From assembly GCA_035236585.1 (NCBI GenBank), contig CP141128.1, forward strand, positions 24,271,618 through 24,335,617: 64,000 nt of DNA. Reading direction: 5' to 3'. Shown here piece by piece: positions 1 to 64,000 of this stretch (its first letter is position 1; each line of letters begins with the position of its first letter). The translations under genes and the position numbers were made by a program. Source of the DNA: Warburgia ugandensis. Lineage: Eukaryota > Streptophyta > Magnoliopsida > Canellales > Canellaceae. The notes under the pieces were generated by a model. It saw only the letters and a program-made list of their open reading frames with translations. It did no database searches and was not told where the DNA came from.

Positions 1-404
1 TTTGCACAGTAATGAAAACTGTCACTGTGTCTTATGCCAAATAGTGTTAGGAAAGCTAGGAGAAGTCCTAGAATTGTATAACTGAACATGTGTTTGTATT
101 GTTACAGAGGTGACTGATAGGGAGCGCGTACGGTAACTGAATGAAGTACTCGCGTCAGTGAATTAGAAGATCTCCAATTGAGGTAGGTGGAATTAAGATT
201 GCTACAATTTTCACTATATATGCATGTGTATATGAATTTCAAGCATTGAAATGAATCATTTCGGTTTATACAAAAGATAAGATGAATGTGCATGCTGAAT
301 TTAAATTATGATTAAACTATTATGCATAAACTATGCATTATTGTGAACCATGTGAGAGAAATGTAAGACTGATACTAGGAAATTGTGAAATGGCTCGTAT
401 GAGC

Positions 405-690
405 GAGAGTGGTTGTTATGATGTGGGCGGGCTACGGAGTTGTTATGATGTGGGCGGGCCTTCGGGCTGGATGAGCTACCAGTTCCTGGCTGGATGAGCT
501 ACCGGTCCCTAGGATTTAGCCCCATTGTTTGGGGAGTCTGACGCGTTCTGAGAGGTTGTTATGATGTGGGCGGGCCACGGAGTCATTATGATGAGGGCAG
601 GCCTTCGAGCTGGACGAGCTACCAGTTCCTGGCTGGACAAGCTACCGGTCTCTCAAGAGTAAAGCCTTGAGGTGTGTCTTCGAGTTTGGT
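405..690 (+). repeat. Tandem duplication of about 143 bp inside LTR W
   Basis: Two diverged tandem copies, about 415-555 and 556-690, each carry TTATGATGTGGGCGGGC twice, then a GCTGGATGAGCTACC-like stretch. The second copy of this LTR (52740-52831 and 55473-55610) has the same arrangement with a short deletion. The first half was the target site of the X LTR at 52832. Confidence 0.7.
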
Positions 691-1063
691 GTGTCTTTGG
701 GTTTAACCCATTGCGCTAACTCACTGCGCCAAAGAGGATAATATTGTTTGCTGTGTACTTGATGCACAGAACAACGCGTTGGTATTTGATATGTGAAATG
801 GCTCGTAAGAGCGAAGACCGGTATCAGGAAAATGTAAATGAGTTGTAAGTTTGACATGTGACTACATAATTTGCATTTCAAATGTGTTTTGTACTAATGC
901 ATTGGTATTATTTCCATCTTGGCGTGGATTCATGATTTTGATAATGTTAAATGATTTCAAGTTAAATGATAATTGAATTGTTGTTTGCATGATTCAGCAT
1001 TGCTAAATTGATCTATATATAATTATCATGATTTTTGTTTATATAAAATATTGCATCTTACTC

Positions 1064-1117
1064 CACCTACACAAGCGATTGCTTGCTGAGGCATTACTGT
1101 GGTTTGCAATGCCTTAG
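1064..1117 (+). promoter_or_regulatory. Paired inverted repeats H1 and H2 of LTR W (copy 1)
   Basis: H1 is CAAGC/GCTTG with a GATT loop. H2 follows at once, with arms 1086-1095 (CTGAGGCATT) and 1108-1117 (AATGCCTTAG) pairing over 10 positions, one of them G-U. The pair lies about 600 bp before the LTR end, and a TATA-like TATATAAAATA is just upstream at about 1039-1049. The same two-hairpin layout recurs in LTR families X, Y and Z with different stem bases. Role unknown; it could be an RNA structure near the transcript start or poly(A) site, or a protein-binding palindrome. Confidence 0.6.
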
Positions 1118-1722
1118 ATACAGAGAATAGTAGCAGGTTTGGTATGTTGACAGTATCGTAGAACAAAGGACACTCAAGGAATAGGAGCTGCTTACTAACA
1201 GGAGCGTGCCAACGGAAACTTTGTAAGAGGACAGGTAAGAATTGGTCTTTCAACTGAAGTTATCATATTATAAATGAGGAAGAGACTACATTGTATGTAA
1301 TTATGAAAATTTGGAAGAATTATGTGACTGAGTTGTGCTGTGGAGGTTCTGGGTGTGTTGTTTTGAGGTAAAATGCTTTTGTTTTGTTAGATGTATGAAA
1401 AGGAGACAGAGTCTCCATTTATATGTTAAAATTGTCAACAATGTTTATCAGGTACTTTGCAATGACATGCGTTAAATGCCATATGTCCAAAAAAAAAGGA
1501 GCAAACTCTTCCAGATTTTTAGTAGAAATGAGTGCTCGTTTCACTGAGAATCCTTATTTTTATAGAAGAAAAAATGACACTCGGGGTGTTTCAAAGTGAA
1601 TTTGAAAGAAAAGATTTTTCATTGCATTGCACTATTTAAAAAAAATTATTTCAAATTGGATCGATCCTACATTAGAAATTAGTTTGTATTTAAAATTTCA
1701 TTTAAAAACTCAGGTCATCACA

Positions 1723-3606
1723 CCAATCCATATTACTTGATTTTCTGAACTTTCTCCACCATTTCATTTTTAATTTATTTGTACTTATCTTTTCACATTG
1801 AAATTCATGTATTAATCTGTGAACCCAATAATATACCTTCCCACAAAATTTCATAATAAAAAAATCCATCTCTAACCCCTTTCCATTCCCCCCTTTTTGC
1901 ACAAAATTTCAGTTTTACTATCACAACTTAATCTTTTTCCATCTTGTTTTACTTTTATAAATTTTCACTTCATATTATGGATCTAAAATTCATTTACCTA
2001 TCCTTCTATTATGCCATTCATTCTTCTCTCCATGATTTTCCCATTAGCAAGCCTTTTCAAATCTCTCTCTCTCTATATCTCTCTCTTAGTATTATATTCG
2101 TAAAGCAATATTTTTGGTTGTAAACACTTCTCCTTAGGGCTGTGGCATGAGTGGTGGGTGATCTTTTGCTAACAAGACTTAAATCATAAGCATACAATGG
2201 GGATGCATTGGCGGTAGTGTGCAAGCTAGAGATATTGGCCAAGATTCAGTGTTGAGTGACACAATGGTGGAGATCTTGGTGATATTCCTCTAACTCATAG
2301 GATAGTTTCTTTTACAATTGTTATTTGTTATTCTAATCTTCTTTGTAATAATTTTCATAGAATAATACAATTTTCTTTCTTATTTACTTTATGTGTTCTT
2401 TATTTCATGTTATATTTGCTTGCTTTTACAGTTGTTAGTTTTAGTTCCTTTCTTTATGCTTATGTCTAATTAGTTCATCTGGAACATTAAGATGAAATAT
2501 ATTTTAGAATAAGATAGTTTTATGATTAGTTTATTCTAGGTTAAATTAGAGCATAATATTAATATCAAACTCAAAGCACTCTAAGTTTGCATACTTACAA
2601 TTGCTTGAAAGAAAGGGATTGTAATACGTGTAAATATTCAATTCTTACAAATAAATCCATTGCATTTACAAAAAATAGGGTAAATATTTTTTGACTTATT
2701 AAGTGCATGTTATAAAGGGTAATGGAGAAGAATGGAATGAGTGCGTTGAGGAATTAGTTCAGGATAACATCATGGAGTTGATTTTAAGGTTAATCCAGAA
2801 AATTTAGAAACAAAATTCCCAAGGAAAAAGAGGAATTAAAAAAACACATATATTTAGCATTATGTGACCTTTCAAAGGAAAAATGGAAATTAAAATATAA
2901 ATTTGGGTTGGAATGAGAAATTGGATAGCTCACTAATTGATAAAGGTCTTAGCTTAATCATGATTCAAAGCCATGGTGAAATTCCATAAAATAGCAAGAA
3001 ATTGCAAAAGCAGTATGTTACTATCTAGGGTATAACTACAAATTGTAACTTGAACATGGTGTAATTGAATAAAAGAAGACAAATTGGGAGTTTTAAGTGG
3101 AATAGAACTTATGTGGGTTCTTCCTAATTAATTAAATCAGGTCCATCCACGTGGTGGCACAAGCCAAAGGTAGTTATCTCTCAACATTTCTCTTAGACCC
3201 CACATGAAGAAAATGAGAGCTAAGTATAAAATGAGAAATTAACTTAGTTGAGAATTTTCTAGCCATTAACAAAGTGAGTCAGTAAGAGAGGGAAGGTAAA
3301 TAGAGGAAGGAGGAAACTGGGGGAGAAAGAGACCTAGGAATTAAGGGAAAATTAATAGAAGGTAGACTGATCTAGGGAGAGAGAGTGCGGTGAGTGGAAG
3401 ATGTAGAAATTTGAAGGAAAAGTTAGGAGGGGACTGAACGAATTCCAGCCATGCATGGTGATGAAGAAGACGAGTAGTAGGCCTAGCAAAGGAAGGTCAA
3501 TGAAGACTTGTGGGAAAGTTAGTTGAAAAAGAAGGTAGGATGGTGGAGAAATAGAAGTTGAGAAAGAAAATCTTGATGCTAGATTAAAGGGTGGAAGGAG
3601 CTAAAG
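1723..3606. repeat. Unclassified duplicated block, copy 1
   Basis: This non-coding AT-rich segment is nearly identical to 56632-58516. It follows the end of LTR W in both copies. It has a CT-rich stretch near 2060-2090, a TATA-like AAGTATAAAATGAG near 3222 and a purine-rich tract at 3290-3420, features seen in LTR promoters and leaders. I could not match it to the other LTRs here. It may be part of the Athila LTR into which W inserted, since the Athila LTR end follows at 58517 in copy 2. Confidence 0.55.
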
Positions 3607-4590
3607 GAAGAGTGCTTCTTCCTTGAATGAAGCTCCACGCGAGGAACTAAAAACCTGTAAAAACTAGTGAAAAATTTTGTGATCCAACCATGCAAATCAC
3701 AATCATATTTAAGGGATAGATGTAGGATGACTTACTAATGGAAGGCTCAAATTCACATGATTTTCATTTTACAATTTCAAATTTCTGGCCTCTTGCATAT
3801 TGAACAAGTAAGCATGTAGGCTTGAATATTTTTACCTTGATTTTGATTATTGATGCCTTGAATTGTAATCTTGTTCTTGCATGATATTACTACAGGTCTC
3901 TAGTTTATGCATGCTAGTATAAGGATTAAATTTGTAGAATTCATCTTGATTTTTAAGCAAATTAAGCATGGTCAATTTCTATTCATCACTCTGGTTCATG
4001 GTGAACAAGGGATGTCCATCATGCTAGTTGCCCCCTTAAATCTCCATCTTTCCAAAGGTCATATCTGGGTTCTCTTCCTTGATGCATAAACTAATTGTGG
4101 ATGCATTCAAGTTGAAATTTTAGCACACTTTTCATATGTTTTTCATGGTACAAAGCATGAATAGGGACTGGGTGCACCTAGTTTTCCTACACACAAGCAA
4201 GCAGATGACGCCCAAATCCTAGCTAATAACTTGAATTTGAACTTCAAATTGTTGAAAGTGAAACATGGATTCTTTAGACTACATATCAATTTTTAGTTGT
4301 ATACCAAATTTCCCAACAAAAAAAAAAGAAAGAGATGAATTTCAAGCTTTCATTGAGGGGTGCCAACACAGAGGAAATAGCACTATATCCTACCTGCATG
4401 CGTGCTAATTGTTGGAATCCTCATGGAATGCTTGGGAGAAATAGCATGAAGTTCACTCTAAACTGTAACACATTAGTGACTTTAGATTAGCTTTTGCTAA
4501 GAGATTCAAAGTGGATAATTGTAGAAAAAATGCTGTAAACTGTAAACTCCATTTCCTAGTTTATGGTGAATAGGAAATGGAACCTTAACA
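3607..4590. other. Segment unique to copy 1, nothing recognised
   Basis: Homology with copy 2 stops sharply after CTAAAG at 3606 and resumes near 4591. In copy 2 the interval is Athila LTR end, primer site, leader and gag start (58517-60590). Here it is different AT-rich DNA with no long frame, a 60-codon forward frame at 3907-4089 that resembles nothing I know, and an A-rich run near 4317-4335. It may be filler DNA at a deletion or a separate insertion. Confidence 0.4.
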
Positions 4591-5371
4591 TACAGTGGCG
4601 GCACCGCCATTGGCAGCACCGACTTACTCCTTCTATAAAATCCCCCACTCCCCCTCTTCCAAAGCAAGCTTTCTCCTCTCCAATCGCTCCCAAGGGTTTG
4701 CAGCCACGATCAAGACCAAAATCGGGCAACATCGAGGGCTCCCCAGGTACGACTCTCCTCCCCACCCTACTCCTTTCTCTTTCCTCTTTCTTTCCCCCCA
4801 GATCCCGACCGGATCTAGATTGTTTTCCGGCCGAAAATCGCCAGAAGAAACCTAGCTTTGATGGGTCTGCTGACCCATCGAACCAGCCATCTCCCAGGTA
4901 TGCTCCTCCTCTTGCCTTCTCCTTTCCCTTCATTTTCGGCACAGATCCATGTCGGATATGGCATTTTTCCCAGCCAAAAATCGCTGAAGAAGACCCCGGC
5001 GTCAATGGATTTGCTAGTCCATTCCAACCAGGCGTCCTAAGATGCTGCGTAACGTGCACCCGAGATGCGCTCGGTGGGATGAACCTCGGGCTCGTGTGAC
5101 TGCGTACAGGCAAGTGCGACCACATACGGGCGTGGTCCCAGTTTGACCGGAACACACGAGTGCCCCGGGAGCCAAGATGTGCCGCACCAGCACCTAGGAC
5201 GCATCCACGCAACGCCGTCCAGAGTGCACACCCTGGCGCATAAGTCAAACATACGCACATGAGCCAACCTAGTTGCAATATGACCAGGGTGCATGCGTGT
5301 CCTAGAAACTGCAGCGCGCATTCTAAGACCGTGGTGCGCAGGACCTTAGGCGCTGCATTTGGGTCGTCACA
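4591..5371 (+). mobile_element. Short X-type LTR, left-truncated, inside Athila gag
   Basis: This matches 60590-61277 closely, including the TATA box (4634-4640), a CT-rich leader and a GC-rich, CpG-dense patch at about 5040-5350. It ends in GGGTCGTCACA at 5371, and Athila gag resumes directly. The left end, present in copy 2, is missing. Both copies sit at the same place in gag, so the LTR inserted before the block was duplicated. Two overlapping open frames (275 and 178 codons, opposite strands) cover it but are by-products of the GC-rich patch. Confidence 0.75.
4634..4640 (+). promoter_or_regulatory. TATA box of the short X-type LTR
   Basis: TATAAAA sits between a GGCGGCACCGCC-containing stretch and a pyrimidine-rich leader. 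The same TATA box occurs at 60610 in copy 2, and related ones occur at 23220, 53250 and, reversed, 27095. It probably marks the LTR's own transcription start about 30 bp downstream. Confidence 0.55.
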
Positions 5372-6400
5372 TTTATGTTCCAAATTTTTTTAAGACGATG
5401 CTATTAGGCTTAGGCTATTTCCATTCTCACTCAAGGATAAAGCCAAGTCATTGCTCAATTCCTTATATGTAGGTTCCATTAATACATGAGACAAACTATC
5501 TAGAAAGCTTTTAAACAAATTCCTCCCTATTCATGAAACAAATGCCCTTCATCATGAAATTATCAATTTTCAACAAAGGGATGATGAACAATGTTACAAA
5601 TGTTGGGAACGATGGAATGAACTATTCCAAAATGCCCACATCATGGATTCAAGAAATAATAGCAGTTTTAATACTTCTATGTGGTATTGATGCCTAAGAA
5701 TAAGAAAATGGTAGATGCCGTGACTGGAGGGCTCTCATGCTAAAAGATGAGAGAGAGGCCTCTAAGTTCTTTTAGACATTGGCAGATAATTCTTAGCAAT
5801 GGGATTATTCAAATAGAAGAGAGAGAAACATCCAACATCCAAAGGAAGGGGGTCTATTTCAGATAGGAGTATATACAGATCTATCTATAAACTAGACTCT
5901 ATAGTTGAAAAATTAAACAAAATGGAGTGTTTAAGTGGAAGAATGGACAAACTTGAAACTATGTTTGAAACTTTCATGGCTATCACTCTATCCCATAAAC
6001 CTTCACAAAAGGTATGTGGTACTTGTTCTAGTCTAGCCCATCTGACTTCAACTTGTCCATCAAATAAAGTGTACCTTGAATACATTTTAGAGCAAGTGAG
6101 TGCACTTGGTGAATATTGCAATCCTAACAATAACAACCCATATTATGAGACCTATAATCCAAGATAGGCTAGGTATTTCAATTTGTCATGGTCTAATAAT
6201 ACTTACCAAGGAGTCTGAGAACCTCCCTGTTCAAAATTTTCCAAGGATTTTCGCTTCACTACAACCATTAGGTTTCCAATTGCCCAGACAAACAAAGAAA
6301 CCATGAATGGACGATAATATACAATATATCATGAAAAAACTTGCTAAAAATACGAAAGGCTACATCAAACCCAGAATGAGATAGTAAGCATTTAATTTTG
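5372..6400 (+). mobile_element. Athila-type (Ty3/gypsy) gag fossil, copy 1
   Basis: This is a broken gag fragment of an Athila-clade element. The upstream part reads as the capsid segment typical of the clade (a FPFSLKDKAK-like stretch near 5418). An 81-codon frame at 5922-6167 carries an intact zinc knuckle of the form CX2CX4HX4C at about 6015-6056, followed by an asparagine-rich NNNNPYYETYNP stretch that is also typical of Athila gag. Gag binds and packages the element's RNA. It carries several breaks and cannot make the full protein. The near-identical copy at 61283-61946 is cut inside the knuckle by a Y LTR, so this copy shows the empty site. Confidence 0.85.
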
Positions 6401-7049
6401 GCCAAAAGAGCCCTATTTAGCATTTAGTTAGATCATCTAACTTATTAATTTGAGATAAAATATGAAATTTAGGTCAAATTGACCATCCAACAGTAAATTG
6501 TCAAAATTAATGGTCAGATGATCATCTGAGCTAATCAGATGCTTAATGAGTAGTTTAAATTCCTCTAATCTAGTCTTATATCTTGCAGATCAACAAAATA
6601 GGCTTAAATGGGTCAGATCAAATTTCAACAGTATAGATCACCTAACAGAGATTCGATGGTGCAGATGGAATGATTCCTTAAAGGAAACTTTATTTTAAAG
6701 AAAACATGGGGAAAATTTGGAAAGTCCTAATAATAGAAATCTCCGAGGAGGAAAGTAGGAATGTGGAAGAAGGAAAATTAGAAGGTGGTGGGTAGGTAGG
6801 CTACCCCTTTCTGTTCTACCCCTCTCTCTCCACCATGCCTTTCCCACTTCACCACTTCACCACTCCCTCACTTTCTAATTTCTATCTTGGGTTTCCTCTT
6901 ACAATGGAAACCATCCCACCTATTTATTCCCTCTCTCCAACGTCTCTCTCCTATCTACTCTCTCTTGAACCTCTCTTTGGGCTGGACCGTAGGAGGCAAG
7001 ACAACCACCTCCCCTTCTTCCACTTAAAGTAGAGGTCTTCAATAATTGT
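6401..7049. other. Unresolved AT-rich stretch between Athila pieces
   Basis: This stretch lies between a forward gag fragment and a reverse Athila 3' end. It has a pyrimidine-rich block at 6806-7010 with a 65-codon frame of low-complexity make-up. I see no gene. It resembles LTR promoter-leader sequence in style but I could not match it to a named LTR in the window. Confidence 0.35.
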
Positions 7050-8325
7050 TTTACAATTTTACTTTTGAATATTAAAGCGAATATCTTTTCTATTTTTCCT
7101 TTCTCTTCCCAACTTTTCTTTTCTTGATATTTCTATTTTTTTTAATTTTATTTGTATTTCTTTTTTGCTTTGAGGGAAGGGCTTTTCTAAGTCATAAGCA
7201 TTTATTTGTGTAGACTATGTATTGTGTATCAGAGTGTTTTGAGATTTAACTTCCATAAAGTACATCAAGATATGAATAAGATGCAAAATTAAACATATGC
7301 ATTTCTATTAAAAATTTGACATAGGAGAAATAGTAAGAGTCTAAAAATCAAATTTTCATTATAGTAAAGGAACTTTAACCTTAAAATCTCAAAAACATAG
7401 AAAAACTATCTTTCTCTTCTTCTTCTTTTTTTCAAATGAGAAAAGCTTAGAAAATCTCATGCATATCTACACCCCGAACTTAAACTAAATATTGTCCCCA
7501 TTGTTTTGAAATATAGGAACATATATGATAAATGGGTAATGTGGAATAATGAGACTCTCTAAAAGCCCTAGGTTGCCTCCCAATAAGTTCTAAGCTTAAC
7601 CTCGTCAACCAAACATACAGTGCCATGATGAATGCTGATATCAGGGAACATGTTATGGTGGGTCAAGGTATACATGTTCATCTAGCAACATTTCTTCCAC
7701 TTCAGGGTTTTCCAACTCTAAATAGGGCTTCAACCTTTGTCCATTTACTGAGGAAATATCTCCATCTTTTTCAATCTTGATAGCCCTATGAGGGTAGACA
7801 TGTCGTACTATGTAAGGTCTAGTCCATCGAGATCAAAATTTTCTAGGGAATAGATGCAATCTAGAATTATACAAGAGGACCTTTTGTTCTTCCATGAAAT
7901 ACTTTCACATGATGTGTTTATCTGATGACTTTTCATGCATCTTTGTATATCTTGGGTGACTCATATTCATCTTTTCCCAGTTCATCAAACTCATTGAGTT
8001 GGAATTTTCTGTGGATCCCTGCAGTATTTAAGACATGAGCTTTTTAATGGCCTAATATGCTTTATGCTCAAGTTTTATTGAGAGGTGCTAGGCCTTTCCA
8101 TAAACTATGTGCCACTAAGTCTTAATGACCAGCCTTTCATATTTGGATTGATTATCTTTTTCAAAATTTGCTTTATCTCCTTATTTGACATTTCTACTTG
8201 TCCATTAGTTTGACTATGATAGGGGTAACAATCCTATGGGTAACACCTTATTTCTTCATTAAGTTCTCTAATAAGTGTCTAATTTTTCATAAAAACCCAC
8301 CAATTAGTAACCTGTGTATTATAAA
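7050..8325 (-). mobile_element. Athila-type integrase C-terminal end and 3' region, reversed
   Basis: On the minus strand this reads as the last part of Athila pol. It covers the end of the integrase core (a CYHSQTNGQ-like stretch near 8200, where the family has YHPQTSGQ), the segment after it, and the C-terminal stretch with NGQ.LKPY near 7735. After the pol end comes the clade's GGGAGGCAACC-type sequence (about 7570) and the ACAATNTTTAGTTTAAG-to-GGGGTGTAGATATGCATGAG segment near 7490-7440. The forward copy at 31486-32657 plus 43691-44050 matches throughout. The fragment is broken, and the upstream integrase is absent beyond about 8325, where an Athila-type LTR of opposite sense begins. Confidence 0.8.
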
Positions 8326-8329
8326 TTAT

Positions 8330-10050
8330 AGGCATAAATTAAGGTTTTTGACCAAAATTCATAACACATGCGTTCTTGACCTAATGACCCAAAATTTTGA
8401 TATTTTGTAGGTCTAGAGGCTAATCCATGATAAGTATGTGATTAATCATATTTTTTTAGGATTTAATTAGAGATTTTTAACTTTTTACAAGAAGTAAGAT
8501 GATGATCTGATAGGCAAGATTGATTAGGATGAAAATGGAAGATCAAGATCAAAAGATTGAGTTTAGATGTAGAAATCATCAATCCAACATGAGATCAAGG
8601 ATGAACATCATATTTTGGACAAGCAGTGGATGTAATTAGAGGAGTTAAAGGTGGCCAAAGTGGGCTCATGCACAAGCCATGTAAAGTCCATCACCTTTGC
8701 ATGGGTTTCACATAAGCCATCAAGAAGAGGACAAGATAAGGAGCCAAGCCAACCATCAAAGCTAAGGAATTGAGCCATCAAGCTAGGCCAAGAGAGCCGT
8801 CTAAGCTAGCCATGAAGTCAAGCCTCTCAAAGTTAGCCATTTAAGCACATGAGCTAAGCTAAATAGAAGGCCATGATTGGAAAAGGATATTTTAATGATA
8901 ATTGAGAGAAATTCCATTGGGATAAGCATGTGGACCAATAGGAAGAGACCCCTTCATTTTTCACGTTTTTCCATATTTTTCATACTTTTTCCTCAATTTC
9001 TACCTCACCCCTAAGATGCATCACTAATTTTACTTTCCATTCAAGATTCCTACCTTTCTATGATTTCTCCAGCTTCCTAAACTCCCATCTAAACCATTCA
9101 ACTAATCCCCAATTATTAGGAAATCACTTTGTCAATCAAATTTCCCCATTACACCTCACTTTCCTATTTTTTCCTAGCCCTCTCTTTCTTCCCACCTTCT
9201 TATCTCTTTCCTATAGTATTCCATCCACCAACATTCCATATGTGAAGGGATTCAACGAATTTTGATGGGGGGAGATGCCTACCCTAATGGCATCTCCCCA
9301 CCAACATGCACTCTAAAGGTCAACCACCTATTCCATTTTCCCATCTCTTGTAAAACCCTAGCAACTCCCATCATATCCATCCAAATTACATATTTTCATC
9401 CCTGCCACACCTTACTCTTAGGCCACCCTAGAAAATATAGGATCAAATTTATAAAAGAATCACAAAAAACAAAGTTTAGGGACTCTCTAACTCATAGGAA
9501 AAAGAAGTCTCCTTCATTTTGAATTAGACATCCTCTTTCTCCATCACTTTCCTCTAACCTTTTGCCTTAAGTTTTCTTCTCTTTTGAGTGTTGATCTCCT
9601 TTCCAAGGGGGGGTTGCTACTTCCTCAAGTGCTCCATGGCTAGGACTTGGGTGTTTGATTCTTCTTTGAAAGGTTAGTTAGTCCTCTTTGCTTCTTCTCC
9701 TTGTTTGATCTTATTGTGCTAATTAATTCTTTTCAATTCCATGGTTTTCTTCTTGGCCTATTGTTTAAGATCCAAGGTTGGTTTCTTCCTTGAAGTGATA
9801 GCCAAGGGAAGTCACCTTGAATCTAATCTTTCTCCTTGCTTTTAATTTCCTTTTAGATCTCTTTTAGTTTCCTTGATCTGTAGCTTGTTTTTCTTAGTTC
9901 TCTTAGAGTGTTACCTTTATATTCCATTGAATTTTCCCTTGAATCTCAAGCTTTTTGGAAGAGGAATCATTGCTAAGATCTGATTTTGGGTTTTCTTTTG
10001 GTGAAAGCATGGTTCCTGCTCTCAAAACATGTAATGCACCAACCATGTTA
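8330..10050 (+). mobile_element. Athila-type LTR-like segment, sense strand plus
   Basis: Three related copies occur here: this one, the reverse complement of 29636-31485, and a partial copy at 44175-45200. Shared landmarks are an AATTCATAACACATGCG-like start, a run of GATCAAGATCAAAAGATTG type words near 8540, a field of short AGCCATCAAG repeats, an antisense-looking C/T-rich leader near 9150-9250, and GAAGTGATAGCCAAGG near 9795. The assignment to Athila rests on each copy bordering Athila pol or 3' sequence. It is non-coding; the 86-codon frame at 9262-9522 has no recognised domain. Confidence 0.55.
8700..8880 (+). repeat. Degenerate AGCCATCAAG repeat field
   Basis: Words such as AGCCATCAAG, GAGCCAAGCC and AGCCATGAAG recur irregularly. 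The same field occurs at 44500-44720 and, reversed, at 30940-31190. It belongs to the Athila-type LTR-like segment. Confidence 0.5.
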
Positions 10051-11281
10051 TTATTTTTAAGGCAATACAATTTGATATTCAATGGAATCTCTTTGGTTGA
10101 TGGATGATGATGATCGATTTACATGTTTATCTCAAGGTTTAGTAGTTAACTTAAAATCATTGTTCCAACTATTCCAACTAATCCAACCAACAAGGAATTG
10201 AAACCATGTGTCCAATCAAATGGTGCAATGCATGGTTTTGAAGGACTTTAAGGTTGAAGTTAATTACTCCTGTTAATGTGCTTCCCAATTGTAGATCAAT
10301 AGTTTAATTACTCATATCAACTAGCATGGAGGATCCTTCCCAAAATCATGTTGATTCCATGCTTACAACCCCTAATTGGAATTCATGGTTTTGAGAAATT
10401 TGGTGATTCATTGAATTCTAAGTTCATGCATTCATTGCCAACAAGGAAAGAAAGGAAGAATTCTAAACTAAAACAACTAAATGTAAGGAAATAAATTAAG
10501 GAAACTAACTAAGATATAAACCATGGAAAGAAATTAAACTAAGTATGAAAAGAAAATCAACTTTTTTATCATTGAACTTTAATTACAATTGAATACAAGA
10601 AAGAAAGGAAGCAAACCAAATAAAGAGACTTCCTTGAAGTAACCACTATAGGAGTCATTCATTTTGTCACTCAACGAGGATCTTTACACATCATATTTTT
10701 CATTTCCTAGGCTTGAACTACATGTTGCAGCCTTCTTGTTGTATTACTCAACAAGGGCCTATACACTAACATTCACTCCAAAGTTAACTAATCTACCACC
10801 AAGCTTTCCTCATCTCCTTAACCCAACAAGCCACAAACCCAATGAAATTCTCAATCATGCTTAAGAACTAGAAGAGTCCTTGACTACAATTAGAAGGCAT
10901 TCTTCCTTTTCCTTTATTTCCAAATCCCAAATAAATAGAAAAGATGATAGAAAGATGGGATGTGGAAGGTGGAAGGCTAGAAAGATAGGGAATGCATGTG
11001 AAAGTGACAAACAATGGAGGGACTTAGGTTTGGAAGAGATAGGTGAGATAGATGGTGTGATGCAAGTGATAGTGATATGGGAAAGGGAAGTGTTTATGAA
11101 ATGAAATAGAAAAGATTAGGAGAAGAATATGTGGAAAATAAAGAAAGAAAGGGAAGTGGGGATGGAAGAGCTTTCGTACGTCTTCTCTAAATGATGAACT
11201 TTGATCTTGTGGGAGATTTGGTAATCTCTTTCCCTCTATTTCTCTTAGATTTTGTTTTTGAGTACAAGATAAAGGCAAGAG

Positions 11282-11327
<46 letters not shown>

Positions 11328-11779
11328 AACTTTTTCACTGCTTATTTATAAAGTTTAAGGAGTGAAGCCTTAAGGATGGATGGTTAAGATTTAAGCCACT
11401 TAATTGTATTTGATTGAAGGGCTAAAATGAGGGGGATGCATTTTTTTCTATATATGGGAGCGGAATGGAAATAGGAAGGGAAAGAAATAGGAAGAGGAAG
11501 AGGAAAGGCAAAAGGAGGAAGGAAGTAAGTGGAGAAAGGAAAGAAATGTAAAGAGAAAAGAAAGAGGTAGCTTATGAACTTAGGAAGGAAAGTGGAGAGG
11601 ATTTAGTAAGTGTACCTAAGGGGGTAAACATTTTTTTCTAATGTGGAATAGTGGGTGTAAAATGGAAGGTGATGAGAAGAAAAACTAAAATAAGTTAGTG
11701 GAAATGTAGGGAATAAGTAGAAAGGAAATAAATGAGAAGAAAAGAGAAAATCAAGGAAAGTACACAATTAGATAGGGGG
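10051..11779. other. Unresolved repeat DNA with a 42-bp poly(A) run
   Basis: There is no recognisable gene. The left half reads on the minus strand like LTR or leader sequence, and 10900-11780 is strongly purine-rich on the plus strand, as expected for the reverse of a pyrimidine-rich LTR leader. A run of 42 A lies at 11284-11325. Its reverse complement codes only polyphenylalanine in a 104-codon frame, which I reject as a gene. It may be a reversed Athila-type LTR lying tail to tail with 8330-10050. Confidence 0.35.
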
Positions 11780-12450
11780 CTTTTAAAGTCGGTTAAAAAG
11801 GATAATTGAAGTTGCTTACTAAGGGATTTCTATTGAGCTGACTTAGAAAGTCAACAACTTTTAAATTGATTTAGGTAAATGACTTTAAAAATGAAGTAGT
11901 TTTGAAGTTGCTTAAATAAACGAATTTAAAGGTCACTAACTTTTAAAGTTGTTTAGTCTAAGCAACTTCAAATGTATTTGACTTTTGAAGTTGCTTATAT
12001 AACAACGACTTCAAAGGTCACCAACTTTAGAGGTTGCTTTTATATAAGCAACTTCAAAAGCCCAACCTGTGGATGGACTTTTGAAGTTACTTAGCCTAAA
12101 TGACTTCTAAAGACGGCGACTTTTGAAGTCATTTTTATATAAGTGGCTTCAAAAGTCTAGCCTTTTTTATGGACTTTTAAACTCACTTACACTAAATGAC
12201 TTCAAAAGTTGATAACTTTTAAAGTCATCTTTTAAATAAGAGACTTCAAAAGCCCACTTTTTTTTATGGACTTTTAAAGTTACTATCCATAAACGACTTC
12301 AAAAGTTAGTAACTTTTAATGTAGTTTTTTAATAAGCGACTTCAAAAGTTCACCTTTTTTATGGACTTTTAAAGTCCCTTTTACTAAGCGACTTCAAAAG
12401 TGTAGACTTTTGAAGTAATTTTTCCCTAAACAACTTCAAAAGTACTTCTT
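11780..12450. repeat. Palindromic tandem array, period about 95 bp
   Basis: About seven units carry alternating inverted words related to GACTTCAAAAGT and ACTTTTGAAGTC. The phrase AAGCGACTTC or a close variant starts at 11960, 12046, 12141, 12238 and 12333, giving spacings of 86, 95, 97 and 95. Each unit can fold into one or more hairpins of about 11 bp. Subterminal inverted-word arrays of this type are known from CACTA (Spm) DNA transposons, and CACTA termini often hold such GACTT-type words. I do not see a CACTACAA terminus at the array's edge, so that assignment is inference. Confidence 0.7.
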
Positions 12451-12479
12451 TTTTTTTCAATTTATAATCTAGCTCCATC

Positions 12480-13040
12480 ACCTGTTTACAATTGAATAAC
12501 AAACATCCCATGTACACTTGATACTCAAACAATTTTTATAAACATTAAAAACTTGTTCCAATACAACATTCATCCACTTCTTGATACAATACCACCTGTA
12601 TACTTTAGATAACAAACATCATATATACCTAATACTTCAATCTCCACAAACATGAAAAACCAACAACTATTACATTGCGTCCACATCTTAATTTCTTGAT
12701 ACAATAGTACATGTGTATACATTGAATAACAAACATTCTATAGACCTAATACTTGAAAAAATCTTTATAAACATGAAAAACCAAACATCATATACACCTA
12801 ATACTTCAATCTCCATAAACATTTGAAAACAACATCCACTACAATGCATCGACATCTTTATTAATTCACTACCACCTATGTATACATTGAATAATAAACA
12901 TTCTATACATTGAATAACAAACATTCTATACACCTGATACAAACAGTTTTTATAAGCATGAAAAACCAAACATCCAACAAATCATGCATCCACATCATTC
13001 TTGATACCCTAAATCATTCTTACAATATAACACCTAATAA
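12480..13040. repeat. Tandem array of about 115-bp units
   Basis: The phrase TTGATACAAT starts at 12581 and 12696, 115 bp apart. TTGAATAACAAACAT-type words recur at about 12492, 12607, 12722, 12887 and 12910. ATACCTAATACTTCAATC and CATGAAAAACCAA recur between them. The first units are regular and the later ones are rearranged, with one 22-bp local duplication near 12887-12925. It directly follows the palindromic array and ends just before LTR Y1. Both arrays may belong to one DNA transposon. Confidence 0.65.
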
Positions 13041-14232
13041 ATCCATTGTAATAACCCCAATTTTTGTAAATTGATTGAGAAAATCAATAAAGTTTGAGTT
13101 TTCAGAGATTATGGGATGGAATATTAGGGTTATTAAAAATGCACTTCCCATAGAAGTAAAATCAAAGTATAAGGCATGTATAATTGAAAACATACTCAAT
13201 GAATCCTTCAGAACGACTATAAGCACAACAAATTCTGAATTTGGATGAAAAATCCTTATTTTTCTATATTTTTCTGAATAAAAGGGTAAAATGATAATGT
13301 GGACCATATCCAAAAACTAAGGCTCAATATTCATGATGTACATGGAAAAAATGAATTCAACGCCATTAAATACGCTCAATTCCAAGTTCGGGAGAATAAA
13401 ATGGATTTTTCTCCACAAAAGGGCAAAATGGTCCTTTCACACCCTTGTGGGGCCCACAAATGAATCCAACGGCCAGAAAACATGTAATGAGTGGTCAAAC
13501 CACTCCTAGCTTCTAGTGGAGAAGGAGGTGGTAGTGGAGGATCCAATGTTAATTAAATATTTAAAAGAATTAAAACATAATAATTACTCATAATCACGAA
13601 AAATACCCAAAATGCCTATAAATACACCCAAAAAAATCGCCCCAAAAATGTTCATAAAATTTCCCACTTAATTATCCTGCTTCTCTTGCAAAAACAGACA
13701 TAGATCCCTTTCGAAAACTCCCAAAAATCCCTTTTCTCTCACTTTGTCTCTCCTTTCTTTAGATTGGAACAAGAGACCTAAATTTAATTAGGCACTCTAT
13801 TCTAAATCAAATCTCACAAATCCCATGGTCCAAATTGCCTAGACTACCTTATCTACAAAACCTCCAAATCAATTTCAAGATCTAATGGTGAAATCAATAG
13901 AAAACAACAAAACAAGGAATTATCGGGCTATATTATCATCAATGGGTATTTTTCTCAAATTGGGCATCAAATCTATGTTGTTTCTCAAATCAAGTAGGTG
14001 AAACTACTTCTTAAACTTATTTATTATTGTTTTGTAAAAATTTTATTTTGCTGTAATTAGGTTTGGGTTAAATATTGTAAAAATAAAGTAAGGATCATAT
14101 ACTTCAATTTTGGATGATGGAGGACTTAGATTGAAAATCTAATCTATTCAATAGATCCAAAATGGTTAAAAACCCCTAGGTTAGAAATTTCATAGCATTT
14201 AAGTCCCTCAATTGGAAATGGATTGATTTGGA

Positions 14233-14515
14233 TGGTCCATATGGACTATCCGATCTCCAAATCGGATCGGGTTCCCAGAATGCTCAGTGACACGCGACAT
14301 GGAAACGCGCCATGCAATGGTGTTTTTGCATGCGACGAGCGTACGACGTTGTCCCGACGGGACGACTGCGCGAAAGTGTCGGTCTTGGGCATAGCGTCAC
14401 GTAGACGTCCCAGTGACAAGCATGCAACCAAATTGCCAAAATTTTTCTGCCCGACTACTACCCGACTAAATTGTTTCGCCCGGCCCGTTTTGCCCCAAAT
14501 GAATCTAGGCTGTCT
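14233..14515. other. CpG-rich segment present only in Y1
   Basis: This stretch has dense CG dinucleotides in an otherwise AT-rich LTR, for example around GTACGACGTTGTCCCGACG. Y2 (near 48490) and Y3 (near 63150) run straight across this point without it. Two overlapping open frames (141 and 106 codons) exist only because the patch is GC-rich. It may be an extra regulatory module or a small insertion. I saw no clear target-site duplication. Confidence 0.5.
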
Positions 14516-17431
14516 GTTCCGATGGGCCCAAATCAAATTGGACCCTCGAATGACTGTGAACTTCAAATCTCAATTAAGGAGTCATTTGAACTCTAAATTG
14601 AGATCAGAAAGAAGATATGGAAATCTTATTTCATCTATTTTCTTCTGAAATCATAAAATATAGAAAATTCCTGATGAAACTTTCTGTATTTATGAAGTAA
14701 GTTTCCAAATTTCAAGATATTCAACATCTGAGATGATCAAATATTGGGGATCTATTTTAATGATGATATAATATTGAAATTAAGTAATATCCACTACTTA
14801 TTTTTATAGATCTAGCATAAAATGAGGGATCTACCCTATATGGTAGAAAAACCCTAAAAATGCAAATGGACCCACTTGATCAATAAGATCAAGTGTGATT
14901 AGACCTTTGGGATGGATTGAATGAGGGATAATATGATGTAATCCATGGATATCATGGATTGATTATGACAAAAACAAAGGAATATGATCTTTGGTCTTTA
15001 ATGAAGTAAAAACCCAAAATGTAATTAAAACCCTTAATTAAAAGGAAAAATTCTAAGATCTAATGGTTGGATCATAAATAAAGGTTTCTAAAAATATTAA
15101 TGTAATTATTTTAATTTTTTTTTATTTCATAATAGCAGTTTAAATGTGAATTATGTTGTAAAGCATGCTAGTGTAACTTTTAGATTTTAGCATGCTATGT
15201 TAAATTGTTATATTAGGTTGATAGAGTTAATTATCTTAGGGTCTTGTTAGTTTACATTTGAAGTTTAAAGCGTGATTCCATTAAATTAGTAGTAAAATTT
15301 TATGTATTATATAACTTAGGGGCATGCCAATTTAAGTATAGTTTCATTTCATTAAGTAAGTTACACTGGAAGCATGTTAGTGTAAAATGTTTTTAAAATT
15401 ATTAAATTTCTGCTTTAAAGTTATGATTTGAATTTTACTAGTAGATATAATTGTTTAATTATTGTTTACGTCTTAATATTCATAAATCACAAAGGAAATG
15501 AAATCTAATGAGAAAGTAGAGTTTCATGACACAAATAAGAGTGAATTATTTGACTTGGACTTAATTAGTAATGGCTATAGTTAGTAGGACAATATAAGGA
15601 TTATCAAATCCTTGGCCCAAACTAGGAGAATAATAAACCTCATGAATGACATTGTAAATGTTCATGGACTTAATTAAAATCAATTAGAAAGAGTACTTTG
15701 AGTTAACATGCTCATAGGAACCTTATGAAAGGTTGAGCTAAGGTCACTCTAGTGAATGTTAAACATAGTGGTTAAAGGGGTTGTCTAATAGAGCCTCACT
15801 TTTCCTCTACCTTCCGTCGACATTTGTGAGGTCTATACGCCTCCTTACACAAGGATTGAAGTAACCACTTTGTGTTCACCCATTCAACTGTAAGCCTTAG
15901 CCAATTGGCAATAAGAGTAGTTCAGACTTAGGCTGAAATAAGTTATCTTCAACTAGTGAAACATTAACTGGTTGAATAATGATAATAAGAGCTTAAAAGG
16001 TTGGTAAATTATTTAACCATAATAAAAATTGTAAGTAAGATAAGGATGATCAAACAAGATCCATTAGATCTTGAATGATCAAGAATAATAAGCATAAGAA
16101 CATTGAATTGTACTTAGCATGCATGTTTATTAGTATGTATACTATAGATCAAATCTAGATCATTAGATTAGATAATCCAAACCCATGATCAAAGATGATA
16201 CAAGGAAGAGAGCTAGGGTCATCCTCTTTAAGGACGATCAAATAACTGAACTTGGATCAAAGAAGAACTAGATGATAGAAGATCTAGGCCCTTGATCTTT
16301 ATCAACAAGTATAGATTCTTGATCAAATGATCTATGAAAGATCAAGATCAAGGAGATGGACACACAAAGGCTTAGAAATAGAAAATACTTAGATCTGAAA
16401 GATTTAAAGATCAGTCTAACCATCAGATCTAGTAATTAATAGGATTGTTCAGATTTTATATATATTGACAGTATGTATGGATGTATAGATTACATGCATC
16501 AATCAGGATCTTGGAAGATTTGGAGAGATGGATCACTACTTGAAGGTAGGAGGATTTGATGAATGCATTTACATGGGATGTACATGATTGAACCCATGAC
16601 CTCATGTGGACAAGTGTAATGTTAATACTTGTATTAAATCTCCTGAAAGCCTTACGATCCAACCAAACACATATGAAATAGTTAAGTTAGAATTGAGGAA
16701 TAGACTCCAAGTGAATAGGGAACTAGAAGATATTCCAGCCCTATGTAAATAGATGAATTGTTTGATACGTATGAAATTTATTTTACATAAAAGCATAGAG
16801 GCTTGTGGTTTTGTTTTAATAGGCATAAGCTTGGGGGATGCTATGCTAGAGGAGTTATGAGGGTTTGGCCACCCGCTTCCTAAAATTTGATGATTTGAAG
16901 ATACCTTACCCTATGAGAGGCTAAAAGTCAGGTGGGGCACTTATAGGAAGGCCACCACTGTGAAAGTCCTGTCTCCCCATATGGGCAGTGACACAATATT
17001 TCCACTGTGGTATCAGTGGTGAACACGGTAGTTATCCGAGCATCCTAGTATGAATTAGACTGCAGCAAGGTAGTTCTTTGATTATTTTGCACTATGATGC
17101 ATATGAGATCAGCATAGTGAAATGCCTTATGTTTTAGCATGATGAAATGCTAGCTAATTGTATATTACTAGTATGTCCCAAGAAGGGAAATTCTTAGTAT
17201 AGGACTAGCTAAAATACTAATTTCTCATAGTGGAGAGAATTGGTCAACTTAGTTAGGAATGATATTTGACTACTTTCATAAATTTGGCAGATTTACCATG
17301 TATAGTATGTATGTATTTGGATGTACATATATTACAAAGTAAAGAGTTAGATACATGAGTATGTTTTGGATACTGGGATTATGCAGTATTAGAATTATAC
17401 TGTCAAGTATTATGCTTCTTAAATCCCCTAC

Positions 17432-17479
17432 CAAGCATAGCTTGCTAAGATATCTTAAATGATTCAATGTTTACGATAT
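17432..17479 (+). promoter_or_regulatory. Paired inverted repeats H1 and H2 of LTR Y1
   Basis: H1 is CAAGC (17432-17436) and GCTTG (17440-17444) around ATA. H2 follows, with AAGATATC near 17447-17454 and GATATCTC near 17474-17481, plus a short extension of TTAAA against TTTA. It is slightly less perfect than the Y2 copy at 51287-51338. Confidence 0.55.
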
Positions 17480-18075
17480 CTCAAATACAGGGAAGGAGAG
17501 TTAGGAGCTCAAAACCATAGAAGACGTGAAGAGAATAATCATCAAGGTATACCCCTTGAAGACATATATGTTTCTTTGTTTGAGAGTATTGTATTAGAAT
17601 GAGAGTTTCATTGGGTGGTGAGCTTTGAGTTTGGATTATGTAATTTGGACAAGTATTATAATGGATTTGGCTGTACTGTGAACTACTGGATGAATTCTAG
17701 AATTTAAAGTTAGGATTAGAGGATAAATTACAGAGTTTAACTATGGGAAAGTAGATCCACATGATAGGATCTAGCCTAACAAATGAATTAGGCAAGGACC
17801 ATGGACCCAATAGGCAGATCTAGTGATCTAATGTCTAAATAGAATGAAATTAATAAGGACTCATTGTATCCATTAATACCCAGGAGTTTATAAATGAGAC
17901 CTAGGGATGGGTTAAAGTGATAAAGGACGCGACTCCAGGAGACTTTGAGGTAGGTGTTCTATCGCCACTAGACTTTTTAAAAGAGCCATGATTGTTTTGA
18001 GAATGCATGTTTTAAGTATAGGAATATGACATGTTTAGCAAAACCTAATTCACCGTACATATGATAAATGCCTTA

Positions 18076-18264
18076 TGCATAGATATGTTTTGCAAAAAAA
18101 TTGCATATACATTATGCATAGATATGTTTTGCAAATAATTGCATATACATTATGCATACATATGTTTTGCCAAATAATTGAATATACATTATGCATAGAT
18201 ATGTTTTACAAATAATTGCATATACATTATGCATAGATATGTTTTGCAAACAAGTGCATATATT
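18076..18264 (+). repeat. 38-39 bp tandem repeat, five units
   Basis: Units beginning TGCATAGATATGTTTTGC start at 18076, 18115, 18153, 18192 and 18230. The last passes into AAACAAGTGCATATA. The 3' LTR of the same element has four units (from about 24459), the X LTR at 52832 has about two (54305-54380), and the reversed X LTR has about two (25990-26050). Confidence 0.8.
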
Positions 18265-18957
18265 GTATGATTTGTGAGCATTGAGTTTTTGAAAGATTGC
18301 ATGTCTTTGAGGGTTACCAAAAGACGCTGGAGTGCCCAAAAGACGCTGGGTAGGCAATTGTGAGGGCCAGGCAGTTGTGAGGGACCCAAGGAGGACAGGT
18401 TTTGAAAAGAGGTTTTCGCTTGTTTGATCCGATATGATTTGGGCTGATAAGCTCGTGGGCGTTATGCCGAGAAGTTTGGGTTGGCCTCCAGCCTCTACCA
18501 CTATTAGGTGGATGGGTACCACACCCAAAAAGGGCAACGTCCCTACATCGACTGCATGTGCTACAGGCGGCTACCACTGGTGTACGGCACTGGGTCGACG
18601 TGTCATATGCCCTGTTGAGGCTATGACCAAGTGTCCTCAGGTACCCGGGGACCACACGATGGCGAGGTTGTGGGCATAGTTGGACCCTATGGATTGAGGA
18701 TTTATGTGCATTGCATATGGCATGACATGAGGTTGGTCGACCATACTAGATATCCATGAGTTGGATTCAGTGGAGCATCTTATGCATATCATTATGTTTA
18801 TGATATATGATACTTTCGACTTGGATTATGCTATTCTTTAAGTCATCAGTATTCTGGTTTGACAGTGGTTTTTAATATCGATATTGAACGTGATTGTTCG
18901 AACATGCACATGTTTTTAAGAGCATATGATTTTAAACATAGCATGCACTGCAAAACT

Positions 18958-18995
18958 AGTAGTGATAGACTCCTACTGAGTATAGTATATACTCA
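18958..18995 (+). promoter_or_regulatory. Paired inverted repeats H1 and H2 of LTR X0
   Basis: H1 is AGTAG (18958-18962) and CTACT (18973-18977). H2 is GAGTATA (18978-18984) and TATACTC (18988-18994) around a GTA loop. The same H2 occurs at 25309-25325 and, with a GTT loop, at 55077-55093. It lies about 400 bp before the LTR end, the same relative place as H1/H2 in W, Y and Z. Confidence 0.6.
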
Positions 18996-19393
18996 CCCTA
19001 TCCTTAACATTTTTCAGGATAGTTCCACTCACAAATAGAAGCCGTCTCAGGAGATATTAGTGCTACGAGCAAGTGAATAAACAAAGGAGACAACTATACA
19101 TGTGAGTAAACTCTCTACCCTTTGGACATGTATTTGTATTTATTTACCGTTGGACTGTGTACTGTGACTGGATAGACCTGGGGAAAAACATTTATGATTT
19201 CTAAAGTTTTTCAAAAACTACTTTGGCTATTGTGAAAACAAATGACACTCGGGGTTTTCAAAATAAGTTTAACACAAAAGATTTTTTGCTGCATTGCATG
19301 GTTTTTATAAAATGGTTTTCAAATAGGGATGCATCCCGCCTTAGGAATTAGATATTGCATTTAAAAATGCATGAGAAAGCCTAGGTCATCACA

Positions 19394-22300
19394 GTTGGTA
19401 TCAGAGCCCAGGTTTTTTCCTTTCACAGCCAGTCCAGCATGTCCGAGGGTCATAGACAATAGAGAAAATCAAGAAGAAGTAGTATAAATTGAAGTAGTAG
19501 AGATGACTACTTCTATTTGAGGATTACAATATTAATGCACAAGGCAATTCACCATAAATAAATAGGTGAAACACAGCTTGGCTTAATAAATAATTAAGTA
19601 GAGGATAGTGCAACCCTTATCCAAAATCGAGTCTAAGACAACTTAAGGATTAAGGATTAATGTGTGTGGTGCAAATATAAACACGTATATATGAATCATA
19701 TTATGAGAATGATGAATGGGGATGTTAGTGAACTTGTTAGTAGATAGTCTGACTTGTAATAGAATAATCTCACTAAAGATGAGAACATCGAAAAACCTAG
19801 ATGGCTATCTTACCATCATAAAGAATATCAGAATATGAGCACACTATCACAAGGGATATGATATGAGTATGATAAGGGGATGTAAAAGATAGACTTTAAG
19901 AAGATTTTGATGATAATCTAAGAGGGATGAGAATGCAAGATGATATTAGGAGATGACTCTGACTCGTACTAGGACACAAAGGTATGGATCCTGAAGGACT
20001 TAGCTCAATTTTGGATACCTTAATTGGAGTCTTATGAAGAGTAAAGTGCTATGGAATAATAACTACCTGAGTATTATGGAACAAATAAGAAGATGTGTAC
20101 AAGTGACATATTGTGATTAAGAGGAATATAACATGAATATGATAAGGAACTATATTTGACAGTGCTATCAAGAGATTTTGACGATAATATTGGGGATGAT
20201 AGATCTATGATAATAGATTGATCCTAACATAAACTTGTAAGAAAAGTATAGCATGACCAAAACGTCAATGCCATTATTAAGACATTGTATGAATTTTATT
20301 GAGGCTATAGGCAACTGAGGATTCCAATGATCTTAAGACAGTTTAGACTTTCTAAGAAGCATTCAGTTTATCATATCTAATAAGTAAAGGAGTAGATGCA
20401 GTATCGATTATATGCAACAAAGCACATGAAGACATTGATCTAGGTAGACCAAATGAGGATTTTGAAGAAAAGAGAGAAAGAGATAGAGATGTAACTATAA
20501 GTATTTGATGAATATTGAATAGTTAAAAGAAGAAGATCATGGCTCTAGGAAGATACATACAATTCTATTATCTTGAATCCTATAGGAAGGTAGATCAAAC
20601 AAATGCAAAGGAATAATACTAGATGGGTTGGTGATCTTATTGTAAAAGAGTATAAAAGAGAGAAAGCATATGGGGTTTTAGATTTTGAGTAGAGTATCGA
20701 ATTTCAGGAGATTATGTGACAAGAAATTTTCGAAGAGGAATGGTGACCAACTAGAAATTAAAATTCCACAAATGGTTTGATATCAATTATTACAATTAGA
20801 TTCTTATCAGATCCATTAGCTTATGGGGAACATCAATGGATATAATCAAGAAAATTTGGTGACATCCCACCTTGCCAATAAAGTATGTTGAAAAAAGAAT
20901 TAAGCTGGGACAATGACTTGCCCATTTAGTAAGTAGGGTACCATCAAGGATCAAATTGAGGTCTTACTATCATAGATTGGAAGATCAAAAATCTTAAAAC
21001 CATTATTTAGTCATTACCTATAGAGCACTATTGACTAAAGGTATCCCACCCTGATTAATCAAGTGTGTTAGTATCTATGAGTTAGTAGTCGAAGTTATAT
21101 ACTCAAAAGGATATTATAAGTATTTGGACATAAGTTTTACCTAAAAGAAGTTACCTATTAGACTAAGTCATTTAAGGGTATGAGGTCAATTGATTAGGGC
21201 ACACCATGGAGGAGCTATGAGTACGATCAGGACAGTTGCAACTGAGATAAGAGAAAAAATAAGAAGTGATCTAAACCAATGTGAAAGATTTTCCAAACCT
21301 AAATAGATACCATGACAAACCATAGAAATCATTGTGGGTCTGGAAGATGTTGATGACTTGGATTGAAAAGAAAGGTAGATAAGTATTGATCAATTTAGAG
21401 ACCCTTGAGCTTATGACAAAGACATATCTGGAAAGAGATCAATAGGTAATCAAATAAAGTCTTTCTATATGTCTACGAAAATGTTCCATGCTTACCTGAG
21501 TGTTTTTCAAAATTTGATGATTTAATAGTTTCAGCATAACTTGATGTAATAGCTATTTGTAATAGCTATTGAACAAGAACTACTATTATAAGCTAAGTAT
21601 GGGGAGGCACTTAAAGGATAAATTTTGAGGGATTGAAAAAATCACTACTTATGAGGATATCTCCTGACAATACAGACTGCATGATTGACAATAAAGCCTT
21701 GATAAAAGATTGAACAATATATTATAGGGAATGGAAGGAGAAAAGTTGAGGTGGCCAGCACAATATAAGGCGAGATGTGATGTTACTTTGCCTTTAGACA
21801 AATAGTTAGTTGTTATGAGCATATACCAAGTACGAAAAATCAATTGAAGGAATTTTCTAAGGACTAACCCTACCAGATTGAGTACAGAACTTTTGGACTG
21901 AAAGGTTACGAAGAAAACCATCAAGAAAAGAAAAGACAAAGAGGATGATGACAAAGGATTCAACCATGACCTAGTAAGGGTACTCGGTTATGAATAAGAG
22001 ACTTTTTGCTTTGTATAAATGGGAACATTATTAAAATTCAATGATTATGAAAATGGATATAGAGTTAGGACATTTTACTTTCAGTATATGATAAGGTCCT
22101 CAATGGAAGATGCTACTAATTGGCTTTTATGATTTTATTTTGAATGAAACTTTGGTCGGGGAATAAAGTCACATATGGAAAACAACAGACAGTTGAAATT
22201 CGAAGTTAATCAAGGGTTTGGCTGTAGAGCACATGATACCATGTCAGTTATTGAAGTATCTTAGGGACAAATATGAAAGATAAGAAGCAAAGTTAGACAC

Positions 22301-22812
22301 AATGGAAAGAAGGTAAATTTTTGGACTCTTACTAATGACATATAACCAACCATTAGAAGGAGATATGGATAATGAAGAGATCATTAGATGAAAGATAAAA
22401 GGAAAAAGGGATTATCCTATGATATTCAAAATAGGAGAAATAAGATCATATGATCTCAAAGAAATATGGAGTAATTTATACATGAATATAGAAGCATGAT
22501 CCTATGAGGAGACTATCCTATACACGATGAGAAAAGTATGGGCATCTAAGGATTTCGAGATAGATGAAGTACAGCTAGAAACCGCTATGGTTAAATTGGC
22601 ACGTATAAGAGTGTGCATCAGAGTACGCAGCGAAAGCGGCCCTATAGGTAAGGCCTTATAGAAGGAATAATAAAAATGATACATTAAGGTTGAGCCTAGG
22701 TTTGATTCCTAAGAGGGAAATGCATTCGCAAAAAGTTATCTAAGAGAGAAAATACCTTGAAAATGATAATTTATGGAATTTTGAGGGCGAAATTCCTTTA
22801 AGGGGGTTATAA
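19394..22812 (+). mobile_element. Interior of Tekay/Del-like element, coding region decayed
   Basis: This 3.4 kb interior is bounded by the primer site on the left and a polypurine tract on the right. The right end reads TTTTGAGGGCGAAATTCC, then an AAGGGGG tract, which is the standard 3' end of chromovirus pol and the tract before the 3' LTR. The sequence is AT-rich with purine bias. I found no gag, protease, reverse transcriptase or integrase block that I could name with confidence. It is shorter than the 5 kb or so usual for the family, so parts are lost. It is a fossil with many breaks. Confidence 0.65.
19396..19412 (+). promoter_or_regulatory. Primer binding site, initiator-Met tRNA type
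   Basis: TGGTATCAGAGCC begins three bases after the LTR end, followed by CAGG. This matches the complement of the plant initiator tRNA-Met 3' end, the usual primer of Tekay/Del-like elements. It fixes the LTR end and the element's plus orientation. Confidence 0.85.
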
Positions 22813-25335
22813 TGTAATGCCCGAGCAATTTACACTATTTTTAACGAAAATTGAACATTCTATAGGAAATAAACTGAATTAAATGTTTCACTTTGTTTAA
22901 AATAGTAAACGAAGGAATTTGTGAGGGAACTTGTACCATTAGATTCTACTCAAAAAATGAAATCCAACGCCTCAAAAATCACCCAAAACGGAGTTCATAT
23001 GAAGAAGCTACAGCCATTTAAAGATATGGGTATTTTTGGAAATTAAATAGAAAAACGAAAAAATGAAGAAGGACAAAAAACGCAGGGGCGTTTTGATAAC
23101 AACACCCGCTGTCGTCTTCAACCTCTAGACCCCTCCAGAAACCTATTTTTCCTAATTTCTCTAGAATACACCAGGGGAAATGGCAGCACCGCTATTGAGG
23201 GGCACTGCCTTCTCCTCTTTATAAAAACCCCATCTCCCTCCTCTTCAAAATTGTGTTTCCGGCGAAATCCGAAACCTGTCTCAACCCATCTCCCTACATT
23301 TTTTCGGCAACGACCAAGCCCTAGTCAAGCTGGCCATTCCGTTCCCATCTCCCCATTTCCCCTCTCTTCTCTGTTCTGATCTGAGATTGGGGTTTTTCCC
23401 CTTTTTCACGGTTTCCAGCGAGCAGGAGCTTCAGGGTGAAGAACAGGCGCACCCATTGGTGATGGGTACTCTCCCAGACAACCCAGGTAAGCCCCCCACC
23501 CCTTCCTATTAGGTTTTTCTTCTTCCTTGCCCAGATCCAAGCCGGATCTAGGTGTTTTCTGGCTGGGGAGACGCTGTGGAAACCAGAGAAGACGGGTTTC
23601 CTCTGAAACCCATCCAAAACCAGTTGTCACAGGATGCACCCCGTGACGCACACGAGTGACGCGTCCCTTAAGGGCCAGCATTGCGTGCATGCAAGCGTGC
23701 AGCAGGCTTTTGACTCATCCAAGATGCGCGGGGCATCTTGGGCACCAAGACGTGGCCCGCCTGTGTTGAAGACGCATTTACAGGACGTTGACTGGGACGC
23801 GTGCCGAAGTGCGCTACTTGGGCATGCATGTGCGCTTGCGTACACTGTCCTAGGTGTGGCCTTCAGGTGTGCGCGCGACATGGGACACGGGTCCTGGCTC
23901 GACCAGGGTGCACGGGGTACCCTGGGAGCTGAGACACGCCATGCTACAAGGTGCGTCCGTGCGATGATGCGCGTGCAAAACACGGTCCCTGGCACGGCCT
24001 TTGGACACACATGCATGTAAGGCGGTCGCGGTTCAACCAAAATACATGGGTGGCCTGGGAACTGGGGCATGCGGGCCTAATGAGACTTTGAAGTTAGGAT
24101 TAGACGATAAATTACAGAGTTTAACTATGGCAAAGTAGATCCACATGATAGGATCTAGCCTGACAAATGAATTAGGCAAGGACCATGAACCCAATAGGCA
24201 GATCTAGCTATCTAATGTCTAAATAGAATGAAATTAATAAGGACTCCTTGTATCCATTCATACCCAAGAGTTTATAAATGAGACCTAGGGACGGGTTAAA
24301 GTGATAAAGGACGCGACTCCAGGAGACTTTGAGGTAGGTGCTCTATCGCTACTAGACTTTTTAAAAGAGCCATGATTGTTTGGAGAATGCATATTTTAAG
24401 TATAAGAATATGACATGTTTAGTATAACTTAATTCACCGTACATATGATAAATGCTTTATGCATAGATATGTTTTGCAAAAAACTTGCATAAACATTATG
24501 CATAGATATGTTTTGCAAATAATTGCATATACATTATGAATAGATATGTTTTGCAAATAATTGCATATATATTATGCATAGATATATTTTGCAAACAAAT
24601 GCATATATTGTATGATTTGTGAGCATTGAGTTTTTGAAAGATTGCATGTCCTTGAGGGTTACTAAAAGACGTTGGGTAGCAATTGTGAGGGCCAGGCAAT
24701 TATGAGGGACCCAAAGAGGACAGGTTCTGAAAAGAGGTTTTCGCTTGTTTGATCTGATATGATTTGGGCTGATAAGCTCGTGGGAGCTATGCCGAGAGGT
24801 TTAGGTTGGCCTCCAGCCTCTACCACTATTAGGTGGATGGGTACCACGCCCAAAAAGGGTAACGTCCCTACGTCAACTGCATGTGGTACAGGGGGCTACC
24901 ACTGGTGTCACGGCACTGGGTCGATGTGTCATATGCCCCATTGAGGCTATGACCGAGTGTCCTCAAGTATTTGGGGACCACACGGCAGTGAGGTCGTGGG
25001 CATAGTTGCACCCTATGGATTGAGGATTTATTTGCATTCCATATGGCATGACATGAGGTTGGTCGCCCATACCAGATATCCATGAGTTGGATTCAGTGGA
25101 GCATCTTATGCATATCATTATGTTTATGATATATAATACTTTCAACTTGGATTATGATATTCTTTAAGTCGTCAGTATTCCGGTTTGACAGTGGTTTTTA
25201 ATATCGATATTGAACGTGATTGTTCGAACATGCACATATTTTTAAGAGCATATGATTTTAAACATAGCATGCAGTGTAATACGAGTAGTGATAGACTCCT
25301 ACTGAGTATAGTATATACTCACCCTATCCTTAAAA
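22813..25335 (+). mobile_element. 3' LTR (X1) of the Tekay-like element, cut at its 3' end
   Basis: It starts with TGTAATGCCCGAG directly after the polypurine tract. In order it holds the TTTTGATA-CACCC box at 23091, a TATA box at 23220, a CT-rich leader, a CpG-rich stretch at 23630-24070, then the X 3' modules shared with 17704 onward. It stops at 25335, before the usual terminal CGTCACA, where a reversed X LTR begins. Its left part does not match the 5' LTR of the same element (Y-type), while its right part does. Open frames of 94-147 codons in the GC-rich part are not genes. Confidence 0.75.
23220..23227 (+). promoter_or_regulatory. TATA box of LTR X1
   Basis: TATAAAAA precedes a pyrimidine-rich leader. 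It lies about 130 bp after the conserved TTTTGATA box at 23091, a spacing repeated in the other X LTRs. Confidence 0.55.
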
Positions 25336-26215
25336 TCATATGCTCTTTCAAAACATGTGCATGTCTGAATTCTCAAGTCCAATATCGATATTAAAATCCA
25401 TTGTCAAACTAAAATACTAATGACTTAAAGGATCACATAATCCAAAATCGAAAGTAACATATACATATATATCATAACATTATGATATGCATAAGATGCT
25501 TCATTGAATCCAACTCATGGATATCTAGTATGGTATGGTCGACCAACCTCATATCATGTCATATGCAATGCAAATAAGTCCACAAAACCATTGGGTCCAA
25601 CTATACCCACAACCTCCTTGCCGTGTGGTCCCCGGGTACCTGAGGACACTCGGTCATAGCCTCCAATGCCGTGACACCAGTGGTAGGCCCCTGTACCACA
25701 TGCAGTCGATGTAGGTACATTGCCTCTTTTTGGGCGTGGTACTCATCCACCTAATAGTGGTAGAGGCTGGGTGGCCAACCCAGACCCCTCGGCATAGCAC
25801 CCACGAGCTTACTAGCCCAAATCACACAAGATCAAACAAGTGAAAAATCTCTTTTTCAAAACTTGTCCTCTTTGGGTCCCTCACAACTGCCTGGCCCTCG
25901 ACACTCAAACGTCTTTTGGTAACCCTCAAGGACATGCAATTTTTTGCAAGAACTTAATGCTCGCAAATCATGCAATGTATGCAATAGTTTGCAAAACATA
26001 TCTATGCATAATGTATATGCAATTATTTACAAAACATGTCTATGCATAAAGCATTTATCACATGCATGCTGAATTAAGTCATGCTAAACAAGTTATATAC
26101 TTAAAACATGTATTCTCAAACAATAATAGTTCTTTTAAAAGAATCTAGTAGTGATAGAGCACCTACTTGGCTAGGTCGCGTTAACCCTTTTGTCCTTGTA
26201 CGCTCCTGAACATGG
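24300..26215. repeat. Large inverted repeat formed by two X LTR 3' parts
   Basis: The plus arm, about 24300-25258, is the reverse complement of the minus arm, about 25336-26215. Between them lies a spacer of about 77 bp that belongs to the plus copy. The TACTGAGTATAG region and the ATATCGATATT words show the mirrored order clearly. A transcript through it would fold into a hairpin of nearly 900 bp, imperfect by divergence. Confidence 0.75.
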
Positions 26216-27522
26216 TTTGGAGAATCAAGGTTAGTTTGGCCCATGTTTTATGGGTTTAAGAGTAGTTGGTCTTATTACTTAGGCATTAGGGGCCATCCCT
26301 ATGCATATGGGTGTCCTAAGGTCCTAATTGGGCCTTGGTATCCTCAGTTTTCCAAAGGTCTAGCGGCCACGCGCCACCATCCTATTCTAAGGGTCATGCC
26401 CACCTTTGATTAGGCCTTGATCAGGGATTTTATAGTTTAGGTGTGTCCGCGTCGTCGACACGGACACAACGCCTTTTGCGGTGCCTCAATCGGAGCCCTA
26501 GATCTCAAGTTATAAGCGTTTTAGTGTCACACATATATAAGAGCCTTAAGAGTGAAAAGGCGGGATGCTAGGGCGCTGTGCGTCAGCGTCATGCGCTCCG
26601 GCTTCCTTAAGGAACGAGAAAACCCAGTATCACTAGCATGCTATGCATCTGCAGCGTGCGCCTCAGCAGGTCCATCTACAGACGCACCGAGTTTTCCCGC
26701 CCCTCTCTCTCTTTTGTGGGCACGTGCCCGGACGCGCCCGTTTGTTTTTCTCCAAATGCGTTGATGTGTTACGTTCTGACTGGAACGTTCAGTCCGTCTG
26801 GGGGACTGGGGCTTCCTCAGGACACCCTGGTTTGACCCTGTCGAACCAGTGTAGCCCAGGGAACGTCCCTGGGTCCTTAGTGAGTCTCCACGGCTCCATT
26901 TTGCATGATTTTTCATGCAAAAACTTAGGGAAATTGATCCTAAAACTACTGTGAAGATGGGTTTTGAGAGATCTTGGGCATACCTAGCTCATTGCTGGGT
27001 TTTTCTCCTTGTTTTCCCTCTAGGTCACTCCTCCACAACAGGTTTTCTTCAACCTTTTGGGCTGCCATTAGAGCCGCCCAAGAGCTCTATTTATAGAGCT
27101 ATGAGAGGGTTCTGAAGGGGGCTTTCACTGCCTTTGAATGGCGATGGAGAAACCTCCAGAATGGCAGTGATTTCTCCTCCAATCACTGCTATTCTAGAAC
27201 CCTCTAAGAGGTTGAAGATGAAGGGTGCCCGTATCAAAACGGCTCCTGTGTTTTGCAGGCTAAATCCGTTTTTTGTAAAAATTACATTTTTGCCCCTAAA
27301 CTTCAAAGGGCCATAACTTGCTCATTTTAACACCGTTTTAGGTGATTTTGGTCTCATTGGATTCCTTTTTCTAAGATGCACCTAATGGTACCATTTTCAA
27401 GACCAAATTTCTGGGTTCAGTTAAGGTGAATAGTGAAATGACTAAAATGCCCTTATCTTCAAAAACTGATCTTTTCATTGCTTAACTTGGAATTTCAGTA
27501 TTACAAAATTGAAGTCATTACA
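25336..27522 (-). mobile_element. X-type LTR (X2), reversed, 3' end missing
   Basis: Read on the minus strand it starts with TGTAATGACTTC at 27522. It follows the X3 LTR of 52832: the TTTTGATACGGGCACCC box (27239-27222), a TATA box (27095-27088), a leader, a CpG-rich patch (about 26860-26440), GGTAGAGGCTGGGTGGCC near 25775, and the 38-bp repeat. It ends at 25336 without the LTR 3' terminus and abuts X1. The open frames in the CpG-rich patch are opposite-strand by-products. Confidence 0.75.
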
Positions 27523-29265
27523 TATGGGGACCCTAAAGAGGTTGGGTCTAGCGAAAAGGATTGGTGCTTATTTTTTGCTAATGAGCACTAGTGAGGTTTA
27601 TGGCAATCCTCTTAAGCACCCTCAAAGGTGATGTATTGGGGAAATGTCAATCATGTAGGTGTAAGGAGCTGTTATGCTAAAGGAAAGAGAGCAGATGTTG
27701 AGGTGCCTATCGCTCACATTTTCAATACATACAGGTCTCGCATGTGTATAGATGATGGTTGCGTTGTTAGTAATTTCATCGCTCAAACTCTCTATAAACA
27801 GCCAATGACAATGCATGGCTATGGGAACTAGACATGAAGTTTTCAATATGTTTCTAATTTGCATGGGGTTGATTGTGAAAAAGAGGACAATTAAAGCTAG
27901 TGGAATTCGGTAAACGCATCACACGAGGTAGGAGGAAATTTAAGACAACATGTCTAAATAATAAGATGCATGTTCTACCATGATCTTATTTTTTATTATA
28001 TGATTGATATTTAATATGCTTTAAATTAAAATAATAAAATAATGTTAATTAAAAGAATTGTATATTATGATTGATGTTTATGCCTTATACATCATGTATG
28101 TGAATTGTGAAATTATGTTTATGGTACATGGGTACCATGTCAGTATTGGTGATGTATGAGTCTAGGTTATAAGATACCTCCTTCGTGGGTTATCACCAAA
28201 TAAGTGAGGATATTATTCTTATTATGAAATATATGAACAAGCGAATTGCCTGCTATTATGATTATTTTACATTCGGGCATGGAGGCCTGAGAGTTTTGTT
28301 TTAGACAGGTGTAGGCCTGTTATGTTATGGATACCATGCACTATGTGTTCCAAAAAGTTGGGTAGGGCAATCATTGGAAGGCCTCCATTGTGATGGCCAT
28401 GGTCCTCTCCATGCGGACATGGATATTATGATTTCCTCGAGGATGGTATAGGTAGATTATTGAGCAGTTATCTAGGTGCGCTATATGGATTATGACTGCA
28501 TGCATAGTAGTCCTTATATTTGATGCACTATGGTGCGTGTCTTTGAGGGTTGCCAAAAGACACTGGAGTGCCCAAGAAAGGCTGGTTAGGCAGTTGTGAG
28601 GGCTAGGCAGTTGTGAGCGACCCAAAGAGGATAATATTGTATCCATTGTGCATTTTGCCCACGGGAAATGCATATATGATGGCATTATGAGATGCTTTAT
28701 ATGATATGGCATGATGATATGCCTTACATTGTTTTCCTAGCAATGGCTGGAGGATTGTGAACCCCATATAGTGAGGGGCATGAGGATTATATTGATATAC
28801 CAATAGTGGCTGCATAATTATGAACCCCACATGATGAGGGGTATGATTCTAAAACCTAGTATAGTTTGGGAATGCAAATTAGGTGACGTTGATTATATTC
28901 GTAATTTTGTATGTCCTTTAACAATTTTTATATATGTGTATTATTGTTATATTAGTATGATTGAGGAAGTATTTTCATATATGTTTTCATATGGGTTAGT
29001 TAATGGGTAGAATTGTATGCAGAGTCTGGTTCATGGAATTGAAGTATTTATTTTGATGATAAATAATAAGTAAAGACATATGATTTATGAATGAAATTAT
29101 TAATAATTACGAAAAGATGTAGATATTTGGCTTACAAATGGATTATTGAGATATGAAACATATTGTAAATTCACTTTAACATAATCTCTATGGAAATGAA
29201 TATTCTAATTACTATTGAATAATTAATGTATCTTAAGATTTAGCATGCTTCTTAAACTCCCCTAC

Positions 29266-29317
29266 CAAGCATAGCTTGCTGAGATATTCTAAATGTTTCA
29301 TGTTTACAATATCTCAG
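29266..29317 (+). promoter_or_regulatory. Paired inverted repeats H1 and H2 of the mosaic LTR
   Basis: H1 is CAAGC/GCTTG around ATA (29266-29278). H2 is CTGAGATATTCTAAA (29279-29293) against TTTACAATATCTCAG (29303-29317), pairing at 14 of 15 positions. It lies 318 bp before the LTR end. Confidence 0.65.
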
Positions 29318-29446
29318 ATGTAGAAAGACAGGAGAAGATGTACACAACAAAAGGAATCTAGCAACCATTAATATAATGTTATAGGGTCTATACAAGTGAA
29401 CCACTAGATGGGTCTTATTTTCAGAAATAAATTCTATCTTCTAGAA

Positions 29447-29450
<4 letters not shown>

Positions 29451-29478
<28 letters not shown>
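29451..29478. repeat. (AT)14 microsatellite
   Basis: This is an uninterrupted AT dinucleotide run inside the mosaic LTR. A shorter TA run occurs at 44110-44127. Confidence 0.9.
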
Positions 29479-29484
<6 letters not shown>

Positions 29485-29635
29485 GTATAGTGTGAGCATG
29501 AAGGTGATATCTGGGTTTATGGAAAAATGAATTTCAAAGAAAAAACTTCTGCTGTTTTTGTATTTTAAAATTTAGAGGCACGCCATCTTTTCAAATAAAT
29601 GCAAAAAAAATTCATGAAAAACTTGGGGTGTCATA

Positions 29636-31485
29636 GTGCACACCATCCTTGACCCAATTAGACCCTTCAATACAATTCAACCACTCTCCCGTTTGGCTAA
29701 AGAATCATGCATGTGAATCCTTGAGGAAGGAGTATTGAATAATCACTAAAAGAAACTATGGGAATGGAAGCACAATTAAGAGATCTAATGGTAAGGAAAA
29801 TCTAGGAAACGAAGAGTATAATCAATGGATTCGAGCTGATTTTTCCTTGGCTATAACTTCAATGGAAAAAGACCTTGGATCTTTTGATCAATCAAGAAAG
29901 AAAAGCTAGAAAAATAGATGGCACTTAAGGAATCCTATGCATGAGACTTAAGCACACAAATGAATTCAAGACAATGAAAAATAAAGATCAAAAGAGGAAT
30001 GAAATAACCTTTAATTGAGAACTAAAGGACAAAGGCTTGGAGCTATGTGTGAAAGACTTGGAAGACAATTGCTCAATGGAAAAAAAAACAACATAGAGGA
30101 TTTGAAGGAGAAAGGAGGGGCGGAGACATCTCCTCTAAAGGAGGGTGTGATCTCCCCTTCTCCATACTTTTTTTTTTTCATGCAAAAAACCCCATGTTAG
30201 TTTATATGTTCTGGGAACTTCCTGATCTTGATTGATAGGTGATCCTAAGGTGAATATGATATGGAGATAAAAGGTAAGGCTGGGATTATATCTTAGGCAA
30301 CCAAATAAGAAACATTAAGACCACTAAAAGGAGGGAGGCACCTACTTTTTAGGGTGGGTCATCTCCTCCTTGTAAAAATCCTAAAAGAGATTTTTGAATT
30401 GGAAAGAGAGGTGGATGAAGATAGTTGGAGTGAGAAGGAAATAGATAATAAAGAAAGGTGAGGTGGAAAGAGGTGATTGTGTAGTGGGTTAGGAAGATGG
30501 TTGAATTAGGTGGAATGCATGGTATTAGAAGGGGAGAAAGCTCCTATTTTGTAAGAGTTTCATGTGGAACTCCCTTCCTTGAGTGTAGTTGACATGGAGA
30601 GGTGGAAACAGAGGAAGAAAATAGAGAAAAGATAGGGAAGAGAGGGAAAGATAGGGAATGAGGTGAAGTGAGGTGATTAGGTAGATCTAGGATTGATGGG
30701 ATGGTTGAAGTGGTAGTATAAAAAGGTGGGACTCTTAGGTGGGAAGGTGAAAAATTCATAATGCTCTTGTATGGTGAGGTGGAAAGTGAGAAGAAAAGTG
30801 AAAATTAAGATGGAAAAAGTGAAAAATAAGATGGTCACTTCCTATTGGTCCACATGCATGCTTTTCCATTGATTTTCACCCAAATATCATTTCGTTATCC
30901 TCTTAAAAACCCCATCACATTTGCTTTAGATTCTCCTCCAATCATGGCCTTCCATATAGCTTGGCTTAAGTGGCTTGATGGGCATGGCATCATTGTTGAC
31001 TTTAGAGGCTCTTTTATCTTGGCTTGGTGGCTCAACTCTCCAGCTTTGATGGCTGGCTAGGCTCCTTAGCTTGTCAACTTCTTCATGACTTACATGGCTT
31101 TGGTGACTTAAGTGAATCTCTTGCAAAGGTGGTAGACTTTGCATGGCTTGTGCATGGGCCCACTTTAGTCTCCTATGACTTCTCCAATTCCATCCTTTAC
31201 ATGCTTTAAGGTGATTTTGATCCTTGATCTCACTTTGGATTGATGGCATCAACGATCTTGACTTGATCTTTTGATCTTAATCTTCAATTTTCATCTCAAT
31301 CGATCTCGACTATTTGATCATCATCTTAACTCCTACAAAAAGTCAAAAAATCTAATCAAATCTTAAAAAAAGATTATTCACATACTTACCTTGGATTAAC
31401 ATTTGAACCTACGAAATAACAAATATTTGATTTATTAGCTTAGAAATACACATGTTATAATTTTTAGCCAAAAACCCTAATTTTC
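29636..31485 (-). mobile_element. Athila-type LTR-like segment, reversed
   Basis: Its reverse complement follows 8330-10050: the start near 31440-31485, the GATCAAAAGATCAAG words near 31270, the short repeat field at 30940-31190, the leader, and GAAGTTATAGCCAAGG near 29860. It borders a forward Athila integrase on the right and ends at the mosaic LTR terminus on the left. It is non-coding. Confidence 0.55.
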
Positions 31486-32657
31486 TTTTGCAATGACCAT
31501 GCATGCAATGGACATTTCAATTCTACAAAGGCAACCTTAAATATTTTGCAGTGTGATTTTTATTGGCCCACCATTTTTGAGGATTCATATGCTTACTACA
31601 TAGCATGTGCTAGATGTCAACATTTATGGAGCATGGGAAAAATAAATATGATGCCTCTGCACCCCATTCTTATCATTGAGCCTTTTGATGATTGGGGCAT
31701 CAATTTTATGAGACCTTTTCCTCGCTCTTTTGGTTATTTGTACATCCTTTTGTGAGTGGAATATGTGTCAAAATGGGTGGAACCCATATCATGTAAGATC
31801 AATGACCACATGGTAGTGGCCAAGTTTTTAAAGGAAAATTTATTTGCACACTTGGATACATCTTAAGCCATAATTAGTGATGGGGGAAACACTTTTGCAT
31901 TAGTGTTTAAGAACTTAATGAAAATATGGTGCTACCCATAGGATTGCCACCCCTCCCCTTATCATCCTCAGACTAGTGGATTGGGCGAAGTGTCAAATAG
32001 GGATATAAAGAAAATCTTAGAAAAGATAGTCAATCCAAATAGGAAAGACTACTCTTTAAGAATGCTTTATGGGCCTATTGTACTACATACAAGACCCCTA
32101 TAGGCATGTCATCCTACTACTTGGGCTATGGAAAGCCTACCACCTACCAATAAAACTAGAGAATAAAGCATTTTAGGCCATTGAAAAACTCAATTTTGAC
32201 CTAGATAATGCTATGACACATAGAAAGCTCCAACTCAATGCATTGAATGAGCTAAGGAAGGATGCATTCAAGTTTTCCCAGATGTACAAAGGGCGCATGA
32301 AAAAAGCCATCATGATAGACACATCCTACGAAAGTCCTTCATCCAAGGACAAAAGGTACTCTTGTATAATTCTAGTTGCATTTGTTTCCTAGAAAGCTTC
32401 ATTCTCTATGGATTGGACCATACATAGTAAATACTACTTACCATCATGGGGCCATCTAGATAGAAAAGGATGGGGAGATTTCTACACTAAATGGGCAAAG
32501 GTTGAAACCCTATCAAGAGTTAATCAACCCTGAAGTAGAGGAAATCTTGTTAGAGGAACTAGTCTATCAAGACCCACCTTAGCATGTTCCTTGATACATA
32601 AATACACCATAAAATTTGCAATCATCATAGCACTGGATGTTTGGCTAAAGACGTTAA
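31486..32657 (+). mobile_element. Athila-type integrase fossil (split by a later element)
   Basis: This is a forward fragment of Athila pol covering the integrase. A 69-codon frame at 31546-31755 shows FYWPTIFEDSY, CARCQ from the zinc-binding region, and WGINFMRPFPRS at the start of the catalytic core. Further on, YHPQTSG (about 31961) and [12 protein letters not shown] follow the core. The C-terminal stretch with a GPY-like block and NGQRLKPYQ lies near 32430-32515. Integrase joins element cDNA to host DNA. The copy has several breaks. Its continuation past pol, with the clade's GGCAATCC-like segment, resumes at 43691 after the inserted Tekay-like element. Confidence 0.88.
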
Positions 32658-32662
32658 ACTTA
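32658..32662. other. Target-site duplication ACTTA, left copy
   Basis: ACTTA here is repeated at 43691-43695, just outside the other end of the inserted element. Five bases is the normal length for Ty3/gypsy integration. Confidence 0.85.
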
Positions 32663-35600
32663 TGTGCCACCCTAGGTTTTTAGAACCTTTTCCCAATTAC
32701 TTATAAGAATAATAAGAATATGTTTTATAAAATAGGAGGGATCATTAACTCAGCGTTCAAAAGAAATGCCCCAAAAGGAAACCTCAAGGGTCATCCAAGA
32801 TCCAAAACCACAACAATAAATAGAAATGAAATCGTCGATACGCTGAGCAAGCTCAATCTAAAACCACAAAAAATCAAACACAGTCATGAAATGACAATAA
32901 TAATGATAAGTCCAAAATCCCCCAAGGTCCATTCATGATCACCACATCATACACACATCACGAAGTAAAGGTATATTATAGGAATAGTGTGGGTCCATTC
33001 TATGCAAAATATCAACATCCATGTAAAGCCCAAAAAGGCTATCGACAAGTTGAAGAGACATACACTAATTGGTCTCTGAAGCACAAAAAGGAAAATAGTC
33101 CTCGAGGTCCTTGCTCAATCGATGCTACTCCACCTGCTTACCCTTACCACTATCGCACTCCAAGTCTAAGGCATTGCAAAACAAAGAAATGTGTCAACAA
33201 GCTATCTCTTGTGTAGGTGATTCACATTCAATAATAAATATGATGAAATCATATGGCACGAAGTATCAAGATCATGGTGAATCTCATAAGATGAATATAT
33301 AACAAGCATGTAAAACCTCAAACATCCATGAGAAATAATACAAGAAAATCATGATATAAACAAATCGGTATCACTTTAGAGCATCATGGCATACAAGGCA
33401 TGAGAAATACATGGATATATGTCCATTAAAACAATACGAATCTGTGTCCACAGAATAATATGAATGCACGTCATGACAAATAGGGCACCATGCAAAAGCA
33501 AGCCCCAATAGTGTTCCATGACACTCAATCACCAGTAATGAGTACTCATACCAATCCTTGGGTCCTCTTGTGCAGCTTACATTAGCCCCCGGAGTCACTC
33601 ACGGCCTAGGCTCAGAATTACCCCGGTTCACCCAACATATAAATACTACATGAGCATACAAAATAAGAATATGGACTACAATACTATAATGGCAACCACA
33701 CAAGGATGTCAACCACTGTCACTCCTCGTTGACACCATAACGGAAGGCTTCCTCTGCTCCCATGGGGGGGAACAGACCTGTAGGGGAGACTACCCATGAT
33801 ACCACCACCTATGTACTTAGCCCTCTCAAGGACGATGCCTAATCATCATCATCACAAAGTCAAAGGGCAGGTGGCCAACCCTACTACCCTCCTAGCATAG
33901 TACCCACTTAGTGGAAGCACCCGTCATAAATCAACAAATATGCCATAAACCATGGAAAAACTCTCATGTAAAATAACCTCAATAGGTACAATCAAAGCCC
34001 ATGATAAAGTATAGTCCATCCCATGTAAAACATGGTTATTCGTAAAATCGAATGTCATGCTACCAACAAGAACTAGGAAACAAATTTATGTAAACATGGT
34101 AAGATGCAAAACACATGCCTTAAGACCTTTAGATAATCAGTCATGATCAATGAAATCATGAAGAAATTTTGAATAAAATCACCTACCTCAATAAACGTGG
34201 TACTCCAATCAAGCATGTAAGCGATGTCACATCATGTGCTCTGATGTACCTATCACATCAGAAGTCATCTAACACTTGGTGTTCTTACATCTCAAATTAA
34301 TAAATCCAAGTAATAACATCATTGATCTAGCAGGTAATCCCAGATTAATGGCCTAGATCATTTGATTAACCTTTAATTAAGTCAATCCTGAACTAGCTAT
34401 AGATTTATCTAACATTTAGACAACATCTACATTCTTTGATCATCAATCTATGTCATAATTCTTTTAATTAATGCCCCTTAATCAATAAATGGGTCAGTCT
34501 CTAGCTTTTCATGAAGTTTGGTGACGATCTAGCCATTGGATCGCTCTATTTCACTTATAATCAACATCTGATCATCAATTCGAATCCTTGTCTTCATGAT
34601 CCTTCTAATTTCAATGTTTATTTAGTGATTTACACATATCGCAATCATTACACATTGATCTGCTCTAATTAGCCAATCCTAAGGTACCTGATCAGATCAA
34701 CAGTCAAGATCACTTTTTGTGACAATTACATGAAATATACTCTGCTAATCCTCTAAATCGTCTTATATTTGATGCATACAATCAAATTCTAAAGCTTGAT
34801 CATCCATTGATGGCCATCCGTAGGTTATTTAATAGTATTTTGTGATTTGACTAATTAAAAGCATTCAAATCAAGGTCTGCTTCGTCAAGACAATTGTAAT
34901 AGATCTTTCAAATCACGACTTGGAACTCTGTAGTCCCAAAATCAAGTTTTTTATGAATGGACTGTCTAAATTAATAAAAAATCAATTTACAATCATGCGA
35001 TGTCACGAGGAAGTGTCATGTGATGTGCGTACAGAACACGTGTGCATCCTGCCATGTGGCAGCGATGCTGCACGTGCGTGGGCATGTGCTGAGCATGCAT
35101 TATGTGCTACGGGTGTCTAAGTGAGTCCTAGGCGCTCGACGCAGTTGCCATCACTAGAGACTATGTTTGGACTTTGGATCACCATCAGTGACTCTAATAG
35201 TATCCAAATTTAGTGATCTTTATATAGTTTTGGCTAAATTTTCACGTACTTTCACTTTCCAACCTTCCCATAAACTAATTTTGCATGGTTTTGGGGTTTT
35301 TGCTCAATTTTCATCACATTTACAAAATTTATCCTATTCACTACTTTTCACATTTTCTAGTGTCCTTAACCATTGGATTCCTAATAAATTTTATGGGTTT
35401 GTTCCTAGTTCATCATGCACATGATGAATGGTTCAGATCATCACTCTAACACCGTTTCATTGGGTTATTTTGACAAAAAATAGTAAGCCACATTCATTCA
35501 CCAAAAAAATTACATTCCATGTTATTTTTTGATGTTAACAACAAAAAAACTTAACTTACAAACCTGGAATGGAAAGGAGGAATGATGATGGGACTTACCT

Positions 35601-36026
35601 CATCTAAGGCTAGTTGGAGGGTGCATTCCACTAAGCATAGAAGCTACATAGGTGCCTGTAGCATGCCAAACGTGGTGCAAGGGAGGGAAACGAGAGAGTG
35701 TTAATGGGGGTGGTGCATTTAATGCCCCATAAATATCACTTTTTGTTTGATTATGCGAGCCCCACTCGTGAAATTTTCAATTCTACCCCTTATGCTTATT
35801 ATTTAAATACTAAAATTAAAATAATTAGCCATTTTTTCTTTGGATTCTACTTTTAATGTTCTTAGTGCCGTTGAATTTCATATCTTATGTACATTCCAAT
35901 TATTGAGGTTTTAGCTCATGATTTCATCTCTAAAATTTTCAAATCCCCACTTTTGTCAATTTTCACAAAATCCCAAAATTCCACAAAATCATGCATTTTT
36001 AGAATTTAAAAATAGTAGGTATTATA
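32663..36026 (-). mobile_element. 3' LTR of the family Z element
   Basis: On the minus strand it runs from TATAATACC at 36026 to a GGGTGGCACA terminus at 32663. It aligns along its length with the 5' LTR. It holds a CpG-rich patch at 34985-35150 and decayed H1/H2 repeats near 33160-33215. The open frames at 32935-33302 and 35167-35424 have no known domain and fall in regions aligned to the other LTR, so they are not genes. Confidence 0.85.
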
Positions 36027-36062
36027 TCCTCCCCTCCTTATAGAAGTTTTATCCTTGAAATT
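36027..36062 (-). promoter_or_regulatory. Polypurine tract of the family Z element
   Basis: On the minus strand AAATTTCAAGGATAAAACTT leads into TATAAGGAGGGGAGGA directly before the 3' LTR. This is the standard tract at the 3' end of Tekay/Del-like pol, used to prime plus-strand DNA. The same tract precedes LTRs at 22813 and 46771. Confidence 0.85.
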
Positions 36063-36899
36063 TTTTCCATGTCATGCTTCAAAAATCTCAAAAACATCAC
36101 CATATCATAAGATCCATAGATTGTGTCATCATTCCAGAGTCAATGCCAACAAACAATTTCATGCCATGTTATCTCCTTAGATAACAACTCATACACGTGA
36201 ACCAATGTATTTTTAAACCATTCCAAATCCAATACTTATATTGTAGTTAGAACACATCATAACCACATATAATGCAATTTACATAAATTAAACTCTCATC
36301 CAAGAGTTAATCATTTGTTTACATCTTTAGCATAAGTAAATCACCATGTCGACAGAATTGATGTCCACAACTCACATATAGGCAATTCTACGTCAAATCT
36401 ATTCTAGTTCATAGTAACTCATCATTAGGCCATGTATATTAGTCACACCATATCATATCAAATCCTAAATAGACAATGCAAGCTAATTAAATTAGAACAT
36501 ACCTGCTCATCAACAAGCAATCCATGCTTAAACAAAATTCGAGCATACTAACTCAATAATAGGAAATCATATGCCAATCAGAATTAGAGCATACCAGCTC
36601 TATAATAAGCAACCATAAGCCAATTAGAATTAGAGCATATCGGCTCAATAACAGGCAATCATATGCCAATCAAAATCTAAGCATGCTAGCTCAATATTAG
36701 GCAATCATATGACAATCATAATCAGATCCATAACACGATCATACTGTGAGTACCTAGAAGCTTGGCAGTGCCTCTTGCACCTGCCCTCATCGGTCCCCCT
36801 CTTAAGCCACCCTCATTAGCTACTCACAAGCAAAATCCATAATTCAAAAGTTGATTACTCATGAGAAGTGCTCTTATACTAACTTACTTTATTGTTACA

Positions 36900-37520
36900 C
36901 TTCTCACCTCTACAAGAAATCAGAGTCATATATGTAATATAAATAATATCCATGTCACTGCTATCTTAAAGAACTCAATCATCTGGCAATAACAGTTCAT
37001 CAAACTGAGACTATCAACCTTAGTCACTAGTTTGGCTAGTCCTAGTTCATCATAGTCTCAATAAGTAGTCTCTCTATCAATAGAGAAATCGCGATTAAGA
37101 AAATTCATCTTCTTTGACCATAATTCATACTCACATACATTTACAGCAAAAGATGAGTCCTTTAAATAGCCAGAATAATGCACAAGGACTTCTTGTGCCC
37201 CTCAAATATTGGAATATGCAAAAACATCATTCACTACATACTCATGACTCATCTCAGTAACCTTAAGAAATTCAGTCCATCATATCCATACATATTATCC
37301 ATATACTAATTTCATCAATTGGTCTCACCCAGAACTTGTAGCAATCAGAGCAAGTTCTAAAAAAAATTTGTCTTAAAGACATTTTAGTCAAATTCCTCAG
37401 CCAATGATAATTAGACCTCAAATCAATATCCACCAATACCATGCACCATCCAAAGTTGATCATATAGATCATCAATACATGATAGAGAATATCAACTCTC
37501 CCCTGTGGAGCTATCAAACA
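36900..37520 (-). mobile_element. Reverse transcriptase remnant of the family Z element
   Basis: An 81-codon frame (37517-37272) reads VDIDLRSNYHWLR, the Ty3/gypsy reverse transcriptase segment usually seen as DLRSGYHQ.R, followed by the FRT...Y.F.V.P block. Downstream (lower coordinates) come traces of the segment after the catalytic motif, near 37220-37100. This enzyme copies the element RNA into DNA. The remnant is broken and lacks a continuous domain. The forward fossil at 45540-45960 is a related copy. Confidence 0.75.
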
Positions 37521-37979
37521 ATCATTAACCTATGCATAGCAATAAGGATCTGTCTCTCTTCTCATAAAGAGGATTAATGCATCCAATGAAGACCCACCAA
37601 GTCTGATAAACACTCGTCAAATAAATTTCATAGCTAAACAATTCCAGCTCAGTTGGGGCCATCCTGTATGGCACCTTAGAAAATTTCACTGTGTCTAATG
37701 CCACATCAATAGAAAAAAATCAACCCCTCATGGCGTAAAATCCTGAAACCTCCTTAAGAAAAATTTAGAATTCTCGCACACCATATGTGTGCTCAATCTG
37801 TGCTCACTGTCTATTATCTTGAATCATAAAACCAGGAGAACTTGGTACATTAGATGAGTACCGTATTGCCTTCAAGGCAAAATTTAACACCAACCTCAAT
37901 GATGCCCCCTTGTTACTCAGGAGTGAGGTCAATAGTTATCCAAGTATACTAAAAGTAGCTTTCTTCTCATTGAAATCAA

Positions 37980-38750
37980 CTATCCTTCAACAATGGAATC
38001 AATCCTAAGGATGGTATCATGATCAATCATATCAAGTGAGATTAGATCAATATTCATACTCTCACTCATCATCAGCATCATAACATCCAACTTAGAGACT
38101 ATCATATATACAGGCATATTCATTAAGGTTCCAATACATAAAATACAAGAATGGCTAGATCCTAGATCAAGGAGGATCCTAACATTATTCACCAGCAATT
38201 ACAAAAGTATTTTTCATCAGTTGGTTTGAGGCTTATACTTGCCTCCAAGTAGTGGCAGAAATCCATCATTACCAATGTGGGGCCATCTCTGCCCTGTCTC
38301 CAATGTCAATCTGTCTAATTCATTGTCCACTAGGATGGTCTCTAAAGGAATGTCCTGACTCTTCACAATTAGAACATTTAAAGGATTCCCACTGTGATGG
38401 CAACTACTAATTCTATCACCACTACTGTGATGGTCTACTATCATTAGGACATAATTGTCCAGGTGTCTGTCCTTACAACTAGCACACCTCACATTCACAT
38501 CCCAACACCACCTAATCAAGTGTCATTGGCTCAATGGCCTCTTTAGCTATGTAAATGGAAGGTCTGTTGCCCTCACTAGGTTGACTCGAACTACCCATGT
38601 TTGAATTTCTATAGTTAGCCTCAATCTTACCAGAATCACTCTCTAACATAGAGATCATGTCTACAATCTCTGCCCCCAATGTAGAACGGGTTAAAATCAA
38701 CTGACTCCTCAATACAAGTGCCAATATATAATAATCTATCTATAGCCTCC
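37980..38750 (-). mobile_element. Gag end and protease remnant of the family Z element
   Basis: A 72-codon frame (38198-37980) reads LLDLGSSHS, the aspartic protease active-site region of the family, then DLISLDMIDHDTILRID near its end, as in Tekay/Del-like proteases. The two frames upstream (38519-38217 and 38724-38512) hold a cysteine/histidine-bearing stretch and a serine- and asparagine-rich stretch consistent with the end of gag. The protease would cut Gag-Pol. The region is broken. Confidence 0.7.
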
Positions 38751-40287
38751 TTACCCATGGTAAGGGAGTTATGGGAAATTCTCCACAATTGTATATATCG
38801 GTTTAATATCGTTGAACCGTCTACTTTCTCTGCTTTGCAGCAACAACTCTCCTAGTATCACCAGTTGCTCACAAGGCAAAGATACTGATTATCATAGGCC
38901 TTTTAACGAGCCTCCCAGATAAAAATCTCAATAATGGAGGAACATGTCCTATCAAATAACCATCATGAAAATTCTCGTAATTTCATTTCCAAGGTCCTCA
39001 CCTCCCTCATTTCATTTCTTTAACAAATAAATTACTTCATGGTCATTTCAATCAAAATCATTTACAATTGTCAATCTCACACATAATGTAATTGATCTTT
39101 CATAATAACTTTCTTAGCCATAGAGGATCACATCATCATTTCTATCTGCATTGGATGTAAATTATTTATGATCAATTTCATCTTAACTTATTCCCTTCAT
39201 ATGATAGACACCTCTGATTTGGAATCAAGTAACCAATCTTGTCTATGACTCATATATATAGTATGATATTTAATTTAACCTTTTCTATTTCTACCATCCC
39301 ATCTCCTAATAGAAGATTGTTTGATATCATTTCTTACTCATTGCTTGATTAACATCATTACTACTAACCATTATTGTAAAATAGTTGTTATTTCCTTGAA
39401 GTGCTATGTGTCTCCATTCCCAAATAAAATTCTTAGAATAATTCATAAGCATTGGCTTCTCATTAATGACTGGCTAGGGTTTCTATGTGCATAAGAACTC
39501 ATTAAGTTTCATCTCATAGTACATTAGCATCTTACCTCATCAAATTTTCAATAATTTTCACTATATTACAATTTAATCATCAAATAAATCCACTCCAAGT
39601 TTAAATTTATACAATACTCTTATCAAATTTTTTGAGTACTCATTAGTTGTAATAATTTCTAATCCTTTTCCATTATTATCTCATGATTGTCATACAATAG
39701 TCGTTATGTCTCTTCACATGTTCATACATAATGCCCAAATTTGGACTTGAACTCCTATAAGATAGCTCATGTGAATAGACTTTCTATCATATAATAAAGT
39801 TCTCATTTGCAATTATCAATCATACACTCCATTTAGATCCTATACTATAAAAATCACACACTTTCCTTTGAAGTGCATTTCATCGTAATCATATAAGCAT
39901 TCAAAGTGTCATCTTTACTAAAGAAAGTCTGTCAATCCTCATGGCATCAACTATGTCACAATCATCATATTTCCCACATGAGTTCTCTATAACTCATACT
40001 TAAGAGTTACTTCACTCAATGGAATGTATATGTGATATCAAGCCCCATACCACTCGGGCCACTAAGTCTATGTCACGATCCCCTTGCCCTGATGACTCGG
40101 TAGGGGTGGCAATTGGTGGAGTGAGGATGGACCTAGTCTTCCTTCAAAGAACCATCTGTCCACATTTCAATGTCACATCATGTACATATTCCTCCCATCT
40201 CAATTTCAATCATGAACTAATGGGTTGTCAACCTAATTGGACCCTTAAAGTGTGATAATGGAATAAACCTTAGCTTTGATACCAAAC
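38751..40287 (-). mobile_element. 5' leader and gag start of the family Z element, decayed
   Basis: This lies between the primer site and the recognisable gag-protease end. The sequence is AT-rich with no long frame. Gag should lie here but I could not identify its capsid part. The small forward frame at 40019-40255 is a chance frame. Confidence 0.5.
40273..40284 (-). promoter_or_regulatory. Primer binding site of the family Z element
   Basis: On the minus strand TGGTATCAAAGC follows the 5' LTR end after AGTT. It is close to the complement of initiator tRNA-Met and is placed as in the element at 19396. Confidence 0.8.
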
Positions 40288-43200
40288 TATGACACCCCAA
40301 ATTTTTAGAACATTTTTCCAACTACTTATAAGAATAAAAATAATTTTTTTTAAAAAATAAGTAGGATCCTAGAAAGTAAAACTCACAATTAACATAATTA
40401 ATGCAGGAATCAAAAGAAAACCCCAAGGGTCATCCAAGATCCAAAACCACAACAATAAACAAAAATCAAATCATCGATATGCTAAGCATGCTCAATATAA
40501 AACCACAACAAATCAAACACAGTCGTGAAAAGACAATAATAATAAGTCCAAAATCCCACAAGGTCCATCCATGATCACCACATCATACACACATCACCAA
40601 ATAAAGGTACACTATACGAATAGTGTGGATCCAATCTATGCAAAATATCAACATCCATGTACAACCCAAAAAGTCTATCTACAAGTTGAAGAGACATACA
40701 CTAATCGGTCTCTAAAGCACAAAAGGGAAAATGGTCCTCAAGGTCCTCGCTTAATCGATGCTGCTCCACCTACTTACCCTTAGTGCTATCGTACTCTAAA
40801 TCTGAGGTATTGTAAAACAAAGCAATGCCTCAACAAGCTATCGCTTGTGTAGGTTATTCACATTCAATAATAAATATGATGAAATCATACGGCGAGAAGT
40901 ATCAAGATCACGGTGAATCTCGTAAGATGAATATATAACAAGTATGTAAAATATCTAACATCCATGATGAATAATATATGAAAATCATGATCCAAACAAA
41001 TCGATATCACTCTTGAGCATCATGGCATACAAGGCATGAGAAATACATGGATATATGACCATCAAAACAATACGAATCCATGTCCATAGAATAATATGAA
41101 TGCATGTCATGACAAATAGGGCACCTTATAAAAACAAGACCTAAGAGTGTTCCAAGACACTCAATCACCGGTAATGAGTACTTATACCAATCTCTGGGTC
41201 CCTCCCGTGCAGCCTGCATTAGCCCTCGTAATCACTCACGGCCTATGCCCAGCTTACCCCAGTTCACCCAACATATAAATACTATATGAGCATACATAAT
41301 AAGTGTATGGGCTGCTATGTTGCAGTGGCAACCATACAAGGATCTCAACCATTGCCACTCCCTATTGACACCATAACGGGAGACTTCCTCCATCCCCATG
41401 GGGGAAAATGGACCCTTAGGGGGGATTACTCATGATACCACCACCTACATACGTGGCCCTCCCAAGGGCAGTGTTTAATCATCATCATGACAAAGTCAGA
41501 GGGCGGGTGGCCAATTTTAGTGCCCTCCTAACATAGTACCCACCGGGTGGAAGCACCCATCATAAATCAACAAACATACTATAAACCATGAAAAAACTCT
41601 CATGTAAAATAACCTTAATAGGTACGATCAAAGCCCATGATAAAGTATAGTCCATCACATGTAAAACATGGTTATTCATAAAATTGAATGTCATGCTATC
41701 AATAAGAACTATGAAACAAATTTATGTAAACATGGTAAGACACAAAACATATGCCTCAAAAACTTTAGATAATCAGTCATGATCAATGAAATCACGAAGA
41801 AATTTTGAATAAAATCGCCTACCTCAATAAACGAGGTATTGCAGTTAAGCATGTAAGCAATGTCATGTCGTGCGCTTTGACGTACTTATCACATCATAAG
41901 TCATCTATCACTTGGTGTACTCACATCTCAAAATAATAAATCTAAGTGATAACTTCATTGATTTGGCAATTAATCCTTGATTAACGGCCCAAATCATTTG
42001 ATTAACCCTCTATTAAGTCAATCCTGAACTAGATGTAGATTTTTCTAACATTTAGACAACATCTGTAGTCATCAATCTATGTCATAATTCTTTCAATTAA
42101 TGCCCCTTAATCAATAAAGGGGTTAGTATCTAGCTTTTCATGAAGTTTGGGGACGATCCAATCATTGGATCGATCCATATACTTATAATCCACATTTGAT
42201 CATCAATTCGAATTCTTCTCATCATGATTCTTCTAATTTCAGTGTTTATTTAGTGATTTATGCATATCTCTATGATTACACATCGATCTAACAGTCATAT
42301 CGCTCTTTGATTGGCCAATTCTAAGGTACCTGATCAGATCAATGGTCAAGATTACTTTCTTTACAGTCACATAAAATCTACTTTACTAATCCTCTAGATC
42401 ATCTTATATTTGAGGCATCCAATCAAGTTCTAAGGCCTAATCATCCAATGATCGGCTAGGTCTAGGTTATTTAACATTATTTTATGATTTGACTATTTTA
42501 AAAGTATTCAAATTAAAGTTTTCAAGTCAAATCTAGGTTTGCGTCATTGAGATGATTGCAATAGGTCTTTCGGATCACTATTTGGACCTTTATAGCTCCC
42601 AAAATCAAGTTTTTTGTGAATGGACTATCTAAATTAATAAAAAATCAATTTACAATCACGCGATGTCACTAGGAAGCACCGTGTGACATGTGTACAAAAC
42701 ACACGCGTGCGTCCTGCCGCATGGCGGTGACACTGCACGTGTAGCACATGTGCATTGAGCACGCACTACGTGCGTCTCTGAGTGCATCTTGGGTGCTCAT
42801 TGCCATTATCACCTCTAGAGACAATGATAGGACTTTGGATCATTGTTGGTGACTCTAACAGTGTCCAAATTTAGTGGGCTTTATACCGTTTTGACTGGAT
42901 TTTTATGTAATTTCACTTTTCAACCATCCTATCCACTGATTTTGCATGTTTTTGGGGTTTTTCCTCAATTTCCATCACTCTTACAAAATTTCTCCTCTAC
43001 ATTGTTTTTCATGTTTTTTGCGGTCCTTAGCCGTTGGATTGCCATGAAATTTGATGGGTTTGTTCTTGGGTACATCCTACACATCATGAATGGTTCATAT
43101 CATAATTCTTACACCATTTCATTAAGTTATTTTCACAAAAATAGTAAGCCACATTCATTCACTAGAAAAACAACATTCCACGTCATTTTCCGCCGTTAAC

Positions 43201-43690
43201 AATGAAAGAACTTAACCTACAGACATGGAATGGAAAGGAAGAAAGAGGATGGGGCTTACCTCATCTCAGGCTGGCTAGAGGGTGCATTCTGTCAAGCAGG
43301 GGAGCTATGTAGTTGCCTGTAGCACGCTAAACATGGTGCAATGGAGGGAAATAAGGGAGTGTTGATGAGGGTGGTGCATTTAGTGCAACCCCATAAATAC
43401 CCCTTTTTGTTTGATTCTACGAGCCCCACTAGTGAAATTTCCAATTTACCCCTTATGCTTATTTATTTAAATACTAAAATTAAAATAATTAGCCATTTTT
43501 CCTCCGATCTCTATTTTTAGCATTCTTACTGGTGTTGAATTCCATTTCTCATGTGTATTCCAATTATTGAGGTTTTAGCTAGTGATTTCGTCTCTAAAAT
43601 TTTCAAATCCCCAATTTTCTCAATTTTCACAAAACCCCAAAATTTCACTGAACCATGCATTTTCATAATTTAAAAATAGCTGGTATTACA
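40288..43690 (-). mobile_element. 5' LTR of the family Z element
   Basis: On the minus strand it runs from TGTAATACCAGC at 43690 to GGGGTGTCATA at 40288. It has a CpG-rich patch at 42655-42790, a GGCCACCC module near 41510, and H1/H2 repeats at 40803-40849. The 118-codon forward frame at 42843-43199 is opposite to the element and has no known domain. Confidence 0.85.
40803..40850 (-). promoter_or_regulatory. Paired inverted repeats H1 and H2 of LTR Z
   Basis: On the minus strand H1 is ACAAGC/GCTTGT around GATA. H2 is TGAGGCATTG against CAATACCTCA, pairing at 9 of 10 positions. It lies about 515 bp before the LTR end. Confidence 0.6.
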
Positions 43691-44174
43691 ACTTAACACT
43701 TACTAGGGGCAATCCATGTTTTTTAAGAGAGTCTCATTGTTCAACATTACCCAATTATCATTTAGGGTCCTATATTTCAAAACACTGGGGACAATGTTTA
43801 GCTCAGGTTGGGAGGTGTAGATATGCATGAGATTTTTGAGCTTTTAGGTTCAAGTTCCTTTAATGTGATTAGGATAGGATTTTCCAAAGCTTAGTATTTC
43901 TTTGACTTTAACTTCATAATAGTTATGTATATGGTTAATTCTACACCCTATTCATGCCCTAAAGTGTTTTATGAAAATTAAATCTTGGAACATACTTACA
44001 CATAGCACATAGTCTTGACTAATAGATCATTGTGACTTAGAGACACTGAGGAAATCAATGGAGACCTATATACCCACTAAGTATTAGAGATTTTCATCTT
44101 TTTAAGGGTTATATATATATATATATAATTCCATACTTTCTTCAGCATACATAAATTTGAAAGAACCCAATATC
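43691..44174 (+). mobile_element. Athila 3' region, continuation of the split copy
   Basis: It starts with the right copy of ACTTA. Joined in order to 32657 it matches the reverse complement of 7640-7180. Shared landmarks are GAGAGTCTCATTGTTC, CATTACCCAATTATCATTTA, GGGGACAATGTTTAG, and GGGAGGTGTAGATATGCATG near 43812-43831, which is the purine-rich stretch before the 3' end. It is non-coding. Confidence 0.75.
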
Positions 44175-45200
44175 TTTGCTAAGGTCTTTTATGAAAATTC
44201 ATAACACATGCATCTCTGACTTAATAATTCAAAAGTTTGATATTTTCCAGTTTCAAAAGCTAATTTAGAGTAACTATGTGAATTATCATTATCTTTAAGA
44301 TTTAATTAGAATGTTTAATCTTTTAAAGGTATTGAGAAGATGATCCAACAACCAACATTGATTAAGATGTGAATTGAGGATTAAGATCAAATTAGAGAGC
44401 TGGGACCTCAATTTCATCATTCCAAAGATCAAGAAATGGTTAAGATTATTCTAAGGCAAGTAATTGAGTTCAAGAAAGAAATTGGAAGAGTTCAAGGTAA
44501 CTAGCCTTCAACTCATGAAATTCCACCACCTTTCCATGAGAATCCAAGCCATGAAAGCCACTTGAACCACTTAAACCATCAAGGAAAGTAAGAAGAAACC
44601 AAAGATGGAAATCAGTTAAGCTACATGAGCCGAGCAATTCAAGCCATGAAGCCAAGGGACTAAGCCACTCTAGCCATCAAGCAAGGAGCCATCAATGTGA
44701 ACCATGAAATTGTCTTAGCCAAGCCACATGGAACCACACAATTGGTGGAAGAATTCAAGAAATTATCTTATGATAAAATTTTGAATTTGAAGGGATAATT
44801 AGCAAGTATTTCTTGGAGATTAGAACATGGGAAGATATGCACGCACAGGTGGACCAATGAGGAAAGAGTCCTTAATCTTTTCAACTTTCTTTTTCTCTCT
44901 CTATCTCACCTTCTTTCCCTCTCTTTCCTCCCTCTTTTCTCTCTCTTTCATACCCTTCCTTAAAATGCAAAGCCTACCCCCTATGATGTTACACCTTCTA
45001 ATTCCAGCTCTTGCCAAGTTTCCACCTCATCTCTTTTCCACTTTCAACTCACCTTCTTAGTTTCCCACTTTCCTAGCACATTCTTAGAGTTCTACTTCTA
45101 ATTCCCTTTCTACATTACTTGTCCCATACAACTACCTTCACCCATTTCTTTATCCCCTCTCTCTTATCTCTTAAGATAGAATTATAACAACCTTAGAGGA
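44175..45200 (+). mobile_element. Athila-type LTR-like segment, partial
   Basis: It follows the Athila 3' region in the correct order and orientation, and matches the start of 8330-10050 (AAAATTCATAACACATGC, TTTAAGATTTAATTAGAA, the AGCCAT repeat field at 44500-44720, and a C/T-rich leader near 44880-45060). It ends near 45200 where Tekay-like interior begins. The 77-codon frame at 44827-45060 is low-complexity leader. Confidence 0.55.
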
Positions 45201-46770
45201 TTATCCCACCTTGAAAGTAATGCTATACGTTTCAGAGGGTGCTAAGTCTTAATTCTTGTTTGCGTGACAATGGAGGATTGTTAGCTGCCATAGATTGAGT
45301 GCAAGATGATGTGCAAGAGTTTCTAGTCTTTCCTGAGGAATTTTCATGATATTGTCATAAGAGAATGATTTTAGGTATAGTATTATTTACCCAAAATACT
45401 ACATGGGATGGGCCAACGGAGCTGGCAAAGCTCCAACTATATATAAGCTATTAATAAGGATTTTAACAAGCCTAGAGTAGTTTTCTTCATGAGAACAGAG
45501 ATCTTTGTTACTATGCAAAAATTGTCGTTTGTTTGATTGTACGGCGGTAGAGAACTAATATTCTTAATCATATATTGACAATCTATTTGATCAACTAAGG
45601 ATGGTGCATGGTGTTTGTAGAGATTGAATTGAGGTGTGGTTATAACCAGCCTAAGATTTTGAGTATGACATCTTTAAGATGATTTTTCTTGAACTCATTA
45701 TGATTGTTATGAGTTATAGATGGTATTAATTGGCGAAACTAATACACTAACAGAAGGTATGGATATAATGCATTGAATTCGCAAATGTTAATTGGATGAG
45801 CCATGATTGTGTTAATAGATAGTATTGTTGTATACTTCATAAACAGAGAGGAGCACAAGGAATCCTTGTGCATTAATTCAGAATGTTTAAGGACTTATCA
45901 TTTGTTACGAACATCTATAGCATGAGTTATGGTCAGAGGAAGTAAATTTCCTTTACTGCACTACCTTGAATGATAGAGAGGTAGTTATTGAGATGGTGAA
46001 GGGTTGACATTAGCCAAACTAGTGATTGAGGTTTATAGTTCCTTGGTCTTATGAACCACTAGCGCCAAGTTATTGAGTTTCACCAGGATATCAGATTCTC
46101 TTATGGGTAATCAGAATTCGATTTGTGATCTATACTTGTGAGTAGCCGATGAGGGCAACCTAAGAGGGCGGCTGATGAGGGTGGGTGTGAGAGGCACTAG
46201 CAGGCTTCTAGGTGGCATGCTTCTAGGGGCTTATAGTATGATTGTATTGTGGATTGGTTTTCATTGGCATAGAGTGCCTGTTGGTGAGTTGAGATACACT
46301 AGTTTTGACTAGCATATGATTGACAATGGGTGAGCAGATATACTGTATAATAAATTTGGCATAGATTTGCCTATTGATAAGCTAATGCACACAGATATAG
46401 ACTTGACACAGAATTACTGATATATAAGTTGTGACACATCGATTTTTATTGAAATGGTGATTTTATCAGTACTAAAGTTGTATACAAATAATTAACCCTT
46501 CGATGAGAGTTTGGTTCATGTTAATTACATTATATATGGTGATGACACGTTCTAATGGAATTATGAATTATTTGATATGAAATGATTATCATTTAGCGAT
46601 TTATATGCAAATTGAAATATGAGGAGATGATATGATGTGAAATTGTCTATTTATATATGTTGATTCTTGGTATGATATGTGGATCTTGGGATATGAGGAT
46701 ATTTTGGAATTATTTGAAAAAGAACATGGAAAAGAATTTCGAGGATGAAATTCCTATAAGGAGGGAAGAA
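45201..46770 (+). mobile_element. 3' interior of the Tekay-like element carrying LTR W
   Basis: It is collinear with the family Z interior read on its own strand (37600 down to 36027). Landmarks are the reverse transcriptase region at 45540-45680 (GGATGGTGCATGGT), GGAGCACAAGGAATCCTTG near 45852, AGTAGCCGATGAGGGC near 46142, and the polypurine tract 46741-46770. The 5' half of the element is absent. The coding part is broken. The right edge fixes the start of LTR W at 46771. Confidence 0.75.
46738..46770 (+). promoter_or_regulatory. Polypurine tract before LTR W
   Basis: TTTCGAGGATGAAATTCC is followed by a TATAAGGAGGGAAGAA tract and then TGTAACATCG, the LTR start. This makes the downstream LTR a 3' LTR of a plus-strand Tekay/Del-like element. 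Confidence 0.85.
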
Positions 46771-46855
46771 TGTAACATCGCACAAAAAAAGAAAAAAAAA
46801 AAGCCTAAATAAAAGGGGGGCCAGATTTGATACTGGCACCCCCCTCTTTAAACGA

Positions 46856-46873
46856 ACCCGACAGACGTCGGGT
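46856..46873 (+). other. Short perfect hairpin in LTR W
   Basis: ACCCGAC (46856-46862) and GTCGGGT (46867-46873) pair over seven bases around AGAC. It is near the expected promoter-leader part of the LTR. Confidence 0.55.
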
Positions 46874-46894
46874 CTGTCTTCCCAAAAGCAACAG

Positions 46895-47132
46895 AAAAAA
46901 AAAAAAAAAAAAAACAATGAAGAGGAAACTGGCGGGGAAGGAAGAGGAGGAAGAAAAAAGAGAAGAAGGGAGAGGGAGAGAGGGAGAGAGGGAGAGAAGA
47001 AGAGGAAGAAGAAGAGAAGGAGAGAAGAAAGGGGGAAACCCGGCGCACCCGAAAACCCTAGGTCGCGCCGGCAAGAGAGAATGAACTGAGGGGGGAACAG
47101 CCAGAGAGAAGAAGAGAGGGGGAAGAAGAAGA

Positions 47133-47171
<39 letters not shown>
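46895..47171. repeat. Poly(A), GA-rich tract and (GA)n microsatellite
   Basis: About 20 A at 46895-46914, then a purine-rich stretch of GGGAGA and GAAGAA words, then an uninterrupted GA run from about 47137 to 47171. Three overlapping frames on both strands translate only low-complexity residues. Confidence 0.85.
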
Positions 47172-47173
<2 letters not shown>

Positions 47174-49090
47174 GCATGCAGGCGAGGAAGGGAAAACCCG
47201 CTAGATTCTAGGCCATCGCCAAAGACAACGCCAACTCGGATCGACGAACCGACCAGTCCTGTTGTCCAACACGACGAGATGAACAAAACCCCCAAGGTTA
47301 TTGGGGGATCCAATGTGATCTTTGTAATGACCCCAAATTTTTGTAAATTATTAAAGAAAATTAATAAAGTTTGAATTTTTAGAAATTCTAGGTTGGAATA
47401 TTAGGTTATTGAAAATTCTCTTTTTATAGAGATTATATTATGAATTAAAACATAGAAATTATGGATGTACTTGGAAAACTGATCGAAACAACATTAAGTA
47501 CGTTCAATTCTGAGTTAAAATGAAAATTCCTTAATTTTTCCATTTGGGGGTAAAATGGTAATTTTACCCATATCCCATATCCAAGAAATAAGACCTCAAT
47601 ATTCATGAAGCACTTAGAAATATAATTCCAATGCCACTAAGTACACTCGATTCTGAGTTTGGACAAATATTGCCTATTATTCTCCAATTTTGGAGTTAAA
47701 AGGGCAAAAAGGTCTTTTTACATAAAAGTGGGGCCCACAAAGTGGGCCAACGTTCTAGAAGCACCAATAATTGCTTAGTGCATTATTGTTGATAGTGGAT
47801 ATTGTAGTGGGAATGGAGAATGCATTAGTAATTAAAAATTCTAAAGTAATAAAATATCTTATCAAAAGAAATGATAAAAAATTCAAATTTGGCAATAAAT
47901 ATGTCGCAAAAATTTCCAAAAATTTTCACAACCTTAACCACAAAATTTCCAAATCTTCCTTGGAATTTCAGACCCAACTTCCCCTTCATCCCTCCCCAAA
48001 CTCTCTTTTCCTTATTTCTCTCTCCTCTTTCTAATTGGAACAAGAGACCTAAATTCACTTAGGCACTCTGTTCCAGGAAGAATCTCATCAATTTTACCAT
48101 CCATAACATCCTATACTACAGTATATAGAAAAACCCCAAATCAATTTCAAGATCCAACGATTCCAACAATAGAAAATCACAAAAAGGTGGACAATCGGGC
48201 TATATTATCATCAACTAGTAATTCTCTCAAATTGGGCATCAATTATATTATTTTTCTCCAATCAGGTAGGTGGAACTACTTCCCATACATATTTATTATG
48301 GTTTCGTGTAATTTTTATTTTTTTGTAATTTAATTTGAATGAAAAATGGTAAAAATAAAGTAAATACAAGAGCCTTCAATTTATGGTGATAGAGAGCTCA
48401 GATGGAAATTATGAGCTCATAAGGGTCCAAAACCCCTAGGGTACAATTTTTAAAAAAATCTAACAAGGTTTGGACCTTCAATTGAGAGAGATTAATTCTG
48501 TTGGGCCTAGTTCAAATCTGGACCCTAGGAATGGCTGTAAACTTCAATTTAAGATTGTAGAGTCATATGAACTCCAAATTGAGATCGGAAAGAAGCTATG
48601 GAAAGCTTGTAATTCTAGTTTCTACTGAAGTCATAATATTTTTAAAACTTATTCCTGAATTATTCTGTATTTTGGAAATAAGTGTCCAATTTCTAAGATC
48701 TTCAAGATTTGAGGTGATCAGATCTTGGAAATTTATTTTAATGATGATATAATAATATAATAAAGTAATATCTATGGTTAATTTGGACAGATCTTGGATA
48801 AATTAGGGGATCTACCCTTTATGGTAGAAAAATCCTAAAAATACAAAGGGACCCACTTGATCAATATGATCAAGTATGATCAGATCCTTGGGATGGATTA
48901 AAGGGATGATATTATGATGGAATCTAGTTAGATCATGGATGAAATATGACAAAATCAAGTGGATATGATTTTTGGATCTTAATGGATTAAAAGCCCTAAA
49001 GGTAATTAAAACCCTTAATCTAAAGGAAAACACCTAAGATCTAATGGTTGGATCATATTTAAAGGTTTATAATAATCTTAATAAAATTAT

Positions 49091-49196
49091 TTTAATTGTC
49101 TTTTATTGGATATAGAAGTGTAAATGTGATTTATGTTTTAAGTTTTAATTGTCTTTTATTGGATATAGAAGTGTAAATGTGATTTATGTTCTAAGT
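49091..49196 (+). repeat. Tandem duplication of about 52 bp shared by Y2 and Y3
   Basis: Two head-to-tail copies contain TTTTAATTGTCTTTTATTGG and GTGTAAATGTGATTTATG. The same duplication occurs in Y3 at 63738-63845, but Y1 (near 15110) has a single diverged copy. It is a shared derived mark joining Y2 and Y3. Confidence 0.8.
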
Positions 49197-51286
49197 TAGA
49201 AAGCATGATAGTGTAATCTTTAAATTTTAGTATGATATGCCCTAAATGAGTAATTTGTTAGTAGATTTGATTATCTTAGGATCATGTTAGTGTAAATTAG
49301 GATTTAAACATGATTTCATTATGATAGAAGATGTGTTTCATAACTTAGGATCATGTTAGTTTTATTTCACTAGGTTAAGTTACATTCATAGGAAGAATGT
49401 TAGTATATAGTTGTTAAACTTATATTTGATTTATGCTTTCAAGTTGATGATTTACTTATTGTCAAATTTTATTCAATTGTTAAGATATAAGGAGCATAAA
49501 TCACCAAAAATGTAAACTAATGAAATATAGAAATTCATGGACAACTAAGATGAATGAATGATTTTGACTTAATAAGGGCTATAGTTAGTAGGACAATATA
49601 AGGAATGATTTATCATTTCCTTGGCCCAAAGTAGGAAAATAATGAACATCCATGGATGACATTGTGCATATCCATGGAAATTAATTAAAATCAATTAGAG
49701 AAGAGACTTAAGGTAAAGAGCTCATAAGAACCTTGTCAAAGGTTGAGCTAGTACCACTCCAGTGGACTCTGAACATTGTGGTTATAGGGGGTATACAAGA
49801 GCCAAGTGCTTTTTCCTCACCTCCCAATGACGTAAGAGAGGTCTAAACGCCTCCTTACATGAGGGTTGTATTAACCACTTTTTGAGTAGACTTTAACTGG
49901 TAAGTACTAGTCATCCTGAAATAAGGAGGAGTTGTCTAGTGATAGGAAGAAATAAATTATCTTCAACCAAGTAAGACACTAACTCGTTGGATAATAATAA
50001 GAACATAAAAAGATAGCAAATTATCTAACCCTAATAACAATAGTAAGTGAGATAAGGATGATCAAATAAGATGAGATCTTGTATGATAAAAAACAATAAG
50101 GAAAAAGAAACATCAATGTAAATTAGATTGTTATGTATGATATAGATAGTATTTGTATAGATGATATTAAACCCATGGATATATGATATTCAAGGAAGAA
50201 AGATTCATATCATCCTACATAGGGATGATCAAAAGACCATGTAGTATGTGCCCTTGATTAGAAAAATGACATTATACATATGATTTGACAGATATATGTT
50301 GATCGAGACTATGACAGATTTCAAGGAGTAAGAATACCTTATTAAGGTAGGTGGATTATTAAGAATGCCTTTACATGAAGATACATGTCTAATACATGAT
50401 CTTATGTTTTGAGGTATTGACATATATGATACCAATATATGAAGGTAAATACCTCAAATTGAAATATGATCCAACCAAATGATGAGGAAAATAAGTATTA
50501 AATGGTCAAGTTGAGCATTGAGAACAACCCTAAGTGAATAGGAAAGTAGAAAATATTCCAGCCCTAGATAAACAGACAAATAGTCTGATATGTATAAGTA
50601 TTATTTTACATACAAGCTTGGAGGCTTGTGGTTTTGTTTTAAATAGGCATAGGCCTGGGGATGCTATGCTAGGAGAGTTAAGAGGGTTTGGCCACCCACT
50701 CTCTGAAACTTGATGATATTGAATACCAAGCCTAAGAAAGGCTAAAAGTCGGGTGGGGCATTTATGGGAAGGCCACCACTGTGACAGCCATGGTCCTCCC
50801 ATATGGACATGGATATTGTAATTTCCACTGAGAATGGTATAAGTGGATTATTGAACAGTTATCCGAGCGCGCTGTATGGATCAAACTGCAAGCATAGTAG
50901 TCCTTGATTATTTTGCATTATGATGCATATGAAATTAGCATAGTGAAATGCCTTAAGGGATGGCATGATGAAATATCAGGTAATTGTATATTACCAATAT
51001 TTTTCCTAAGAAGGGAAATTCCCTGTATAGTAATTGGCTGAGATACAAATCTCCTATAATGAAAGGAGTTGATCATCTTTATATAGAAATGATTCTTGAT
51101 TATTTTTACAATTTTAATGGATTTGTCCTTATACAATATATATGTATAAAGGTGAACACAAATGACAAGGAAATGAGATGTCCTTATAACTAATAGTTAT
51201 CAATGAATGTGTTTATGATAGAACGAATTATGGGATACTTGAATATTGAGATTATGCTGTCAATAACTTACATTCTTATCCCCTAC

Positions 51287-51338
51287 CAAGCATAGCTTGT
51301 TGAGATATTGTAAATGTTCAAATGTTTACAATATCTCA
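51287..51338 (+). promoter_or_regulatory. Paired inverted repeats H1 and H2 of LTR Y2
   Basis: H1 is CAAGC (51287-51291) and GCTTG (51295-51299). H2 is TGAGATATTGTAAA (51301-51314) and TTTACAATATCTCA (51325-51338), a perfect 14-bp stem with a 10-base loop. It is the best-preserved example in the window, 400 bp before the LTR end. Confidence 0.7.
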
Positions 51339-52831
51339 GATATAGAGAAGGAGACTTAGGAGCTCAAGACTTGAAGAACAATTGAAGAATAAGTAATCAC
51401 CGTATATCCCTTGAAACATTGTATTAGAACATGTATTGAATTTTGAACTTTGTAATTTGGATTGTATATTTGGACAGGTATTGTAAGGATACAATGGGCT
51501 GTGTATTGTGAACCACTGGATGGATCCTGAAGTTTAATAAAAGAATATTCCTTCAATGGAATTTTATCTTATACAAAATTCTACTTATGCTATGTATGAG
51601 GTGGTGACTTAGCCTTTACAAAACAAATTCTAAAGAAAAGAATTTTCGCTTCTTTGGTTTGCAAAAACTTTTTACTCTAAGGGCCCTATCTTTACAAAAT
51701 GTATTATAAAATGTGTTATAAAAGTCCGGGTCGTCACAATCTTGACCGTCGATTGAAGAGGGGAACATCGCACGGCTAAGATTGGAGGTTTTGAGACTGA
51801 TCTAAACCAATCCAGCCCATCCAACAGTGGAAAATGCACGAAAATGTATCTAGAAGGTAAGATCTACAAAACCCTATTCTTGATTTTGAGATTTTAGTTA
51901 AATCCGCACAATTCATGCTAAATCTAGGTTTTATGGATAATCCAACAGACGATCAGACACCACAGATGAGTTCCTCGTCATAAAAAATGATAGGATGACT
52001 AGAATTATATGAATTTGAAGTAAAATAGATTGGATGATCTAGGCCATCCGATCTATCACTATTTAAACAGACACCTTATGATGTTAGATGAATGATTTGA
52101 AGTCACAGATGGATTCCTGAACCCTGAATTAGCTTAGATATGATCTCAAGTATGGAAAATATCATCCATCTCTAACCCAAGAGTTGATCTAGATATGAAT
52201 CATGGGTTCAGACCCCTGAACAGTGAAAGTGACTTACAGTCACTTAAGAAGAGTAATGAATAGCCAATCCAGGGCCAATGGCGTGGATTGGAAATCCAGT
52301 AACTGTTTTCCATTAAATTAGCTATCAACCAATAGCTAATGAAACGCCTTTTGCACAGTAATGAACACTGTCACTGTGTCTTATGCCAAATAGTGTTAGG
52401 GAAGCTAGGAGATGTCCTAGAATTGTATAACTGAACATATGTTTGTATTATTACAGAGGTGACTGATAGGGAGCGCGTACGCGAACTGAATGAAGCACTC
52501 GCGTCAGTGAATTAGAAGATCTCCAATTGAGGTAGGTGGAATTACGATTGCTACAATTTTCGCTATATATGCATGTGTATATGAATTTCAAGCATTGAAA
52601 TGAATCTTTTTGGTTTATACAAAAGATAAGATGAATGTACATGCTGAATTTAAGTTATGATTAAACTATTATGCATAAACCATGCATTATTGTGAACCAT
52701 GTGAGAGAAATGTAAGACTGATACCAGGAAATTGTGAAATGGCTCGTATGAGCGAGAGGGGTCGTTATGATGTGGGCGGGCCACGAAGTCATTATGATGT
52801 GGGTAGGTCTTCGGGCTGGATGAGTTACCGG

Positions 52832-55472
52832 TGTAATGACCCCAATTTTTGTAATATTAAAAGCCCATAAAAAGTTCAGTTTTTAAGACAAGGGTATTTT
52901 GGTTATTTCACTAGTTTCCTTGACTAAACTCAGGAATTTGGTCCTAAAATTAGTTCCATTAGATGCATCTTGGAAAAAGGAATCCAACGAGACCAAAATC
53001 ACACAAAACGGAGTTAAAATGAGCAAGATATGGCCCTTTGAAGTTTAGGGGCAAAATTGTAAATTTTACAAAAACGACTTAACCTGAAAAACACGGGTGC
53101 CTGTTTTGATACGAGCACCCCGTCGTCTTCAACCTCCTAGAGGCTTCTAGAACGGCGGTGTTTCAATGAGGAACCACCGCCATTCTGGAGGTTTCTCCAC
53201 CGTCATTCAAAGGCGGTTAGAACCCCTCCAGAACCCTCTTTAAAAGCCCTATAAATAGAGCTCTTTGGTGCCTCTAATGGCAGCCCAAAACCTTGGAGAA
53301 AACCCATCACGGAGCAGTGACCAAGAGGGAAAAACGTGGAGAGAAAACCAGTCACGAAGCAGGTACGCTCAAAAACTCCCCAAACCCATCTCACCCATAG
53401 TCCTAGGCTCAATTTCCCTAAGTTTTTGCATGAAAAACCATGCAAAACGGAGCCCAAGAGAGCCACCAAGGACCCAGGGACATTCCCTGGGTCGCACTGG
53501 CTCGATAGGGGTCGAACCAGGGTGTCCTGAGGATGCCCCGGTTCACCAACAAGCAGGACGTTCTAGTCGGAACTTCCCACGTCGACTCCCATTCGAAAAA
53601 CCAACGGGCGCGTCTAGGGACGCGCCCACAAAAGAGAGAGAGAGGCGGGAGGTTCTGCTCATCTGCAGACGCGCCCGCTGAGGCAAACGTCGCAGGCGCA
53701 CAGTACGCTAGTGTCGCACTTTGTTTTGGTTCCTTAAGGAAGCTAGGGCTCACGTCGCAGACGCGCAACGCCCTGGCATTCTGTCTTTTTATTTTTTTTA
53801 ATTTTTAAGACTCTTATGTACGTGCGACACTAAAATACTTATAACTTGAGATCTAGAGCTCCGATTGAGGCGCCGCAAAAGGTGTTGTATCCGTATCGAC
53901 GACGCGGACACATCCAAGCTATAAAATCTTTGATCAAGGCCCAATCAAAGGAGAGCATGACCCTTAGAATAGGATGGTGGCGCGTGACCACTAGAACTTT
54001 GGAAAATTGAGAATACCAAGGCCCAACTAGGACCTTAGGACACCCATAGGCATAGGGATGGACCCCTAATGCCTAAGTAATAAGACTCAACTGCTCTAAA
54101 CCCATAAAAGATAGGTTAAACTAACCTTGAGTCCCCAAACCATGTTCAGGAGCGTACGAGGACAAGAGGGTTAACGCGACCTAGTCAGGTAGGTGCTTTA
54201 TCACTATTAGATTCTTTTAAAAGATCTATTATTGTTTTGAGAACATATGTTATAAGTATATGACTTGTTTAGCATGACTTGATTTAGCATGCATATGATA
54301 AACATTTTGTACATAGACATGTTTCGTAAAAGATTGCATATACATTATGCACACATATGTTTTGTAAACAAGTGCATACATTGTATGATTTAAGTACTTG
54401 CAAAGGTTGCATGTCCTTGAGGGTTGCCAAAAGACGTTGGAGTGCCGAGGGCCAGGTAGTTGTGAGGGACCCAAAGAGGACTGGTTTTGAACAGAGGTTT
54501 TTGGCTTATTTGATCATACATGATTTGGGCTTGTAAGCTCGTGGGTGCTATGCCGAGGGGTGTGGGTTGGCCACCCAGCCTCTACCACTATTAGGTGGAT
54601 GGGTACCACGCCCAAAAAGGGCATGTCCCTGCTTCGACTGCATGTGGTACGAGGGGCTACCACTGGTGTCACGGCACTGGGTCGAAGTGTCATATGCCCC
54701 GTGGAGGTATATGATCCTGTGTCCCTAGGTACCAGGGGACCACACGGCGGTGAGGTCGTGGGCATAGTAGGACCCTATGGTTTCGTGGATTTATGTGCAT
54801 TGCATATGGCATGATATAAGGTTGGTCGACCATACCATGATAGATGTCCATGAGTTGGATTCAGTTGAGCATATGATGCATATTTTTACGATTATGATAT
54901 ATGATTACTTTCGACTTAGATTATGATATTTCTTTAAGTCATCAGTATTTCGGTTTAACAGTGGCTTTTAATATCGATATTGAATGTGATTATTCAGACA
55001 ACATGCACATGTTTTTATGAGCACATGATTTTAAAGATCGCAGGCATTATAAAACTAGTAGTGATAGACTCCTACTGAGTATAGTTTATACTCACCCTAT
55101 CCTTAACATTTTTCAAGGTGATTCCATCCACAAGTAGAGGACATCTATGCTAGTGCTACGAGCAAGTGAATGAAAAAGGAAACACTTATATATGTAAGTA
55201 AATTCTCAACCCTTTGGACATGTATTTGTATTTAATTACAGTTGGGCTGTGTGCTGTGACTGGACAGACCTGGGGAAAAGCATTTTGTGATTTCTAAAGT
55301 TGTTCAAAAACTACCTTAGTTGTTGTGAAAGCAAATGACACTCGGGGTTTTCAAAATGAATTCCAAATAAAAGATTTTTCCTCTGCATTGCACTGTTTTT
55401 TCAAATCGGGATCCCACCTTAGGAATTTAGATTTTTCATTTAAAAATGCATGAGAAAACCCGGGTCGTCACA
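52832..55472 (+). mobile_element. Solo LTR of family X (X3), 2.6 kb
   Basis: It runs from TGTAATGACCCC to CGGGTCGTCACA. Copy 1 of the duplicated block has the empty site (CTACCGGTCCC, about 509-519), so both ends are exact. The flanks read ACCGG (52827-52831) and ATCAG (55473-55477), best explained as a decayed 5-bp duplication. It holds the TTTTGATACGAGCACCCC box (53104), a TATA box (53250), a CpG-rich patch (53450-53960), two 38-bp units and H1/H2 near 55055-55093. It inserted after the block duplication. Frames of 74-138 codons fall in the GC-rich part and are not genes. Confidence 0.85.
53250..53257 (+). promoter_or_regulatory. TATA box of LTR X3
   Basis: TATAAATA lies 146 bp after the TTTTGATA box at 53104. 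In the reversed X2 LTR the same pair is 144 bp apart (27239 to 27095). Confidence 0.6.
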
Positions 55473-56003
55473 ATCAGTCCCTGGGATTTAGCCCCATTGT
55501 TTGGGGAGTTTGACACGTTCTGAGAGGTCGTTATGATGTGGGCGGGCCACGGAGTCGTTATGATGTGGGCAGGCCTTTGGGCTGGACGAGCTACCGGTCT
55601 CTCAGGAGTAAAGCCTTGAGGTGTGTCTTTGGGTTTAACCCATTGCGCCGACTCACTGCTCCAAAGAGGATAATATTGTTTGCTGCGTACTTGATGCACA
55701 CAACAACGCGTTGGTATTTGATATGTGAAATGGCTCATAAGAGCGAAGACTGGTATCAGGAAAATGTAAATGAGTTGTAAGTTTGACATGTGACTACATA
55801 ATTTTCATTTCAAATGTGTTTTGTACTAATGCATTGGTATTCTTGCCATCTTGGCGTGGATTCGTGATTTTGATAATATTAAATGATTTCAAGTTAAATG
55901 ATAATTGAATTGTTGTTTGTATGATTCAGCATTGCTAAATTGATCTATATATAATTATTATGATTTCTATTTATATAAAATATTGCATCTTACTCCACCT
56001 ACA

Positions 56004-56049
56004 CAAGCGATTGCTTGCTGAGGCATTGCTGTGGTTTGCAATGCCTCAG
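56004..56049 (+). promoter_or_regulatory. Paired inverted repeats H1 and H2 of LTR W (copy 2)
   Basis: H1 is CAAGC/GCTTG around GATT (56004-56017). H2 is CTGAGGCATTGC (56018-56029) and GCAATGCCTCAG (56038-56049), a perfect 12-bp stem with an 8-base loop. Confidence 0.7.
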
Positions 56050-56631
56050 ACATGTTGATAGTATCGTAGAACAAAAGACACTCAAGGAATAGGAGCTGCT
56101 TACTGATAGGAGCGTGCCAACGGAAACTTTGTAAGAGGACAGGTAAGAATTGGTCTTTCAACTAAAGTTATCATATTATAAATGAGGAAGAGACTACATT
56201 GTATGTAATTATGAAAATTTGGAAGTATTATGTGACTAAGTTGTGATGTGGAGGTTCTGGGTGTGTTGTTTTGAGGTAAAATGCTTTTGTCTTGTTAGAT
56301 GCATGGAAAGGAGACAGAGTCTCCATTTATATGTTAAAATTGTCAACAATGTTTATTAGGTACTTCGCAGTGACATGCGTTAAATGTCACATGTGCAAAA
56401 AAAAACAGAGGAAACTTTGCCAGATTTTTGTTAGAAATGAGCGCTCGTTTCATTGAGAATCCTTGTTTTTATGGAAGAAAAAATGATGCTTGGGGTGTTT
56501 CAAAGTGAATTTGAAAGAAAAGATTTTTTGTTGCATTGCACTATTTAACAAAAATTATTTCAAATTGGATCGATCCTGCATTATAAATTAGTTTGTATTT
56601 AAAATTTCATTTAAAAACCTGGGTCGTCACA

Positions 56632-58516
56632 CCAATCCATATTACTTGATTTTTTGAACTTTCTCCACCATTTCATTTTTAATTTATTTGTACTTATCTT
56701 TTCACGTTGAAATTCATGTATTAATCTGTGAACCCAATAATATACCTTCCCACAAATTTTCATAATAAAAAAAATCCATCTCTAACCCCTTTCCATTCCC
56801 CCCTTTTTGCACAAAATTTCAGTTTTACTATTCACAACTTAATCTTTTTCCATCTTGTTTTACTTTTATAAATTTTCTCTTCATATTATGGATCTAAAAT
56901 TGATTTCCCTATGCTTCTATTCTGTCCTCTATTATGCCATTCATTCTTCTCTCCATGATTTTCCCATTGGCAAGCCTTTTCAAATCTCTCTCTCTCTCAG
57001 TATTATATTCGTAAAGCAATATTTTTGGGTGTAAACACTTCTCCTTAGGGCTGTGGCATGAGTGGTGGGTGATCTTTGGCTAACAAGAATTAAATCATAA
57101 GCATACAATGGGGATGCATTGGCGGTAGTGTGTAGGCTAGAGATATTGGCCAAGATTCAGTGTTGAGTGACACAATGGTGGAGATCTTGGTGATATTCCT
57201 CTAACTCATAGGATAGTTTCTTTTACAATTGTTATTTGTTATTGTAACCTTCTTTGTAATAATTTTCATAGTATAATACAATTTTCTTTCTTCTTTACTT
57301 TATGTGTTCTTTATTTCATGTTATATTTGCTTGCTTTTACAGTTGTTAGTTTTAGTTCCTTTCTTTATGCTTATGTCTAATTAGTTCATCTGGAACATTA
57401 AGATAAAATATATGTTAGAATAAGATAGTTTTATGATTAGTTTATTCTAGGTTAAATTAGAGCATAATATTAATATCAAACTCAAAGCACTCTAAGTTTG
57501 CATACTTGCAATTGCTTGAAAGAAAGGGATTGTAATACGTGTAAATATTCAATTCTTACAAATAAATCCATTGCATTTACAAAAAATAGGGTAAATATTT
57601 TTTGAATTATTAAGTGCATGTTATAAAGGGTAATGGAGAAGAATGGAATGAGTGCGTTGAGGAATTAGTTCAGGATAACTTCATGGAGTTGATTTTAAGG
57701 TTAATCCAGAAAATTTAGAAACAAAATTCCCAAGGAAAAAGAGGAATTAAAAAAACACATATTTAGCATTAAGTGACCTTTCAAAGGAAAAATGGAAATT
57801 AAAATATAAATTGGGGTTGGAATGAGAAATTGGATAGGTCACTAATAGATAAAGGTCTTAGCTTAATCATGATTCAAAGCCATGGTGAAATTCCAATAAA
57901 ATAGCAAGAAATTGCAAAAGCAGTATGTTATTATCTAGGGTATAGCTACAAATTGTAACTTGAACATGGTGTAATTGAATAAAAGAAGACAAATTGGGGG
58001 TTTTAAGTGGAATAGAACCTATGTGGGTTCTGCCTAATTGATTAAATCAAGTCCATCCACGTGGTGGCACAAGACAAAGGTAGTTATCTCTCAACATTTC
58101 TCTTAGACCCCACATGAAGAAAATGAGAGCTAAGTATAAAATGAGAAATTAACTTAGTTGAGAATTTTCTAGCCATTAACAAAGTGAGTTAGTAAGAGAG
58201 GGAAGGTAAATAGAGGAAGGAGGAAACTGGGGGAGAAAGAGACCTAGGAATTAAGGGAAAATTAATAGAAGGAAGACTGATCTAGGGAGAGAGAGTGTGG
58301 TGAGTGGAAGATGTAGAAATTTGAAGGAAAAGTTAGGAGGGGGCTGAACGAATTCCAGCCATGCATGGTGATGAAGAAGACGAGTAGTAGGCCTAGCAAA
58401 GGAAGGTCAAGGAAGACTTGTGGGAAAGTTAGTTGAAAAAGAAGGTAGGATGGTGGAGAAATAGAAGTTGAGAAAGAAAATCTTGATGCTAGATTAAAGG
58501 GTGGAAGGAGCTAAAG
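56632..58516. repeat. Unclassified duplicated block, copy 2
   Basis: This is nearly identical to 1723-3606, with small insertions and deletions. It directly follows the end of LTR W and is followed at 58517 by an Athila LTR end. It has no gene. The order suggests it could be the left part of that Athila LTR, with W inserted in or beside it, but I could not align it to the other Athila-type LTR-like segments. Confidence 0.5.
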
Positions 58517-58836
58517 TGTCATTTTTAGTAGTTTCCTTTATTTTAATTTCTTAATTTGGTTCATGCTAATTTAGGATTAATTTCATTTAGTTGATTGCAT
58601 GTTAGTTTTAGTTTTTTGGCAAGTTTATTTTAAGTTTAGTTTCTAATTTCATGCATGCTTCCATTTCATATTGTTTAATTTCCTAGTTTAATCTCAACTC
58701 TTTTTCTTTTGCTAAAGTTAAATTTGAATAAAATCCAATCTATTGCAAATCTATGTGATTCCTTCTGGAATCGATCTCACTTGCATGAAAATACTACATT
58801 GATTGTGCGCTTGCTAGTAATTTTAGAGCTACATCA
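58517..58836 (+). mobile_element. 3' end of an Athila 5' LTR
   Basis: It contains TTTTAGTAGTTTCCTTTATT and a GGAATCGATCTCACTTG stretch, both typical of Athila LTR ends, and stops at CTACATCA just before the primer site. The following primer site, leader and gag occur in the right order. Confidence 0.7.
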
Positions 58837-58838
58837 AG

Positions 58839-58860
58839 TTTTTGGCCTCGTTGATGAGGA
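58839..58860 (+). promoter_or_regulatory. Degenerate Athila primer binding site
   Basis: TTTTTGGCCTCGTTGATGAG resembles the Athila/Tat signature TGGCGCCGTTGCCGGGGA, which as I recall is the complement of a tRNA-Asp end. Position directly after the LTR end supports it. The Athila family thus uses a different primer from the Tekay-like elements here. Confidence 0.65.
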
Positions 58861-59928
58861 ATCTCAATGAATTTGTGGTTGGATTCTTATTTAGATTGTT
58901 TACCTTTAGTCTTAATTTTAGGTTGCATTAGGTTAGGGTTTCACATCATAGTTTCTTATTTTGTTAATTCCTCACAAATTTAATCCATCTTACTATTTTT
59001 GGCATGAGGGGAATTTAGCAAAGGAGCTACTTCATCAACTGAGGATTTACTTGCCTTCTTAGATTGGGGTTTTTGTTTCCTTTGAGTGAAACTTGTAGTG
59101 AGGCCTATTTTAACTTGGAATTTCAATTTTATTTTTAAATGGGTTGTAGTAAAACATGGCAAGTGTGTGGTTTAGTGGCCCACACTTGATCTTCATCAGA
59201 AACCCCACTGTAAGTATCCCTCACTATATTTTTATTTTTCTAGTTTAGGTTGCATGTGGTTGGTAGCATAATTCATATAGATTACGATAATTCATTTTAA
59301 TTATTGCATCTTTATTTAGGGTTGTTACATTAGAGAGAAACTATCTAACCTTGGTTGAATAGCACATAGGTTGCATTAGTTTGTTTCTTTTGTTTTGCAT
59401 TGCACATTTACAGTTTTATGGTAGAATGGAATTAATGCCAGTAAGGGCCTCATAGGAACCCTTATAAGATGAGGACTGAATTTCATCACCAGCTCCTTAG
59501 CCCACCTAGGAATCAGTCAACATTCGTGTATGTCACAATCCCAACTTGTGAACTTTAATTTAACTTCAAGTAGGAAGAGACAAGGTATCGAGCTCATAGG
59601 ACCATTTTAAAAGGATGCAATCTATTGTCTCTCCAATGGCTTCTGAGCACTGTGGTTATAATGGGTGTCTTAAAATTCAAGTAATTTTCTCATGCCTTCC
59701 TTTGACTTTGGTTGATTTCTAAACACCTCCTAACATGAGGTTTGTATTAACCACTTTCGAGCAAAACCTGACTAGTAAGAAAGAGTCTAATCTAAATAAA
59801 AGGAGCTGTTTAGAACTAGGTCTAAGTGCACTAAGAAAAAATAATGAAGATACTGCTCGATTAGTGGATACTAGGATTTGATTGCGCATCACATGGAGTT
59901 AGAGTCAATATATAGTTTAGGATAGTTT
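58861..59928 (+). mobile_element. Athila 5' leader, with a module resembling LTR Y
   Basis: This is non-coding leader between primer site and gag. The part at about 59440-59890 follows LTR Y collinearly (Y2 near 49690-49950, Y1 near 15720-15960): a CTCATAGGA-like start, GAGCACTGTGGTTATA, AACACCTCCTAACATGAGG and TGTATTAACCACTTT. No gene is seen. Confidence 0.6.
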
Positions 59929-60199
59929 ATGCAAGGGCATCGATCTCAAAACTTAACATTAGCACCTTTCGATGTAGAGATTCAACACAACCTTAGACAA
60001 GTTCCTATCCCTATAGTTGAACCACCAACAAAAGTAAAGTATAAAACTATTAGATATTTTTATGTGCCTTTGCAACTAGAATATCCCATCCTGCATAGCT
60101 TCACCTCCTACAAACATAGACCACTTTGAGTTAAAGTTGGGAGTTATCCAATTACTACCCACTTTTTATGGTTGAGATCAAGAATTGTGCCACCTTTAC

Positions 60200-61277
60200 T
60201 ATAATGACCCAAACATTTTATGCCCTTCTTACTAAATTTAGAAATTTATATGAGGGAATTACTATCCTAAATATTTTATTTTATTTAAAATAGTAAACAA
60301 AGGAATTTGTAAGTAAAATTAGTGTCATTAGATTCTACTCAAAAAATGGAATCCAACGCCTCAAAGAATGCTGAAAACAGAGTTCGTATGAAGAAGTTAC
60401 GAGCATTTAAAGATTAGGGACATTTCTGTAATTTATATTAAAAATGAAAAAGACAGAAAACGCAGGGGGTTGTTTTGATAACGACACCCCTGTCTTCTTC
60501 CTCCTCTAGCCCTCTCCCAATTTTTCCAGAAAAATCCCAGCACTGCCTTGCAGAGGCGGTGCCAGGAGAAATGGCGGCACTGCCATTGGCAGCACCGACT
60601 TACTCCTTCTATAAAATCCCCCACTCCGCCTCTTCCAAACCAAGCTTTCTCCTCTCCAATTGCTCCCAAAAACAGATCTGGCCATAAGGGTTTGTAGCCA
60701 CGATCAAGACAAAAATCGAGCAGCATCGAGGGCTCCCCAGGTACAAGTATCCTCCCCACCCTACGCCTTTCTCTTTCCTCTTTCTTTCCCCCCAGATCCC
60801 GACCGGATCTGTATTGTTTTCCTGCCAAAAATCACCAGAAGAAACCTAGCTTTGATGGGTTTGTTGACCCATCGAACCAGCCATCTCCAGGTACCCTCCT
60901 CCTCTTGCCTTCTCCTTTCCCTTCATTTCCGGCACAGATCCATGTCGGATATGGCATTTTCCGGGCCGAAAATCGCCGAAGAAGACCCCGGTGTCAATGG
61001 ATTCGCCTATCCATTCCAACCAGGCGACCACATACGGGCATGGTCCCAGTTTGACCTGGACACACGAGTGCCCCGGGAGCCAAGATGTGCGCGCACCAGC
61101 CCTAAGACACGTCCGCGTAACGCCGTCCAGAGTGCACACCCTGGCACATCAGTGAGACATACGCACCTGATCCAACCTAGTTGCAATATGACCAGGGCGC
61201 ACACGTGTCCTAGAAACTATAGCGCATTCTAGGACAGTGGCACGCAGGACCTTAAGAGCTTCATTTGGGTCGTCACA
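60200..61277 (+). mobile_element. Short X-type LTR (X'), 1.1 kb, with target-site duplication
   Basis: It starts TATAATGACCC and ends GGGTCGTCACA, flanked by TTTAC at 60195-60199 and 61278-61282. It has the TTTTGATA box (60473), a TATA box (60610), a CT-rich leader and a CpG-rich patch (61020-61260), but none of the 3' module with the 38-bp repeats and H1/H2. It may be a deletion form or a separate short LTR type. Frames of 65-190 codons on both strands fall in the GC-rich part and are not genes. Confidence 0.85.
60610..60616 (+). promoter_or_regulatory. TATA box of LTR X'
   Basis: TATAAAA lies 137 bp after the TTTTGATA box and before a pyrimidine-rich leader. It is identical in setting to 4634. 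Confidence 0.55.
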
Positions 61278-61946
61278 TTTACGTTCCAATTTTTTTTTAG
61301 ACAATACTATTAGGCTTAGTCTATTTCCATTCTCACTCAAGGATAAAGCCAAGTCATTGCTCAATTCCTTATATGTAGGTTCCATTAATACATGAGACAA
61401 ACTATCTAGAAAGTTTTTAAACAAATTCCTCCCTATTCATGAAACAAATGCCCTTCATCATGAAATTATCAATTTTCAACCAAAGGATGATGAACAATGT
61501 TACAAATGTTGGGAACGATGGAATGACCTATTGCAAAAATGCCCACATCATGGATTTAAGAAATAACAGCAGTTTTAATACTTCTATGTGGTATTGATGC
61601 CTAAGAATAAGAAAATGGTAGATGCCGCGACTGGAGGGGCTCTCATGCTAAAAGATGAGAGAGAGGCCTCTAAGTTCTTTTAGACATTGGCAGATAATTC
61701 TCAACAATGGGATTATTCAAATAGAAGAGAGAGAAACATCCAACATCCAAAGGAAGGGGGTCTATTTTAGATAGGAGTATATATAGATCTATCTATAAAC
61801 TTGACTCTATAGTTGAAAAATTAAACAAAATGGAGTGTTTAAGTGGAAGAATGGACAAACTTGAAACTATGTTTGAAACTTTCATGGCTATCACTCTATC
61901 CCATAAACCTTCACAAAAGGTATGTGGTACTCATTCTAGTCTAGCC

Positions 61947-64000
61947 TGTAATAACCCCAATTTTTGTAAATTGATTGAGAAAAATCAATAAATTTTGACT
62001 TTCAGATATTTCGGGCTGAAATATTAGGGTTATTTAAAATATACTTTTTATAAAAGTATAATCAAATCATAAGACATGTAAAATTGAAATTAACCTTAGC
62101 AAACCCTTCAAAATGACTGTAAGCACGACAAATTTCGAATTCGGATGAGAAATCCTTAAGTTTTTCATTTTTTGGACAAAAGGGGTAAAATAGTAATTTT
62201 ACCCAAAAATCAAAATATGACACATCAAAAATTAGAATGTACTAAGAAATACGAATCCAATGCCACTAAGTACACTCAAATCCGAGATCATGGGAATAAA
62301 ACCCAAAATTTTATGCATAAAGGGCAAAACAGACTTTTTACACCATGTGGGGCCCACATGGGGACCACCACGTCCCCAACAACCAATTTGATCAGCAGCC
62401 CATGTGAAACATGGGTCAACAAATATCAGCTGGTCATGGGGAAGAAAATTTAGGCCTGGGAGCATTGAAGACTTTCATGCCATTTTATATTAAAAAAATA
62501 ACATATTATAATCATGAAAAAAGACCCAAAATACCTATAAACACAACCCCAAAAATCTCCCAAAATTTCTCATAAATTTCCCACGAAATTATCCTCAATC
62601 TTCTTGAAAAATTAGATCTAGATCCCTCCCCAAAAACCCAAAATTTCCAAGAGTTAGATCTCTTTTCAACTTGTTTTTCTTTTTAGATTGGAACAAGAGA
62701 CCTAAAATCAATTAGGCACTCTGTTCCAGATCTAATTTGATCAATTCCACCATCCAAAACTTCCCAACATATCTATTCTACAAAACCGCTAAAGAAATTT
62801 CAAGATCCAACAGTTCAAACAACGGTTTGCAAGAAAGGTGGATTTTAGGCTATATCTTCATCAACAAGGTATTTTTTTAAATTGGGCATATAAATGAGGT
62901 TTTCTCTCCAATCAAGTAATTGGAAATCCTTTTCATATATGTTTAGTATTGTTTTATGTACTTTTTATTTTACTGTAATTAATTTTGGTAATAAAAAGGT
63001 AAAAATAAAGTAAACAACAGAACCCTTAATTCATGATGATGAAGTTCTCAGATGAAAAATATGACTCCACCAATCAATCCAGAATGGTCCAAAACCTCTA
63101 GGATAGAAGTTTCAGAAAGATTTGAACAGTTTTGGACCCTCAATTGAGAGAGATTAATTCTGGTGGGCCTAGATCAAATCTGGACCCTAGGAACGGCTGA
63201 AAACTTCAATTTAAGATTGTGGAGTCATATGAACTCCAAATCGAGATCAGAAAGAAGCTATGGAAAGCTTGTAATGTCTAATTTCTAATGAAGTCATAAT
63301 ATTTCTAAAATTTATTTCTGTATTTTGGAAATAAGTGTCCAATTTCTAAGATCTTCAAGATCTGAGGTGATCAGATCTTGGAAATTTATTTTAGTGATGA
63401 TATAATAATGTAATAAAGTAATATCTATGGTTAAGTTGGACAGATCTTGGATAAAATAGGGGATCTACCCTTTATGGTAGAAAAACACTAAAAATACAAA
63501 GGGACCCACTTGATCAATGAGATCAAGTATGATCAGATCCTTGGGATGGATTATAGGGACGATATTATGATGGAATCCAGTTAGATCATGGAGGAAATGT
63601 GACAAAATCAAGTGGATATGATTTTTGGATCTTAATGGATTAAAAGCCCTAAAGGTAATTAAAACCCTTAATCTAAAGGAAAACACCTAAGATCTAATGG
63701 TTGGATCATATTTAAAGGTTTATAATAATCTTAATAAAATTAGTTTAATTGTCTTTTATTGGATATAGAAGTGTAAATGTGATTTATGTTTTAAGTTTTA
63801 ATTGTCTTTTATTGGATATAGAAGTGTAAATGTGATTTATGTTCTAAAGTAGAAAGCATGATAGTGTAATCTTTAAATTTTAGTATGATATGCCCTAAAT
63901 GAGTAATTTGTTAGTAGATTTGATTATCTTAGGATCATGTTAGTGTAAATTAGGATTTAAACATGATTTCATTATGATAGAAGATGTGTTTCATTCTTAT
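61947..64000 (+). mobile_element. LTR of family Y (Y3), cut by the window end
   Basis: It starts TGTAATAACCCC within Athila gag; the uninterrupted site is visible in copy 1 near 6036. The first kilobase resembles Y1, while from about 63130 it is close to Y2, with the shared tandem duplication at 63738-63845. It continues past the window. Small frames (62172-62465 and 63465-63686) recur in non-coding parts of other Y copies and are not genes. Confidence 0.8.

Follow-up and report, generated by a model that had tools for sequence, protein, structure and literature searches.

Background

In orthoretroviruses a stem-loop corresponding to TAR is a conserved structural feature just past the transcription start site, and the second loop of lentiviruses holds the AATAAA signal (PMC2664473, excerpt). 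In HIV-1 a one-sided deletion that opens TAR disturbs dimerisation and packaging, whereas a two-sided truncation does not (PMC3432602, excerpt), and in foamy viruses the R region combines an RNA structure with a splice donor upstream of the poly(A) signal (PMC3694450, excerpt). LTRs in general have been described in terms of modules, namely TATA, a poly(A) signal and TG..CA ends, and residual conservation in long R regions has been linked to stem-loops (Benachenhou 2013; PMC3601003, excerpt). According to the same excerpt, the poly(A) signals of plants are loose and the LTRs of plant Metaviridae could not be modelled because of their length variation; these elements hence lie outside that dataset, and with them the module described below.

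As regards plant LTRs, a text on Del/Tekay LTRs (PMC4029996) makes no mention of a hairpin, palindrome, inverted repeat or secondary structure, a paper on LORE1 (PMC2832683) holds nothing on transcription start, TATA, R region or polyadenylation, and another (PMC11656987) holds nothing on palindromes, hairpins, inverted repeats or secondary structure. Titles, abstract openings and passages of open-licence PMC papers that deal with palindromes and hairpins, stem-loops or structures resembling TAR in plant LTRs yielded no description of the present motif, and the claim of an initial sequence-only reading that it is undescribed in Tekay/Del-like LTRs is not contradicted by them.

Here we describe a tandem hairpin motif in the LTRs of a 64-kb stretch of plant DNA (the window, i.e. 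the whole of the stretch that was analysed). It is reminiscent of the retroviral R stem-loops (lentiviral TAR and the R stem-loop of MLV and HML) in that it would lie just past a probable start site, near a TATA-like box and within a putative R region. It differs from them in residing in plant LTRs of 2.6-4.4 kb (X3, Y2), in comprising two adjacent hairpins, the second of which lacks AATAAA, and in having no known activator.

LTR elements of the window and anatomy of the motif

The window is AT-rich (36% G+C by base counts over 64 kb) and is filled with nested LTR pieces, among which ten LTR copies of four families (W, X, Y and Z) bear the motif (Table 1); LTR bounds were taken from self-comparison of the window together with LTR-end words. 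The motif is typified by the word CCTAC, which in each of the ten copies adjoins a short hairpin (H1) with 0-1 base between the two (1 base in W2); H1 is directly succeeded by a longer hairpin (H2) in W, Y and Z. The end of the motif lies about 370-605 bp from the end of the LTR (19393 in X1, about 40290 on the minus strand in Z2, 56631 in W2 and 1722 in W1), which corrects the 320-600 bp estimated earlier. The sequence-only reading held that every LTR family keeps two adjacent inverted repeats; this agrees with the presence of the motif in four families and ten copies, but the fold is lost in Z1, X cannot be aligned with the others, and H2 is absent or broken in X2 and X3. The perfect stems that it reported for H2, of 14 bp in Y2 and 12 bp in W, were both recovered, and they rank with the longest perfect inverted repeats in the window. 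By eye, the H2 loops are UGUGGUUU in W2, UGUUCAAAUG in Y2 and U-rich in Z2, and the corresponding loop of X1, UAACAUUUUUC, is not UG-rich.

Table 1. Positions in the window of the motif copies and associated features
Feature	Positions	Strand	Remarks
W1 CCTAC+H1+H2	1066..1117	+	H1 from 1072; H2 partly decayed; duplicate of W2
Y1 H1+H2	17432..17485	+	H2 mismatched, one compensated pair (C-G for T-A)
X1 CCTAC+H1'+H2'	18972..19022	+	H1' TGAGTATA-GTA-TATACTCA 18977-18995; H2' CTATCCT..AGGATAG 18998-19022
X2 CCTAC+H1'	25298..25321	+	H1' 25303-25321; copy ends soon after
Y3 (mosaic LTR) H1+H2	29266..29318	+	one mismatch in H2
Z1 CCTAC+H1+H2	33165..33217	-	hairpins 33211-33165; H1 and H2 both decayed, fold lost
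Z2 CCTAC+H1+H2	40801..40853	-	hairpins 40847-40801; H2 with mismatches, otherwise W2-like
Y2 solo LTR	47323..51738	+	4416 bp, ends TGTAATGACCC...GGGTCGTCACA, ATCTT on either side
Y2 CCTAC	51282..51286	+	directly 5' of H1; probable start-site neighbourhood (start site predicted)
Y2 H1	51287..51299	+	CAAGC-ATA-GCTTG, 5 bp
Y2 H2	51301..51338	+	perfect 14-bp stem, 10-nt loop; 1 base separates H1 and H2
X3 solo LTR	52832-55472	+	sits inside W2
X3 CCTAC+H1'	55071..55094	+	H1' 55076-55094; H2' broken; TATAAAA at -26
W2 TATA-like box	55972..55980	+	words at -29 and -27 from A of CCTAC
W2 CCTAC+H1+H2	55998..56049	+	H1 56004-56017, 4-nt loop; H2 56018-56049, 12 bp, 8-nt loop

In the self-comparison W1 and W2 also have their flanks in common past the end of the LTR, with about 94% identity, and the two copies are one old insertion that was later duplicated; Z1 and Z2 look like a probable LTR pair of a single element. 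Given these duplicates and this apparent pair, there are fewer than ten independent cases of the motif.

The word TGGTATCAGAGC, which we take to be a primer site of the initiator-tRNA type, begins 2 bp past the end of X1 with 0 mismatches and is found with 1 mismatch a few bases past Z2 (at 40284, minus strand); it was not seen after Y2, W1, W2 and X3, copies that have the appearance of duplicates or solo LTRs. A primer site of this type after the LTR is a point of likeness between X1 and Z2 and the Del/Tekay elements. The ends described for Del (Tekay) LTRs, with a U3 att TGTAACACCC and a U5 att of type A with GGG, may correspond to the TGTAATGACCC and GGGTCGTCACA of Y2 and X3, the lengths of the att-like ends differing by about 1 base (PMC4029996, excerpt). 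In a Pfam scan of 16 distinct stop-to-stop pieces the single domain above the cutoff was an integrase zinc-binding domain (PF17921, E 1.9e-06, 31468-31752), which has no tie to the motif-bearing LTRs; a sub-threshold match to the protease RVP_2 (E 0.14) lies between Z1 and Z2, and no Pol domains of the Tekay/Del lineage with a chromodomain were found in these pieces. The Tekay/Del-like label assigned earlier is in keeping with the primer sites at X1 and Z2, but the coding domains of the 16 pieces do not show the lineage. A tRNA scan of the window recovered no tRNA, and a search of the 64 kb with Rfam at gathering score gave 0 matches.

A covariance model built on the seven W, Y and Z copies finds all seven, by construction, with E-values of 4e-15 to 4e-11, and recovered no further full copy in the window with a convincing E-value (the next full-length match has E 0.02, and H2 matches on the opposite strand have E 0.005 and 0.011). 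In pattern searches of viral contigs one pattern hit a single locus, whose 160-base piece is not LTR-like by eye, and another hit 0 loci. When at least 120 viral-contig loci with the H1 pattern were searched by script for a following arm resembling that of H2, two weak cases emerged, which are mutually alike and by eye unlike these LTRs. A pattern search of genome contigs gave two matches, both in bacterial contigs. Sought literally in the literature, the motif words led to two papers, both apparently on other subjects.

Two further arrangements lie beside these copies. Around W there is a repeat (5817-6164 and about 61.6-61.9 kb) with an open piece that contains a CCHC-like knuckle, recognised by regular expression only and giving no Pfam match; the LTR-end words GGGTCGTCACA also occur nearby, at 5361 and 61267, and these pieces are perhaps a gag-like part of some other element. 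At 24083-27522, X2 (plus strand) and an inverted X copy (25326-27522, minus strand) are joined tail to tail directly past the H1' of X2, with a few bases common to both sides of the joint by eye, and the X2 hairpin may have been the break or switch point.

The register of family X

The H1 of X had been read as AGTAG/CTACT. This register is doubtful, and probably wrong, because its 3' arm belongs to the word CCTAC, after which H1 comes in every one of the ten copies. With CCTAC as the anchor, the first hairpin of X (H1') is instead formed by TGAGTATA/TATACTCA, with a stem of 8 bp and a 3-nt loop as in Y, and X1 has its own second hairpin (H2') of 7 bp with an 11-nt loop. A structure-blind MAFFT alignment of all ten copies places CCTAC-TGAGTATAG of X on CCTAC-CAAGCATAG of Y, though it shifts W and Z by two columns relative to Y at CCTAC. 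Against the CCTAC register stand the loss of H2' in X3, the truncation of X2 and the retention of TGAG/CTCA of H2 in the AGTAG/CTACT register. It is also weakened by the alignments of X to the other families, which are not significant, their scores being reached by 146 (X3-Y2), 272 (X3-Z2), 225 (X3-W2) and 65 (X1-Y3) of 300 shuffles. On balance the CCTAC register is preferred for X, and we consider it the probable one.

Conservation, chance and fold stability

In BLAST comparisons covering the 3' LTR parts, W2 has a sole match to Z, of 92-96 bp, which starts in the TATA region and reaches across H2, and the sole match between Y2 and Z2 extends from CCTAC through H2 (68 bp, E 2e-4); W and Y give no match in these parts at E 1e-3, and X and W share the last 140-155 bp of the LTR instead. 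The motif of Y3 resides in a 75-bp island that is 88-89% identical to Y1 and Y2. Alignments around CCTAC outscored 300 of 300 base shuffles for W2-Z2, W2-Y3 and Z2-Y2, the last requiring a 14-base gap. Within families, identity in the motif as against the rest is 84.7/74.5% for Y1-Y2, 86.8/86.1% for Z, 95.8/87.0% for X1-X3 and 96.2/94.1% for W, and windows conserved at least as well as the motif make up 15%, 57%, 21% and 46%, respectively. Such modest conservation would be in line with copies that decay neutrally once inserted, constraint having acted on the active ancestors.

Perfect stems of at least 12 bp with loops of 3-12 number five in the window, as against a mean of 0.125 and a maximum of 1 in 40 dinucleotide shuffles. 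Two of the five belong to the motif (Y2 H2 and W2 H2), two are one TA run counted twice, and one lies at 11959. The last is a 14-bp hairpin (11959-11997) in a set of diverged direct repeats at 11847-13007. Tandem hairpins number 16 in the window and on average 2.65 in shuffles (maximum 7), with 6 of the 16 rows being the motif. As a control, 81 CCTAC sites on both strands were considered (10 motif sites and 71 others), with criteria fixed after the motif had been seen. A perfect stem of at least 5 bp directly after CCTAC occurs at all ten motif sites, Z1 passing only via a shifted stem, and at 4 of the 71 others; a perfect second stem is also present at four motif sites (W1, W2, Y2 and X1) and at none of the 71. 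If only folding energy is used to order the 81, the motif sites take ranks 1, 2, 4, 6, 12, 14, 16, 38, 42 and 51, the lowest ranks being those of X3 (38), Z1 (42) and X2 (51).

Since raw folding energy along the LTRs tracks GC content, it was discarded as a measure in favour of shuffle z-scores. A stable stem-loop is seen across the relatives, with z from -3.0 to -5.9 in six of the seven W, Y and Z copies (Y2 -5.9 for 51283-51342, W2 -5.3, Y3 -3.8, W1 -3.5, Z2 -3.4 and Y1 -3.0) and not in Z1 (+0.6). In 80-nt windows the values are -4.5 for Y2, -3.7 for W2 and just -1.3 for Z2. For X1, X2 and X3 z is -1.4, -1.1 and -1.4 in the AGTAG/CTACT register (X1 window 48 nt), and in the CCTAC register it is -3.05 for X1 (60 nt) and -1.5 for X3 with its broken H2'. 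When six LTR stretches were scanned with 40 dinucleotide shuffles per window, the motif window ranked first in Y2 (-7.0), W2 (-6.9) and X1 (-4.2) and fell outside the top five in X3 and Y1. The top window of Z2 (z -5.6) comprises H1 and a repeat located 5' of it, across the TATA-like region, without H2; besides H1 and H2, Z2 has an inverted repeat with a 9-bp stem (40880-40850, minus strand) that overlaps the TATA-like region just 5' of CCTAC. Within the X3 LTR a strong hairpin is also present further upstream, at 53144-53201 (energy -27.8, z -7.9 and -5.8 in two runs), which outdoes the X3 motif.

Promoter neighbourhood and probable place in R

A TATA-like word lies 26-29 bases 5' of the A of CCTAC in five of the ten copies, with 0 mismatches in W1, W2 and X3 and 1 in Z1 and Z2; the best TATA words of Y1-Y3, X1 and X2 have 2 mismatches (-30 to -24). 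TATAWA with 0 mismatches at -30 to -24 is found at three of ten motif sites (W1 and W2 being duplicates) versus 0 of the 71 other CCTAC sites, and with at most 1 mismatch at five of ten versus 9 of 71. In plants the spacing from TATA to the start is about 30, and with such a spacing the RNA would begin at or beside H1. R may begin at CCTAC, with the motif at the start of R. The placement in R proposed earlier accords with the distance between the TATA-like word and CCTAC in W, Z and X3, but finds no such support in Y, X1 and X2.

After the motif, AATAAA is found at offsets of 251 in Y2, 292 in X3 and 101 in X1, and there is none in W1, W2, Z1 and Z2. Splice-donor-like words (CAGGTAAGA, GTAAGT and GGGTAAGT) occur about 75-150 bases past CCTAC, at about 56140 in W2, 55194 in X3 and 40777 (minus strand) in Z2, and none was seen by eye after the Y2 hairpins. 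As the window contains 115 instances of GTAAG, both strands counted, these words may be chance, and with them the likeness of W, X and Z to the R region of foamy viruses. A block common to Y2 (51469-51511) and X3 (55213-55260), consisting by eye of TTTGGACANGTATT and then GGGCTGTGT..TGTGA about 145-230 bases past CCTAC, is perhaps part of a 3'-end signal.

Paired changes and alternative explanations

Between Y2 and W2, 3 of 11 positions differ in each arm of H2 and are exact partners, for which the probability by position alone is 1/165, and Y1 adds one compensated pair inside family Y (columns 24/45). Pairs were counted in an alignment of the seven W, Y and Z sequences, the three X copies being left out as not alignable by sequence. 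It yields three double-changed pairs (20/49, 21/48 and 24/45), since a gap in it loses the W/Z side of pair 26/43, which the direct comparison of the Y2 and W2 arms adds to give four in total. In this alignment 91.9% of the cells pair, and 30-41% do so when partners are slid by 1-3 columns; of 500 shuffles, 14 equal or exceed the alignment in covariation score and in percentage paired, 13 in double-changed cells, 159 in the count of double-changed pairs and 498 in that of pair types. The H1 half-sites CAAGC/GCTTG, as the sequence-only reading had it, are shared by W, Y and Z and are invariant bar one decayed base in Z1, with a variable loop and no covariation among these copies. If the H1' of X is homologous to H1, the difference between CAAGC/GCTTG and TGAGT/ACTCA would represent three more compensated pairs, all of them transitions. 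The covariation is thus small, with three or four paired changes. Of the paired changes claimed earlier for both arms, those between Y2 and W2 (three) and in Y1 (one) stand, but they are few, H1 of W, Y and Z contributes none, and the difference seen in X was read in the doubtful register.

So small a number would fit shared ancestry combined with chance, whereby W, Y and Z inherited a promoter block with inverted repeats and the hairpin of X is coincidental. W, Y and Z can indeed be aligned at the motif and X cannot, and other parts of these LTRs also contain hairpins with comparable z; however, perfect stems of 12 and 14 bp are rare in shuffles, the long stems differ between families at partner positions, and the full arrangement is found at none of the 71 other CCTAC sites. 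We regard this explanation as unlikely.

The symmetry might instead act at the level of DNA, as a palindromic downstream core-promoter site for a dimeric plant factor. The constancy of the H1 half-sites around a variable loop would be expected of such a site, and in W, Z and X3 the motif adjoins a TATA-like box; moreover, wobble-type cells comprise 5 G-U and 5 A-C, without the strand preference that would reveal which strand folds. A single fixed dimer site is at odds with the loop lengths (10 in Y2 and 8 in W2 for H2, 3 or 4 for H1) and with the H2 half-sites, which differ between Y2 and W2 while the symmetry is kept, making this reading quite unlikely.

Equally improbable in our view is homogenisation by template switching, in which a polymerase or reverse transcriptase crossing an imperfect hairpin changes both arms with no selection on the fold. 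Hairpins are re-copied with each transposition, and the arm difference between Y and W/Z, which includes two neighbouring pairs, may be a single clustered event. Mutations that extend arm identity in quasi-palindromes are known (PMC3820800 and PMC8604942, excerpts), but W1, Z1 and Y1 have drifted from pairing, which implies that homogenisation does not keep pace after insertion, and the placement of the hairpin beside CCTAC in four families would go unexplained. A microRNA hairpin was rejected, the stems being too short, as were insertion-site palindromes (PMC6911290, excerpt), which concern insertion target sites, have a small effect and are different from the motif.

Proposed function and implications

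By analogy with the hairpin that follows the start site in the R region of retroviruses, the motif might work as a cap-proximal tandem stem-loop, which is the reading that we prefer, at about even odds, as the most economical one. It would then belong to a core-promoter and leader module in which a TATA-like box is followed after 26-29 bp by CCTAC, as the probable start, and this by the two adjacent stem-loops, which, if transcribed and folded as predicted, would make up the first 50-60 nt or so of the transcript, where R begins. Because both ends of the RNA carry R, the motif would be present twice, once at the 5' end and once near the 3' end. The action of such a cap-proximal fold would most likely be post-initiation, influencing how much full-length RNA is made or what happens to it afterwards, such as packaging or first strand transfer. 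The poly(A) choice and translation start proposed earlier are likewise candidate roles, and the choice of expression and RNA handling over other roles is a guess and a rather doubtful one.

More broadly, and only tentatively, the RNAs of plant Ty3/gypsy-like elements may start with a conserved tandem stem-loop, an analogue of TAR and a second hairpin, which undergoes compensatory evolution and recurs in the unalignable family X, in which case cap-proximal R hairpins would be general beyond vertebrate retroviruses. Should the paired changes prove to be products of template switching, these hairpins would constitute a natural assay of that mutation process. If the cap-proximal tandem stem-loop is confirmed, it would mark, by structure, the promoter and the beginning of R in plant Ty3/gypsy LTRs and aid in placing their start sites, and it would suggest that LTR elements as far apart as those of plants and retroviruses all require a folded RNA start.
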